DNA of 64,000 nt, taken from NCBI GenBank assembly GCA_030142905.1, contig JASJOG010000032.1:1040001-1104000 (forward strand), written 5' to 3'. The notes under the pieces were generated by a model. The model worked only from the letters and a program-made list of their open reading frames with translations. It searched no databases and was not told where the DNA came from. A program made the position numbers and the translations under genes. Source of the stretch: Heliopora coerulea. Lineage: Eukaryota; Cnidaria; Anthozoa; Scleralcyonacea; Helioporidae. Of this stretch, positions 1 to 64,000 are shown piece by piece. Position 1 is the first letter of the stretch. Each line of letters opens with the position of its first letter.

Positions 1-312
1 TACTATTCTAAGCTCCTGTTCTTCTAATTTTGAACTCCTTCTCAGAGAGAGTCTACTTATTAATAAGATAAATCCTTCGCTCAAAGCCAAGATCAGTTCC
101 CTTCCTTTAACCTTGTTGTAACTGTTAAATTTTTTTTTTTTATTTTTTTTTTTCCTCTGATACATACACACCTGGATTCACTCACGCATACACTTTATCG
201 CACAATTAATTATTCACCGGTTTTCACCACCAGTCTTTCTGTTAATTACTTCCTGTCATTGTAAATGGAATATTATATAGTTGAGAACACCTTGTAAATT
301 TATCACCTACTC
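1..312. other. repeat debris, no gene seen
   Basis: AT-rich sequence with a poly-T run at about 128-153 and no convincing reading frame on either strand. It leads into a hammerhead-like motif and may be the end of an old Penelope-like or other retroelement. Confidence 0.4.
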
Positions 313-350
313 TGAAGATGTTGCAGGACTGGCAACGAAACGTTAGTTAA
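313..350 (+). repeat. hammerhead-like core motif (possible Penelope-type terminal repeat)
   Basis: The sequence holds CTGAAGA, then complementary arms GTTGC and GCAAC, then GAAAC. This matches the order CUGANGA, stem II, GAAA of a hammerhead ribozyme. Minimal hammerheads with a very short stem III are known from terminal repeats of Penelope-like elements. I cannot find a good stem I pairing on both sides, so it is probably a decayed copy or a chance match. A Penelope-like reverse transcriptase lies in the same window at 42566-44095, but there is no direct link. Confidence 0.35.
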
Positions 351-1021
351 ATTAAAAATACTTTCCAACAACTCATGTCTATATTATTATGGGTTTATTC
401 AAAATTATATGCTGGGCTTTGATATTCCTAGAAAGAAAGTTTGTCATAGTGAGTTATAATCATTCAAAGTGTGTATACATTTCTTTGGGACACCCTGTAT
501 TGTGCACTTTCCCACAAATTTATTAAACTTAAACCAGCACAGTAATCGGTACACAAATGTGGTTTAAAATTCTTCTAACGATCTGATTAGGAACTTCTTA
601 TTACCTTTAAGACATGACTGATCTAAACGAATGTATTTGACTGCTGAGTAAGCAGTTAGCACACAATCGTCTACTACAAGAAAATTGTCTATCATAATTA
701 ACTAGTGAAAATTTACACTTGTAGCATGGGCAATGTTTCTCACACCATTGCCTTAGGAAAACCTTGCTCCAGACATACGTTTAAAATTTCTTCTAATACA
801 GAATGGAATAAGGTTGAATGCACATAAGATGTTAATGTGCAGTCACATTTGGACATTGGGCAAGTGTTAATGTACATGTGTGAGGGAAACCTTGCCTAAG
901 ATTTACATGTAGCATTAGTTATGTATCACACATTCTAGGGTACCCTACCTTTCATCCAGTGAAAGAAAAATAATTTAATCTTCAAAAACATGGAATTCAC
1001 CACAAAAAAAAGAACTAAATG
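351..1021. other. non-coding; mariner-like terminal motif near 483-499
   Basis: No supported gene. At 483-499 the sequence TTTGGGACACCCTGTA, read on the minus strand as TACAGGGTGTCCCAAA, looks like a mariner-type inverted repeat next to a TA target. No partner end was found, so this is a solo end at best. Confidence 0.35.
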
Positions 1022-1336
1022 TTAAAGTGCCTATGAACCTTTCGGAAAAAAAAAATCACAAAAATACTTCACGGTCAATATGAATTACAGTATACAAACA
1101 AAAATTAAATATAGTGGCCCATTTACTTTTTATGATGCTTGAAAGTTTAATATTTTTTTCTGAATCTAGCTGAATTTCCGCGGAGAAGACTCGGTAGTAC
1201 TCCATTTGTGACGTCATTTACGGAATGGATGTTTATCTTGGCTGGTATCGCATTTAGCATAATTTGCGGCATAATCACAGTTTCCTTTTTATTTTGTGTA
1301 AAGTAACATTTTGAATCATTTTAAAAAGCTATAATA

Positions 1337-1687
1337 ATGCCAGACAGATGTATCGTTCCTAATTGTTCGAAAGTAAATGATCCTGCAAATGGGATTTCAC
1401 TTCATCGAATCCCATTTTGGAATGATGAGCAGCCAGAAGCAAAAAAATGGAGACGACAGTAGCTTACATTTGTTTCCCACAAACGAGCCAAGTGGACTCC
1501 TTCGAAAACCTCAGTTGTCTGTTCTGTACATTTTACACCAGACGACTTTCTACAAAAGTTTACATGTTTGATGGAAAAAGAGTGGAAGTATCAAGCTTGA
1601 CTGAAGAGAGACGATATTGGAATATTATCAGTCCCTTCTGTTTATCCGAAGGAAGAGCAATCTTTGTCGAGTCATCACCAGTGACAG
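1337..1687 (+). pseudogene. THAP zinc-finger protein, first exon (Kolobok-type)
   Basis: From the ATG at 1337 the frame opens with MPDRCIVPNC and later has CSVHF. This is the C-x(2-4)-C ... C-x2-H spacing of a THAP DNA-binding domain. Two in-frame stops interrupt it, a TAG at about residue 42 and a TGA near residue 87, while THAP-like sequence continues after both. A splice donor (CAG|GTGGGT) follows at 1687. A possible second exon (1778-1876) lies between AG and GT borders. THAP domains bind DNA in Kolobok and P-element transposases and in host regulators. The stops make this a pseudogene unless they are sequence errors. Confidence 0.7.
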
Positions 1688-1777
1688 GTGGGTTGGCACA
1701 GTGATTTTTACCGTCACTTTTTGTTGTTATCAAAATAACCTTACAAAAATATAATTTATTTGGCTGTCACATTTTAG

Positions 1778-1876
1778 ACTTTGAAAGAAACAATGAAGCC
1801 CAGTGAAGTCCCACCAGTGTCTTCAGATGCCTTGCCTAATACCTCGAAAGTTTTAGAAGAGGAACCAGAAGCAAGG
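1778..1876 (+). pseudogene. possible second exon of the THAP gene
   Basis: A 99-bp open stretch is bounded by TTTTAG upstream and GGTAAT downstream. It is rich in Pro, Ser and Glu, as in linkers after THAP domains. No domain is recognised. Assignment rests on its position, the splice-like borders and the open frame only. Confidence 0.35.
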
Positions 1877-2845
1877 GTAATTTTTCCTTCTACACGAGTC
1901 CTGTTAGCTTCCTGAATGGAGACCTGGTGTATTTGTAATATTTTGACTAGACTGCATTTTTAGTGCATTTTAACGCATTCGTGAAAAAATCGGAACTAAA
2001 CAATCCATGAGATATGTGCAACATTTGATACTTTAAAAAAAATTAAAAAAATGATAAATGGTGTATCAAATTTAACATAAGTTATGCATCACAACAGGAT
2101 ATTTTTATTGTACTGACTGCTTCTTACCCTTGGTATCCTACAGTTAAACTAGAGTTGGTAAACTAACCAACTCCTAAAGGCATTATAACAGAAATGCAAC
2201 CTTGGTTTTACCCTGCAAAAACAGTGAGAATCTTGCAGCTAAGCTTGGTTTTGTCTTACATCATGATTAAATTCATAAATCAAAATTTGCTGAAGGTTTA
2301 AAGGGATTTCACTCCACTTTGAACCAGTTTGCCCCAAAGATGGTGGCATATTCCTATGTTGGAATGTTCTGCAGGTATGGTGATTTAATTTAGAAGCATA
2401 TTTTCTTGTCAGTTTCCATTCAGTTTCCAGAAAACTTGAGTGAGCGGCCTTAATCAATCCACTATTAAAGTTCCAAATCATATTTGAAGTGTTTCATTGA
2501 AAAGGGTGAATATTACCTAATTATGATTAGAATATGAGTAGCAATAAGAAACCTTGGATGTTTTCTAAAATATCATGGTATTCAGTAGATAAAAACTAAT
2601 ATTGAGTGTGGTTTGATTTAGGCATATCATAGCTGCACTTCATTTTAATTACAACTTGGACAGGCAGACAATAAATGATTGAAAAGGACAGCCACAGAAA
2701 AAAAGTGACTTACCCAAAGTTCAAAAATGGAGAAGCCACTGTAAGAAATGTTCATGTGCAACAGAACTTTGGTAGGTTTTACACACTGTACCTATTAAAT
2801 CTTGGGGAGACATTTTTTAAAGGTGGTAAGTTTTGCCGTTTTTAG

Positions 2846-3051
2846 CTTATGTTGATGAATTATTTAAAACAATGATGCTGGCAATGGAGGATGACTTGAT
2901 GAATGCTCCAAAAGAAGAACTTAAGGAAATGACACCATCTCCAAGGAACTCTGTCTATAAGAAAGAATCAAAGCAGGATGCTATAAAGAAACATCTTGAA
3001 AGGAGACAAATGAAAGCAGTGAATGTCCCACCCACATCTACTGGTGAATAG
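2846..3051 (+). CDS. last exon of an element-encoded protein (family not recognised)
   Basis: An AG acceptor at 2844-2845 opens a 68-codon frame ending in TAG at 3049-3051. The peptide is charged, with a helical KKESKQDAIKKHLERRQ segment near the end. It follows the THAP exons on the same strand inside the Kolobok-like element and is probably the carboxy end of that protein. A possible exon at 2665-2771 lies between, but stops in each frame leave the join uncertain. No enzymatic motif is visible. Confidence 0.4.
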
Positions 3052-3571
3052 AGTAAATTGTTTCTTTGACTTCTACCTCTATAAGTGATTGGTGTAAACA
3101 TGCTGACTTTCAGTATTATCTAATTATTTAGTGCCAAATATCCACTCCACTCAAAGGAAAGTTCGTTGTTGCACAGTATGCAAAAAAAAAAAAAAAACAA
3201 TGAAAGGGAATAAAAATGTCACCAACTGTCTGAGAAAATCAAGAAGGAATGACGGCTAATGAACCGTACTCAAGCGCACGCAATGTAAAATAGTTTGTCA
3301 CTATTATTTATTCATCATCCTCTTTAAAAACCAGTAAAATCTTTTTCAACCATGAATGTACTTCTTATTGAATGGTAAGTACATGCAGGTAGCGGTATTC
3401 ATCTACTCCTGAGATGACTGTGAACTAAATAAGTAAATTCATGGTACACAATGAGATGCAAGAACCTGCTAAGGAATAAAAATGACCCAATAAGTTGTGC
3501 ACCCAATCAGAACTGTCCTCCTACCATTATAACATGACAGGTTCAGGAGATATAGCCAGCATTCTACTTAC

Positions 3572-4176
3572 TCTGTTTCTGTTCCTGTATTTTCAGGCAG
3601 CTTGTCGCTGAGACTACTTTTCATGACAAATGAATTGAAGCCTGGATGTAATGTTACACATGACGGTATCTCATTGACATCTTGTAACACCAACTTATCG
3701 TGGAGCACTGCCATACATCCTTCGATTTCAGTGCAACAGTATCATTCTTTGCTGCTTTGAAGGAGCTCTACCTGACAATGTCCACATTTACACCTATGAA
3801 GAAAAATGTGTTAAGTTTTATAGGAGAAACGAAATAGAGACTGCTGTCATGACATGAATTAAATAGTTGGTTCAGCACTTGTCATCGACAAGACAACATT
3901 TCTAGTACACAATTTGTACCAAGCTTTGAGGAGTACGCTGCCTTCTAATCGCCATAAAAGTTCTCTTTCCTTCTCTTCAATTTCTCTCAATTCTCTGTTG
4001 TACTGTTCCAACCAAGATTTGCCAGTAAGGGGCACATCAGCATGAATTGCACCAACCTCATGTGATACAGTCTCTACCTGTGAACCTTCATCTTCGACTT
4101 CAAAAACATTTCCCAGGAAAAAATTGTGTTCAGAATCATTTTGACTGTTTTCTGAATCAGAAGTGATAGACAACAT
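3572..4176 (-). pseudogene. P2RX7_C-like Cys-rich protein of the Kolobok-like element
   Basis: Exon 1 starts at ATG 4176 and encodes an acidic amino end followed by a coiled segment (REIEEKERELLWRLEG). A second exon (about 3793-3572, minus strand) lies between CATAG and GTAAGT. It carries CKCGHC ... YCC ... C ... CVTLHPGF, which resembles the Cys-rich domain found at the carboxy end of P2X7 receptors and in many invertebrate proteins. A TGA falls just before the YCC motif. It runs opposite to the THAP gene in the same element. Role unknown; the domain call is by pattern only. Confidence 0.5.
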
Positions 4177-4481
4177 CTTATAAATTTCTTATTAACAAGC
4201 TTCACACATTATACTTCGACATCAAAGTAATAAAGTTGTGTAGCATCTCACTGTTATGGTTTGTTGTCGTTGATTGAAAATGGGTTCTGTAAATTATGTC
4301 ACAGGCCCAGTCCCCATACACATGTAACATTTTCGTAATAAGGTAGTATTTTGACCAATTTTAATTGTGTATAACTTGTTAAAAAATTATTTAATAATTC
4401 TTTATTTTGCTCATTCTCAAATAAGCAGCTTTCAAGCTGTCATTTGATATAAAATGAGCTCAGGGTTCATAGGCACTTTAA

Positions 4482-4770
4482 TAAACTGCTAATTTTAAAA
4501 TGTAGTCAAAAGCATTGCAAAAATTTAAACAATTCCATACCAACGGTAGTCAAAACCAGTATATTTACCTAACATGAAGTAGTCAACAAAAAGATCTTAC
4601 CGCTGGACAGTGCAAAATGACTGCAGATTTAAAGTGATTGGCACGACTGATTCACCACTTTCATTTACATTTTGAATTGCAAAAATGAAGTTCAAACAGC
4701 TGTTTTTATTTTTGAATCAGCTCTTGTGGCTCAAAGTATAATTTATGTCAAAAAAATCACTATAACTTGT
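4482..4770. other. spacer between Kolobok-like element and hAT remnant
   Basis: No supported gene. It may be the 5' leader of the hAT element. I looked for 8-bp target duplications of this hAT and found none I trust. Confidence 0.3.
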
Positions 4771-5716
4771 TTTGCAGATGTTTTGGTGGTACAGGTGGAA
4801 AGGGAATCTTTGATCATGATGACTTATTTACATATTAAATATAGCTTTGGTCATCCTGGATCATTCAATCCTGCTGTTATAATGAACAAAGAAGCAGGAT
4901 CTTCAGAATCTACAAGCATTAAAAAGAAAAAGACGACAAAAATTTCAAACTACTTTCCAAAAGGTGAGCAATGCTTGGTTCCACCGGCAGGTTAGTTTAT
5001 TTGTTTGTGTGTAGATACGTTAATTTGCTATTTATCTTTATTTAAAAAAAAAAAGCACTTTTAGAATCTATTATCAAAAATTCCTTGGACTCAATTATCA
5101 TGACAGGTGGAAACAACAATATCTGTAACCAACCAATTACCTCCTTCCACTCAACGGCAAAATAAATTGTCTAGTGAAGTTGAAGGTGTAAACATAATAG
5201 GAAAAAGGCCCATTTCAACCAAACTGGTTTACTGAATTTCCCTGGCTTCACTATACCAAAATAAAAAAAAGACTGCATTGTGCTTTGTTTGTGTACAAAA
5301 AAAATGTAAAATCAAATCTTTGCACAACTAGAAATAAAGAATCTGCTTTCATTTCAGAAGGCTTTTCCAACCGGAAAAAAGTTTGGACACAATTCAAAGA
5401 ACATCAAATTTCTGATTGTCATAAGATGGCAGTTGAGTACCACACTAGTATTCCCAAAACATATGGTAATATAATTGAAATATCCAATGATATTGCAAAA
5501 AAGATTATGGCAACAAACTACAAGTGTTTCATTAAAATCTTGGAGCATTTGCAATATCTTGCACAACAAGGTCAGGCCATTCAAGGTCATGCTGATGATG
5601 AATCAAATCTCATTCATCTCCTTAAACTAAGGGGGAAAGGTGATCCTTGCCTTTCTGAGTGGTTAGAGAAGAAAGAAGATAAGTACATGTCACACAATAT
5701 TCAAACTGAAGTCATA
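4771..5716 (+). pseudogene. hAT transposase (ZMYM/DUF4371 type), amino-terminal half
   Basis: Pieces match the start of a TTF/ZMYM-type hAT transposase. A basic KKKKTTKISNYF segment lies at about 4920, a FPWLHYTK-type segment near 5240, and a zinc-finger-like segment (C...C ... GFSNRKKVWTQFKEHQ) follows after a frameshift in an A-run near 5306. The 147-codon frame from 5285 is then cut by the Polinton after 5716. It resumes at 23651 on the far side, so this transposon was the Polinton's landing site. An intron-like gap lies between about 4990 and 5200. The element was probably already decaying, because other lesions exist outside the Polinton. Confidence 0.7.
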
Positions 5717-6147
5717 AGTAGTCTATAAAGTGGGGATTCCAGCACATTTTCAAATTTAATCAAAAATTTTCAAAGTGTCGTGGGGGGTTTCCTTTATATT
5801 GACGGCGCTACTTTCGGTTGCTTCGCTGCTGAGACCTCTAGTCGATGAGAACTTCATTCGATCGTTTACTTAACTTCCGGTCGCTTTCATGAATTTAATT
5901 ACGTTACAAAGAATTTCAACACATTTTAAAAACGGGTCAAAACTTTTCAAAGTGTCTTGGGGGAATAACCTAACACAGCAGGCTGATAAATTCCAAACAT
6001 TCCATACATGCTCAATCTCCCTAACAACTAGCCTCGCTCGATGTCAACAAAAAAACTATTTTCGGTTTGCTCAGTTGTTAGGGAGATTAGGCATGTATGG
6101 AATGCGGGGAAAGTCACTAAACGACTGGTGGGGGAATTACCTTTTTT
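5717..6147 (+). repeat. left terminal inverted repeat of Polinton 1 (431 bp)
   Basis: Matches the reverse complement of 23220-23650 along 431 bp without gaps. I count five mismatches, at 5780, 5830, 5843, 5856 and 5934. All are C/T or G/A changes in which one copy has CG. The repeat contains two copies of CAAAGTGTCNTGGGGG (near 5771 and 5950), a large internal hairpin and a decayed double-hairpin motif at about 5820-5850. There is no convincing gene in it. Confidence 0.95.
5999..6103. repeat. large hairpin inside the TIR
   Basis: Arms 5999-6029 and 6073-6103 are 31 nt each and complementary except for two adjacent positions. The loop is about 43 nt. The same structure is present in the right TIR. 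It could form a cruciform and act as a transposase or replication site; this is inference. Confidence 0.8.
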
Positions 6148-6201
6148 AACATAACCGAAGGTCCACGCAAAGCGGTTTTAAGAATTTTGTTTTAAATAAA
6201 A

Positions 6202-6411
6202 ATGTATGATATAGTTTTAAGAAATACTAATAGATATTTATTTACAATATGTAAAAAATGTTTGAAAATTCTAAATTTTTACCTAAGATTTAGTAAATTG
6301 TTTAGATTTTTTTGGAATAATGTTTTTAAACTTTATATTTATATTTCAGAACCTAGAACATTTCGATGTAAAATTTGCGGAAAAATTAGTTATTATCAAA
6401 ATTTAATATAA
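6202..6411 (+). CDS. small ORF next to the left TIR (uncertain)
   Basis: A 69-codon frame starts at an ATG preceded by TTTTAAATAAAA and ends just before the next gene. It is rich in Phe, Tyr and Leu in the middle and ends with a CKIC pair. The start context resembles other genes of the element, but composition alone could produce such a frame here. No family recognised. Confidence 0.3.
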   Translation: MYDIVLRNTNRYLFTICKKCLKILNFYLRFSKLFRFFWNNVFKLYIYISEPRTFRCKICGKISYYQNLI

Positions 6412-6415
6412 ATAA

Positions 6416-6814
6416 ATGGGTCATTGTATTTCAAAAACAAAAAGTGAAAATAATTCACACGATTCAAGTATTGAAAATCATATTGAAAATTCTAAAAATA
6501 AAAATTCAAAATCAAATCTTGATATAAATCTTCATGGTTATCCACCAATAAATTTTAGAAAAGTTAAAAAAAGCGGTTTTAGAATTGGCGCGCATGTTGA
6601 TATCGGTTTTAAAGATTTTGAAGCTGGTGCGAATTTTGGAAGTAATTCTATTGAAGAGGTTAATTTTTCAGAAAATAATAGTCATTTAAAATTATTAAAG
6701 TCTCTTGAAAATGAAAATAAAAATGACACAGAAAAAGATAAAATAATTGCTTCACTAATTAATTTAAAAAATGATAATGTTAACAAACCAAAACCTAAAA
6801 ATGAAGATGAATAA
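6416..6814 (+). CDS. small hydrophilic Polinton protein with MG-Cys amino end
   Basis: A 132-residue intact frame. The start is well supported by ATAAATAAATG, the usual start context in this element. The amino end MGHCISK fits an N-myristoylation signal (Gly2, Ser6-Lys7) with an adjacent Cys that could be palmitoylated, suggesting membrane association. The rest is Asn, Lys and Glu rich with no transmembrane segment. It is the only clearly rightward gene left of the leftward block. Family not recognised. Confidence 0.6.
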   Translation: MGHCISKTKSENNSHDSSIENHIENSKNKNSKSNLDINLHGYPPINFRKVKKSGFRIGAHVDIGFKDFEAGANFGSNSIEEVNFSENNSHLKLLKSLENENKNDTEKDKIIASLINLKNDNVNKPKPKNEDE

Positions 6815-6850
6815 TTTTGTAATTTTATAATAAATCAATATATTATAAAA

Positions 6851-7393
6851 TTAATTTTTTGAGGATGTTGATTCTTCTGTCGGAGGTGTTGATTCTTTTG
6901 TTTTAGTTTGTTTTTTAATAACATGTTTTCCAACAGTAATACCACCAGATAATATTCCAAGATATGGTAGATATGGAGATACTTTTTCAACTACATTTTT
7001 TACATCTCTTTTTAATAATTTATCTTTAACAAGTTCTTTTTCTAATTCTTCACTACTTTCAATTGCTTCTAACCCTCCTAATAAATCTGAAAATTTACTA
7101 ATTAGTAAATCTGTTAAAAATACGTTTGCTTTTTCTGCTTGTTTAATTTCATATTCAGAATAAATTTTTAATATAATTTTATCACTTGCTTTTTTCAAAT
7201 TTTGAACTGATTGACTAATTTCCCCATCTTCAGACAATCTTATCAATTCTTCTCGTTTTTTTATTACTTCTTTTTTAACATCTTGCATTTTACTTTCTTG
7301 ATCATCCGACTGATCACGTTGATTACTTGCGGATGTATTTGATGGGTCTGAGTCCATTTGCGGAACTTCTATATGATCACTTGTTTTACTCAT
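6851..7393 (-). CDS. Polinton accessory protein with one hydrophobic segment
   Basis: An intact frame of 180 residues if started at ATG 7393 (context TTATAAAATG). The frame is open 12 codons further upstream but that start has poor context. It has an acidic, Gln/Asp/Ser-rich amino end, a long charged helical middle and one short hydrophobic stretch near the end (YLPYLGILSGGITVG), then a Thr/Ser/Lys tail. It follows the packaging ATPase on the same strand with a 45-bp gap. A virion or membrane role is possible but unproven. Confidence 0.6.
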   Translation of the reverse strand: MSKTSDHIEVPQMDSDPSNTSASNQRDQSDDQESKMQDVKKEVIKKREELIRLSEDGEISQSVQNLKKASDKIILKIYSEYEIKQAEKANVFLTDLLISKFSDLLGGLEAIESSEELEKELVKDKLLKRDVKNVVEKVSPYLPYLGILSGGITVGKHVIKKQTKTKESTPPTEESTSSKN

Positions 7394-7438
7394 TTTATAA
7401 CTAAATGGAAAAATTAAATTTATTTCCAAACATGAATA

Positions 7439-7994
7439 TTATTTTGTTTTCAAAGTTTCTAAAATTTTTTCCAATTCTTTGCGGTCATCCACTCCTAAAT
7501 ATTCTTGAATTATTGTTGTCATATCTTTTTTATTTGGGTTATAAAATGTAACCAATTTTGAAATATTTTCTCTAAATGGTTTTGCAATAGATGTCAATTG
7601 TTGTGTAATTACAACAACAGAAAGATTATAATGTCTAGCACTAAATCCCAATTTAACCAACTCACTTGTTCTATTTTTTAACATTTTTTCCACTTGCACA
7701 ATCATCCAATATGATTAAACTTTTACTTCCTTTTGAAAAGTTAACTATAAATTTTAACCAATCTTCAACGTTGTCTTGACCACAAGGAATAGCAATAAAA
7801 TCTTCATCTTTATCATATTTCCAATTTTCATAAGTTTTATTCCATTCAAATGTCGGACAAATTAAAAAAATATAATCAAAATAATTTTTATATTCATTTT
7901 CTATAAAATCTAATAGATATTTTGTTTTTCCACAAGCAGTCATTCCAACAATTATCATATTAAATGGTTTAATTTCATACTTTGTTTCATTCAT
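7439..7994 (-). pseudogene. genome-packaging ATPase (FtsK/HerA type), frameshifted
   Basis: The first part has a Walker A motif GMTACGKT at about residues 17-24 and a Walker B-like SLIILDD near residue 93. The second part continues in another frame with VVVITQQLTS, which fits the sensor/Q region after Walker B. The frame changes at a six-A run at about 7679-7684, one base too long. In Polintons and related viruses this ATPase pumps DNA into the capsid. It lies downstream of the capsid-type gene on the same strand. Without the extra base it would be about 185 residues, near the usual Polinton ATPase size. The indel could be real or a homopolymer sequencing error. Confidence 0.85.
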
Positions 7995-8010
7995 TTTTTA
8001 TTTTTGTTTT

Positions 8011-9204
8011 TTAAAATTGGATTGAAGATAAATCTTTATTTACAATGTTTAACAATCCATCACTTATCACAAATATATGACACATTACATTTGCAGAAAT
8101 AGCATTTTTTTAAATTTCTAACAATAATCCAGACTGTGTATTTACTAATTTTTTACCAGTTCCATAAACAAAGTTATCATCTAATGTTCTTAAATCCACA
8201 CATAATGCAAATGAATCTTTATAAAATTTTTCAATACTCATGATTGAATCACAGTCAGAATATCCGCAGTGAAATATTCTAAATGCTTCTTCAAAAAATC
8301 TTCTTTTCGGCATACCTTGGGAATATATGCTATTTGGGACTCCTTCAACACTAATTTTGACGTCTGTTATATTTGGATAAACAAATTGCTCACTATCTGT
8401 GATAGTTTTATTTCTAAATAACAGAACAACTGCTTTCATACTTTTCCTTGGGATATTTATGGTTTCATTATGTAAAGTTGCATCTTTATCCCATTCTACT
8501 GTTTTCATCAAAGTTACATAATTATATGATAATGATCTTCCTGTGGAGTAATTTGATAAAACATCAATTGCCAAGTCTTGATTTTCAATCGTTTCATACT
8601 CTAATTCTAAATTTTCCAATGTATATCCCCCAACACTTTCTCCACTTTGTGCTACCATAATTTCACTAGCTTTTGGAAAAGTTAAAATATATTGAAAATT
8701 GTTAATCATTCCATAAGGAGCATATAACCCATGATCTGAAAGTATTTTTTCTAATTTTAAACACTGTTTTGTTCCATAAATATCATACATTAATTTATCA
8801 CTAACTTTTTGTACATTTCCACTTGTTGTTCCACTATCATCTTTTGAAATTAATTTTCTGAGGTTTTCTCGGGCGATGCCGTATTCAACCATATCTGCTC
8901 TTTCAAATTCAGGCTTCCAAAGATCTTTGTAAATTTCTAGTAAAGATTCTCCACTATTATCATAAACAATTTCTCCAGCAAATTTAACAACCAATCTTTT
9001 CTTTAACAATTTTGATAAATTATTTAAAAACCACGATTTAGTATTTGCATTTTTAAAATTAAATAACAATTTTAATGAATCAGGAACAAGACACAAATTA
9101 GGATTTAATTTTGGAATATCTATATAAAGGTCTTCTTCAGGATTTGCTGAATTCGGATTCAAAGTTACAACATGTCTTGTTCTGTTTCCTTTAATTTCAC
9201 TCAT
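8011..9204 (-). pseudogene. probable major capsid protein, one late stop codon
   Basis: Frame from ATG 9204 runs 364 codons to a TAA at 8112-8110, then continues open for 32 more codons to a second TAA at 8013-8011. The continuation ends in a hydrophobic strand-like segment (CHIFVIS), so the first stop is likely a mutation. The protein is about 397 residues, rich in beta-type segments, with an FYKDSFALCVDLRTLDDN segment near the end. Size, position upstream of the ATPase and this end segment fit a Polinton-type jelly-roll capsid protein. There is no catalytic motif. The capsid assignment is by pattern and context; a structure prediction would settle it. Confidence 0.65.
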
Positions 9205-9316
9205 TTTTGATCTTTTATATCCTGGATATAATTCGTTTACTCTATTAATTTTTTATTATATATAAAAAAAATTTTTTAGTTTACCAACGTATGGTTGTTT
9301 ATCAGAAGTGCTCGCT

Positions 9317-10729
9317 TCACTGCAGCTTCGCTGCTGAGACCTTCGGTCGATCACTATTCTGTTTTTTATTGTCCTTTCGGTATTCTTTGTCCTTTTGGTA
9401 TTCATTGTATAAAAAGTAAGTAATTGCAATAACTAATATCCATAAATTTTTAGCTAGAAAAGCAATACCTTTTGCACCCCATGATAATATTTGAGAAATT
9501 AAATTTAAAACTGCTGAAATGATTGCACCAAAATTTTTACCTATATTTGCAATTGCTTTTCCCAATTTTCCAACTGCATTTGCACCTTGTTTCAATACAC
9601 TTCTTGCCCTTATAACTATTGCTGTAATTATGCCTGCTACAGAAATAGCAACTGCTGATAAACCTAATAAATTTTCTTTTGCCCATTTTTTAAATCTTTC
9701 TAATCTTCCAAGGTCAGATTCTTCAGCATTTTCATTTAAAATTTGTATCCCTTCTTCACTGATTGGTCTTTCATTATTTTCAATTCTTGCTTTATCTACA
9801 TAAAGTTTTGCAATTTCTGAAAAACTTTTATATATACTTTTTTGGGGTTCAGCTGTTTCTAAATCAGATTTATTTTTCCAATATTCATATTCTTTATCAA
9901 ATGATTTAATTTTTTCACGTAAAACATTTTTTCTTTCATTTTCTGATAAATCAAGATAGTCTTTGCCACCAACCGGTGAGACAGCTTCTTCAAAATTTAA
10001 TAAACCTCTAAATTCTCTTAATTCATCTGAATCAAATAATGATCTTCTTGGATCATTTTCATCTTCAACTAATTTAATCAAGTTATTTTCATCAATTATT
10101 CTATTAACTTCATTATCAATTTGTGAAATTGTATCTTCAACTATTTTTTCTCTCTCGGTTTTTCTCATATCATAATTTCCCTCATTAGATATTTCTCCTA
10201 TTTTTTTATCTATAATATAATCTGGTGTTTTTTTATATTCTTGTTTTGCTTTTTCTAAAATATCTCTGAATTCATTAACATAATTCTTATTCCATTTTAC
10301 AAATAATTCTGGTTCATTGCCATCACTGACATTACCAATTTTTTTATCTTTGTAAATAATTGAAAAATTACCTTTTTCATTTCTTTCAAACCTAGTTTTT
10401 TCTAACAATATTGTATTATTTTCACCATTTTTCTTTTCAGGGATGAAATCAAATATTTTTTTGAAAGAATTTTTTTTACCAAAAGTCATTGATCTTTTAA
10501 CTCCTCCTAAATTTTTAAATTTTTTTAAAAAACCTTTAGACTTGGTGTTATCAGGGTCTTTAACTCTAGTTACTCTGGTGTTTTGGTCTGGGAGTAATAT
10601 AGTTGTTTCTCCAGTATCTAAATTTGTATCAGCAAAATTTCCCCCACTTGTTTCTCCCTCCTCACGGTCCTCACGTTCTTCTATATTTCTATCATTTAAT
10701 TCTATATCATCAAAACCGTTATTATCCAT
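9317..10729 (-). CDS. large Polinton protein with hydrophobic carboxy end
   Basis: An intact 470-residue frame; the start ATG at 10729 is preceded by ATAAAATAA. Residues 1-60 are very acidic, and about 70-350 are charged and helical. Residues about 350-450 contain several hydrophobic segments (LLGLSAVAISVAGIITAIVI, then two or three more with small residues). This layout suggests a membrane-active virion or membrane protein. The last dozen residues (SDRPKVSAAKLQ) are encoded by a double-hairpin insert and are nearly identical to a stretch of the 16912-17383 protein. It sits between integrase and capsid genes on the same strand. Exact function unknown. Confidence 0.7.
   Translation of the reverse strand: MDNNGFDDIELNDRNIEEREDREEGETSGGNFADTNLDTGETTILLPDQNTRVTRVKDPDNTKSKGFLKKFKNLGGVKRSMTFGKKNSFKKIFDFIPEKKNGENNTILLEKTRFERNEKGNFSIIYKDKKIGNVSDGNEPELFVKWNKNYVNEFRDILEKAKQEYKKTPDYIIDKKIGEISNEGNYDMRKTEREKIVEDTISQIDNEVNRIIDENNLIKLVEDENDPRRSLFDSDELREFRGLLNFEEAVSPVGGKDYLDLSENERKNVLREKIKSFDKEYEYWKNKSDLETAEPQKSIYKSFSEIAKLYVDKARIENNERPISEEGIQILNENAEESDLGRLERFKKWAKENLLGLSAVAISVAGIITAIVIRARSVLKQGANAVGKLGKAIANIGKNFGAIISAVLNLISQILSWGAKGIAFLAKNLWILVIAITYFLYNEYQKDKEYRKDNKKQNSDRPKVSAAKLQ
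9319..9353 (-). repeat. double-hairpin element in the 470-residue gene
   Basis: On the plus strand GCAGC-TTC-GCTGC (9322-9334), a 3-nt spacer TGA, then GACC-TTC-GGTC (9338-9348). Both hairpins have 3-nt loops. On the coding strand it encodes the final residues and stops at the gene end. The GC-rich insert stands out in AT-rich sequence. Confidence 0.85.
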
Positions 10730-10734
10730 TTATT

Positions 10735-11862
10735 TTATATGTTTTGAATATTTTCTTCTGGTATCCAAGAATTATGTTTATTGTCATAACCTTCCCACTT
10801 TACCAACACCATATTTTTTCCTTTCACTTTTTTCCTTTTTAATATTTTCTCTACTTTATATAAGTGATCTTTATCACTCACATCATTCACAGCAGACAAT
10901 TCCTGTTCATAAAATTTCCCAATAATTGGTTCTCCCTCAAGGTCTTCCACTTCATACATGTTTGGATCACCTCTAAATACTTTTACAATTTTAAAAATTT
11001 CTTCTGTAAAATTAGCTTCATAACCTTTTTTAAAGATATTTTTATATTTAGAAATCCTAACAGTATCACCAATTTTGAATTTAGGTAAAGGTAAATCTCC
11101 CAATGGATGACCATATAATGTATTCCAAACTTGGTCTTTGTTAGATTCATTTACATCAACAGGTTTCATTAATATACTTTTATGTTTAGTATTGTTATAA
11201 TTTTTTACAAGCTTTTTCAAAACGGAGGTCCAATTATAAGTTTTATTGTTGTAGAAATATTTCCACATGGATGTTTTTAAAGCTCGGTTAAATCTTTCAA
11301 CTATAGCTGCTTTTTTAACAGATTTTTAAGAAAAATATTTAACACCCTCATCACCAGTTTCTTTTAATATAGACTTTATGCCAACATTATAAAATTCTTT
11401 TCCTTCATCAAATTGAGCTACATTTGGGTATTTACCAAATCTTTTTTTGAATTTTCTAAGTAATTTATCAACAGCTATTGTCATGTTGTAAGTATCTTTT
11501 CTATAAACAGGAATAGCAAACGCGTATCGACTTAAAATTTCAACAGCTGTAAGAATCCAATAATAATCTTTATTATCTTTTTTATATTTTTTCATATCAA
11601 TTAAATCCATTTGTATTTGATCACCTAAATCTTTAACAAATGTTTTTTGAAATTTATGTCTTCTAACAATTGCTTTGTATCTTGTAAAAGTATTTTGTGT
11701 TTTTAACCAGTCTTGTACAATTTTTCTACTAACATTTAATCCCCTGTCTTTTGCTTTTTGATAAAGTCTTTCTGAAGATTGATAACCTGTTTTAGGATTG
11801 TAATAAATATCTCTTAACTCTTGTTCAATAACAAATTCATTATCACTCACTTTGTCGTTCAT
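10735..11862 (-). pseudogene. Polinton integrase with chromodomain, one in-frame stop
   Basis: One frame from ATG 11862 (context AAAAATAAATG) to the stop at 10735, interrupted only by a TAA at 11328-11326. It has a helical amino part, a DDE core with Asp in QMDLIDM and Asp in QFDEGKEF, and Glu in IVERFNR 37 codons after the second Asp. The stop lies between the second Asp and the Glu. A carboxy domain and a chromodomain (YKVEKILKRKK ... LVKWEGYDNKHNSWIPEENI) follow. The integrase inserts Polinton ends and makes the 6-bp duplication. The stop would remove the catalytic Glu, so this copy cannot move itself unless read through. Only 5 bp separate it from the 470-residue gene. Confidence 0.9.
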
Positions 11863-12010
11863 TTATTTTTATTAAAATAAATAATTAATTCACTTGAAAA
11901 AGCTGAGAAAAAATATTATGGAAAAAATTATGATTTTGTAGTGAACGAAAGAAAAATTTTGGATAAAAAATTTAAAGAAAGTTTTTTGAAAAAAATATCC
12001 ATATGCAGAC
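11863..12010 (+). other. divergent intergenic region with a short open frame
   Basis: Lies between the leftward integrase and the rightward block. A plus-strand open frame without ATG (about 11892-12030) encodes a Lys/Glu/Tyr-rich peptide and may be a gene relic. The region probably contains both divergent promoters. Confidence 0.35.
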
Positions 12011-13435
12011 ATGTCAAAATTTTACTTTGAGCATGATATTAATAAAGATGGAAGTTGGGAAAAAACAATAACATATTTCAAAAACCGCGAAGCGGCGAGC
12101 CAGGGGCTCGATGTTTCAACAGACATAAATTCAGATACATTTAAAAATGATCCAAATATGACAAAGTATCTTTATATTAACAAACCAATTCCCTCCGGTC
12201 AGCACTCCACTGAACCAAATTTTCCAAAAATTTGGAAACTTGGTAGAAGTATACAAGAATTACCCAGAGGAAAAAGACATGTTGGTTATACAGGGAAATC
12301 ATATTATTGGGATAATTTTCCTACACAATATGTTTTAAGTTATCCTATTAACCAGTTTAGGATTTATGTAAACAATACAGATTATTTTCAAAGCAATTTA
12401 CCTGGATTAAATATAACTACAGATGATAATGCAAAATGGTCTCTAAATGAATCATATTTTCAAAGCATTATAGGAACATAGATTGCAACTTATGGATGTG
12501 GAATTTCAATACAACATTTATTATTTTCAGCTGATGTTCCAAAACAAATTACATCATTTATGAGATTTCATCTATATTTTACAGTTAGAAGAATTATGTG
12601 GCAATTGAGAAATGGTGATGATAAAACATTTTATAAATTTAATGCTGGTTTTTTAAAAGATCACTATCCAAAATGGACATGGCAAGAAATTTCAGGAAAA
12701 AAAAGACACATTGGAGATTCTCATGCAATTGATATGACTACATCATGGAGAGGATATCAACACGGCCCTGGCCAAATTAGAGACACACAAAATGATTATA
12801 AAAAATTTATTCCAAAATTGTCAAATGGATTAATCAAAAAAGGAACAGAATTATTAAATCATTCCATTGAAGCATATCTTTATTCAATCCTTGGAGCACA
12901 AGCTAGAACTAGACAAAGTATTGTTTCAAATAGAGCTTCAGCATTGGAAACACAAAAAGTTTTTAGACAAATTTTTGAAGATTCTATAATAAATTATGAT
13001 ACGACAACATGGATTAATAATATGAATCAAGCAGTTTCATCAACAAATGTAGTTTTAAATACAGCTATAAGTCCAACTTTATGGTTAATTCCATCATCTT
13101 TAATAATTTTAAAGGAACCAATTGATGGTTATAATAATAAACTAAAAGTTTCATCAGAAAATATGATTTTTGGAATTAACAAAAATTTAAATTATTATGG
13201 AGTATCCAACACAAAAGATGTTAAACAACACAACATTGAATTAAAAAAACTTGAAAATTTAGATCAATCACAAAAACCTTTAGATAAATCACAAAAACCT
13301 TTAAAAAATAATAAATTACAAAAACCATTAAATAACTTTTCAACATCATCAAAAAATACTATGAAAAGCGAATCTTTTATTATTTTATCTTTATCGATTG
13401 TTGGTGGAATTTTAATATCAAAATATATATTATAA
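12011..13435 (+). pseudogene. 474-codon Polinton protein with tail anchor, one internal stop
   Basis: Two frames (12011-12481 and from 12482 on) are in the same phase, separated only by a TAG at 12479-12481. Together they form one gene to 13435. It has aromatic-rich beta-like sequence in the first 250 residues, a helical middle (SIEAYLYSILGAQARTR ...), a repeated QSQKPLDKSQKPL linker and a carboxy-terminal transmembrane segment (SFIILSLSIVGGILISKYIL). That end suggests a tail-anchored membrane or internal virion protein. A double hairpin is inserted near codon 26. It heads the rightward block of structural-type genes. Family not recognised. Confidence 0.6.
12085..12110 (+). repeat. double-hairpin element in the 474-codon gene
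   Basis: CCGC-GAA-GCGG (12085-12095) is followed at once by CGAGCC-AGG-GGCTCG (12096-12110). It is in frame and encodes NREAASQGLD. Local GC is far above the flanks. Confidence 0.85.
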
Positions 13436-13452
13436 AATATATTATAAAATAA

Positions 13453-14139
13453 ATGACAATATCTTTAAAAATCTTCATAACAAAAGATGAAAACTCTAAT
13501 AAAGTAATTTCATTAGATGAACCAATTATATTAAACAATTGCCATAAAATGTTTGTAAAGTCAGTAAGTATTTTTTGGAATTACGATAATTTGGATAAAA
13601 ATATTCATCATTATACTTATGATACACAGGGCGCTAATAGAAAAATTGACTTCAAATATGGATATTATACCTTTAATATTTTAAAAACTGAATTAGAAAA
13701 TGTCAATGCAATTGAACTGGAACAAATTGATTTTTCTGGAAAATGCACAATAAAATCAGATAAAACATTAAATTTACAAACATTTGGACCAATCATAGGA
13801 TTTCCAGAAAATAAAGTTATACAAGCAAATACATTAACAGAGAGTGACAGCGAGGTAAATATTAATAACAACTTGGAATATGTAAACATAAGCTGTAATA
13901 TGATTGATAAAAGTAAAAATTTTGTGGATGGTAAAAGAAGTAATGTACTTGTTCAAGTTCCAATAACAACAGAACAAACATTAAAAGGTAGTGTTTCTAA
14001 AATTTACCCACCTGAAGAAACAGGGCCGGGAGGAGGAATAAAATTATCAAATGGAATTTATAATGAATTAGAATTCAAAGTAGAAGGAAATAATTCATTA
14101 TCAATAGGAAATGTTTTGTTAGAAATTATTATAAAATAA
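13453..14139 (+). CDS. candidate penton or minor capsid protein
   Basis: An intact 228-residue frame started in AAAATAAATG. It is rich in predicted beta strands, with conserved-looking turns (FGPIIGFPENKVI, DGKRSNVLVQVPI) and a hydrophobic last strand. No transmembrane segment or enzyme motif. Its TAA stop touches the ATG of the fibre-like gene. Size, beta character and place beside fibre genes fit a single jelly-roll vertex protein, which Polintons carry next to the major capsid. This is inference; another structural role is possible. Confidence 0.5.
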   Translation: MTISLKIFITKDENSNKVISLDEPIILNNCHKMFVKSVSIFWNYDNLDKNIHHYTYDTQGANRKIDFKYGYYTFNILKTELENVNAIELEQIDFSGKCTIKSDKTLNLQTFGPIIGFPENKVIQANTLTESDSEVNINNNLEYVNISCNMIDKSKNFVDGKRSNVLVQVPITTEQTLKGSVSKIYPPEETGPGGGIKLSNGIYNELEFKVEGNNSLSIGNVLLEIIIK

Positions 14140-14142
14140 ATG
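14130..14142 (+). promoter_or_regulatory. TAAATG start context (example of a recurrent motif)
   Basis: The stop codon of one gene abuts the next start as TAAATG. The same A/T core with AATAAATG or AAATAAATG precedes starts at 6416, 13453, 15586, 16912, 17431, 17701, 18164 and, on the minus strand, 10729 and 11862. It resembles the TAAATG late initiator of poxviruses, where transcription starts at the start codon. That function here is inference; it could also be a translation context in AT-rich DNA. Confidence 0.5.
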
Positions 14143-14962
14143 AGTTTATTTTACGGATATGAAAAAGTTAACGATAATATAACAACAGGAGGTTTACCAA
14201 CAACAGGAGGGGATATGACAGGAGATATTAACATGGGTTCAAACCATATCATAACATCAGTTGACCCAACAAAAAGAGAACACCTTGCTAGAAAAAAATA
14301 TGTAGATGATTTAGTAAGAAGACACACAGATGTAGATTATCTATCAAGAAGAGGAGGTACAATGAGAGGAAATATTGATATGGGCCCTAATAAAATTACA
14401 ACAAATGTGAATCCTTCAAGTGATAAAGACCTTTCTAGAAAGAAATATGTAGATGATCAAGATTCTAGAAAATTATCCTTAACTGGTGGAACATTGTCAG
14501 GAAATATTAGCATGGGAAATCATAAAATTATAACAACTTCAGATCCTACAGGTGAAAAACATTTAGCAAGAAAAAAATATGTAGATAATCAAGATTCTAA
14601 AAAATTATCCCTAACTGGCGGAACATTGACAGGTGATGTTACAATTGGAAGTAATAAAATTATTTCTTCAACAAATCCTACACTTGAAACACATTTAGCG
14701 AGGAAGAAATACGTCGACGACCGTATTTATAATAGTTTAAACATTCTCAAAAAAGATGTTAGTTTTTCAATTTTGAAAGATAATTTTTCTTTGAAATTTC
14801 ATAATTTATGATTTGTTGTTTGAAAGAAATGGTGGAAAAGTAAAAGAACTAATTGATTATGGAATTGAAGGAAACAATTTTAAACAAACAACAAAAAGTC
14901 TTCAACCTTCCTTGTGTTTAGAAAGTGAAAAGGAAGATAATAAATATTTTTTAAAATTTAAT

Positions 14963-14985
14963 GGCGGAGCCAGCCCGCACAGCGG
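14963..14985 (+). repeat. double-hairpin element in fibre-like gene 1
   Basis: GGC-GGA-GCC (14963-14971), three bases, then CCGC-ACA-GCGG (14975-14985). It is in frame in the head domain and encodes GGASPHSGN. The arms are shorter than in other copies. Confidence 0.65.
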
Positions 14986-15252
14986 TAACAATAGAATGAT
15001 TTCAGATTCCAACATTAATCCAATATCAGGAAAAAAAGATATTGTAAATGTTTTTGTTGTTTATAAATTGAATTCTGTTCCTTCATCTGGAAGTGATTGG
15101 TTAAAAGGAGGAATTTTTGGACATGATAATGGGGGTTTTGACAGATTTGTTTGTTTTGCAAATCCAACTACAAAAGAATTAGTTATTGCTGGAGATAGTG
15201 CTAATTTTATCTGTATTGGTTCAAATCCTGTAAATCATAAAACACCAATTGC

Positions 15253-15271
15253 GGCCTTCAAACCGAAGGCC
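15253..15271 (+). repeat. single GC-rich hairpin in fibre-like gene 1
   Basis: GGCCTTC-AAACC-GAAGGCC, 7-bp arms and a 5-nt loop. It is in frame and encodes AAFKPKA. Probably a member of the same insert family with a longer loop. Confidence 0.6.
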
Positions 15272-15585
15272 AATGCTGGAGTTTTGAATAAATGGATATG
15301 TTTAAGTATTCATTGGGATATGTATACAACACCAAATAATAATGAAAGTAGTGTTTATTGTAATGGAAAAAAGTTAACATCTTTTACAACCAAGACTGTT
15401 TTAGGAGATACAACTTTAACAATTGGTGATATAAAAAACAACACAAATTCACCTTTTGATGGATCAATATCTTTCTTTTCAATTTTAAAACACGAGAAAA
15501 TGACAGAAAAAGAAATTTTGTTTTATCATTATGTTCTTTGTAATTTATACAACGTTGATCATAATCCTATAAATATATAAAATAA

Positions 15586-16746
15586 ATGAGTGTTATATTT
15601 AATGATGATTTTAGCTCAAAAAGAAAAAATTTCATTTTAAATGAATTTGATAAAAAATTATCTTTAACAGGCGGTACGATGACCGGCGATTTGACTATAA
15701 ACACAAATAAAATAATTTCAACAATTGATCCTATAGATGATAAACATTTGGCTCGAAAAAAATATGTGGATGATCAAGATGATACAAAATTGTCTTTATC
15801 TGGAGGAACAATGACTGGAGATTTGGATATGGGAAATCATAATATTCTTCATGCAGCAAATTATGTTCGATCTTCTGATCACCATGTTGTGACTAAAAAA
15901 TATGTGACAAATTTTTCATTTGCAAATACGGTTGCAAATATTTATAATTTACAAATGGATGATGAAGGAATTTTTGATGTGAAAGATGATGATAATTATA
16001 TAGAATATACTGGAAGCAATAAAAAGGTTGAAAAACTTTTCAATTTGTCAAGAAAAAAAGATTGGAATTTCAAACAAGATGATACAAACAAACAACCATT
16101 TTTCAAAAAATCCACAATTAATAATAATTTTTATTGTGTCCAATACCACACTGGTCTTGGATCAAACAGTAACAATTTACATTTAGTTAGTAAACAAGAT
16201 ATTTTAAGCAATCAACACTTGAATTTTTATTTTGTATATGGTTTAAAATCATTAAATTCGTCTAACAATGAGGTATCGTTGTTTAAAATCATAGATAATG
16301 AAACAGTAAGACAACCAACTCCTTTTAATTTTGGTATTTCTTATCGTAATTCATTATTATTTATCACAAATTCATCCGCGTCTGCAATTTCAAATAGCAG
16401 ATGGCAATTGAAAGCAAATGCAAAAGAAATAAACAAATTAATATGTCTTTCTGTACATTGGGATCAAAATAACCTCAGTGGTGGTAAAAAAGGAAAACTT
16501 TATGTGAATGGAAAAGAAATTGTTTCTTTCATTACAAATAGTAAATTATCTCACAATTCAAATACGAAATTTTATCTTGGATCAAAAAATAAAGACCACG
16601 GAAAAATGGATGGAGAAATATTATATGTATATGTTTCAACAAGAAAAATGAAATATCCAGAAATTGTTTTAAATCATTATCTTCTTTGTAAAAAATATGG
16701 TGTTGATTTTGACGAAGATGAAATATTAAAATATATAGCTAAATAA
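15586..16746 (+). CDS. fibre-like protein 2: two fibre repeats plus jelly-roll head
   Basis: An intact 386-residue frame starting in AAATAAATG, five bases after the first fibre gene. Residues about 25-105 hold two GGTMTGDL ... KKYVDDQ repeats. Residues about 120-380 form a beta-rich head with the same order of motifs as the first gene (LICLSVHWDQ, LYVNGKEI, ending in HYLLCKKYGVDF). It is a tandem paralogue with fewer stalk repeats and a diverged head. Likely a trimeric attachment spike; such stalk repeats are known from phage fibres. It has no lesion, unlike its neighbour. Confidence 0.75.
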   Translation: MSVIFNDDFSSKRKNFILNEFDKKLSLTGGTMTGDLTINTNKIISTIDPIDDKHLARKKYVDDQDDTKLSLSGGTMTGDLDMGNHNILHAANYVRSSDHHVVTKKYVTNFSFANTVANIYNLQMDDEGIFDVKDDDNYIEYTGSNKKVEKLFNLSRKKDWNFKQDDTNKQPFFKKSTINNNFYCVQYHTGLGSNSNNLHLVSKQDILSNQHLNFYFVYGLKSLNSSNNEVSLFKIIDNETVRQPTPFNFGISYRNSLLFITNSSASAISNSRWQLKANAKEINKLICLSVHWDQNNLSGGKKGKLYVNGKEIVSFITNSKLSHNSNTKFYLGSKNKDHGKMDGEILYVYVSTRKMKYPEIVLNHYLLCKKYGVDFDEDEILKYIAK

Positions 16747-16824
16747 ATTTTAAATACATTTTGAATAACCACAAATGTTATTTAAAATTTACTTGACTTT
16801 TACTTGACTTTATTTAAAAATAAC

Positions 16825-16898
16825 TTTAAATAAATTTTAAATAAATTTTAAATAAATTTTAAATAAATTTTAAATAAATTTTAAATAAATTTTAAATA
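16825..16898 (+). repeat. 11-bp tandem repeat upstream of a start codon
   Basis: About six to seven copies of TTTTAAATAAA in a row, ending 13 bp before the ATG at 16912. Each unit contains TAAATA, part of the element's usual start context, so this could be an expanded promoter or a simple slippage product. Confidence 0.85.
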
Positions 16899-16911
16899 CA
16901 CTTATAAATAA

Positions 16912-17383
16912 ATGAGTGAACAAAGTGAAGCTAAAATAACAGCAGTTGAAAAATCTGTTAAAGCAAAAGACCCAAGAAAAGTAGAATTGGGAAAAAGGTT
17001 GGCAAAAAATTTCAAGAGAAGCAAAAGAAAGAAAAGCAAAACAGCGACAGATGGAAGAATCTAAAGCCGAATCAGAAGCTTCTAAATTAGAGAAAGAAAA
17101 AGGAGAAATAATCAATTATTTAGATTATAGACATTTTATTGGAGTTTTAGGGCTTGTTATTTCTATTGGTGGATTATATTATTCATATAAAAGAGACAAA
17201 AGAGAAAGCGAACGAAGTGATCGACCAGAGGTCTCAGCAGCGAAGCTGCAGCAAAGTGATCAAAGTGATCAAAGGGAAGAAAAAAACAACCAAGCTTACA
17301 AGTTCACAAATAATGTAAAAAATAAGAATGACTATGAAATTAATAAAAGTGGTCCATCAAGGTGTCCTATTGAAAACCTGTAA
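16912..17383 (+). pseudogene. small single-span membrane protein, frameshifted
   Basis: From ATG 16912 (TATAAATAAATG) a Lys/Glu-rich frame runs about 30 codons to a six-A run at 17004-17009. After it the sense continues in another frame to 17383. That frame has a charged helix, then one transmembrane span (HFIGVLGLVISIGGLYYSY) followed by a basic cytosolic-type end. A double hairpin adds RPEVSAAKLQ near residue 105 of the combined protein. Without the extra A it would be about 157 residues. It belongs to a run of small membrane proteins (to 18108). Family not named. Confidence 0.6.
17223..17249 (+). repeat. double-hairpin element in the membrane-protein gene
   Basis: GACC-AGA-GGTC (17223-17233), spacer TCA, GCAGC-GAA-GCTGC (17237-17249). 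It is nearly identical to the copy at 9322-9348 read on the minus strand. Both are read in the same codon phase, giving RPxVSAAKLQ in two unrelated proteins. Confidence 0.9.
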
Positions 17384-17400
17384 GGCCCTTACAGGTTTTT
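17372..17400 (+). terminator. strong 3' hairpin after the membrane-protein gene
   Basis: AAAACCTGTAAG-GCC-CTTACAGGTTTT: 12-bp arms and a 3-nt loop, with the TAA stop inside the first arm and an A/T run after. Hairpins at gene ends mark 3' ends of transcripts in mimivirus-type viruses. A similar role here is inference. Confidence 0.6.
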
Positions 17401-17430
17401 AATAAAAAAAATTTTTATGTATATAAATAA

Positions 17431-17682
17431 ATGACCGAAATGAATAGAAAAGAAGCTATGAATGAATTATATGATTCTACACTAATTACATTGGGTGCTG
17501 TGGGAATTGGAATGATAACAAGAAGAGTATTTAGTGATGGTTTGTCAACTCCGGCTAGTTTAGTGCCTACTTTAAAACTTACAGCAGCTGTAGGATTATC
17601 AACACTTGGAATTAAATATGTGCAAGACAAAAAGTGGATTCCTGAGAACCCTTTTAAACAATCAAAAATAAAACAAAAATAG
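17431..17682 (+). CDS. small membrane protein
   Basis: An intact 83-residue frame with start context TATAAATAAATG. Two hydrophobic segments (TLITLGAVGIGMI and TLKLTAAVGLSTLGI) separated by a short polar loop, then a basic tail. It is the second of three small membrane-type genes in a row. No enzymatic motif. Possibly a virion membrane or holin-like component; this is only by shape. Confidence 0.55.
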   Translation: MTEMNRKEAMNELYDSTLITLGAVGIGMITRRVFSDGLSTPASLVPTLKLTAAVGLSTLGIKYVQDKKWIPENPFKQSKIKQK

Positions 17683-17700
17683 AAAATTTTTTTTAAATAA

Positions 17701-18108
17701 ATGGAAACAGTAGTTGGTGGATTATTTAATGCAGTCGCTTTTGCAGGTGCTGGATTTTTATTTTCAAAATTAAATCATTCTGGATATGAAAAAGAGATAA
17801 AAAGACATAATGAAGCAATGGAAAAACTTAGTGAAGCAAAGGAAAAATGGTATGAGGGGCAAGTAAAAAGAAAAGAAGAAATTGAAAAATGAAGGCAGCA
17901 ATTATCTGATGCAAATGCTGATATAAATAAAACAAATATGTCTTTGAAAAATCTTGCTGAAATAAATAATCGTTATAAATATTTAAAAGAAAAAGCAAAT
18001 GAAGAAGAAAGGGAACCTCCAAAATTAGAAGATTATTATAAACCTTCGGATGAAATGAAAGAATATCAAAATGTTGCTTTTTTTCTTGTTGGTCTTTCAG
18101 GAGGTTAA
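17701..18108 (+). pseudogene. small membrane protein with coiled coil, one internal stop
   Basis: Starts in TTTAAATAAATG. Residues 1-25 are a hydrophobic amino end (GGLFNAVAFAGAGFLFSKL), then a charged helix. A TGA at 17890-17892 interrupts the frame, which goes on in phase to a TAA at 18108. The second part has a Lys/Glu helix, then EPPKLEDYYKPSDE and a short hydrophobic end. The stop could come from CGA to TGA at a CpG. The whole would be about 135 residues. Family not named. Confidence 0.6.
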
Positions 18109-18163
18109 GTGGTTTATAAAATTATTTAAAAATTTTTCTTTAAAAAAAAAATCTCTTAAATAA

Positions 18164-18511
18164 ATGGAAAACCATTATCAACAAAAAACATTTAAACAAT
18201 TGTGGAATATTGCAAGAGAAAGAAAAATAAAATATTATAAAACTTTTAACAAAAATCAACTTCAAGAAATGCTTAGATTTGAAATTAGCAAACCAAATGA
18301 AAAGTATGAGAAATATTGTAGAGAAAAAATGAAAAACCCAGTCCCAGTAATAGCTATAAATAGAGCAACTGGTGAAATCTTAAATTTTAAAAGTCTTGGA
18401 TCTGCTGCAAAAAATTTTAATAAAAATGCGGGAAGTATAAAATATAGAATTAATAATAAAAAAGATTTGAAAATTAATGGGCAAGAATTTTTGATTTTTT
18501 ATGACTGTTGA
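18164..18511 (+). CDS. SAP-like plus NUMOD1-like DNA-binding protein
   Basis: An intact 115-residue frame after CTTAAATAAATG. Residues about 8-37 (TFKQLWNIARERKIKYYKTF ...) look like a SAP/LEM-type helix pair. Residues about 62-101 (VIAINRATGEILNFKSLGSA and on) match the NUMOD1 pattern, a small helix-turn-helix module usually fused to homing endonucleases. No nuclease motif is attached. It may bind element DNA, for replication, packaging or regulation. Call is by pattern. Confidence 0.6.
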   Translation: MENHYQQKTFKQLWNIARERKIKYYKTFNKNQLQEMLRFEISKPNEKYEKYCREKMKNPVPVIAINRATGEILNFKSLGSAAKNFNKNAGSIKYRINNKKDLKINGQEFLIFYDC

Positions 18512-18530
18512 ACTGAAAGTTCAGCAAAGC
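18510..18530 (+). terminator. 3' hairpin after the NUMOD1-like gene
   Basis: TTGAAC-TGAAA-GTTCAG: about 6-bp arms with one T-G pair, right at the stop codon, followed by a long T-run. Possibly an RNA 3'-end signal like the one at 17372-17400. Confidence 0.45.
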
Positions 18531-18584
18531 TATTTTTTTTTTTTTTAATTTTTTTGTTTAAAGGAAAATTTATATATAATAAAA

Positions 18585-18897
18585 ATGCATAATTGAAAAA
18601 TATTTAAAACAAGAAGATTATGAAAATAATGATAAAGAATATATTTATTATGTTTTTCTTAATAAAATTGCTGAAATTACAGGTGAAGGAATATTACCAC
18701 ATCATGAATTTACAATAAATTATGATGAAAAATATTGTATTTTTAACGAATATGAAATTGAATATGGAGAATATGATGAAGAAGAAACTCTTATAGAATC
18801 TTATAAAATTATATTGAAACCGAAAGAAATATTAAAATCACATTTAAAAAAATCATATTCATCATTTAATATTTTTATATTAAAAAAAATTCAGTAA
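18585..18897 (+). pseudogene. small acidic protein, frame shifted at its start
   Basis: The only ATG with a proper upstream region (ATATAATAAAAATG at 18585) is in another frame from the long open stretch, which runs from about 18589 to the TAA at 18895-18897. One base near 18588 must have been gained or lost, or the start is not ATG. The product of about 100 residues is rich in Glu, Tyr and Ile, with a very acidic YEIEYGEYDEEE segment. Family not recognised. Confidence 0.45.
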
Positions 18898-20128
18898 TCA
18901 GTTATTTTTTTTTTTTAAATCTAATCACGTGACCACAACCCGAAAAATTTTTTTTTTTTTTGTCTTTAAAAAAAAAACATATATAATAAAAGATGAATAT
19001 CGAGCAAAGTTCAAAACGCGGTCGTGGAAGACCAAGAAAATATCCTTTTGGTTCTTTTGTAGGACCAAGACGTGAAAATAGAGGAAGGCCAGTAACATTA
19101 CCTCCAGAAAAAAAGACAAAATGAACGAATTGTTGTTAGAAATAGAGGAAGACCAAGAAAAAATCAAGAAATTTCTTCATCAATTTTAGACAAAACAATT
19201 ACAGAAGAAAAATTACAAGAACCTTTAAGACCAAAAAAAAATTTAAACATTAATTTACTTGAAAGATCAAAACAAAAAGCAAATGATTTATTTAACAAGA
19301 GTAAAGAAAAAATACTTAATTTATTTGATAAATATACACCCTTGAATAATAGAAAAGAAAAAATAACAAATTGGTATAATCATCTGAAAGATAATGTTTT
19401 AGATATATTTAACAAAATACAACGTAAGGTTTCAACCCCAACTGCAAAATTTAAATTGGATAAAGAAGCTTTGAATGTAACGAAAAGATATGAATTGAAT
19501 TTGAATTGTCTTTATATGATCCTTTGACTCTTTTGAAAAAAATAAAACCATTGGTAATTAAAAAATTCAAAAAATATCCAAGCACAAAACAACAAATAAC
19601 TCTTGTGTGTTTGATGTCAAAAACAAACCCCGCAACAGGAGAACAAACTGTGGATAATGCTCATTTTCATAGTTACTATGAAGAAATTTTTGAAGGAAAT
19701 AATTTTGACGAAATATATGAAAAAATGACGCAAAAAGTTATTTTGAGTTTTGAAGAATTTTTAAAAAATTCAAGTTTGTGGAAATTTCATAAAGGTTTGA
19801 AAGTAATTCTCAATATTAATGAAATTAAAAGATTACTTGCTTCATCTTATATTCCTTTACCAGAGTTTTTAAAAAATAAAAAAGCAATTATCAACCCAGA
19901 AAATGATGATCAAAAGTGTTTATTATGGTGTGTTGTAATAAATTAACTTTTGAAAACTAACCCCAACTTAAAAAATCCTGGAAGAATTACAAAAATTTTG
20001 AAAAAGAAAGCTGAGAATTTTAATGTTAAAGATGTGAAATTTCCATGTGGATTTTCTGATATTGATAAATTTGAAAAAAATAATAACATTCCAATTAATT
20101 TATTTGGATATAACAGCAAATCCAACGG

Positions 20129-20142
20129 CAGCAGAGCTGCTG
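20129..20142 (+). repeat. small hairpin in polB
   Basis: CAGCAG-AG-CTGCTG, or CAGC-AGA-GCTG read as a 3-nt loop. It is in frame and encodes SRAA. An almost identical copy lies at 22596-22606. Confidence 0.55.
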
Positions 20143-20544
20143 ATGAAGGTCAGAAGGGTGGTAAAGCTGGGGAAATTTTTACTTTGAGAGTAAGTAAGGT
20201 TGATTTGGATCGACAAGAAAACCGACTGCGTGTAAATATATTGTTAATAACTAATGAAAATGGGGATCAACATTATTGTTTGATTAAAAATAAGAGTAGA
20301 TTATTTTCAAGTCAGGTTAGTAAACACAAAGAAAAAACACATATTTGCGATAATTGCTTACAACATTTTAGTAAAGAAAATGTTTACAAAAATCATTTAG
20401 AATATTGTAAAGAGTATGAATGTGGAAAAACTGTTTATCCAGATAAAGGAGAAAAATTAAAGTTTAGAAATTTTGAGAGAATGCATGATGTTCCATTTGT
20501 AATTTATGCAGATTTTGAATGTTGTCTTAAAAATATAAACGATC

Positions 20545-20572
20545 GACCGGAGGTCACACCGCTTAGCGGTGT
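20545..20572 (+). repeat. double-hairpin element in polB exonuclease domain
   Basis: GACC-GGA-GGTC (20545-20555) directly followed by ACACCGC-TTA-GCGGTGT (20556-20572). It encodes DRPEVTPLSGVG, beginning with the same DRPEV as the copy at 17223. It sits shortly after the DFE motif and is probably a surface loop insertion. Confidence 0.9.
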
Positions 20573-21188
20573 AGGAGATAAAACAAAACAAACCCAAAAA
20601 CATGAACCATCTGGATATAGTTATTTGATAAAATGTTTTGATGATAATTTATATAAACCAAAATTAGTAAAATGTTCTAAAAAACCCAGTGAACCTGATT
20701 TTGATATTTCATTAAAATTTGTAAAAAGTTTAGAAAATGATATTAAAAAAATATATGAGAAATTTAAATTTTCAAAAAAGATAATATTAAGTGAAAAGGA
20801 TAAAGTAGATTTTAGAACTGCAGAAAATTGTTATGCTTGTGGAATCAAATTTGATAAAAAAGTTATGGATCATTGTCATTACACAGGAAAATATCGTGGA
20901 GCTGCTTGTGTTAGTTGTAATTCAAAAATGAAAAATCCAAAATTTATCCCAGTTATATTTCATAATTTACAAAACTATGACAGTCATTTGTTTATTAAAA
21001 ATCTTGGTGTTTCAGAAGGTGAAATTGATTGTATACCAAACACTGAGGAAAAATACATTTCATTTACAAAAGAATTTATTGTTGGTAAATATCAAAAAAC
21101 AGACATAATAACTAAAAAACAACTACAAAATAAATCAAAAGAAAATATTATTGAGTGTGAAGAATTAATTATTGACAGTGAAACGACA

Positions 21189-21201
21189 GGGCCGCAGGTC
21201 C
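21189..21201 (+). repeat. small hairpin in polB
   Basis: GGGCC-GCA-GGTCC with one G-T pair and a 3-nt loop. It is in frame and encodes TGPQVQ. Confidence 0.5.
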
Positions 21202-21355
21202 AGTATAAAATTAAAGAAATTGTTGAAGTAAAAAGAAAAATTAGATTTATTGATAGTTTTAAATTTATGCAAACTAGTTTATCAAATTTAGTTAATAATT
21301 TAGATAAAAATGAATTAAATATGTTAAAGAAATTTTATAAAAATGAAAAACAAAC

Positions 21356-21384
21356 TGAGACCGGAGGCCTCAGCCCCAAAGGGG
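21356..21384 (+). repeat. double-hairpin element in polB
   Basis: TGAG(A)CC-GGA-GG(C)CTCA (21356-21372, one mismatch) followed by CCCC-AAA-GGGG (21374-21384). It is in frame and encodes TETGGLSPKGE. The order is the same as in the other copies. Confidence 0.8.
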
Positions 21385-22595
21385 AATTATTAACTAGAAA
21401 AGGTGTTTTTCCATATGATTGGTTTGATAGTATTCAAAAATTAAAAGAAGAAAAATTGCCTGATAAAGAATGTTTTTATTCTAAATTAAATGATGAAAAT
21501 ATAAGTGACGAAGATTATGAACACTCACAAAATGTTTGGAATAAATTTAATATTAAAAATATGAGACAATATCATGATTTATATTTAAAAACTGATGTGA
21601 TGCTTTTAGCTGATGTATTTGAAAATTTTAGAAAAGTTTGTAAACAAAATTATAAATTAGATCCTGCTTGGTATTTTACTTCACCTGGATTAGCTTGGGA
21701 TGCAATGTTAAAAATTACAAAATCCACAGGCGGTAAACCGATTGAATTGGACCTATTGTCTGATCCGCAAATGTATCTAATGATTGAAAAAGGAATAAGA
21801 GGTGGAATTTCAACTATTGTAAAAAGATATGCAAAAGCAAATAACAAATATATGGACAGCGAAGTGAACGGAGTTCGATACAACCCTAAAGAAGATAGTG
21901 TTTATCTTCCATATTTAGATGCAAATAATTTATATGGATGGGCAATGAGTAAAAAATTACCTGTGAAAGATTTCAAATGGATGAATGAAAATGAGTTAAA
22001 TAATTGGGAAAAAATCGCAGATGACCTGAAGGCCGGTTGTATTTTAGAAGTTGATTTAGAATATCCAGAAGATTTACATGATTCACACAATGAGTATCCT
22101 CTTGCACCAGGAAGATTAAAGGTTGGCCAAGTTGAAAAACTGATTCCAAATTTAAATAATAAAGAAAAATATGTTTTACATTGTGAAAGCTTGAAATTGT
22201 ATGAAAAATTGGGACTTCGTTGTACTCGAATTCACAAAGGAATTAAATTTTATGAAGCAATATATTGATTTGAATACAAATTTAAGAACAAATGCAAAAA
22301 ATGATTTTGAAAAAGACTTTTTCAAATTGATGAATAATTCTGTATTTGGAAAAACTATGGAAAATGTAAGAAATAGAGTTGATATACAATTGGTAAATAG
22401 ACAAGAAAAAGCATTAAAATTATTTTCAAAAAGTAATTTTAAAAGTAGGACGATATTTTCTGAAAATCTAATTGCAGTACATAAATATAAAACCAAAATT
22501 ATTTTGAATAAACCAATATATTTAGGAATGAGTATATTAGATCTTAGTAAAACTTTAATGTATGATTTTCATTATAATTATATTAAGAAAAAATA

Positions 22596-22606
22596 CAGCA
22601 GAGCTG
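22596..22606 (+). repeat. small hairpin in polB before motif C
   Basis: CAGC-AGA-GCTG in frame, encoding SRAA. Same sequence as the core at 20129. Confidence 0.5.
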
Positions 22607-23173
22607 CATCATTATTATTTACCGATACAGATAGTTTAATGTATGAAATTAAAACTGATGATTTTTATAAAGATATTTCTCCAGATGTAAAAAATATGTT
22701 TGATACAAGTAATTACCCAAAAGTTCATGAATCTGGAATTAAAACCGGGTTAAACAAAAAGGTTATTGGAATGATGAAAGATGAATGTGGCGGAAAACAA
22801 ATAGAAGAATTTGTTGGTTTGAGAGCAAAATTATATGCTTACAAAATGTGTGGAAACGGCGAAGACAACAAAGTAAAAGAAGAAAAAAAATGTAAAGGTG
22901 TTAAGAAAAATGTAATTAAAAAAGAAATAACATTCCAAAATTACAAAGATTGTTTATTTGATGGAGAAGAACAAATAAGAAAAATGAATTTGATAAGACA
23001 TAGAAACCATGAACTGTATACAGAAAGTGTTGAAAAGATTGCTTTGTCATATAAAGATGACAAACGAAACATACTTGAAAATAAAATAGACACTCTTGCA
23101 TTTGGTCATTACATGAATGAAATGATTGACACTTATGAGAATATATTTGGATTTAAACCGTAAAATACTTTAT

Positions 23174-23184
23174 CAGCGAAGCTG
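23174..23184 (+). repeat. small hairpin between polB and right TIR
   Basis: CAGC-GAA-GCTG, the core of the second hairpin of the double elements, here outside any gene. Confidence 0.55.
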
Positions 23185-23219
23185 TTTAGCAAATAGACTT
23201 ATTGTTTAAAATTCTGCCA

Positions 23220-23650
23220 AAAAAAGGTAATTCCCCCACCAGTCGTTTAGTGACTTTCCCCGCATTCCATACATGCCTAATCTCCCTAACAACTGAGCAA
23301 ACCGAAAATAGTTTTTTTGTTGACATCGAGCGAGGCTAGTTGTTAGGGAGATTGAGCATGTATGGAATGTTTGGAATTTATCAGCCTGCTGTGTTAGGTT
23401 ATTCCCCCAAGACACTTTGAAAAGTTTTGACCTGTTTTTAAAATGTGTTGAAATTCTTTGTAACGTAATTAAATTCATGAAAGCGACCGGAAGTTAAGTA
23501 AACGATCGAACGAAGTTCTCATCAACTAGAGGTCTCGGCAGCGAAGCAACCGAAAGTAGCGCCGTCAATATAAAGGAAACCCCCCATGACACTTTGAAAA
23601 TTTTTGATTAAATTTGAAAATGTGCTGGAATCCCCACTTTATAGACTACT
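23220..23650 (-). repeat. right terminal inverted repeat of Polinton 1 (431 bp)
   Basis: Reverse complement of 5717-6147 with five CpG-type differences. It ends in GACTACT followed by the GTCATA duplication. It starts 56 bp after the polB stop, with one small hairpin (23174-23184) between. Confidence 0.95.
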
Positions 23651-25255
23651 GTCATATCCATCATGGCTAATATTGTAATCGGGGATGTAGTGTTAGATAT
23701 TCAAAATGGGTTTGGCTCTATCATCTGTGATGAACACACCAATTTAAGCAGCAAGGAACATTTAACCACATGTATTTGATGGGTTCATAAATATCTAGAT
23801 GTGCATGAAGATTTTGTTTTATTTTTCCTCATACCCGATATTTCTGCCCAGACAATTGAGTCAATGAGACTGGATTTGTCATTAACTTACCTTAGGGAGC
23901 AATGCTTTGACGGAGCCAACAATATGCCTGGAGAAAAAAAAAAAAAGGGTAGCCAAGAGAATCCAGGACCTTCAACCAACTCACTGTCTTGGACATTCGT
24001 TAAGCCTAAGTGCAAAGGACACAACCAAGAACTGTAAGTTGCTATCAAATACTATGGACACAGCAAAAGAAGCTGTAACCCTAATAAAGTTTCCTCCAAA
24101 ATGTGAAAATCTACTAGGAGAAATAAAAGAGGGTATATCAGCAGCCAATGACATCAAAAAATTGTCCCACAAGATGGACAGTACATGCATCGTGTTTTCA
24201 ACAAATCTTGGACAATTACTCAGCTCTTCAAGAGTGGATTGTTTGCCTTGATGAAAAACTTCAACCGGACAATTTGTTGGCAAGCTTAACTGAAAACCTA
24301 TGACTGCATCTGTTTTCTCGTACAGGTAACTTATTAAAAACATTGCAAATGACAATGATGTGCACTGTGAGTGGACTACGGATCGCTAACAGTACAAAAT
24401 AAGTTTTGCAAAAGATACAGAATGTTGATAGCTTCAAGCTATTCTGTGAAACATTTCTGCTAAAGAGCAAAGACTACCCATCAATTTCTGAACTGATGCT
24501 ACCTCAAAACAGACATGCACCTAACAGGAGTGAGATCAGAACTGTGACACCATCATATCCTGCCACATGCTCAAGATCATTATAGATGTATATACTTTGA
24601 AGCCCTTGACTTGATGATAAATGCTATTGACTATCACTTCAAGCAGCAAACTTTGATGCATATGCAAAGATGGAGTCTTTTCTGGTAAAGGCTTTAAACT
24701 CTGGACATTATTCAGCAGAGTTAAATTTCATTAAGACAAATTATAGTGATGATGTGCACAATGGAGCATTAATTGCCCAGCTCAGGATCTTTAAAAGTAA
24801 TCATGAAAACGAAGGATGACAACTTTCAATTTGTATGTTTTGATGGCATCCTGTTAAAAATTAAAGAGTTGCCTGAACCTGAAAAGAACGTAAGTCACAT
24901 CATCACAATCTGCAAGCTTCTCTTAGTTAATCCAGCAACTAGTGCAAGTGGCAAGAGGTCCACTATATGAAGATTGGAGACATGGCTTCATTCAACAATA
25001 AGGCAAGAAAGGTTCAACAACCTGACAATACTGAACATCTGTAGAGACAGAACAGACGAACTTTCCCTTGTCGATGTTGCCAACGAATTAATTGTGCATA
25101 AAGATAATAGGAAAATAAATTTTGGCCATTTTACACAATCTGACTTTCCTATTTTGTTATTATTTTATGGTGATCTACATTGTACAAGTGAAGCATGCAT
25201 ACAGCATTCATATACTTTTAAACAAGGTTTCCCTAAGCAAACTGAGTTTGCTTAG
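23651..25255 (+). pseudogene. hAT transposase (ZMYM/DUF4371 type), carboxy half
   Basis: Right after the duplicated GTCATA the frame of the 5' half resumes and continues as hAT core: VHKYLDVHEDF, IPDISAQTIES, then REQCFDGANNMPG with a frameshift at the poly-A near 23935. A dimerisation-type end lies at about 24974-25255 (TIRQERFNNLTILNICRDRTDEL). Several stops and shifts interrupt it (for example TGA near 23778). With the segment at 4771-5716 this forms one split pseudogene. Confidence 0.75.
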
Positions 25256-25260
25256 GGAAA
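25228..25260. repeat. perfect 15-bp palindrome with 3-nt centre
   Basis: TTTCCCTAAGCAAAC-TGA-GTTTGCTTAGGGAAA. It lies at the end of the hAT pseudogene. It may be a local inversion duplication or a terminal structure of the element. Confidence 0.85.
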
Positions 25261-27069
25261 TTTGTCTTCAATGGCCATATTGTCCAATTAAAAGTCAACA
25301 GGCACAAGAGATAGGGTTAGACATTAAAGATTTTTCACCTCATCTCCAGTTTTCTGACAAAAACCTTATGTTAAAGCATACAATGTAGCAATCACAGTTT
25401 ATGAATTATGTGTTGAGTTTAGGCTTTGAATAGTTTGCATTAAGTTGCCCCATAACAATAGTTCATGGTGCTGAGAACCATACCTATTGCATTTGCATTT
25501 AATTATTTTGTATTATATACTACATTTCACAATTTGTTTATCAAACTGAATATTATGATGGTTGTACTAAAACATCTCTTAAAATACAAGAAGTATTGTT
25601 TTAGTGCTTTAGCAATTTCATTTACATGACTGTTTGCCTTTTGACTCCCTAAAAATTTTTGTGCAAATTGAAAGACATCCATTTATTCCCATTAGCCCCC
25701 CACCTAAAAAGCTGCTCTACAGCCCCTGAGAACTCTTCCATCTTTTACCTCCGCATGAATACTTAGCATAAATCTTCATCATAGCACGTCTACTAGAAAT
25801 TTGTATTTGACTTTGAGATAATGTAGGATTTGTCAGTTTTTTAAGACAAAAAATATCAAAAAAGATTTTTCCAGTCATAAGCTATCTGTAATGCTGGTAT
25901 GTAAGTGGTAACCTATGAGAATGCTCTGCTTTTAAAACAGAAAGTATTGCCATCTCCAAAAGTGTCTCTCTTCAAAGTGAAAAAAAGTGGTAAGTTTGAT
26001 CTGAAAATTATACGAAATACCTCAAGATCACAACTAATACTCTTGATATGAACATCCATTGTTCAGCAGTAGAATTGTCTGAATGGATCTCACCATTTGT
26101 GAAACCATTAAAGGTTGTTTTTAACAAAACAGAATTGCAATTTTGAAGGTAAATATGATGATGAACAGTTTAAATATAAAACAATTTCCAGTTTGGGTGG
26201 TTAATAGTCGTGTCCAAATGTTGTGTTTTTCTTATATTGCATACCCTCTTCCAGTTATATTAAGGAGGATTTGTCTTTTTTACAATTTTGGATTCTTGAG
26301 ATATTTTGCATGGGTGGGCAAGGCATTGCTGCATGCACGTACTTCTAGTATTCAAGTAGTAAGTCATGAAAATTATCAACTTTTAAAATGCCATCAGATG
26401 TACCCATTGATGCTAGAATATCTGAGGTATTTATAGAAGTTAATTGATTTAATTTTCCACTTACCACACCCAATGTTGGAAACAGTCAAGACTGTTAATT
26501 TTCTTTAAAAATTGATTTTGAAGATTTTTAATTGGATGCTAGTAAAACAAAAATTTCATAAAAAGATTGAATTAAATTTGGGCGAAATACTTATTCTAAG
26601 AGGATTGTATACAATAAAAGCAATTGTGCAAATTTATTAATTTTTTAGAGGTCAACCAATGATCAGACTGGTAAAATATCACTGATGTAGTTGATGTTTT
26701 TTTTTTTCATTTAGGAGATGAAGAACACTAGATGACTAGGTTCCATCTTCTGCTGGGAATTGTGTGAACCTGTTTATTTAGAAAGATAAGTGGCGAATGA
26801 CAAAAGTCAGACTGGAAATTTCAGAGAGCAACTTGTAAAAATGCAAAATTTTCAGTGTCAGTATCTTATTCTTTCATATAAATACTGCTAATATAATAGA
26901 TGATGTAACTTTTGTCTAAAGAATACAGATCACAAATTTACAATAAAATTATAAAGGTATTAATAAATAACAATGGTTGTTCATTAAAGTAGATCAAGGA
27001 GTAAGGACAAAGTTAAATCCTGAAGAAGACATATGTGTTCTTTTATAAACTGCTTGAAATCCAGTTTCC
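25261..27069. other. no supported gene
   Basis: AT-rich sequence with short frames only. A stretch at about 25941-25990 (KVLPSPKVSLFKVKKS) ends at a GTAAGT donor and might be an exon relic. A C-rich stretch near 25695 (AGCCCCCCACC) resembles hAT element ends. Nothing firm. Confidence 0.35.
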
Positions 27070-28820
27070 CAGGGAGATCTCTTTGAATAAACAACAACAT
27101 TTCGACTTTTCTGGCAGTAGTTGGCTTTAATGTGCACTGTCTGTCACCTCTGCCTCACTAAAAAGCTTTTCCAATTGGACTGAAGTTGGTAGAGATGATA
27201 AATACTTTCTTGCTAGTTTTGCCAATTTTTGATATTTTACTGCATGTACCTTCCACCATTCCAGCAGGTCAGACTTCTTTTCAGCCCTTAGCTCTGCATT
27301 TCAATAAAGGGTATACTATTGGATAATAGTACTTGGCACAGCAGTCGGCCTGGCTGTTCTACAAGTCTCATGCTCACTTAAAATAGCTGCATATTGCTCA
27401 TCAGATTCATCATCTTTGTCAATCGCTAGCTGTACTTGTTTTGTAACTTCTGTTGGTGTGTCAACTGCGTCATCATATTCTTCTGCTGATTCCTTTCGAA
27501 AAAAGGCATCTTTATAGCAAGGATCAAGGATAGTTGCCAGTACCATATTTTGACCAGATTCTATTTCAGCAAACCCTGTTTCCATTGACATTTTAAGTTT
27601 GTTGATCATGGTACCAAGCCCTGAAACAGATGTCGAGACTGAGAGTTTGTCAAGTTTCCCTAACAGCATTATGATGCATGGAATTACCATTCCAATGGAT
27701 TTGTTTTGTTTTTTTTAACACTCCTTGGTTGCTACTTCAAATGGAGATAAGACAGGAAGTAGCTTTTCAGCCAAATTCCACTGGTTTGCAGTGAGTTGGG
27801 GTATGGATGAGTAAGCATCGCAATATGTAAAACTTACTGTTCCACTGAGTTGGCACGTCTTGGAGAAGGTTGATTTCTGGCAAGTTATTTGCTCACGTTA
27901 TCTCTCTGAGCTGATTTATGGCAAGGGTAGAGTGTTTGAAGTGACCAACAATGCAATGAGAAACAGCCAGCACATTGGAACAGCTCTCTGGGAAAAAAAT
28001 GGCATCACCAACAACCAGTTGAAGTGTGTGTGCAAAACACCATGCAGCCGATACTTCAGGTTTTGGCAGCCCACTTTTGGCATTTGCAGCATTCTCACTT
28101 ACAAACAGATGAACTTGGGATTTCTCAATTTTGCAATCCATCAGAATTTCATTGATTTGGTCAGCTATCATATCCTGTGTGTGATCCAGGAAAGCTGCTT
28201 GCATTAAGCACTGTTTGGATTCGATGAAAGTCATCCATTATCGAGTGGTCTGTTAAGGACACCCGAGAATGCAATCCAGGGGAAGACCATATATTCCACA
28301 GCATTGACTACAGCACCAACATGTTCTTTCAACCTGCCATAAATCCCATGGATAACTGTGTGGCTTAAGTGACTTGGTGAGGGCAATGTGTAATGAGGCT
28401 CCAGATAGGCAACCAGGCATCGAATACCATTTTGGGTGATAGTAAATGGCTGAACATCCAATGCTATCTCGCCAAGTAAACGGTCACATTCCGTTTTATG
28501 TACATTGTCATCATTCAATTTCTGCGACTGTTGTATGCATGCCTCCATAGTTTGCTGTTGACAAGAGACTTGCTTAGCCAGTGTTGTTGAACTTATAGAA
28601 TCTGATTTTCACTATCTTTCTTCTCTGTGTATTCATTATACTCTTTCAAATGAGTATGCTGAAGATGCGTTTTCAAGTTAGTTGGTAAAAATTTTTTTTT
28701 TTCTGTTTTCCCTCCATGCAATAGCTTGTTGTGGCTGACTGTACAAACTGCTTTGGTATTACCAGATGGAAAGACATCAAAAGAATCCCAAATACAAAAC
28801 TGATTCGGCCGTTTCAGCAT
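27070..28820 (-). pseudogene. BED zinc-finger hAT transposase remnant
   Basis: From right to left on the minus strand: a BED finger (CIWDSFDVF ... AVCTVSHNK ... TNLKTHLQHTH) in which the second Cys of the first pair is Ser. Then DVQPFTITQNGIRCLVAYLEP and an RNase H-like core piece (HLFVSENAANAKSG ... CFAHTLQLVV). A linker follows (27690-27316), then the hAT dimerisation end (LEWWKVHAVKYQKLAKLARKY, about 27290-27180). Frameshifts separate these pieces. No ends or target duplications found. The element is dead. Confidence 0.8.
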
Positions 28821-29149
28821 TGTTTACATGTGAATTATGATGCCAGTTTGGATATTTTGATTGTTTAAGCACTGAAAGGGCTTCCAATGTGCAATACCCT
28901 TCTGTGCATATAATGGCTTCCAAATTTTGATTGGTTGTGTTTGAAAGGGAAGCACCAAAGTGTGAAACTGTGAAGCCTGAATTCGATTTAACTATTTAAG
29001 GAACTTCAGATAAATATCAAGTCAAAAAAAAAAAGATGCAAAATTATAAAGGATGAAAACAGTGTATTGCTTGGGAAGAAGTTTTTATTTAGTCTGTTAC
29101 TCATAGGCTTATGGGCCAGGGGGGCAAGGGCTCACTACAGAATATGCCA
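28821..29149. other. no supported gene
   Basis: Short AT-rich stretch between the BED hAT remnant and a LINE fragment; probably the hAT 5' flank. Confidence 0.3.
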
Positions 29150-30150
29150 GGCCATAAAATTACCGGGATTGATGGTTAAGGAGCTAGAATCCTAAAAGCA
29201 GCAGGCCCTGGAATTGCATTGCCAATAGCACATTCCTGTCTGCATGGAAAATGCTAAGGTTACACCTATTTACAAAGGTAAAGGATGTAAAGATGACAAA
29301 AATAACTATCGCCCCATTTCTGTGCTGCCATTACTTTCAAAAGTATTTGAGAAGCATATTCACCAAGTTCTTTATGCTTTACCAACTACAGTCTGGGTTT
29401 CGGCAATCACACTCTACAGAGACAGCTCTCATTTGTCTGACAGATCAGCTATTATCAGACATGGATAAAGACCGTGTCAGTGGGCTAGTGTTCATCAATT
29501 ATAAGAAGGCGTTTGACTTGATTAATCACAAGACACTTCTTTCCAAATTGGAGGCATATGGTGTAAGATCAAAGGAGCTCGAGCTTATAAATCAATATTT
29601 ACATGGGAGAAAGCAATCTGTTTTCATTGATGGAGTTCAATCTGAAGCTAAGCAGGTAACCTATGGAGTGCCTAAGGGTTCAGTTCTTGGACCTTTGTTG
29701 TTTATAATCTTTATGAATGATCTTCCTTGAACTGTAAAAGAGTCTGTTGTGGATATCTATGCAGACAACACAGATGTACATAATACGGCTAGCCAGCATG
29801 GTTGCTATAATCTAGTATGTCCACACTACAATAGAGAAACAGAGGGAGGAAGGACTTTTCAAATAAGTGGTATAAAATTATGGAATAGTATTCCAATTGA
29901 TATGCATAAGAAAAAAAACAGTTCTTTTAAAGTAGCGCTATCAAAGTACCTGAAGTCAATGTAAATAGGCTTTTTCTTTTATTAATTCTTATATAAATTT
30001 AATATGACCTTTGTATATATTTTTTGTTCAGTTTTATACTAAATTTCTATTTTTAGATTTGTAATTATTCTATGTAACGTGAGGGCCACAGGTTTGTCAG
30101 TTTTTTACTGTTACATGCTACCCTCTTTAAATAAAGTCGATAATAATAAT
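29150..30150 (+). mobile_element. LINE fragment, internally deleted (CR1/L2-like reverse transcriptase)
   Basis: The sequence encodes KVTPIYKGKG ... NNYRPISVLP, then LQSGFRQSHSTETAL, a KKAFDLINH segment, and YGVPKGSVLGPLLF, the usual order of non-LTR reverse transcriptase motifs, with a frameshift near 29380. Just after the YADD-type motif (IYADNTD, altered) it jumps to the RTFQISGIKLWNSIP end piece, so several hundred bases are missing. The 3' end shows TTTAAATAAAG and an AATA-type tail near 30145. Confidence 0.8.
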
Positions 30151-31021
30151 AAAGTGTGCATTCAGGTGGCCACGTATATACCTTGTGCAGCATGTAATTC
30201 TTATTCCTAGTTTTTTTGTAACTAAACATTTAAGCAGAGAGATTTGGGCAGATCGTATCTGACCCCAAAAATTATTAGGGCCCATACACCTATGTTGTTA
30301 TTTAATAGCTAACAGTGATTCTTTACATCCCAAAGAACATGAAACCATATCCGGATAGCAATTAATCTGGGCTTCCTACAAATGGCCCTATGCAGTAATC
30401 TCTAAAAACATTGGATCAGCAAGCAAAGCCCGTTTTGGTTGACCTTTAAGTTGGAAACAGAGCAATATAATATTTTTAAACAAAGAAATAAATAAAATTA
30501 CCTATGTTAAATATTCAATTTATTATGTATTTTGGTTAAATCAATCGAGACAAACTGTGGAAGTACTGGGAAGGCTGAAGGTGGTGGTTTGTTGAAGGAA
30601 TTTTGCTCAATAAACCTATCTTGGAAGGACAAAAACAAGCAAAGTAAAATGTCTATTACTTTAAAAATGTCTGAAAAGTTAAGCTTTATGTTATGATGTT
30701 GTTATGATGTTATGTTATGTACATGATGGCTGAAAGATCGCCAGATAAAAGTGATGAAATTGAACTTATCATATTTGTTAAAGAAATGAGAAAATTATTT
30801 TTGGCATGTCTGATCTCTTGGAATATCCAAGGTTCAAGTAGAATGGGACAGTTTACACTATTAAATAACATAAGAAGCCTGCAATTGGATATTATCATCA
30901 GTTAAATATACAAGTTTAAACTGCTATTGGTAAATTAATGCCATTTGATTTGGGAAAAATGATTATCTTTGCTCAAATTGTATCCTAAATATAAAAGATT
31001 TCAAAAAGATGGTATAGCTCA
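30151..31021. other. no supported gene
   Basis: Repeat-like, AT-rich, short frames only. TTATGATGTTATG repeats near 30690-30720. Confidence 0.3.
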
Positions 31022-31234
31022 TTGGCATTAGCAGGTATGGCTTTGGATCCATTGTTATTACCTATGATAACTGGTGGAATGACAAGATTAATTAGTTTTA
31101 CAAGAAGAAAAAGGACAGTTGAAAAATATGAATTTTCATCTTCGTTTTTAACTGATAATGAAATCAAATTAAACAAAACAATTTATGTAAAATTAAAAAG
31201 TGTTAAAATGGAAAAATGTTCAATATTCTTTTAA
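31022..31234 (+). CDS. short ORF in AT-rich remnant (uncertain)
   Basis: A 70-residue frame with a hydrophobic start (LAGMALDPLLLPMITGG) and a basic centre (RRKRTVEKYEF). Its AT-rich composition and hydrophobic-then-basic plan recall the small Polinton proteins upstream, but there is no sequence match I can name. Possibly part of a decayed Polinton. Confidence 0.25.
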   Translation: MALAGMALDPLLLPMITGGMTRLISFTRRKRTVEKYEFSSSFLTDNEIKLNKTIYVKLKSVKMEKCSIFF

Positions 31235-32329
31235 ATTATTTTATGCAAAAAAAGTGGAGATAAAATTAATTAAATTCTGGAGAACTTGTAAATATTGAAG
31301 TTAATTAAATAAATGATGATCCTACAGCTGTACAGTATATTTTGTTTTGACAAAAGAAATACTGTAGAAAGCATAAACAAATTGTGAAAACTTACTATTC
31401 ATTCTGTTCTAATTGCTGAAAAAAAAAATAGGATAATTATTGTATATCAAAAAAAATTCTGATTTAAAAAATAGGGTGAAAATTACACTCTGCTTTAATA
31501 TTCTTTGTGATGAAGATTATAACCATTTTACTTAAATAATGTTGGTTTTGCATATGGAAAAAAAAAATTTTTATGTTAAAAGAAATAAATCAAAACCAGA
31601 TTTATGAGATATTTACCTTTCCCAGAATGGAACACCACCAAATGTAATATATCCTCCAGAAAAAGTTATTACATTGTTATTAGGACGAAAATAAGAGTAT
31701 AATGATTTTATTCTTATTTTTGTATTAACCACGCCAGGGTCAACAGCTTTCGCAGCTGTTGCCAGATACTTAAAAAATCAACACCTGTGAAAGGATAAAT
31801 CCATTCAAATACATAATAGATGTGATATGCGATATCTTGATAATTCATGTTTTGTATGTAAAACTTATCCAATGCCAGCATATGAGATTTAATTGTAAAA
31901 GGATGTAATTTTTGAGAAAAACACCCTCAATCATCATCAATCATTGCATAATAATGAAAAACGTTTACCACATTTGGGTCCAGTTTAGATGCTGCTCTTC
32001 TCATGTGCCAAATCTAATACTGAGTTCGACTTCAGAGTGGCTGTTGATTTATATGTTGAACTTAATGCTGGCACACCAAATGGCGGGCAACTATATTTTA
32101 ACTTACATCAAGTAGCGGAGACCTTCGTGCGTAAAATTCATGATGGCAGGTCTAACTATCATAAAAGCTCTCCTGCAAAAAAGTATTATCCAATATAACA
32201 GAAGACGACGTGTGATAGCCACTTTAACGTACATCATGTGCAAAAGACATCTGATGCTGAGCATGTGTTTGGCTACTCTTTTACTGTTATTGTGTTCCAA
32301 TGAAATGCCCGTTCACCTACATTCACGTT
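31235..32329. other. AT-rich remnant with a GC hairpin
   Basis: Short open stretches on both strands, for example a minus-strand one at about 31920-31720 with YIQNMNYQDIAYHIYYVFEW. It holds one hairpin of the Polinton-insert type (31741-31761). From about 32100 it grades into the Harbinger region. No firm gene. Confidence 0.3.
31741..31761. repeat. GC-rich hairpin outside Polinton 1
   Basis: CAACAGCT-TTCGC-AGCTGTTG, 8-bp arms and a 5-nt loop, in AT-rich surroundings. It resembles the CAGC/GCTG hairpins of Polinton 1 and could mark a remnant of a related element. Confidence 0.5.
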
Positions 32330-33330
32330 GTTGATTTCAACACAACAGAGGCTGGTGGACTCTTGCGTGGAATACTTACTCTGAGAAAAGATTTACCAGA
32401 ACCTTTTGAATCTTGAGGAGTACATTTATTTTCGTTCTTTAACAAGACACAATGAAGAGCCAATATCACCAGATTGCAGATTTGGAATTTGTTTATATCG
32501 CCTTGCTAGAGGAAACTATTATTACACAATAGTAGAAATGGTGGGATTGTAAAGGAGGTGACAGATGCGATTGTCGACAATCTCCGGCAAGAATCTGTTC
32601 AAGGACATATGCCTCAAACACAAAGTGACTTTGAGAGAAAGATATTGGACATGGAGGAACAGTCACAGTTCCCTTTCTGCTGGTCAGCAATTGATGGTTG
32701 CCATATACCTATCAAGTGTCCTCCTGGTGGCCTTCATGCATGCAAGGAATACCATAATTATAAACATTTTTATTCTGTTGTTTTGATGGCAATGGTTGAC
32801 TCTAATTATAGATTTGTTTGGGGAAGTTGTGGATTTCCTGTAAATTCTTATGATTCTGTGATCTTCCAGTCAACTGAACTATGGCGAGATATAACAGGAA
32901 AAATAAACATAATTCCAAACATTGGCCAAAAGGTTATTAATCCTATTATTCCTCCACTCATTCTTAGTGATGCAGCATTTCCACTGCAACCTGGGTTAAT
33001 GAAACCCCATACAAATGCAATGCTGACACAGAAACAGAGAAACTTCAACTACAGGTTAAGTAGAGCAAGAATGGTGACTGAAGGAGCTTATGGGCAAGTG
33101 ATGCCGACCAAGTGAAGACAACAGCACTGGCAAGTATGGTACTGCAGAACATTTCCATCAACAAGGGTGAAACTTTATATGACCCTTGATTCCAATTCCA
33201 ATGAAAGAAGGGACAGGGCAACAATAAGAAAACTGCTGGATATGAGATCCTGTGAAAAAATCAGTGATGCAGGTACTCAAGCAGGTCATATCCAAGATAT
33301 ACTGTGTGCAAAATTATGGAAGGAGATAGA
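32330..33330 (+). pseudogene. PIF/Harbinger transposase
   Basis: The intact central frame (32558-33115) shows FCWSAIDGCHIPI (first Asp), YHNYKHFYSVVLMAMVDSNY (second Asp), WGSCGFPVNSYD and LSDAAFPLQP, then RNFNYRLSRARMVTEGAYGQ. This is the order of DDE superfamily 4 Harbinger transposases. An amino part with stops lies at 32330-32557 (CRFGICLYRLARGNYYYT). A carboxy part after 33115 (LASMVLQNISINKGE) is in a shifted frame. It pairs with the Myb-like gene at 33712-34700 on the other strand. Confidence 0.85.
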
Positions 33331-33711
33331 GAATTCATTGTAGACATATTGGGGATTTTTCTAATATGTAAATACATGCTCTGTTTAGTTACATTGATGG
33401 CATAACAACAAAGCACTTGAGACCCACTGATTGGTATATTTGTAAAGTGAAGGAAATCTGACAAAATCATGGAAATAATTCACCTATTACATATCAAAAT
33501 ACAAAAAGTGATAAACAAATGGATAAAAACCCGTATACATGTACGTATTAGAATAATTCCTATATTATTAACTAGTTTGTATTTGCTACCTGAATGAATT
33601 AGTGCATATTAAGATCTTGAATTCATAGATTTTAAAATTTTATTTTAAAAAGAACATTTTTTTCAACAAGTATATATATATATATGTATTGTCCATGAAA
33701 TGCACAGCTGT
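33331..33711. other. spacer between the two Harbinger genes, with a TA repeat
   Basis: AT-rich with no gene. A short (TA)n tract at about 33671-33685. Both Harbinger genes converge on it. Confidence 0.5.
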
Positions 33712-34700
33712 TTACAAAGTATGGTAACTTTGTCCATTTTTGTCATTATAATACTGCCTTTGTGGTGAGTATCGAACTTCACTAGGTTGCAAAGGTTGGG
33801 CAGTGCCAGCATATCTGGTATTCACCATGTTACTGGAAGGGAACATTGCATGCATGTTTGGTGGCAGATACGTTGCATGTGATCCCTGTGATGTTGGGTG
33901 TGGGAAGGTTTGTTGTGGGGCTGGTTGCAGCATCTGCATAAGCATCAAGTCATGTTGCCGTGATTTTTTCAGCCTCCTCTTTCATGAATGCCAAGAGATC
34001 TTCGACCGGATCATTTTCCAGTGCATGCTTAATGGCATTGACTGCTTCTTCTGTTGGGCCAATTTTTTTTGCTTTCTTGTTTCTTTTCCCTGGCACAAAC
34101 AATTTTGCATCACCTCCTTCTGATCTGCTTGAGCTTCTGCCAGATGTAGATGTTGAAGCAGAAGGCTCAATTGCTTGATCTGCCTGACAGGAGTCTCCTC
34201 TTTATAAGAGCAAACAACTGATCGAACCATTGTCCATACCCTTTATTTTCTTGGAATCTCTTGATCCCTGTTGCTGTCTTAGTTGTAAGTGCAGCTCTCA
34301 GCATTCACCCACTAGCTCTTTAAATTTTGTTCATAGTCAAACAGCTGTATAGGGAACTTGCTTGTTTCTTGACATCTATTAAAATCTTTGAATAAATAGC
34401 ACCATTCTTTTGGTTCTTTCTATTTGTAAAGATGAGTTTTCATTTTGCAGTTTTCATCATTTAGAATAACATCCACTAAATTGTTGACCAGCAAATCACT
34501 CCACTTGGCCTTTCGCACTGGTTTTTTGTTTCTTCTTTTCTTTGATGTGGTAAGAATGTCTTCCTCATCTTCATCTTCTTCACTTTCACTATTTTCATCA
34601 TTATCCTTCAGAAGGTCATGTGCATCTCCATGCTCTTCATAAGTGATGTCACACTCTGTCTCTGGATAGTCATCCTGACCAGATGGAGCAATATCTTTTA
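33712..34700 (-). pseudogene. Harbinger Myb/SANT-like DNA-binding protein
   Basis: Minus-strand pieces in order: an acidic amino end (SESEEDEDEED), a basic stretch, a Myb/SANT-like helix region (KWSDLLVNNLVDVILNDEN), then TATGIKRFQENKGYGQWFDQLF. A Ser-rich and Lys-rich linker (KRNKKAKKIGPTEEAVNAI) and a Pro/Gln/Tyr-rich end follow. Several frameshifts and a TGA near 33950 break it. PIF/Harbinger transposons carry such a second gene, which helps bring the transposase to DNA. Convergent with the transposase. Confidence 0.75.
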
Positions 34701-34996
34701 TGCTAGAATATTCAAATCAGGAACACGGTTTTTAAATATAAATTTATACAATAGCATAGCTAATAGGCGCATTGTAAACTTTGGTGAAACAAAATGGTGT
34801 TTGACCAAATGATGGTATGCCTTTCTTTAATGGGCAAGTAAGAACAAAGGAACGTGTGTGATCACTATCTCATGCTTTTTTAAGGCAAGTAATGGTCTAA
34901 ACAATCAAAAGCCAACGTGAATATGTACCACTTCAGTCTATTGTTCTTGATGGCGCCATTTGCATTGTGTATGCCAACTTTCTGTTTCCCTCAAGA

Positions 34997-35185
34997 CTAT
35001 GAATCGTCATCATAGTCCTTAGGGTAGCCAACTTGTTTGCCAACAATCCATCCACACATACCATCATCTAACTCCGCAACGAAGCAAAGGTTACATAAAG
35101 GTAAGGTGCATCTAATACAATGATAACTTGTAACACGAAAGCACATATTGCAAGGCTCCATGTTCAAATAATAAAATTTTGCCAA
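34997..35185 (-). CDS. short Cys-rich ORF (uncertain)
   Basis: A 62-residue frame with CNMCFRVTSYHCIRCTLPLCNLC, a CxxC ... CxxC ... CxxC pattern that could bind zinc, and an acidic end. It may be an exon of a Harbinger- or piggyBac-type element or a relic. No family recognised. Confidence 0.3.
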   Translation of the reverse strand: MAKFYYLNMEPCNMCFRVTSYHCIRCTLPLCNLCFVAELDDGMCGWIVGKQVGYPKDYDDDS

Positions 35186-35600
35186 GATGTATGCATGTTT
35201 GCATGGTTATCCTGGTGCATTTTGGGACAGTTTTGACATTATGATACATTATGATTTATGAATTTAGTTTGGCACATGAAAAGAGCAATGTCTGAACCAG
35301 TCTCTCCTGAATTTAATGTTCATGTTGCACCTAATCAAAACCTGCTGAACTTAACTGATTTAGATGCTGTGCCTCTGCCATGCTTAATTGCTGGATTAGG
35401 TTTGGCACATGAAAAGTACGCCATCTAAAACAGGCCTCGAATTATTAAATTCCTTTACAATCTTGTTTAAATTCTTATCACTGACACGTTTTTACATACA
35501 AACTCTGTTGTTCTCTAATCCACATTCTAGACACATCCTGATTATATTTCCTTTTGTATGAGGTTAGTTTTTTGTATTATGGTCTTTGGAACTCAAACAC
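35186..35600. other. spacer with a short direct repeat
   Basis: TTTGGCACATGAAAAG occurs twice, near 35269 and 35401. No gene. Confidence 0.4.
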
Positions 35601-36330
35601 AGCAAAAATATTAGTATTGATAATGATAGTGATAACTTTAATGTGGTTAAGACTTAGCCTAAACTCATCTTTTGTATGGATTTCACAAATTGCTTAGAAC
35701 CAGCCATAACACAAAGCGCATCTGGAAGTGAATTCCAACATTTTGCCACAAAATATCTAAATGAATTTAGGCCAAATTTTGTGCTATGTACCCTGGGTAA
35801 TGAGAGTATAATGTAGCACCTTAAGTTATACCTATTTTGTTTTACTTTTATTAGATCAACTATTTATAGCAAGCAACATATCTTGAATGCGACAGCTTTC
35901 TAATGTAGTACCTAATCCGATCCACTCGAGCAATTTGGCATATAGCGTTTCTTTCTCCTTATATATGTATCTTAGAACACGCTTGTTTACTTGTTCAACC
36001 TTCTTAGTATTTCTGGCACTGCAATGGTGCCATACTTGACTACAATAGTAAAAATGTGGCAATATAAATCTTATGGGGCAAAACATTCTTTGGCCTATTA
36101 AGGGTGTTAACCTGACCCCCGACCTTATGACATACCAATGCTACATGACCCTCAAACTTTATCTTGTGCATGGTTATGCCTAACATTTATCTCTTTTGAT
36201 AGATACATTTGCACATTTAAAGTTCATTTCATATTCTGTATTGCCCAGCAATAGAGCCTGATATTTATATTTACCTGGGTTGGCTAGCACTCCATTTTAC
36301 ATACATTAGATTTGGGCAGCTCCATATCAT
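35601..36330 (-). mobile_element. LINE 3' fragment (reverse transcriptase tail)
   Basis: On the minus strand: NPGKYKYQALLLGNTEYEMN near 36280, then LPHFYYCSQVWHHC and KRVLRYIYKEKETLYAKLL, ending near 35660 with FVAKCWNSLPDALCVMAGSK. These are the usual carboxy-terminal pieces of CR1-type LINE proteins. Broken by frameshifts and 5'-truncated. Confidence 0.75.
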
Positions 36331-36348
36331 AGTATCATATACAGACTT

Positions 36349-36680
36349 GTGACTAGTATTCAAAGCAATGTTCTTTTTGGAAGTTTTAACTGGTTGGGTC
36401 TGCTGCTCAGATTCTGTTGCCACATTTTTCTTTTATTCCAGTCACCGCAACCCTCTCCCATGTCAGTCTTGATGTTATCCATCCATTTCTTTTGTGGTGT
36501 CCCAATGCCTCTATTCCCTTCCAACTCTTCGTTTAACATTACCTCTTCTCTGTACATGTCCCAACCATCTCAAATACTCAATGGAATAAACTTTAAAAAT
36601 AGCTCTTTAAATCCTTCTCTGTGCCTCTTTTCTGATTATCTTCATTCATTTATTTCCTGGCAATCTTTTTTAAACTAAGG
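36349..36680 (-). mobile_element. second LINE tail fragment
   Basis: A minus-strand frame with GIGTPQKKWMDNIKTDMGEG, a tail often found in RTE/CR1-like open reading frames (R-x-G-x-P-x3-W-x-D pattern). Short and isolated. Confidence 0.55.
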
Positions 36681-36752
36681 CTAATACCAAATTGAAGTAT
36701 TTAGAGGCTTTTATATAAGAGAAATAAGGTATGAACAGTACAAAATTAACAA

Positions 36753-37139
36753 TTAGAACTTAGGTAAGCCAAGCCTAATACAAGATGCAGCTCCACATGC
36801 TGGTAAAACTTCATGAAATATAGGGAGTGCATCATATTTCTCACCCATAAATGGTTTGTAAGCATTCAGTGATACCTCAATTTCCTTTATCTTGTTGGTG
36901 ACATTTTGTGTTCTGTGAGGCATTGTGGTGAAGATACTTCCTTTTTTTAGCTGGCAGGGCAGATGAGTCCCCAAGTCCTTTAAGAAATTTTTTATTATAC
37001 ACATGTTTTTCACTGGTTTCTGAATTTCAATTAAAAAGTTCCACCACCATGTCAGTTGATCTTCTGTATAAAACACAAAAACTAATAGCAAATTGAAGTG
37101 GTTATGTGGCCGCTTAAATACATTTAGGAAAAGCGGCAT
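36753..37139 (-). CDS. unrecognised ORF
   Basis: An open frame of 128 codons, longer than most chance frames here. It has alternating hydrophobic and basic parts with no motif I recognise. It may be a relic of a transposase. The alternative start makes the amino end doubtful. Confidence 0.25.
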   Translation of the reverse strand: MPLFLNVFKRPHNHFNLLLVFVFYTEDQLTWWWNFLIEIQKPVKNMCIIKNFLKDLGTHLPCQLKKGSIFTTMPHRTQNVTNKIKEIEVSLNAYKPFMGEKYDALPIFHEVLPACGAASCIRLGLPKF

Positions 37140-40100
37140 TTGAGGGAATGGAATGTTAATTTCTTGGCTATCTCGTTGACTAACAGAAAACGATTATTTG
37201 AAAAACTAATTGTTCTTGCTGATGACAAAGTAATGAATACTATATAAGCAGCTGAACTGTATTGGATTTAAAATGACTGGCTTTGAGCCATTGTAAATTC
37301 CACACAGTTTGGTTGCAAAACACCTTCTTAAAATACAAATACACATAGGCATAGAATTTTTCTATCCTCAGGGGGAGCAGAAATGCCCGACTCCATGATT
37401 GATGAATGGGGGCTGTTATAAGTTCTAGGCAAATTTGGTGATTCTTTACTTTTAAGAAGCTGGCCTAACAACCTGTTTGCTGGATTAGTACCTTTGTGTA
37501 AAGGTTTTGAGCAACAAATTTTGAATTTTGAGTGCTATCATTAGTTCATTACTATGTTTTAACTCAACACTTACATGAGATAAACCCTCAGATAAACCAA
37601 AATCATGAATGTAAAATTAAACAAACTTCCCTGTAAGTGAAGTTTGATTGTGATTACATGAGATTGCAAGAGCAATTTTCACTTCAGTTTTAATCATTTG
37701 TCAAGGGACTTGACTATTGATTGCATGGGTGGGCAGCACAGATCATTCAAATGAACATAATATTAACATGCAGAGAGAGGGCATGTAATCCATTCATTCC
37801 TTCACAATGTTTCGGCAACAAGTAGTAAGTGTGATGATGCCTCGATTCTAAAAACTTACCAATCAGAGAGAAAATTTTAGATGGGTAAGATTTGGTTGGG
37901 GACAAAGTCTGTGTTCTTGCCAACGCTGTGATATGGTTGGTTTCAGCATGGGAAGTGAAGTTCGGAGTGGATTAGGAAGTTAAGTCATGCACAGCTATGA
38001 CAGTTCAAGTGGATAACGTATTCACGGATGTGGGTAGGAAGTGTGTTATTGTGGTCTGTGCATACAGTGTTTGGTTGTTTGTTTTCTTGTAAAAAAAAGA
38101 AGTGTGGCTTGTATTTGGTTTTGGAAAGAAGAAAATACTGTTGTGGTAATAGTATGTTAATTGATGTGTTGGATATGTAGATAAGGTGAGTGAGAGAGAG
38201 CATTTAATGTGCGAGTTGATTTCATTCAGTTGGACCGAACAGTCCATGGAGATTAGGATGTCGACCTCTAGAATGCAGAAGGCAAAGGATGCCTTGCTTG
38301 GTATTATTTTCAGAATGTCTCAATAGAGTTATTAGGAATGTTTTTGTTTTCTTTTCGAGTAACTGTGAAATGTCTTTTGCAATGTGCGGACTGCGGGAGA
38401 GAATTATAAATTGAAAGTTTGGCTATGGAGCGTACTGATGGTGTTGGGTTTTGTTTTTGTTTTTTTTTTAAAAGATGGTCTTTCCATTTGATAGTTTTGT
38501 TTTCCCTTTGCACTTTGGAAGGTGTAATTCTTCACTATCACTTCAGGATGTAATTTGTGATGGGTTGACTGGGAGAGATTGTGGATTAGAAAAAGGTGAG
38601 CTGGACAGTGCTGATTGCTAGACTAAATCTAAGTCAATGTACTGATGAAACTGGTGTTGGTTCGATTGTTGTTAATTTGGAATTATAGAAAAAAAATGTG
38701 GATAAGAGTAATGGTGGCAGAAACGAAAGGAGGTGCAGAAAGTCAAGGCAACAAATACTGGATAATTTCAGTTCTGGTATGGTAGTGCTGGACTTTATGA
38801 CATCGCTTTTTATTTTTGGGGTGATGGTGAACAGTTTGCCGGTTTGGATGAATGAATGGAAGGATGTCCCATTCATCTGCCTCTTCATTTCACCAAAGTT
38901 TTAGAGCTGAAAGAGGTGTTGATGTCCATAATTTCTTCACTGGAGAATGGTCGAAGTGGAGTTGAAATGGAGTTGATGTTTGTTCATTGTGTGTTTATAT
39001 GGGAGGAACACATGAAGAAGCTTATCCTGCATTGTTGATGATTTGTGAATTGTTTGCAAAGAATGCTATTATTTTATTACAACATATTCAGGTTTGACAG
39101 TTTGAAATGATATATTGAAATGGAAGAAGAAATTAATGTCCAGCTATGATATTCTATTTCTTTTGACACTTCTGAAGACTGCTTTGTAGTTTGTGGCATT
39201 TGTGATGTGGATGGTGTTTGAAGATTTCTTTGATATTCAGTAATGGATTGCTCTGGATACATCTGGAGGGTTCCTTTCTTTATGTCTTTTACTTGCTTTT
39301 TGTCTGTTTCAATTTCATGAAATTTGGGTGTTGACTTTTTTTCCAAAGAATGAGATCCTATGTGCTTCAGGAATGGAAAAAAATGGACATTTGAACAAGC
39401 AATTGGAAAAAAAACCCAAAAAAAAACAAGTGTTTTGAACTGGCATTGCCTTGCTTGGTAAAATCTATTTGTGTATTTGTGATTTTTTAAGAGAAAAAGT
39501 CAGTAATTTTCTTGAGTGAAGGCAGACAAAAAGTGAGTAGAAATGTTGTGTGAACTTCGTGATGATAAATAGAAGTTGTCCTTTTTTTTTTTCCTTTTTT
39601 CTCTGATGGTTTAGCAGTGAAGTGGTTGCTTTCCTGCTGTATGACAGGTTACTTTTTTTGCTTCATGTTCAATTTGTGAACATTTTTTTTCTCGCATGAG
39701 GGTTGGTGTGTGTCTCTTGAGCAATTTACCGATGAAGAGGTTAAAGTGTGCAGCAAAGTCCAATGTTGACCACAAAATTCATATCCAAATTTACAACCAG
39801 TTTGGTGAGTGTATGCTGTTGTGTTCTCATAGCGTGATCCGATGGTGCTATTTTTCTATTTGCTGATGGGTGTCAAATTCTTGGTTATTGTGGAGGTTCT
39901 TCATTTTCATTACGGCAAAAGAACTCTTTTAGCACAGACATGATGTATGCAGAAGATGATGATATCATTGTTTTTTTTTCTTGTTATTTGAATGTCAGGG
40001 AGATGGAGAGGATGATGTGAGAGAGAGAGAGATCTTGTTGGGAATGGGGAAAATGTCACTATTTGGCAACTCTTGAGCTGACTTTTATTAATGATGTCTG

Positions 40101-40751
40101 TAGATGAAGAACTTAAAGAGTGATGAAATATCATAAATAATAAATGTGGAAGTAAGGAAAAAAAAAAACATGCCAGTTTTTAAACTGATAGATTTACCAG
40201 AAAATAAAAAATACTGATATTGAGACTGCCTACATCAATAGATTGGTCACAGCTTAATGACTATATTGAGACATTCTTTGAATGGTACGAACTGAGGTAA
40301 TTTGCATTTTCTGCATTATCTAGATCGATATCCCCTACCCTTTGGACTGTTCAGTCCTTAAAATAAAAAAAAATTAATAATAATAATGATAATCAAATTA
40401 TGTCTGATAGGATGGGTAAAAGGAGGTGGAAGTATTTGGCAGAGTAATTATGAAAGGTCGCAAGGGATGCAGGTGGGACGAGGAAAGAGAGATGGAAATC
40501 TTCGATGTGTGAAAAAAGTTCCTGTTAGGTTGGGCATATTTTGAAAGGATAACATGTGACAATAGAATTAATATGTATTTATTGTGATTCGATGGTTGTT
40601 ATGATAATTATGTGGAATGTTTTTTTGTTTTTGACAATTGAATTGACAACTTTCGTAAATTTGTTTGTCAGGTGATCATACAGAATGGCTCTGAGTGACT
40701 GTCCTATCGAACAAATTGCTCTTCCTTTTCTGTGAGAATAAACAAAAAGAT
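37140..40751. other. low-complexity, strand-skewed region, no supported gene
   Basis: From about 37900 the plus strand is rich in T and G, so the minus strand is A/C-rich. Short minus-strand frames (for example 39077-39346 and 38634-38888) are Thr/Ser/Gln/Lys rich and may be decayed accessory genes of the second Polinton. No motif supports them. A GA-repeat lies at 40019-40031. Confidence 0.35.
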
Positions 40752-41490
40752 ATGAATGTAAGTGTGGACAAAATAATTGTGAAAACTGTAAAATTTCTCC
40801 ATGACGATCCTGAATCAAGTACGATTGTGAGGAGAACCAAAGCTCCAGTTGTTACTTTTAAACAAATATTCGATAAGAGTAGGGTGACACGGACTGGACA
40901 GAGACTGACGGTTGATAATCTATTACCTAAACTTATGGACGGATATTTTGCAAAGAGTTGGATTTTGGAAGATAATAAAAACATTTCTGTTTTATAGCTG
41001 ACAATCAATGGGGTTCAACAACGTTTGACTTTGTTTGAAAGAGATTTTGACACTAATAATGGACAAGTGGTTAAAGATTTGACGATAAGAACACGATCTC
41101 ACGTAGGCAGTACAGTAGAAAAAGCTGATCCTACTAGAACAAATCCTGAAGGTGTGGTTGGGTACGAATTATATAAAATTATGCATCTTACAGTACAGGA
41201 GCCCATATGTTTATTAAGGATGTCAACACTAGACATGAAAAAATATTCATAGGGGATATGTACATGTTTGATGGTGAAGTTTTGCAATTATTGAATATTA
41301 ATTATGAATTGAAATATCAGGATGACATATTGACTTTACCCCATATTGACATAAAAGATGGCTATTGTACTGAAGGGTATTATAAAGGAACAAGCAATTT
41401 GTGTGTGCTTGTGGACCGACCCTATGTGGAGTTTGAAATAAAGGACAAGATTGTTGATGTTGTCATCTCAGTTTTTATGCAGTTCATTTG
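40752..41490 (+). pseudogene. Polinton 2 structural-type protein (function not assigned)
   Basis: From ATG 40752 a frame runs over a TAG at 40995-40997 to about 41210, then changes frame to the end at 41490. The product would be about 245 residues, beta-rich and soluble, with segments such as TRTGQRLTVDNLLPKLMDGY and RTRSHVGSTVEKADP. No catalytic motif. A capsid or vertex protein is plausible from size and context, without proof. Confidence 0.45.
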
Positions 41491-41743
41491 AAGAATGAAT
41501 TGAACATACGATCAGTGATGATGATGAAGGGCTCAAACATGACCATGGACATTATAAAGTCAAGTAAATGATATGTAATGAGAATGCAGTTCGTTTTTGT
41601 GACGGAAAAGTTGCAATTGTTCTGATTGGATTTGATGGCGATTATAATGATTTTGAAATGATGTTTTTTTTGGATTTGGAAAGTAAGTGGACATTTACTT
41701 ATTCAATGAACAACTAGTTTGACGTTTCAGAAAAGTTGTATAT

Positions 41744-42124
41744 ATGGAGCTAAATAAATATTTGTCGCCTTGTGAATTTCAACAATTATATGAAACAGGA
41801 AAGAAGTTCATTTTGAAAAAGGTGTATGAAAAAGTATTTACTGATTCTGATTTACATATGACTGTGGATGGAATGACAAGTCATTTGTTCACATTTGTTG
41901 TGGAAGTGCAAAATTTGGAAGAAGGTTGTGCAACAGAGAAATATTATGATTGTGCTTGTCCTGTGTCTGCTGTTATTGGCGAGAAAAAAAGATGAGCATA
42001 GGATGTCTTGGAAGAAGGAAAGAGAAGCATTAAATATAAAATTGAATGTGACTGAAAATGCTAACAAAGAAGGACGAAGGTTACGTCCATTTAAATTGCC
42101 TACCATTGAACATTGTCATGACTG
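41744..42124 (+). pseudogene. Polinton 2 ORF of unknown function
   Basis: A frame from ATG 41744 to about 41985 continues in a second frame to 42124. It contains a CACPVS segment and a basic carboxy end. No family recognised. It precedes the Penelope-like insert. Confidence 0.35.
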
Positions 42125-42565
42125 AATATATACATTGCTACTTACTTGGATGGAATTGCTTTTCTTGTTGTGAACAAATATCTTTTACTGGCTTTTGATG
42201 TGTTTGTTTCTTGTTTGAATTATTGATTTTTTAAATTGTGAAAGCTAAAAAGGACAAATTGATATGTGTGTTTAATAATATGATTTCTTGTTGTGTTATT
42301 TTAATTAGGTATATAACCACGGCAAGCAGACAACTTAAGAAAATAGAAAATAAAACAAATTCCGAAAATAGACATCTTGTGTTCTTGATATTCAAGTTAA
42401 ACAAGAGTGTACAGACAGAGTCGGTGATATTTCGTCTTTATTCCAAAGACATTGTCAAACCAATGAGAATACAAGCAAGCGGTGATCTATATGTATAGCT
42501 ATTTACAGACGCAGAGGAAGTATACAATTACAGGATGGTGTAAACAAATGTGATGTCTAATGGCT

Positions 42566-44095
42566 CTAGAACAATGACAGTTTTTTACAAGCTTTAAGAC
42601 CACTGTTGAGTTGTGGCATATTACGTTTTATCAATAGTGATTCTAGGATAAGGAGTTGATTAGGATTGTTATTATTACAACGATATAAGATTTTAGTATT
42701 AGTTGGAATTAGATTACAAGGATTGCAAAGTAAGTCAGTGAAGTCCTCCTCAGATTCAATGCCAGGAAATGATGAAAGGCGAGAGATGAAGTTTGCGTCT
42801 GGACAGTCTAGGAGATGTTGAGATATGGCACTAGAGTTATTGTAATTGGTAGCGTGCTGTGTTAGTCGAGATTGTAGGTTACGTTCAGTTTTGCCTATGT
42901 ACGTTTGGCCACAACCAGGACATTTAAATTCATAAACAACGTTAGCTTTAGAAAGTTCCGGAATTTTATCCTTTTTGGGACAGAAAAATGACGTTTTCTT
43001 GGTTTGATAAATCACAATTGGTTTAATGGGAATTTTCAAACTGCGACGGATTTTGCGAATGACGTTGAAAACTAAATTTTCACCTTGTTTGCCAAGATAT
43101 GGTATTCTGAAATAAATTTTTGGCGAATCATTGTCGGCAATATGTTCCATTGAATTAGTGTTAGATATAACCTTGTTTTTGAGTTTGTGAATCAAAAAGT
43201 TACAGACTTTTAGAGGAAAACCATTCCATGACATAAAAGACTTTAACGTACGAATTTGGTTATAAAATAATGTTTGATTAGAGCAGATCTTAAACGTGCG
43301 AAAGAATAAAGAGTTTATCCAAGTGGTTTTGCGGTTGAAAGGTTCAAAACTAGAAAAATGCATGTACTGGCCTGTGTGAGTTGTTTTTCGGAAAATATCA
43401 AGGCCGTCATCGGTAATCTTGATATCGAGAAAGTGAACATGTGAGTTAGAAAAATCGTCAAACGTAAATTTAAGATTTTTATCAAAACTGTTAAATTTTG
43501 AAAGAACATGAGGAATATCAGAAGGCCGGATGAGAACCAAGGTGTCATCGACATAACGATGATAAAACTTAATGACACCTGAATTAATTAGATCTGAAAC
43601 AATGACATTTTCAAATTCGGTGAGAATTATGTTTGCTAGAACGGGTCCTAGCGAAGACCCCATAGAAACGCACATCAAGTTGTTCATACAGAGTTTTAGT
43701 GCATGATTCAAGAATAAGTTTTTTGAGAGTTGACTTCCGGAGTGTAGTATGAATTAGATTTTGTTTGTAGACGCGATCTAAGATTATGTTAATTGTTCTA
43801 CGCAATGGCACATTAGTAAAAAGAGACTCGACATCGAAGGAGACAAATTTATAACCTTGGGAAAGTAGATCTTTTGGTATAGATTTAATTGCTTCGGTAG
43901 CATCAAAAGAGTCTCGCAGTGAAAATTGATTAAGAGTAATGGGATTTAAAAGGCTGGCAATAAATTTTCCTACGTTGTAATGTGGCGTGTTCATAGTGTT
44001 GATAATCGGTCGAAACTTAGGTAGTGAGTCGAATTGTTTGTGTGTTTTAGGTAATCCATGTGCTCTAGCAAAGTGTGCGTGGAAATTTATGAGTG
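42566..44095 (-). mobile_element. Penelope-like element: reverse transcriptase plus GIY-YIG endonuclease
   Basis: On the minus strand, RT motifs start with ARAHGLPKTHKQ (near 44060), then FVSFDVESLFTNVP, MGSSLGPVLANI and YHRYVDDTLVLI (YxDD). A GIY-YIG nuclease end follows with YEFKCPGCGQTYIGKTERN and RLTQH. A frameshift lies near 43690. The 5' end is truncated within the RT. The 381-codon second part is otherwise open, so the copy is rather young. It lies between a Polinton 2 structural-type ORF and the integrase. Confidence 0.9.
42600..43720 (-). pseudogene. reverse transcriptase carboxy half and GIY-YIG domain
   Basis: This is the uninterrupted part of the Penelope-like protein. It holds the palm YVDD motif, a long thumb region, then a CPGCG zinc-type pair joined to the GIY-YIG core (TYIGKT, then an Arg on the next helix), and an IxESLLIKRNMPQLN end. 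GIY-YIG nicks target DNA for this family. The reading frame upstream (43611-43994) is shifted. Confidence 0.85.
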
Positions 44096-44229
44096 TTATA
44101 TGAATAGAAAAAAAGAATGTTAATAGAAATTTATTTTTTTTATTTTTTTAAGGTGAGCATATAGATGATGATGATGGGTTATGATGTACAAATATTTGGA
44201 ACAATTAATTAATGGGAAAAGTGAAAAAA

Positions 44230-45135
44230 TAAAACAAGTGTAATTAGAGATGATGTGAAAAGATTTGCAAGGTTATCGAATGGAGAAGGACCACCAAACG
44301 AAGAACAGCAAATACGTTATGGGTTCTTATCGAGAGCAAGATGTAGGTATAGATGGTTGAGAACAGAATTGGTTGATGTGAATTATCAGTGGCAAATGGA
44401 TTTGGTGGACGTGCAATAAGTTGACAGGATATAATCATATGTACAGATATTTACTCATTGTTGATTTGTACAGTAGATTTGCATAGGTTAAACCAATGAA
44501 AATGAAATCGGCAAACAATACCTACATTAAGTTTATTAGCATATTGTAAGATGAGAAATATAAGAGAAACAATGTTGTACCTAAATTTATTCAAATGGAT
44601 CTTGGAACGGAATTTCAAAAAGTTAGACAGTTTAATGAATTTGAAGGAAAATCATGGAAAGTTTTCTTTACTCATAATTGATATATGAAAGCCACCATGG
44701 TCAAAAATTTTGATCGGGCAACTGAAATTGATGATAGCAAAAGTTGTTAATGTATTGAATGATTCTGACATCAGGACGTATTTGACATTTTGGAGACGAT
44801 CGTGGAACGTTACGAGAGTCCTCCATTCTGGCTTGGGTGGGGGTAGGACACCTTTTGACATGTACTGTAAAGGCATTGCTGTATCAAAAGAATTTTTATA
44901 CAAAAGTTTTTTTGATTTTCGATATTTTACCAGAAAAATTTTATGTTGAAGACGACATGTTCAAGTCAGTCTCATGAGAGATTTGTTTGAAAAGAGAAAT
45001 ACTCAATAGTGGTCCAAAGAAGTGTTCATCATTTGCATAATTTACCTTACTGATCCTGTCACTTATGTTTTTGAAGATTCACAAGGTGAACCATTGTAAG
45101 GAATATTTTATCTGGAAGAAATGAAAAAAGTATGA
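44230..45135 (+). pseudogene. Polinton 2 integrase
   Basis: Pieces in three frames: an amino helix part, then WQMDLVDV (first Asp), YLLIVDLYSRFA, KFIQMDLGTEF (second Asp) and a GGRTPFDMY segment. The carboxy part is TYVFEDSQGEPL ... FYLEEMKKV, ending at a TGA that overlaps the ATG of the next gene (45132). This is a retrovirus-type DDE integrase of the Polinton kind, full of stops. The catalytic Glu region is not clear. No chromodomain seen. Confidence 0.75.
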
Positions 45136-45695
45136 ATTTGCAGTTGACTAATAATCAATATTTGAGTTATAGAACAAACCATATGAATGATTATGTCGTC
45201 GAAATCATGCCTCCTATCGATGCGAGAGACGATGATATGTACATTTTGATCAAAATATTTTATCCTACTACATTGTCCAATGTAAGTAAAATTACATAAG
45301 AAAATTTTCATTTTGATTTTGAAATAATTGTAAAGAATTCTGTGAGAGACCTAAAGGGAAAAGTGATTGCTAGTGGTGTGCATTTTGAATTTGAAAAAGT
45401 TTGAATACCTTGTGGATTTTACGATGCCGAGATGTTATGGAATGTACCAAATAAACATTTGATGTCTTTCGGTATCAATTTTGTGGTGGGGAAAAACAAA
45501 ACGACATTGTTGACTTACATTATATTCTTCGAATATTGGTTCCTGCCTATGACGGGTCAAGTGATTGATCATGGTAAAGTTAAAGAATTTAGAAAATCTA
45601 GTCAAAGCATTTATGACAACTATCCTGTTTACGATGTCGAAATCAAGTTGCATTTGAGGAGAGCTCTTGCTTTCGTGATTGGAATTGACATCTAA
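45132..45695 (+). pseudogene. Polinton 2 structural-type protein, two internal stops
   Basis: One frame of 187 codons from ATG 45132, overlapping the integrase stop, with a TAA near 45297 and a TGA near 45402. It contains YVVEIMPPIDARDDDMYI, FDFEIIVKNSVRDLKGKVI and VYDVEIKLHLRRAL. Beta-rich, with no catalytic motif. Probably a minor structural protein, by context only. Confidence 0.5.
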
Positions 45696-45735
45696 TATGC
45701 ATTGAAAATTTCATAATTTTCGAAAACAGAAAAAA

Positions 45736-46160
45736 ATGTATAACAATAATATAAATGAAGTTTATAAAAATATCTTGAAAAGCAATTACAGACAACCACT
45801 CACAATTATATCAGTGCACGAGGTTCAAAAAAGAACAAGTATTTTGTGATTGGGAGACAACAAAAGTATGAATTCTAGCTCAGCAAAAACACCAATGGTA
45901 CGAGTGCAACAAAAGGCATTCCAGACAACAGATTAGATACCGTTAACAACGTGGTGGAAAGAAGACAGCGTTTCCCTCAACAGCTGCAAGAGGATTTAAT
46001 TCCTCATATACAAGGACGAAAAAAATTGATGACAACAACACCACCATCATCATCTCGACAGAAGAAAAAAAAACAATATCAAGTAAAGGGGACAAAAAGA
46101 AAATTACCTAAAAATATTGATCCAAATATTCGGGCAAAATTGAGAAAACAATTTGGTTAA
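45736..46160 (+). pseudogene. Polinton 2 basic protein
   Basis: Starts near ATG 45736 and changes frame near 45830. The last 70 residues are strongly basic (SSSRQKKKKQYQVKGTKRKL) with Gln and Arg. Small basic proteins that condense DNA occur in adenoviruses and Polinton-like viruses. A core-protein role is a guess from composition. Confidence 0.4.
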
Positions 46161-46182
46161 AAAATTTAAACAAAAAAAAAAG

Positions 46183-46692
46183 ATGAATATGGGGAACAAT
46201 GCTCATTCTTTGGAGATATCCAAATTATTAAATGGGGAAGAGAACACTTTGAATTTTCGTCTGTCCTCGTCTTCCAATCAGAAATATATTTTAGATGAAA
46301 CAAATCAAGAACTGATTGCTGATCAACTGGAATTGTTTCCTGAACCGTTAAGCATGTTCGGCGACATTCCATTGAACAACTTGATGGTCAAATTGACGTG
46401 GTTAAACATCAAAGCAGACAAAGGTACGACCTCTGATACGTTTTCATTCAAAAAAGCCTTGACAACCAGTTCACTGTGGGAAATTCAAGATAGTTATTTG
46501 TTGGGTAAAGTTTCTTTACACACAGCCGCCGATGGAAAACTGTCGGCAGGAATCATAGTCGATTATATTCCCCACCCATTAAACACATGGTCCAGATCAA
46601 TTGAGATATCAATCAACAGAGTCGCCATAACAGTAACTCACCCCGACAACCTCAATAGACATTTTATTCGAAAAGAAAGTCATGCATTCTAA
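46183..46692 (+). CDS. Polinton 2 structural-type protein
   Basis: Open frame of 169 residues from ATG 46183, after an A-rich leader. Beta-type sequence (DIPLNNLMVKLTWLNI, GKVSLHTAADGKLSAGIIVD). The sequence beyond the stop (GDDGLVGYTWRKKLF) may belong to it in another frame. No motif known to me. It lies in a run of late-type genes. Confidence 0.45.
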   Translation: MNMGNNAHSLEISKLLNGEENTLNFRLSSSSNQKYILDETNQELIADQLELFPEPLSMFGDIPLNNLMVKLTWLNIKADKGTTSDTFSFKKALTTSSLWEIQDSYLLGKVSLHTAADGKLSAGIIVDYIPHPLNTWSRSIEISINRVAITVTHPDNLNRHFIRKESHAF

Positions 46693-46828
46693 CCTAGCCG
46701 GTGACGATGGGTTGGTTGGATACACCTGGAGAAAGAAGCTATTCACATGATGTAACTCTGGGTAACCATGCCAACAACACCCGAAACCCATCACCGACAA
46801 CGTTGGTGCAAAGAAATGATGAACGAGC

Positions 46829-47534
46829 GTGGCGAATGACAGGGATCAATTCCTAACATCCAGCAATTTGATATCTTTCAAATGGAACAAAGATAGCAAC
46901 CAAAGAATACTGACCATGTCCCAACATGACTATAACACCACCCGATCCACCTTCTATCACACGACTGCAAATGCGTCCGGCAACAACCAAGGCGCAAGTC
47001 AATTAGCCGCGAATTTGGCCAAACTAGATGCCGTCCAAATAAAATTTGAAGAATTCCATTTGCATTTGAAATATGTAATGCTGAAAGCAGATTTGCAACA
47101 AACACTCAACAAATTGCTGGAACAAGATGGAGATGTCATAAAGGTGTTCGTGAACCAAATAAGAATGACAACAAAACCCCATGACAGAAACACTTCAAAA
47201 ATGACTGATTCAGACATCTTTGATGGTCACACCCTACTTGTATGTATACTTTGCCATCTGTCAAAATTATTTCAACGAAGATGCTTTTGTGCAATCAATG
47301 CGTTGTAAGTGGGAGGGGATCAATCACTTTCAGTTAACTGTTCACTGGGTTCAATGGGGTCCTTTGATACAAAATTTGCAAGAGGGATATTTACATTTGA
47401 ATGACAATCAAGAATTGCTGTTTGATTACGACAATTACAAAACTGAATATGCATACGTAGCATATGAAATTCCCCCCACAGAAGATAGCAATTTAAAGTA
47501 TCTCTGGGAGTTAACATCCAATACAATGTCTTGA
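46829..47534 (+). pseudogene. Polinton 2 structural-type protein, frameshifted
   Basis: A 159-codon frame shifts near 47225 to a second frame ending at 47534. Segments include FEEFHLHLKYVMLKADLQQ and HFQLTVHWVQWGPL. Mixed helix and strand. The join is suggested by abutting frames only. Function unknown. Confidence 0.4.
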
Positions 47535-47813
47535 ATTGAAAAATTCAAACTTTCCACATTGGTTTTTTTCATCAAGGTCTCACTTCTTGATTTTTGATGA
47601 TGTCTTACAAACCCATCATTTATTAAACCAGTGAATCATATAAGAAAAATTAAAAAATGGTTGAATAATCCAAGAGTCGTGACAAGAAATGTTCCATTTC
47701 CAATAAATAATCCACTGAAGCAACATGTAATCATAAGAGCATAAAAGAACATCTTAAAAACACTTAGGTAAATAATCCAAATATGTAAGTAATTTTTTAT
47801 ATGTGTGCAAATT

Positions 47814-47844
<31 letters not shown>

Positions 47845-49459
47845 GTAAGTGTGAAATTTTTTTAAAATTTTTTAGAAATAATCAACAAAATTATGAGAAG
47901 AAATTCATATCATCATCATTATTGACCTTCAAAAATTGTGCAACCAAGCAATTTTCATTCAAAATTATTGACAGAGCAGCAAAACAAAAATAATAATTAA
48001 AAATCCACAGATTCAAACATGAACAACAATGACAACTCTATGCATCAATCAATCAGCAAGATGCAAAAGAAGATCAAAGTAATGAATCAAACAACATCCC
48101 ATCAACTAGTCAAAATGGATACCACTCCTCCTCAAATGACATAGTTGCTTCTATTTCATCAATATCAGTTTTGTCAAGTCTGACATAGAAAATGACAACA
48201 GCAAACATCACAATAATCAAAAACAAGATTCAACAACAACAAACAATGACGACGAATACTGAAATGATCTAACTGATTTAAACAAAACAGCAGCCATGGT
48301 GGACATGCGGCTTAAAGTGTTCAATTCTGTTATAAAGTCCCAATCAGTTGACAAAAACAATACACAAGGACAAACTAAATTTACAAAAAATATAAAACAT
48401 TTTCTAAAATCAGATCCAAATAAATGAATAACACTATTGACCAATTAATTTATAAATAAATTAAGATCATTATGTAAATCAATTTTAAGAGATGACATAC
48501 CATTCAAAACAAGCAAATTGGAACGCATGCTACTGAAAAAGATATGTAAACAGAAATTCAATAATCACGACAAAAAGATATGCTTTGTGGAAAATTTTAT
48601 ATTACAAAATTTACTCCACAAAGGTATGAAATTCTTAAATAAGCATATTTTCATCAATTGACCACACTTTTAATTCTTTCAATGACAACACAACAATGTC
48701 AGAAATTGTAAATAAACTACAAGTCATCGATCCAACAGTGGTAAATAATTTGTTAAAGTTATTACAAGAAAATGGTGGTATAGAAAAATTGAAATCTTGA
48801 TTAACCAACGAACAACTACGTAGAATAAAAAAAGACAGACAAAATGAACGCATACAAAGCTGGCAATCCTATTCAAAATGTATATGAAGACACTTTAACA
48901 TCAAGAGTAAAATCTTATAAACACAACTTGGAAGGACAAGCTGTAAGTTCACAACAACAAGCGAATCCAGAACAACTACCAGAACAACCAAGTACAACAA
49001 AAAAAGAAACTATAAACCACAAGGAGAAACAAGCTTAAGTGAACAAAAATCAAAAGAAAGATTACTGCAAAAAGGTATACACCCATCAAAATCTGCCAAA
49101 ATCAGATTCCCAGATGGAAAAACATATGATGCAAATTTTGAAGACAATTCACAACTTCGGGAAAAAACTGCAAATATCTGACTCATACACTTTACCCAAA
49201 AAAAAACATCTGTAGCAAATCTCTTAAAAGTACACAGATTTCCAACAAGTCACATCGAAAACAGAAATATACGAAAACTAACAGCATCAAATCCATTGGT
49301 TGAAGAAAATGACGACAAGGACAGCGATGAAGGAGAAACTTCAAACACGAATTGGTTAAGATCAATTCCAAAATCATTCAGCACAGCGACACAACAAAAA
49401 AAGAAATCCACATCACCATATGCAACATTGCTGCAATCGTCACACTTGGAAAAATCAAT
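47535..49459 (+). other. A/C-rich decayed gene stretch, no clear product
   Basis: A poly-A of about 30 at 47813-47838. Short plus-strand frames follow in several phases: MVDMRLKVFNSVIKSQ near 48297, VNNLLKLLQENGGIEKL near 48738, KIRFPDGKTYDANFED near 49100. They look like one or more Lys/Gln-rich proteins broken by many indels. No family assigned. Confidence 0.35.
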
Positions 49460-49632
49460 ATTCCAAACAAAAATTTAGGAAAAATGCATTATGGACAACG
49501 GATTTGGAAAAATTGGCAGACAAATTTGTAATTCAAAATTTTTTGGGAGTTTACCCAGCCGATGAACATCCTAACCAGGGTCAGCCAATTAAGCCATTAA
49601 ATAATGCCAAGAGTTGGCGTTTTAATGATTGA
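49460..49632 (+). pseudogene. possible adenain-like protease, amino end only
   Basis: The frame encodes WTTDLEKLADKFVIQNFLGV and YPADEHP. This resembles the first 40 residues of Polinton cysteine proteases, which precede the catalytic His. The His, Asp and Cys are not present, because the sequence turns into other material after 49632. Such proteases mature the capsid. Tentative. Confidence 0.4.
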
Positions 49633-49689
49633 TGTTATTACACGGCGTTCAAGTTTAATGGCTAAAATTACTGAACTAATTTAACATAA

Positions 49690-50139
49690 TGTATTCGCAG
49701 TTTTTGATATGGAAAATTTTCCTGACAACATTCCTTCACTAGCTACATATGGCAATGATCAGATTGAACAATTATCCGAAAGATGTGTACACTATGGTTA
49801 TATGAGAGTTGATAAGGAATGAATGCTAGAGATGAATGGCCTTGATTAAAAGGTTCAATTCACAATTTAAATAAATCAATCTCCAAAACCTGGAGGAAAA
49901 TTAATCTAAGTTTGAGTATACTATTCCAACTTTTCTTAGGCAATCCACCAAATTTTATTTCTCAAGCAGCCACAGAAAGAGGCCAAGTATTAGTTGACCT
50001 TGTTGTAACAAAGCAAAGATCTCTGTTGAGTGAGGAGAACATATAGCATATCCTCAGCACAAAAGGCATCTGTCACTATGATCCAGTCCCTGCAATTAAA
50101 TTTTGGTCTGCATCTGGGCCAAAGCATTTAGGTGGTCAC
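49690..50139 (+). pseudogene. left part of an unnamed ORF split by a hAT element
   Basis: Open pieces (ENFPDNIPSLATYGNDQIEQ near 49709; ERGQVLVDLVVTKQRSLLSE near 49977; HYDPVPAIKFWSASGPKHL before 50132) run up to the hAT insertion. If the hAT and one 8-bp duplication are ignored, the frame carries on after 52203 with RKSTSEIATIGQLLKKEVEP. This ORF was probably a transposon or repeat protein. Family not recognised. Confidence 0.4.
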
Positions 50140-50389
50140 CACAGGCAGATTAAGGGTACCATGGGCCTCTGGCTGTTTTTCTGATTGGGCCCCCCAGGAC
50201 CTGGCCCCTGCTTCCCTTCCTCTCCATTCCCTGACCCACCCAACCATCTCAATTTTCAATTTTTCCAGAGCTTTTATCAAAACAAAACAAGGAACATGAA
50301 AGGTGACATGATTATTTTCCTGTTCAGTGAAAATCAAATGCATATGTGTATTGTTTAAATCTGATTTAGTTGATTAAATTAAATAGCTT

Positions 50390-51290
50390 TCTTGGGAGCT
50401 TTCTTTGCAGCAAAAGCATTGACAAGCTCCTAAAAATTAAGCGCATTAAAAATTTCATGTTCAACGTTCATGAGCGACAGTTTGCTCACTTGTTCTTTAT
50501 GCATTTCAACTTAGAAAAAGACCACTCACCACTGCAATTTTAAACCATCATACAGAGGTAGATGCAAAGTGTGATGTTTACATTTGGAAATGTTTGTACC
50601 CAGTCATCGTTATTCAGCAATAAAAACATACGACGTTAAATGCTTTCTTGTTTTCTGGTAGAGACTGTGGTGTCTGTATTCATATCTATAGAAACACCCT
50701 TGTATATGCTAACAAACTGGATCAATTCAGAATCCAAACAATCCTCAAGATCGTTTGGATATTCTTTCACTAGATTTGCTGCAGCAGCTTTGGTTTCTGC
50801 AGTAGAAAGATGCTCCAACTGTGAGAGAAAGCCAAATTTTCTATGCACAACTTAATAGGCATCTAAATGACTCCTTAATGCCATACATAACTGATCAATG
50901 ATGGTGAAGAAAACTTCAACCTTCAACTTTTCTCTTGCGGCGAGCACTACATCTTCGCCACTACCCTCGTCAATCTGGTGTTTCCTCTTCTGCTGACGGT
51001 TTCCAGCACATTTGTAGCTGTTGCTACTGCATTTCATTTTCCCTTTTTCTTTGAAACCATCAAACTCTGCTCACTGGCACTCAACAAATTTGAGGAGTGA
51101 TTCCAATAGAGAAACTGCTGAATCAAGCAAAAGACCACTCTCTTGCAGTGATAAACTTGCTTGAAACTGCTGCGATATGGTGTCCCACACTTCGAGCAAA
51201 ATTGCAGTTTCTTTAGAAATCCCTCTGCTTTGACCCAACTGTCTGCTGGTTGGTCTTGATCATTGGAAAATTCTTCCAGTATCGCCACAT
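50390..51290 (-). pseudogene. hAT transposase remnant (ZMYM1/DUF4371 type)
   Basis: Minus-strand pieces in order: KAEGFLKKLQFCSKCGTPYR near 51230, AAREKLKVEVFFTIIDQLCM near 50935, KFGFLSQLEHLSTAETKAAA near 50840, then TFPNVNITLCIYLCMMV and CSGEWSFSKLK near 50600-50520. This is the dimerisation end of this hAT family. Several stops and shifts; the amino half is missing. Confidence 0.75.
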
Positions 51291-52139
51291 TCTGATGGTA
51301 GGCTTGAAGCCCAAACTTAATGAAAACAAAAATAACTTTTCATAAATTAATAAAATGACAACGTTAACAGCAAACACTGAACGACAGAATACATAATTGA
51401 ATTTCCAATGTTCTATTACAGGTAATGATGTAATGCCACTAATGGCCTAAATCCTAATAGAATAACAGATATATGACTTATGACTAATGACATGCCGGTT
51501 TTAATCCAGGCTATTTAATAATCATTTTCCTCAAGTTAATCGAAGAAAAAGTTTATGTAAATCAATGTTAATCAAAACAATGTCGATTCTAATGCTTTAT
51601 CCGATTTATAGCTACTAATTAGATAGCCACTTCTTTTGTGAGTTACTGAGTTTTGTCATTTATTCATGAATTATTCACCAATCATCATTTTAAGCATAAA
51701 GTATTAAGCATAAATACTTTTTTGGCATTTTGCTTTGAGTTTGCCTGAATAAACATTAAACTCTTCTGAAACAATGAAATCTAATTACCAGGGTCTTTGA
51801 GACTTTGAAGGTTTAAATCTTTTGTTCTTTTCTTTCTGCCATGCACTTTGGAGGCACCGTTTTGATTTCCATGTGAACGGCAAACTAAACTTTTAAACAT
51901 TTGGGAAACTAGAACCTAGTAATCTGCAAAAGTATTTGAATTACTTCCCAAAATAGGTATAGATAATAATGTTGATTCCTCAAAATTAAAAAAATTGTCA
52001 ATAATGGAAAACATAGGCAATTGCAATCCCAAATTTCCAGTAAAAGTTAAATTAAATGAAATTAAATCAAATTTTATTCTTTTTTACCTTGAACATCATT
52101 TAAAAAAAAAAAAAACTTTGGCAGGCCCCCTCTAGGACC
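51291..52139. other. non-coding part of the hAT element
   Basis: AT-rich, no frame of note. The C-rich end (GGCAGGCCCCCTCTAGGACC, near 52125) is typical of non-coding hAT ends. Confidence 0.4.
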
Positions 52140-52203
52140 CACAAATCCACAGGTCCCTGACTGCAGCCCAGTCAGCCCCCCCTTAATCTGCTTCTGGTGG
52201 TCA

Positions 52204-53217
52204 CAGCCTTCATGGTAGGAAATCAACTAGTGAAATTGCAACCATAGGTCAATTACTCAAGAAAGAAGTGGAACCAGATTATTGGGCCTGGAACAAAATA
52301 AGAAAACATATATGTTGCCCTGAAAAAACTGTCTAGTGTAATTTATGTAAGTACACTAACAGAAATTTCAGAATGCTTAAAAATTGAGAACAGAGGTTTT
52401 TGTATCTTACAAAATAATTAAGACAATGTTAAGTTTCACCTCTCCATTTATTTATTGTCAACCTCATAGTAGGGCACATCTCATTCTGCCAAAGCTTTTT
52501 TTGAATATGGGATGTCATCATTTTAAAAATTGAATGAGCGGGCCCTGAGCATCAGGATTACTTAATTATTGATTGAAAACTTGTATAAATCAACCATTTA
52601 AATTTTTTAATTTATCTGACAGAGGGTGTTAATTTAATGGCTGTTTTCAATGATATGCATTAAAGGTTAACAGTCTAAAAATATCTAATTGGCTGACCCT
52701 GCTAACACACATGACACTTCAAACTCCAATATATTAAATTGGATATGGAACATTGACATGTCTTTGAAAGATGGATGACATTGGATAGCGATTTTTTACA
52801 GAAAATGTCAAAATAAACATGTTTATCAAATAATGGATTCTCTGGCATTACCAATTTCATCATAAAGATATATCGAAATGCATTTCCAATGTGCAACATG
52901 AGTAAGCATAGAATCACTTCTAAACAATTGCATGCAATCAATGAGCACATTCACATGTGGATGGTGGTGCTTATACTATTTGATGTTATCAAAACTGAAA
53001 AATTCTGTTTTACTACATCTTCACACACTTAGTAACCCTTCTATTAACGAACATTTCCTTTATAATTATTTCAAATAATTTTTTCAAGGGGAATGGCCAT
53101 AATATATACTTAATGATCACTCCTGAAATACTTCACTATTACAACAACGCAAAAAACTGCATTGAAACTCAACATACGTGTAATAAATGGACAATATTAT
53201 TTTGAATAATTTGTAAA
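52204..53217. other. right part of the split ORF, then no supported gene
   Basis: The ORF interrupted by the hAT continues to a TAG near 52335 (WAWNKIRKHICCPEKTV). After that only short AT-rich frames up to the ATPase. Confidence 0.4.
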
Positions 53218-53782
53218 TTAAGATTTATTATATACAAATAAAGGTTCACCTTCAAAAATTACAGTTTGTATTCTTGCATTAGATGGTGAAGACGGAACAT
53301 TATCAAATACTATGTATCCATAATTTTGATCACTGAACACATCTTGTGATATGGCTTTCACACTATTTTTTGATAACCTACACATCTGAAATATGTGATA
53401 TAAATTTTGTTCATCTCCGATATTTTGAAAGACTGACATAATTATTATTAAGATAAGATAATTAATTCTCAATTTTTTCAGCTTTATACGTTAAATCTTG
53501 AGAAACAAATATAAGACTACAATTACAATGGTGACAATCTTTAATAACATAACTATGCAATTTATCCAATTTGTCTTTATCTTCACAAATGCTGAACATA
53601 AGACTGTCAAATGCAAACAAAGATGGAAACATCCTGTCAATTCCATGCCCCAACAAAATCTGGTGAATGTTCGAGAGTTGACCAGTACAATCGATAAAAA
53701 TAACTTTGTTTTTATCATCATTCTTATTTATCAAATCATTGTGACTTTTGATTTGCTGGATAAATGTCTTGAAAATGTCCAT
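53218..53782 (-). pseudogene. Polinton 2 packaging ATPase, carboxy part
   Basis: The first frame (53782-53462) contains SLFAFDSLM, where a Walker B acidic pair would stand, and HHCNCSLIFVSQDL, which fits the sensor strand. The second frame (53472-53218) has QNLYHIFQMC and NYGYIVFDNVPSSPS. This is the order of the packaging ATPase in Polinton-like viruses, though the second acidic residue of Walker B is Ser. The Walker A half is missing or unrecognisable upstream. A frameshift lies near 53470. It directly follows truncated PolB on the same strand. Confidence 0.6.
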
Positions 53783-53829
53783 TGTACAAATAAAAAAACA
53801 ACAGAAATAGGCACACTAACCACAATGCA

Positions 53830-56800
53830 ATAACAACATTTGTATTACTCAAATAAGGAACCTGATAACTTTTTTTCTACAAAACACTCTAATCACATCA
53901 TGATCAACATTTTCATAATTAGGATTTTCAACAAGCACAATTAATTCTTCATACGTTTTAACATAAAAATAACTCAACTCTATCCTCATTTTGCCCAAAT
54001 TTCCCCCACAATCCATTCAATATCAATTTCACAACACTACACAAACCAAAATTAACATCATACATCAATGTTTTACCCAATAAAACACCTTCGTGTTCCA
54101 AATAATCCAAAACAAACTTATCAACAAGTTCATCATTCAAATTTCTATCAGCACCATAACAACAAGAAGGGAAACCAGAATATTGTTGTTTGAACTTTGC
54201 AAAACATCGAACAAATTACAAGAATATATCATCATTTGATTCATATTTATACACTTCATAAACCTTCATGATTTCACACCCCAGTCAACACACATTCCTC
54301 ATCCGAATTATCACATCTACTTTTCTGTTCCATTGCACATGAATAACACAAAACAAATAATAATTTACCATTTACTTTCAAAGGAAGAACAGGAAAATAC
54401 AATTGTTTTGGTGGTAATATATCAAATTTAACAAGTCCAACAAACTCATCAAAATCAATACTATCACATTCTTCACTGACAAGAACATGCGGATGACCAA
54501 CAGGATATGGAAAGTCCTTCTGAACACTTGGATATAATGACGTAAAATCAACATGAATTTTCTCTTCATGAACACATTTCTTTCACAACCAAACCAGACA
54601 TATTCTACTACCATACAATGCATCTCTCATATGTAAAGGAAAATATCTCTTAAACATCAAATAGGCATCCTTGATATTACCACCAGTAATCCTTTGGTCA
54701 GCAACATATTCACATTCCCACTTCTCAGCAACTGTATAATTACGTTCTTTCAAATAGTTGGTCACCAACTTTGTCTGTTCATTCAATACTCCAAACCTTT
54801 TCTCCAAAACCACATTATAATTGTCTGCACCAAAACACTTCACACACCCATGATAAAAACAAGTATGACATTGATAAACAATTTCATTCACAGGATCATA
54901 TCCATTGACATAATGCTCACCAATTTGCATTTCACCATCCACACTCAATTTCCATCTAAAATTTGGAATTTCTTTTGCAATTTTATCCAACCACATCATA
55001 CCAAGAACACTTTACATTCTGATTTACATTCTTTCTATACCCATTTATTGGAATAACCCCTGTCTTTTTTTTCAGGCATAAATAAAGATTTATAAATTCT
55101 CATTCGCAATCCAGCAATGGTAATCAATGAACCATCAAAGAAAGGTTAACTGCACACAACTTTTTTGGTTGTTTGTAAAATTCAACACAACAACAATGCA
55201 AAATTTTAACATCATTACAACAATATCGTTTGATTTCTGCTTAAAAATTATACTCCTTATTTTCATAAGAGTCATACCATTTGTCAAAATCAACTTTTTC
55301 TTCAAAAGTCATTCTACAAACATTGAAGTACTTCTTATCAACAATATCACCAACATAATTCAAATCATAAAAATAATAAGGATGAAAACTTTTTTCACAA
55401 TCCAAACTCAACCCCAACATTTATGGCAATTTCTTTAAAGATGTTCCAAAAAACAACAGACTATCCAACACTGTGATATTCATCATCTTCATTGACATTA
55501 TCTTATTACCATTCATAACCACACTTGAAACAATCAAAGTTTTCATCAATAACCAAGGTAATATATCTTATCAAAACATGCACCATTATGAGCCACCCAA
55601 ACACTCCTACATTTATGACTCATATCAATCATGTATTCACAAAATTGATTCAAACAATCACCACCAGAAAATATTTCCAAATGATTTCCCAAACATCTGA
55701 CCCATCAATATCAAATGGTTCATACATACATAATTTACACACGACTTTCACAACACAATAATACATCAATCACAATGTCTCAAAATCCTTTCACACAGCA
55801 ACGTCAATTGCATTGTACTAACTGATTTCATATAACAAAAATGAGGTTGCTTCTTAAATGCTTCACAATAAGAACAAAAAATCTTGGAACAATCATGACA
55901 ACGCCAACCACCATTAACCCAATCACGTCGCTTAACAATCTTGCAACAATGACTATAATACTCAAAAAATTTACAAACAGTCAATCACTTTCTTCCACAT
56001 TTATCATGAACAGGCAATTTCTCGTACAAATTTCACTATAAAATACAACATCACACAAAGAACACTTCACAGAAACCCCAGATTCACAATTATCATGTAT
56101 ACAATAACATTTAATACACATGACCAGTAACAAACATGATGGAATACATTTCAAAATTGTTTCAGACATTTAACACAATAATTAATTTTATTAACATCCA
56201 AAATAGCAGAATAATGACAATCATTTAGCCACGAAAAACAACTTTACTTGACAACCTATTTAATTTCACACTATCATCACTTTGAGAATCGTAAATTATC
56301 ACATCTTCACCACTGTCATTGTAAAAAACTGTTAAATCATAACCAACTGGACGCAACCAATTGTTATATATAGCAGGGTATTATGAAGAAGAAACATCAC
56401 CCATTTCAACACCAACTTTACCATACAAATCTGCAAGTTAATCACAACTAACCAAATCTGAAATTTGACCATCACATAATAATCGTTTGTACAATGAACC
56501 ATTTTCATAATAACTCAATGAAATCAAAATACTTAAAAAACAACAGCAACCTTTATACGGTTCAAAATCAACATTAACATTATACAACCCATAACATATT
56601 TGATGATTGACTTTAGTCAAATGCTTACCATGACCCCAAACAGGTTCATTCAATTTAACTCTTCTAAAACGATCATGATTAACTGACCTATGACTAGAGT
56701 GAACAACAGTATGTGGCATATGACTTATAACCACATTACAATCCCATCCACCATTTACCTCAATTGCATTATTACTTTGGATATTATGTGATAGCATATC

Positions 56801-57193
56801 CAAAAACATACTATTATCAATTTCAACAGCAGGTAAAGTACTAGTACTAAATTCTCTCGTTGGAAAACAATAAAAAAAAACTCAAACCTATGAATTCAGA
56901 GGAACATTTTCATGTATTTCCACAATTATTCTATCAAATACATTACTTAATATTGAAATCAACCTATTGATTGAAGTGCAAGAAGAACTTATATCGACAT
57001 TTAATTTCTACAGACAAGAATTCACTCGCAATCTCTGATTGTAAACATTTTCAACAAAAGTCAATGTATTTGCCACATGAGTACCACGAGCAGCATCAAA
57101 TAAACTCACAATTCTATTAACTTCAGCATCTGTAAAATGCAAAGGTCTCACATCAGAGTCACGGTCCATAGAATTATGATTCACAATCAACAT
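53830..57193 (-). pseudogene. polB: Polinton 2 DNA polymerase B, carboxy-truncated
   Basis: Minus-strand pieces: an amino-terminal region (57193-56438, with NGGWDCNVVISHM and GCCCFLSILISL) and a Cys/His cluster (WRCHDCSKIFCSYCE, near 55890). The exonuclease HNGACFDK motif lies near 55590, and HTCFYHGCVKCFG ... KWECE near 54850-54720. Polymerase motif A is DFTSLYP near 54550 and motif B-like NGLWGKFGQ near 54000. Motif C (DTDS) and the thumb are absent; the gene ends near 53830. Dozens of stops and shifts. It is a different lineage from the Polinton 1 enzyme. Confidence 0.75.
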
Positions 57194-57359
57194 TTGTTCT
57201 TTCTAAATTCAGTCCATGCACACAACCCAAATACCTTCAAATAAAAGTAACATCACAATTATTATTGTCTCATATACCAACAAAAATATACCAAATCAAG
57301 CACATTCTCGTCAGCAAATGCACAAACAAGTATTGACAACAGCACATATGAACTTCATG
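57194..57359. other. Polinton 2 sequence up to hAT insertion
   Basis: Upstream of PolB on the minus strand. It ends with ACTTCATG, the target duplication of the next hAT. No complete gene. Confidence 0.4.
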
Positions 57360-57869
57360 GAGCAGCATAGCTAGCGGTCATGCTTGTCATGCTCAGCATG
57401 ACTTAAAATTTTTCCAATCTGAAACTTTTAAAAACTGCAATTGAAATTTTATTTTGTCCCAAACGTCTTGTCAAATTTACAGAAATCGAGTTTTTCAGCC
57501 TGCTTAAAGCCTGCAAGAAGGCTACATTCAGCTAACCTGAACACTGGAAAAAGTACCAATTGCGAGTCTTACCATTTCCTGCCTTAAGCGTGGAGCAGGA
57601 ATTCCAGAATAATTTGAACGCTTTTGATTGGCTAAATAGCACCACACCTATGTCACATTTCCTGCAAAAGTCCTGCAATAATTGCAATGCAGGAGTTCCG
57701 GGACGATTCGAATGCATTTTATTGGCTGAATAGCACCACACCCCCACCAAAATTCCTGCAAAAGTCCTGCTCATTAGCAATTGTAGGACTGGGTAACTCA
57801 GAGCTGTTTAGTGTACATAGTTCAGATAGAAGGCTTTATATTTTATCATCTCATGGATATGGAAATTGA

Positions 57870-58830
57870 ACCAAGTCACCCAACTCCATCAAGCGAATCG
57901 TATGGAAGCTCTGGTGGCCGGGATTTTGTTCAAGAGCTCTTAGACCGTTTTCTGTGCAAGGTGTTGCTGAGCAGAAGGAAATAGCTCGTATGCCATGACC
58001 TACATCAAAGCTTTCCCTTCAAACTACAATGGGCAGGATGGTTAGAAGGTTTAAAGAGTCGTGGTACTGTATGTGGGATTGGTTGTGCGGGAGTAAGAGA
58101 AAGAATGGTTTGTTTTGCTGGCCATGTCTTCTATTTCAACTGGATAAGTCTTCTTAGATATTATCCGGCTACACAAGCAATTGCAAAAAGCACGAGAAAG
58201 CTAAATCTCACATGGAGGCTTATAAATCGTGGAAAGTCTTTGATTCCCAGGAGTGTCAATCTTTTGTTTTCAAGGGCAGGGCGAGATGCAGTAGAGAGGT
58301 ACAATGAAGAGGTTAGGCAAAACCGGGAAATGTTGAAAAATATTGGGGAAGCTGTCTTGTTTCTAGCCAAGCAAGAGTTGGCATTTAGGGGGCATGATGA
58401 GTCAAGTGGCAGTCTTAATCAAGGAAATTATCGAGAGCTATTGAAATGTTTTGGCAAACTAGACTCTGTATTTGATTGTCGCCTGCATGGAAGGCTTGAG
58501 GAATCAGAGAAACCTGATCATGGGGGGGGGGGGATTTACCGGTGTTTCCCCTGATGTGCAAAATTATTTAATACGATGTATAGATTCTGTTATTCAGGAC
58601 CAATTAGATTTTGAGATAAGGCAATGCCAGTTTCTTAGTATTCAAGTTGATGAAACTACTGATATTTCTAAGAAAGCTCAGCTTAGTGGTATTATTTGGT
58701 TGGATAAGGGGGACCAAGTTGTTGAAAGATTCCTCAAATTTAGGAATGTTAGTTCTGACAGAAGTGCACAAGCTATTTGTGATATTGTGTTCATATTCAT
58801 AACTCAAATTTCCAGTAGTTTCTTTCTTTA
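57870..58830 (+). pseudogene. hAT transposase remnant (DUF4371 type)
   Basis: Plus-strand pieces include RYNEEVRQNREMLKNIGEAV, ELAFRGHDESSGSLNQGNYR and, after a frameshift at an eleven-G run (58521-58531), VSPDVQNYLIRCIDSVIQDQ. QVDETTDISKKAQLSGIIWL and QVVERFLKF follow. This is the amino part of the DUF4371 region; the catalytic end is missing. Confidence 0.75.
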
Positions 58831-60045
58831 AAAACCGTGTGTAGTTCAAACTAAAAAAAATTTAAATACTCCCAAAGGACAAACACAATCATCAACCCTG
58901 GGAAGAGAAATATTTTACCAAGATTTAAATACAGGATTTGAATCTTACTTGATGGCTTATTGAATATTTTAAAGGAAAATGATAAAAATAAAATCTCGAG
59001 TTTGATGGTGTACCTGCTTGTCTAATGCCTATTCAAGCTCAGCAAAATGCTGCAAACACTTTTCACAAAGGCAAGCAATTTCAACAAGAGAACTCTTAAA
59101 TTGGCTTTCAAAATTGTATTGAAAGCTACCTAAATCCCCTCCTCACAACAAGGAGAGAACAATATTCAAGTCAACCCACTATTCAAAAAGGTCGAATGTG
59201 ATGCTTATGCCAAAGTAAAACGAGTGTCTAAAACAAGAAAGAATGTGAAGACCAGAGAAACCCAACAAGATCATCTACAAGCAGTACTGCTGCCAAAAGC
59301 AATACATCCTCCAAGCAAACCAAATGCAAATGGTAGTTTTGAAAAATGTTTTCAGGATGCTCCATCAGTAGTTATTATTTCCTCTATATAAAGGTGATCA
59401 CTACCCATAACTTTGTTGTATGAGGTTAAAACATGAATGGGAAGGGGGGGTAAAGGGTTAGAAGAAGACTAGGATGAGATGAAAAACTGAGCAATTTCAT
59501 ATCCATGAAATGTCCCATATTGTCTCCCATTTCTAACCAAACTCCTCCTAAGGCTTTAAGAGGTGTGAGGGCAAGAATCTGGTGCCTTAATACCAGGCTG
59601 CTCATAATTCTAGGCTTCTTTTTGGAGGTTGTCCATGTCAGAATCATGAATTTACCTGCAGCTGTTATTTGTATATCCTAGGCATTGGGCAAAACAGCTG
59701 TATTAAAATTTATGTTAATGATTTTGTCATCGATTTCAACTTGTCTTAAGAAACCATTAAATATGAACAATATAATTAGGCTAAATTAGCCACTTAGGTG
59801 ACTTAACCACCTTCATGTGTTTGAAAAATTGCAATATTGAATTAAGGATGAAATACTGTGGTTGATAGAATATTCATGTGATCACAATATTTAAACTTGC
59901 AGCTAATTCTGAAATTATCTTGGCAGAATCTTTAAAAAAAATTTAAGTTTCTTTTTAACAAACAGTTTTTATATGCTCCATTTATGAGATATTTCACTCT
60001 GAAATTGCAGGAAATGGCCATTTTGGGGTTGTAAATTTAAAAAAT
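58831..60045. other. non-coding part of hAT element
   Basis: No convincing frame; short ORFs only. Confidence 0.4.
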
Positions 60046-60145
60046 GTCCCTGGGGAGCATGCCCCCTGGACCCCCCTAGTTGCTTGTCCACTTCCAAATA
60101 GCAGGACTAAAGTATCTAACCCTAGCTTTGCCACTGACTTCATGT

Positions 60146-60325
60146 TCCATTGATCATCATTATGCAAATAGAATTCATGAAAATCTATATCAAAAGAAAG
60201 TTCACTCATGTTATACCTGTTATCAACAAATATTAATTTCACAATTAACATTTATCTCATCATTATGTCTATGAAATATATTTCATTTGATCAAAACTTG
60301 AAAATTGCAGTGCACCATTGGTGAC
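60146..60325 (-). other. Polinton 2 sequence right of the hAT insertion
   Basis: A minus-strand frame (60251 down to about 60146) with MSELSFDIDFHEFYLHND runs into the hAT site, so it is probably the start of a gene cut by the hAT. Function unknown. Confidence 0.35.
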
Positions 60326-60661
60326 ATGGGAAAACATTCAGACACGTCTATAATTGAAATTTAGAAAAAATTGTCAACAGAACCGAAGAAAGTCACACTT
60401 GCAGCAACTTTCAATGACAACGACCAAGATTACCTATTCTCAACCACTTTATTTCAAGAAGCATTATACCACTTCGAAATAACATCTGGTCATCCTTTCA
60501 ACATATTTCCTTACACGCCAGAAGAAATTTCCAAGCGTCATAAAGCTCTACAATATAAAATAAAAGATCTACCAGAATACATAAACATCAAAATAAATTC
60601 AGTAATAAATATTATCGAAAAACTTGGAGATTCATATCTTGGGATAAAAACATATAATTAA
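60326..60661 (+). pseudogene. small Polinton 2 protein, one internal stop
   Basis: From ATG 60326 one frame of 111 codons with a TAG at codon 13 (60362-60364). The amino end MGKHSD has Gly at position 2, a weak myristoylation fit. The rest is soluble and helical (FQEALYHFEITSGHPFNIFP). Family not recognised. It precedes the SET gene. Confidence 0.45.
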
Positions 60662-61118
60662 AATCACGTTCAAACTACTGAAAAGTAAACGAAGATGTAT
60701 CGGCAAAACACAAAATGGAACCAGATGTAGAAACAGAACGGTGAAAACAAATAAATGCTGGATTCACTTTGCATATCAAGACAACTTAAGAATCAAACCA
60801 TCCACCATAGCAAATGCACGACTTGGATTATTCAGTTACAAACTTCCCTTCAAGCAATATCACAAACTTGGAAAATATAAAGGATATACCCCTCCCAATG
60901 CAATTTGTAAAGGCACAAAAGACACTGATAGATGCATTGACGCCAATCGATCAACAGATGGAGCTTTAAGATATGCAAATGACATAGGTATACGAAACAT
61001 CGCACCAAAATCTGTACAAAAATTTATTCCAGTTGAAGAAATGATCAAACAAATCAAGCCACATACAGAACTATTCAATTTCTATGGTAAACACTATTGG
61101 TTAAATCATAAGAATTGA
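60648..61118 (+). CDS. zinc-finger plus SET-domain protein (putative lysine methyltransferase)
   Basis: Open from 60648 but without an in-frame ATG, so its start is lost, spliced or non-ATG. Near the amino end CIGKTQNGTRCRNRT ... CWIH gives a C-x(8-9)-C ... C-x2-H finger. Then RIKPSTIANARLGLFS and KLGKYKGY match the SET amino core, and RCIDANRSTDGALRYAND matches the SET post-insert region, where N and H/D contact the cofactor. The expected RYxNH is RYAND here. About 155 residues. Viral SET proteins (vSET of chloroviruses) methylate host histones; such a role here is inference. No internal stop, unlike its neighbours. Confidence 0.7.
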   Translation, partial: KHIIKITFKLLKSKRRCIGKTQNGTRCRNRTVKTNKCWIHFAYQDNLRIKPSTIANARLGLFSYKLPFKQYHKLGKYKGYTPPNAICKGTKDTDRCIDANRSTDGALRYANDIGIRNIAPKSVQKFIPVEEMIKQIKPHTELFNFYGKHYWLNHKN

Positions 61119-61132
61119 AACTATAAAAATAA

Positions 61133-61561
61133 TTATCCGAAGAGAACTGTTTTCACTTCACCAACAAAATCAGGAACAAAATATATCACAAAGATACATG
61201 TAATAAAGCTCATAAACACTATTATAGTAATAATATAAGTTTGTATCAATCCGCTATCAACATGTGGATCAAATGTCTGAGTCTCATGATATGCATCAGT
61301 TGACATCTCACCAAAAATCACTGTCTTTGCAATACATATAGAATTCCTGTCGTGTTCGCATTTCTTCAAATAACCATTGTCACATTTCAGACATTCCAAA
61401 CAAGAATCAAATCCATGCGCAACTTTATAATATCCACTTCGACAATGATCACATTCAACATCAATAGTCACATTATGTATGACGTCTCTGACACAATCAA
61501 ATTTCAACTCCAATCCTGGAGGGCATTGAGGACAATCAATACAATGAACAGTAATGACAAA
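61133..61561 (-). pseudogene. TNF-receptor-like Cys-rich membrane protein
   Basis: Minus-strand frame open from 61561. CIDCPQCPPG is followed by a long run of Cys pairs in TNF-receptor spacing (DVECDHCRSGYYKVAHG, then CLECLKC, then CEHDRNSIC). A stalk, one transmembrane segment (residues in the 61230-61170 region) and a short tail complete it. No signal peptide is seen upstream; the frame is closed by TAA just before 61561, and a Cys-containing frame on the other side (61773-61565) may be its lost amino end. Poxviruses encode soluble TNF-receptor homologues; this one keeps a membrane anchor. It could be a captured host gene. Confidence 0.6.
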
Positions 61562-62076
61562 TTACCTTCATCATTTTTTTCTTCTGTCACTATCCCACTG
61601 AAACAATCAACAATCACCCACTTTCCAATATGACTGGTAGCTGTGGTAAACAAATTTTTAAGTTGAACACAATTGCAATATTCAAAAATGCAACTTTGCT
61701 TCCTCTGACCGACGTCAGGGAATTGCACTTCAACCAACAACATTTGTTTTCTTCTGAATACAACTCCACTCACAAAAAGCCATTTACATCCAAACCTAGC
61801 TTTAAAGTCTTAAAAACCCGAACACATTTCTCAACTGAACAACTTCAATCAACCCATAAATATATCCTCTCGCTCAAGAAATTTACATTTCATTAATATT
61901 CACACCACATAAACCTCATAATTGATCAATACACCTCAAAACAACCCACCCACCCTCCATAACAATATCCACACCGAATAAACCTCTTAACACAACCTCA
62001 AGTCCCACCCCATCCCACTCACATAAATATATCATTAAATCAATGCCTCAAATCACCCACGATATTCATTCACAAC
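61562..62076. other. A/C-rich stretch, possible amino end of the TNF-receptor-like gene
   Basis: A minus-strand frame at 61773-61565 with several Cys residues. Beyond 61900 the sequence is low-complexity (ACCCACCC-type) with no gene. Confidence 0.3.
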
Positions 62077-63078
62077 ATGGGATTCTGTTGTAATACTTAT
62101 AGAGACTACCAACTTGTATTAAACAAAGGAATTAACTTCATAAACACAACCATCAAATGGCTTTCTCAATTCGTTCTTCACCACACCGCATCATGATCAT
62201 CTGAAACTGAAAACCGAGATATCAACAAAACAATTGGATATTGTTACCTAACAAGATCAAGAAACAAAACTCACACAAAAAGTGTCAGCAACGAACATTT
62301 AGGTGAATTACGCAATTGCATAGGCTGGACGTTATTCATCACCGTAACACCTATATATGAAAGAAGTTTTTTCTTCATCAGACATGACAAATTACCAAAA
62401 CTACTAAAGTTATTTATAAACCATACAAATACACCATTATACAACAGAACTCACCAAACAACTTTTGATAATGACTTACTGATACTATCTCTCTTATACA
62501 TTCTCAAACTAACCGAACATCCACACACAACAGACCTTGTCCTACACCACCTATCACAATTATTAAAATGCGACTTTTTAAAACCATTAACCAAAACTTC
62601 AACAATATTTGACACTATACAGACATATGCAATTCACAATTAGCTAATAAATACATCTCCCACGAAAATCTATCAATTAGACACATCCTCTTCGTCCTGC
62701 AATTCGCATCAAACTCTCAAGACAACAACCCGAACAATATACGACAAACCAATTACTTCAATACCAATGTATTTGTTTCTGAATTACAAGAATTATTCAA
62801 CAGCAACAAAGACAAAACAACATCAGAACACAGCATCACCAACTTTGAAAAGTTTATCTGCAATTCATCAACCTCAGCTTCAGCTTCCCAAAACCCTGCC
62901 GCAACAAACCAACCCATTAATGAAACCACCATTATCTCATCAGAAAGAGATCAACACAATAACAGCTTCAACAATCCCGCAAACATTTTAAATTACTACA
63001 AGCAGCAACAACACCAGATTTATAAACATTCAACTAAAAAAACCAACATCAACTCAACTACATGGATTTTGCTGCATT
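62077..63078 (+). pseudogene. accessory protein with MGFCCN amino end
   Basis: From ATG 62077 a frame runs to 62643 with one TGA at about codon 42. The sense then continues in another frame (LANKYISHENLSIRHILFVL) to a TAA near 63078. It would be over 300 residues: a helical first part, then a Ser/Asn/Gln-rich tail. MGFCCN has Gly2 and a Cys pair, a good shape for myristoylation with palmitoylation. Family not recognised. Confidence 0.45.
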
Positions 63079-63617
63079 AATATGTCCTCCTTCAAATTAC
63101 TCAAATCCACCAACTACAAAAATTTTCTTGAGAACAGAATATATTTTTTAAAAACACTTAAAAAGTAATACCATTCACATAAAAAAAAAAATTAGCAAAT
63201 ATCACTATTATAAAATAGACAATGTTATTACTGTTAATGCATTAAACCAATTGATGTCAGTATACAACACAATTTATATTAATCGGATGGAAATCCCACC
63301 ATTTATTTTCCAAAACGAAACTGTTAGAAATGTTTCCATGTATTTCAGTATGTGATTTCCAAGGACTATTTGTCATTTCCACAGTGGGTGAGCTAGTAAA
63401 GAATTTAACACACACAACATTTACAAACAATTATAAAAACTTCTACAACTATATTAAGCAAATTATGCTATTCAATGTTAAAATACTGTGATAACAAACC
63501 TATTTTTGACAAAGTACTATGTATTTTACCTAGAATAATCCTTCATAATGAACACTGTGTAAAATTTACATCAATGTAGTCATTGTAGATTAATGTTTGA
63601 GAAAACACGAGAGCTTG
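63079..63617. other. no supported gene
   Basis: AT-rich, short frames only. No sign of a Polinton terminal repeat. Confidence 0.35.
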
Positions 63618-63847
63618 GATATATTAAGGTAGATGAACTATCACCAAGCTCGATATTCAGAAAACGATTTCTGAGCCCCAGACAGGGATCAAACCTGCAA
63701 CCTTCTGATGACTGGTGAGATACTCTAACCATTGAGCTACCGAGACTCAGATAGTAAGCTAAGGTGCAAGTTTGATATATATGGGGCTCAGAAATAATTT
63801 TCTGAGTATCAAGCTTGATGATTGTTTATCTACCTTAATATATCCAA
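63618..63847. repeat. fold-back repeat around a tRNA-like unit
   Basis: The segment from GGATATATTAAGGTAGAT (63618) to GAGCCCC (63679) is inverted and imperfectly repeated as GGGGCTCAG ... ATCTACCTTAATATATCC (63783-63847). The tRNA-like part lies between. Confidence 0.7.
63673..63748 (-). repeat. tRNA-derived SINE unit
   Basis: On the minus strand, GAGTCTC and GGGGCTC can pair as a 7-bp acceptor stem with T-G pairs. An A box TAGCTCAATGG (63739-63729) and a B box GGTTTGATCCC (63695-63685) sit at tRNA spacing. CAGG-TTTGATC-CCTG forms a T arm. The anticodon arm does not fold cleanly and a second copy follows nearby, so I read it as tRNA-derived repeat, not a working tRNA. Confidence 0.6.
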
Positions 63848-63951
63848 ACTCTCCCATTTTCTCAATCATTAAACTACATCAATCATTAATATATCGTGGC
63901 TTCTGCTTAGGTCACACAAATATATTGAACTTGCACCTTAGCTCACCATCT

Positions 63952-64000
63952 GAGTCTCGGTAGCTCAACAGTTAAAGCGTCTCACCAGTCATCAGAAGGT
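63952..64000 (+). repeat. second tRNA-like unit, inverted, cut by window end
   Basis: GAGTCTCGGTAGCTCAACAG followed by TCACCAGTCATCAGAAGGT matches the unit at 63748-63673 in opposite orientation. The flank (TTGAACTTGCACCTTAGCT) is inverted too. The rest lies outside the window. Confidence 0.6.

Follow-up and report, generated by a model that had tools for sequence, protein, structure and literature searches.

The genes of a Polinton in Heliopora coerulea contain pairs of adjacent GC-rich hairpins, which raises the question of whether these are mobile inserts, products of local synthesis, or ordinary parts of the genes. Polintons are considered ancestral to many eukaryotic DNA viruses. Hairpin-forming micro-elements are, to our knowledge, documented from bacteria and mitochondria, and how they move is mostly unsolved. 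The original prediction, made from one genomic window (the whole stretch of 64,000 nt analyzed here), proposed a family of double-hairpin inserts inside Polinton genes that keeps its shape rather than its sequence.

Carrier Polinton and double hairpins in the window

One Polinton of 17,934 nt (17.9 kb), with 431-bp inverted repeats and a 6-bp target duplication, was delimited in the window:

5711..5716, no strand: left target site duplication GTCATA
5717..6147, plus strand: terminal inverted repeat of the Polinton on the left (431 bp, of which 426 match its right counterpart)
23220..23650, minus strand: right terminal inverted repeat of the Polinton
23651..23656, no strand: right target site duplication GTCATA

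In addition to the long inverted repeats and the target duplication, pPolB homologues and an integrase core with a chromodomain place it among the Polintons. Its capsid labels are putative and follow gene order; a Pfam scan of the genes so labeled gave no Pfam match. At least 125 pPolB matches were scored among 1,156 candidates in the same genome, indicating many related Polintons.

A strict scan, which required two perfect stems of 4 bp or more, loops of 3 nt, a spacer of at most 6, and five or more G/C in the arms, found five double hairpins in the Polinton, at 9322–9348, 12085–12110, 14962–14985, 17223–17249, and 20545–20572. A chance origin is rejected by 60 dinucleotide shuffles of the 17,934 nt (mean 0.083, maximum two), and the remaining 46,066 nt of the window contain no strict double hairpin (0.37 expected). 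The stretch 21356–21384 is also a double hairpin, skipped by the scan because of one A.C mismatch. Hairpins with 3-nt loops are present where they had been predicted. A scan for the 30-nt form described below also matches the host DNA of the window (46 kb) at two places. The sites of the Polinton are the following:

5817..5846, minus strand: decayed element in the left inverted repeat (model R1, 29.6 bits; second stem broken)
9322..9351, minus strand: canonical 30-nt double hairpin at the 3' end of gene 9317–10729 (50.4 bits; sense to the gene)
12085..12112, minus strand: variant double hairpin in the capsid-like gene (28 vs 10 nt in seven of 10 copies)
12189..12212, minus strand: GC-rich insert of 24 nt belonging to a second type (absent from five of 10 copies, 0 vs 24 nt)
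14962..14985, plus strand: short-armed double hairpin of 24 nt in lectin-like gene 1 (0 vs 24 nt in four of six copies)
17220..17249, plus strand: canonical 30-nt double hairpin in the small membrane-protein-like gene (49.1 bits)
20114..20155, plus strand: insert with a single hairpin (20128–20140) in the pPolB gene (42 vs 3 nt in L046)
20542..20572, plus strand: variant element in pPolB (33 vs 9 nt in nine of the 12 copies listed, 17 in total)
21184..21201, plus strand: short GC-rich insert in pPolB that forms a single hairpin (seven of the 12 copies listed have 6 nt against 18 here)
21355..21384, plus strand: double hairpin of variant form in pPolB (net +27 nt; seven of the 12 copies listed have 5 nt against 32 here)
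23505..23521, plus strand: ATCGAACGAAGTTCTCA, a first-hairpin unit within the right inverted repeat (19.8 bits; adjoins a decayed element)

The main unit is 30 nt, longer than the hairpin spans first noted; its copies at 9322–9351 (minus strand) and 17220–17249 (plus strand) are one element in opposite directions, each sense to its own gene. Two copies retain both flanks of the former site: L038, which lacks the element (0 vs 30 nt, with flanks 84–86% identical), and L041, which has it. The latter site sits in a 57-nt block that is missing in L033, L048, and L061 (12 of 20 copies listed). The copies empty at 12189..12212 are L031, L034, L035, L045, and L048, and a close relative of this insert stands elsewhere in L046 in the opposite orientation; those empty at 14962..14985 are L030, L032, L033, and L043. 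The 20114..20155 site varies among other copies, and its insert is missing from the protein homologues listed. At 20542..20572, the first hairpin is canonical and the second is longer; this site and 12085, with net gains of 24 and 18 nt instead of 30, are classed as variants. The window holds several shorter variants, and at several variant sites the 30-nt model gives hardly any score. The spot at 21355..21384 holds either the canonical 30-nt element (L030, L048, L068, and L072) or nothing in other copies.

Sequence has been gained, relative to other copies in the genome, at 9322, 12085, 14962, 17220, 20114 (around the hairpin predicted at 20129), 20542, 21184, and 21356. The single hairpin at 22596, also proposed as an insert, is not one (13 vs 13 nt in seven of seven copies), and the one at 23174 is a possible insert that keeps its 13 nt in four of nine copies, being shorter in four and longer in one. 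Comparison with homologous proteins and copies rejects conserved protein sequence at the insert sites, though not at 22596. The inserts do lie in genes, as predicted, but not in genes only: the non-coding inverted repeats carry the element too, intact in those of copies L037 and L039 and decayed in the left repeat of the window.

Empty sites and the 30-nt architecture

The comparison of 1,250 pairs of copies at least 88% identical within the same 430-Mb genome yielded 16 rows of clean 30-nt indels, which form 11 groups (nine places by manual reading). All 16 rows fold with 8–9 of nine pairs although they were not selected for pairing, and all 11 groups share the main form of exactly 30 nt: ATC, a hairpin with a 4-bp stem and a 3-nt loop, TCA, and a hairpin with a 5-bp stem and a 3-nt loop, both loops being closed by a C-G pair. 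Two adjacent GC-rich hairpins are thus present or absent between relatives, with a boundary ambiguity of 0–2 nt in the clean 30-nt cases and no target duplication. The youngest 30-nt gains separate pairs that are 98.4–98.6% identical (L055/L047; L044 and L032 vs L038/L040).

The skeleton of this form has 621 exact matches genome-wide (430 Mb), against none for the reversed pattern used as a control, none for a 32-nt version with one stem length changed, and 11 for a 28-nt version, mostly one sequence with its second part unpaired. The pattern itself fixes four of the nine pairs; across the five free pairs, full pairing is absent in 23 of the 100 matches listed. It is the clean-indel and skeleton tests, neither of them selected for pairing, that carry the weight, because the sample of 28 canonical 30-mers was so selected. 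Stem covariation gave 97.2% of cells paired, 123 double-change cells vs 40.9 after shuffling, and a score of 0.508 vs 0.115 shuffled and at most 0.087 slid. Since the stems change in concert, it is the fold rather than the sequence that is kept. Three lines of evidence uphold the prediction that shape is maintained: this covariation, the occurrence of elements in each of the three reading frames, and the strictly kept 30-nt layout. Folded as RNA, 49 of the 68 distinct elements are predicted to adopt the design and the others are not; folded alone as DNA, four of four tested do so, with modest z (−1.6 to −2.7).

Such stems could also be made on the spot, by a polymerase that folds back its 3' end and copies itself (a quasi-palindrome or Pol theta-like event), with nothing mobile involved. 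Pol theta is known to extend stem-loops from two terminal base pairs, which may explain inverted-repeat repair events (PMC11292364); moreover, GC-rich inserts of 9–27 nt are common in these copies, some with 3-nt loops, and the stems keep pairing. However, the empty site has neither arm, the length is held strictly at 30 nt across the genome (621 matches vs 0 and 11), and an identical 30-mer, with ATC and TCA constant, is found at numerous sites unrelated to one another. Local synthesis is therefore disfavored for the 30-nt class and improbable as a full account, but it may explain the single short hairpins and arm repair.

Spread, target sites, and nesting

The 30-mer ATCGACCAGAGGTCTCAGCAGCGAAGCTGC occurs 31 times at many unrelated sites among the loci collected, and different sites with the element have only the 30 nt in common, their flanks being unrelated. 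Unrelated flanks also reject tandem-repeat slippage for the 30-nt class, and the presence of the element on many separate contigs rejects an assembly error. Among the merged non-nested sites, the next base is A in 24 of 26 and the previous base is G or C in 21 of 26, in a sample of 26–28 sites that was drawn from related copies and loosely merged. Elements also enter one another: a nested insertion separates L042 from L048, L089 and L090 have a 30-nt element inside an older one like those of L081/L086, and 22 of 105 elements stand immediately behind a further first hairpin plus TC. All 80 places with inspected surroundings lie in or beside Polinton DNA (40 of 41 from one set and 20 of 100 listed from each of two others, both 20-place samples being hand-picked across the listed contigs, not random).

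Ectopic recombination could spread hairpins among Polintons as recombination or gene-conversion tracts without dedicated movement, and the pPolB matches counted above mean that templates are ample. In exact register, a paired change of the first stem was found between copies at two places (L066 and L079 vs L082; L057 vs L078), which fits such copying and may reflect hairpin repair, conversion, or repeat insertion; the elements of L033 and L091 occupy neighboring sites, not the same register. Conversion, however, shifts inserts between homologous positions and not to new ones, and the sites share only the 30 nt, so this explanation has little probability.

Orientation and reading frame

Merged non-nested sites are sense to the gene in 22 cases and antisense in three. 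The sense frames are open, and the antisense orientation has a stop in one of its three frames. The sense bias may be due to selection rather than to mechanism; the direction of genes can largely not be separated from that of replication, since most genes of a Polinton are oriented outwards. Clean GC-rich indels between copies, collapsed to sites, are multiples of three in 81 of 84 cases, but this length alone proves little because AT-rich indels often are so too (41 of 52 sites); the uncollapsed rows give 116 of 121 and 68 of 93, respectively. The expected empty sites with lengths divisible by three were recovered in relatives, both in proteins and, among copies up to 98.6% identical, in DNA.

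The sense bias, the multiples of three, and the open sense frames would also suit inserts selected as useful peptide linkers or mRNA signals. This is unlikely, as all three frames are used (RPEVSAAKL at 17220; by manual reading, STGGLSSKAA in L048 at the 21356 site and IGQSPQQQSC in L036), the arms alter amino acids freely, and copies lie in non-coding inverted repeats.

Proposed movement of the element

The double-hairpin copies very probably constitute a mobile family, given that the same element has been gained in unrelated places whose empty counterparts are clean. The best overall explanation, and a likely one, is a 30-nt fold-defined family confined to Polintons, with a main form, variants, and a proposed route of movement. 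The route itself, a single-strand and hairpin-guided insertion, is put forward tentatively, at somewhat less than even chances. The moving form would be a folded single strand. A hairpin-recognizing nuclease or ligase of Polinton or host origin would cut at C^A, on the 3' side of the hairpins, and would join the cut strand to single-stranded Polinton DNA wherever an S^A is exposed, either in the course of protein-primed strand-displacement replication or where transcription has opened the coding strand. Insertion on the transcription-opened strand could account for the sense bias, the length divisible by three and the open sense frames could let the element persist in genes, and the arms could diversify in concert because one hairpin arm can template the repair of the other.

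A bolder reading, and a slightly more doubtful one than the route, is a separate class of mobile DNA: noncoding, 30 nt long, defined by its fold, moving as a folded single strand to S^A sites while Polinton DNA is replicated or transcribed, self-nesting, and with stems self-templated at exact length. If true, this class would parasitize a virus-like transposon and would rank with the smallest mobile elements known; Polintons would carry their own micro-parasites, and the fold could be a unit of selection in mobile DNA whose sequence changes freely. Hundreds of copies in one nuclear genome, with exact boundaries, empty sites, nesting, and a target preference, make mechanisms testable.

Occurrence beyond this genome

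Exact and skeleton scans of viral contigs gave no match to the element, and a close pPolB search in these contigs returned nothing useful. The Polinton-like contigs L001–L020 contain no full element. The distant environmental contig L002, with a pPolB 33% identical, has a 21-nt match, a hint that the age and range of the element may exceed those of a single host; a search for relatives of the L002 gene found only that gene itself. Element-like 6-residue words occur in only one (P0121) of 242 homologous proteins, and the reversed-protein control gave one word.

Comparison with known systems

The likeness to Rickettsia palindromic elements (RPEs) and mitochondrial double-hairpin elements, raised in the original prediction, is fair in the sense that the Polinton element appears to work like these and like REPs, with membership in none of them established. 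RPEs are roughly 100–150 bp long. They are bacterial, transposable palindromic DNA within protein genes that the protein tolerates, have been called selfish, and lose repeat identity over time (PMC6649704). The Polinton element is likewise a palindromic insert in protein genes that keeps the frame, but it is shorter, with two hairpins in a strict 30-nt architecture whose arms are hypervariable yet covarying, and it is confined to a eukaryotic virus-like transposon, with S^A as its target.

REPs are palindromes of 20–40 bp, some of them intragenic, which have been hypothesized to be miniature transposons. The Polinton stems are flanked by ATC, TCA, and a following A, with no GTAG or CGTC tetranucleotide (the REP foot) beside them, and no RAYT or Y1 domain was found among the Polinton ORFs scanned; in contrast to the REP/RAYT system (IS200/IS605-like Y1), the element is a fixed 30-nt double hairpin in a eukaryotic nuclear provirus. 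It also differs from MITEs, which have terminal inverted repeats and a fixed-length target duplication, in having two internal hairpins and no end-to-end pairing.

Fungal and sponge mitochondrial elements consist of hairpin pairs with structurally constrained stems, and mobility has been inferred for Allomyces; those of sponges are mainly intergenic, with conserved stems and changes in the loops (PMC2800124). The Polinton element shares with them two neighboring GC-rich hairpins that some relatives have and others lack, but its stems vary in concert on a fixed skeleton, and its carrier is not mitochondrial: it is a Polinton that lies in large contigs and has an integrase, pPolB, inverted repeats, and a target duplication. 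Magnusiomyces mitochondria have many palindromic translational-bypassing inserts in protein genes (PMC6649704; PMC5009743); these are described as disrupting frames and staying untranslated, whereas the Polinton elements are 3n and open in the sense frames. Among the papers listed on Polintons with palindromes, hairpins, or inverted repeats, no title or abstract opening concerns such inserts.

The carrier Polinton

The window is nuclear-type DNA of approximately 35% GC from an assembly of 429.8 Mb, and its AT-rich block at 6-23 kb (21-30% GC per kb) is a Polinton with the following termini:

5717-6147 and 23220-23650: terminal inverted repeats, identity 426/431
5711-5716 and 23651-23656: target duplication GTCATA

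A domain scan revealed an integrase core and a chromodomain in the Polinton ORFs and an endonuclease VII domain inside the ORF of the DNA polymerase gene (pPolB), which has 4,720 homologues among 7,992 scored candidates; the gene names capsid, membrane-protein and lectin-like are inferred labels. The Polinton is partly decayed, with several ORFs interrupted. It belongs to a type found in cnidarians, since the best relative of its 8110-9204 protein with a species name, at 63% identity, comes from Paramuricea clavata, an octocoral; other contigs reach up to 88% over the full length. The genome is Polinton-rich: among 1,156 candidates, at least 125 were scored as pPolB matches, and many pPolB frames are long and open.

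Each terminal inverted repeat contains a 32-nt inverted repeat (30/32; 5998-6029 and 6073-6104) that could form a large cruciform. The 14140-16746 region contains 132-nt tandem repeats and has weak lectin-like similarity (Laminin_G_3, below the curated cut-off), possibly encoding virion surface proteins. A terminator- or poly(A)-like palindrome, AAACCTGTAAG..CTTACAGGTTT, follows the small membrane-protein-like gene at 17369-17402 and is no triloop insert. Tandem units of the ACACACATGTG type vary in number in the pPolB gene near window position 20220 (loci L032, L036, L042, L044, L054, and L058 of the same genome).

Hairpin excess and anatomy of the element

The 30-nt double-hairpin element represents a genuine, unusually clean family of fold-defined inserts in Polintons, whose members are gained at unrelated sites, have a strict length, a covarying fold and a target preference, and nest. 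The double hairpins with 3-nt loops that the original prediction placed in the Polinton were borne out: five strict cases lie in its 17.9 kb, where 0.083 were expected, and the remaining 46 kb of the window has none. The enrichment peaks at triloops, and a lesser one appears at 6 nt.

Hairpins with GC-rich stems by loop size in 230,617 nt (window Polinton and loci fetched from the same genome because they bear the element; orthologous copies included)
Loop (nt): observed; in shuffles
2: 38; 18
3: 264; 14
4: 36; 7
5: 36; 14
6: 75; 12
7: 14; 12

The element is laid out as ATC, GNNC-loop-GNNC, TCA, and GNNNC-loop-GNNNC. A scan for this design without fixed letters (at least 8/9 pairs, GC at least 13/30, both registers counted) gave 141 matches in the fetched loci; two shuffled sets gave 3 each, and 46 kb of host DNA yielded 2. 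Exact matches to the skeleton ATCGNNCNNNGNNCTCAGNNNCNNNGNNNC number 621 across the genome; its reversed pattern and the version with a 5-bp first stem have none, and that with a 4-bp second stem has 11, mostly one non-pairing sequence. Among 100 listed of the 621 places, the five unconstrained pairs were all complementary in 77, four in 18, and three in 5. In the 68 distinct elements of this sample, double-sided pair changes filled 123 cells versus 40.9 after shuffling; the covariation score of 0.508 (0.115 shuffled, at most 0.087 with the partner slid) agrees with the earlier view that shape is kept rather than sequence. As DNA, 4/4 tested elements are predicted to form the design alone (-4.9 to -7.0 kcal/mol, z -1.6 to -2.7); as RNA, 49/68 are. 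The GCGAAGC core is a known DNA mini-hairpin of very high stability.

Insertion evidence and empty sites

At four places in the pPolB ORF, matching inserts were absent from all 35 homologues shown (120 aligned); at the 20545 site, two homologous proteins (P0006 and P0020) contain extra residues of another kind. The pPolB inserts are 47% GC versus 25% across the remaining ORF. A DNA comparison of 1,250 gene-piece pairs, each from copies with 88% identity or more, produced 486 rows of clean indels; collapsed to sites, lengths were multiples of three in 81/84 GC-rich and 41/52 AT-rich indels. Empty sites with such lengths, as had been anticipated, were found in both proteins and DNA. Clean 30-nt indels, selected by length and clean flanks only, comprised 16 rows in 11 groups, and all 16 rows have the same two-hairpin design (8 or 9 of 9 pairs). 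The window sites compare with other copies as follows:

9322 (minus strand): exact empty site in 1/2 copies
12085: net gain of 18 nt
12189: exact empty site in 5/10 copies
14962: exact empty site in 4/6 copies
17220 (plus strand): within a 57-nt block absent from three copies
20114: net gain of 39 nt relative to L046
20542: net gain of 24 nt
21184: net gain of 12 nt
21356: net gain of 27 nt

Single hairpins had also been proposed as inserts, which the net gains at 20114 (hairpin 20129) and 21184 (hairpin 21189) uphold; the 22596 hairpin was rejected on comparison with other copies, and at 23174 the copies vary, with 13 nt kept in 4/9, a shorter stretch in 4 and a longer one in 1. The hairpin at 15250-15274 in lectin-like gene 1 is no insert: its 25 nt are kept in 6/6 copies compared, the stem mostly still paired despite differing letters. 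A second insert type of 24 nt occurs at 12189-12212 and in L046 near 12534, in opposite orientations, both in the capsid-like gene.

Probable mobility, target, and orientation

The 30-nt inserts are very probably mobile. Their most frequent version, ATCGACCAGAGGTCTCAGCAGCGAAGCTGC, has 31 copies in the fetched loci, at many unrelated sites. An A follows the insert in 26/28 sites (24/26 merged non-nested), and a G or C precedes it in 23/28 (21/26); no target duplication was seen at these insert boundaries, ambiguous by 0-2 nt. Nesting occurs, with 22/105 elements directly following another first hairpin plus TC. In L042, a 30-nt element lies within the spacer of one present alone in L048; in L089 and L090, the interrupted part is the first loop, and the outer element resembles those of L081/L086. 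An intact element, nested in this way, also occurs in the inverted repeats of L037 and L039; those of the window carry decayed versions.

Inside genes, 14 sites are sense and 1 antisense; near genes, 24 are sense and 5 antisense, with 2 sites elsewhere. In sense, the frames are open (2 stops across 204), and antisense reading always meets a stop in one of its frames; if stops were the only thing selected against, approximately 60% of sites should be sense. The observed 38/44 exceeds this (one-sided p ~1e-4, the sites not being fully independent). All three reading frames are used, so what is conserved is not the peptide.

Occurrence in and beyond the genome

All 80 inspected places lie in or beside Polinton DNA: 40/41 from a first search (one on contig 208 left out), 20 author-picked across contigs from 100 listed for a second pattern (141 matches), and 20 more from 100 listed skeleton matches (621). 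Even with Polintons at a few per cent of the genome, which is a guess, their abundance would not account for 80/80. The full element was not found in viral contigs (two patterns) or in 20 Polinton-like contigs from elsewhere. One of the latter, environmental contig L002 (pPolB 33% identical), shares 21 identical nt at 513-533 (minus) with the beginning of an element variant from this genome. The match is in frame and in sense, has 9-nt direct repeats ACAAACGAT on either side, and scores a rough model E-value of 2.4e-4. The homologous protein P0121 (658-bp contig) has SSFGLSSKAA in the 17220 gene region, the frame-2 reading of the L071 element; it is absent from P0122.

Proposed mechanism

The moving form may be a folded single strand that would be cleaved at C^A after a hairpin and ligated at an S^A site (G/C before A) where Polinton DNA is exposed. 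A nuclease reading hairpin plus foot, as in IS200/REP, would fit both the constant ATC and TCA segments and the use of the element's own TC^A spacer as a target. No mobilising enzyme was found among the Polinton ORFs scanned; candidates would be the endonuclease VII domain in the pPolB ORF, the small 18164-18508 protein (weak Rho_N and NUMOD1 similarity, both below curated cut-offs), and host enzymes. Exact-register elements with a paired first-stem change occur at two places (L066 and L079 versus L082; L057 versus L078). Template switching inside a hairpin could give concerted arm change; it is discussed for nematomorph palindromes in passages of PMC6649704.

Comparison with known systems

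No description of such inserts in Polintons was found in the parts covered of PMC2800124, PMC11292364, PMC6649704, PMC10120064, PMC3733652, and PMC5009743 or in abstract beginnings, sources that include few subscription journals. The element works similarly to REPs and to mitochondrial double-hairpin elements, but it lacks a defining feature of each that was tested here. The likeness originally drawn to the mitochondrial and Rickettsia palindromic elements holds as one of similar working, the latter resembling it in behaviour.
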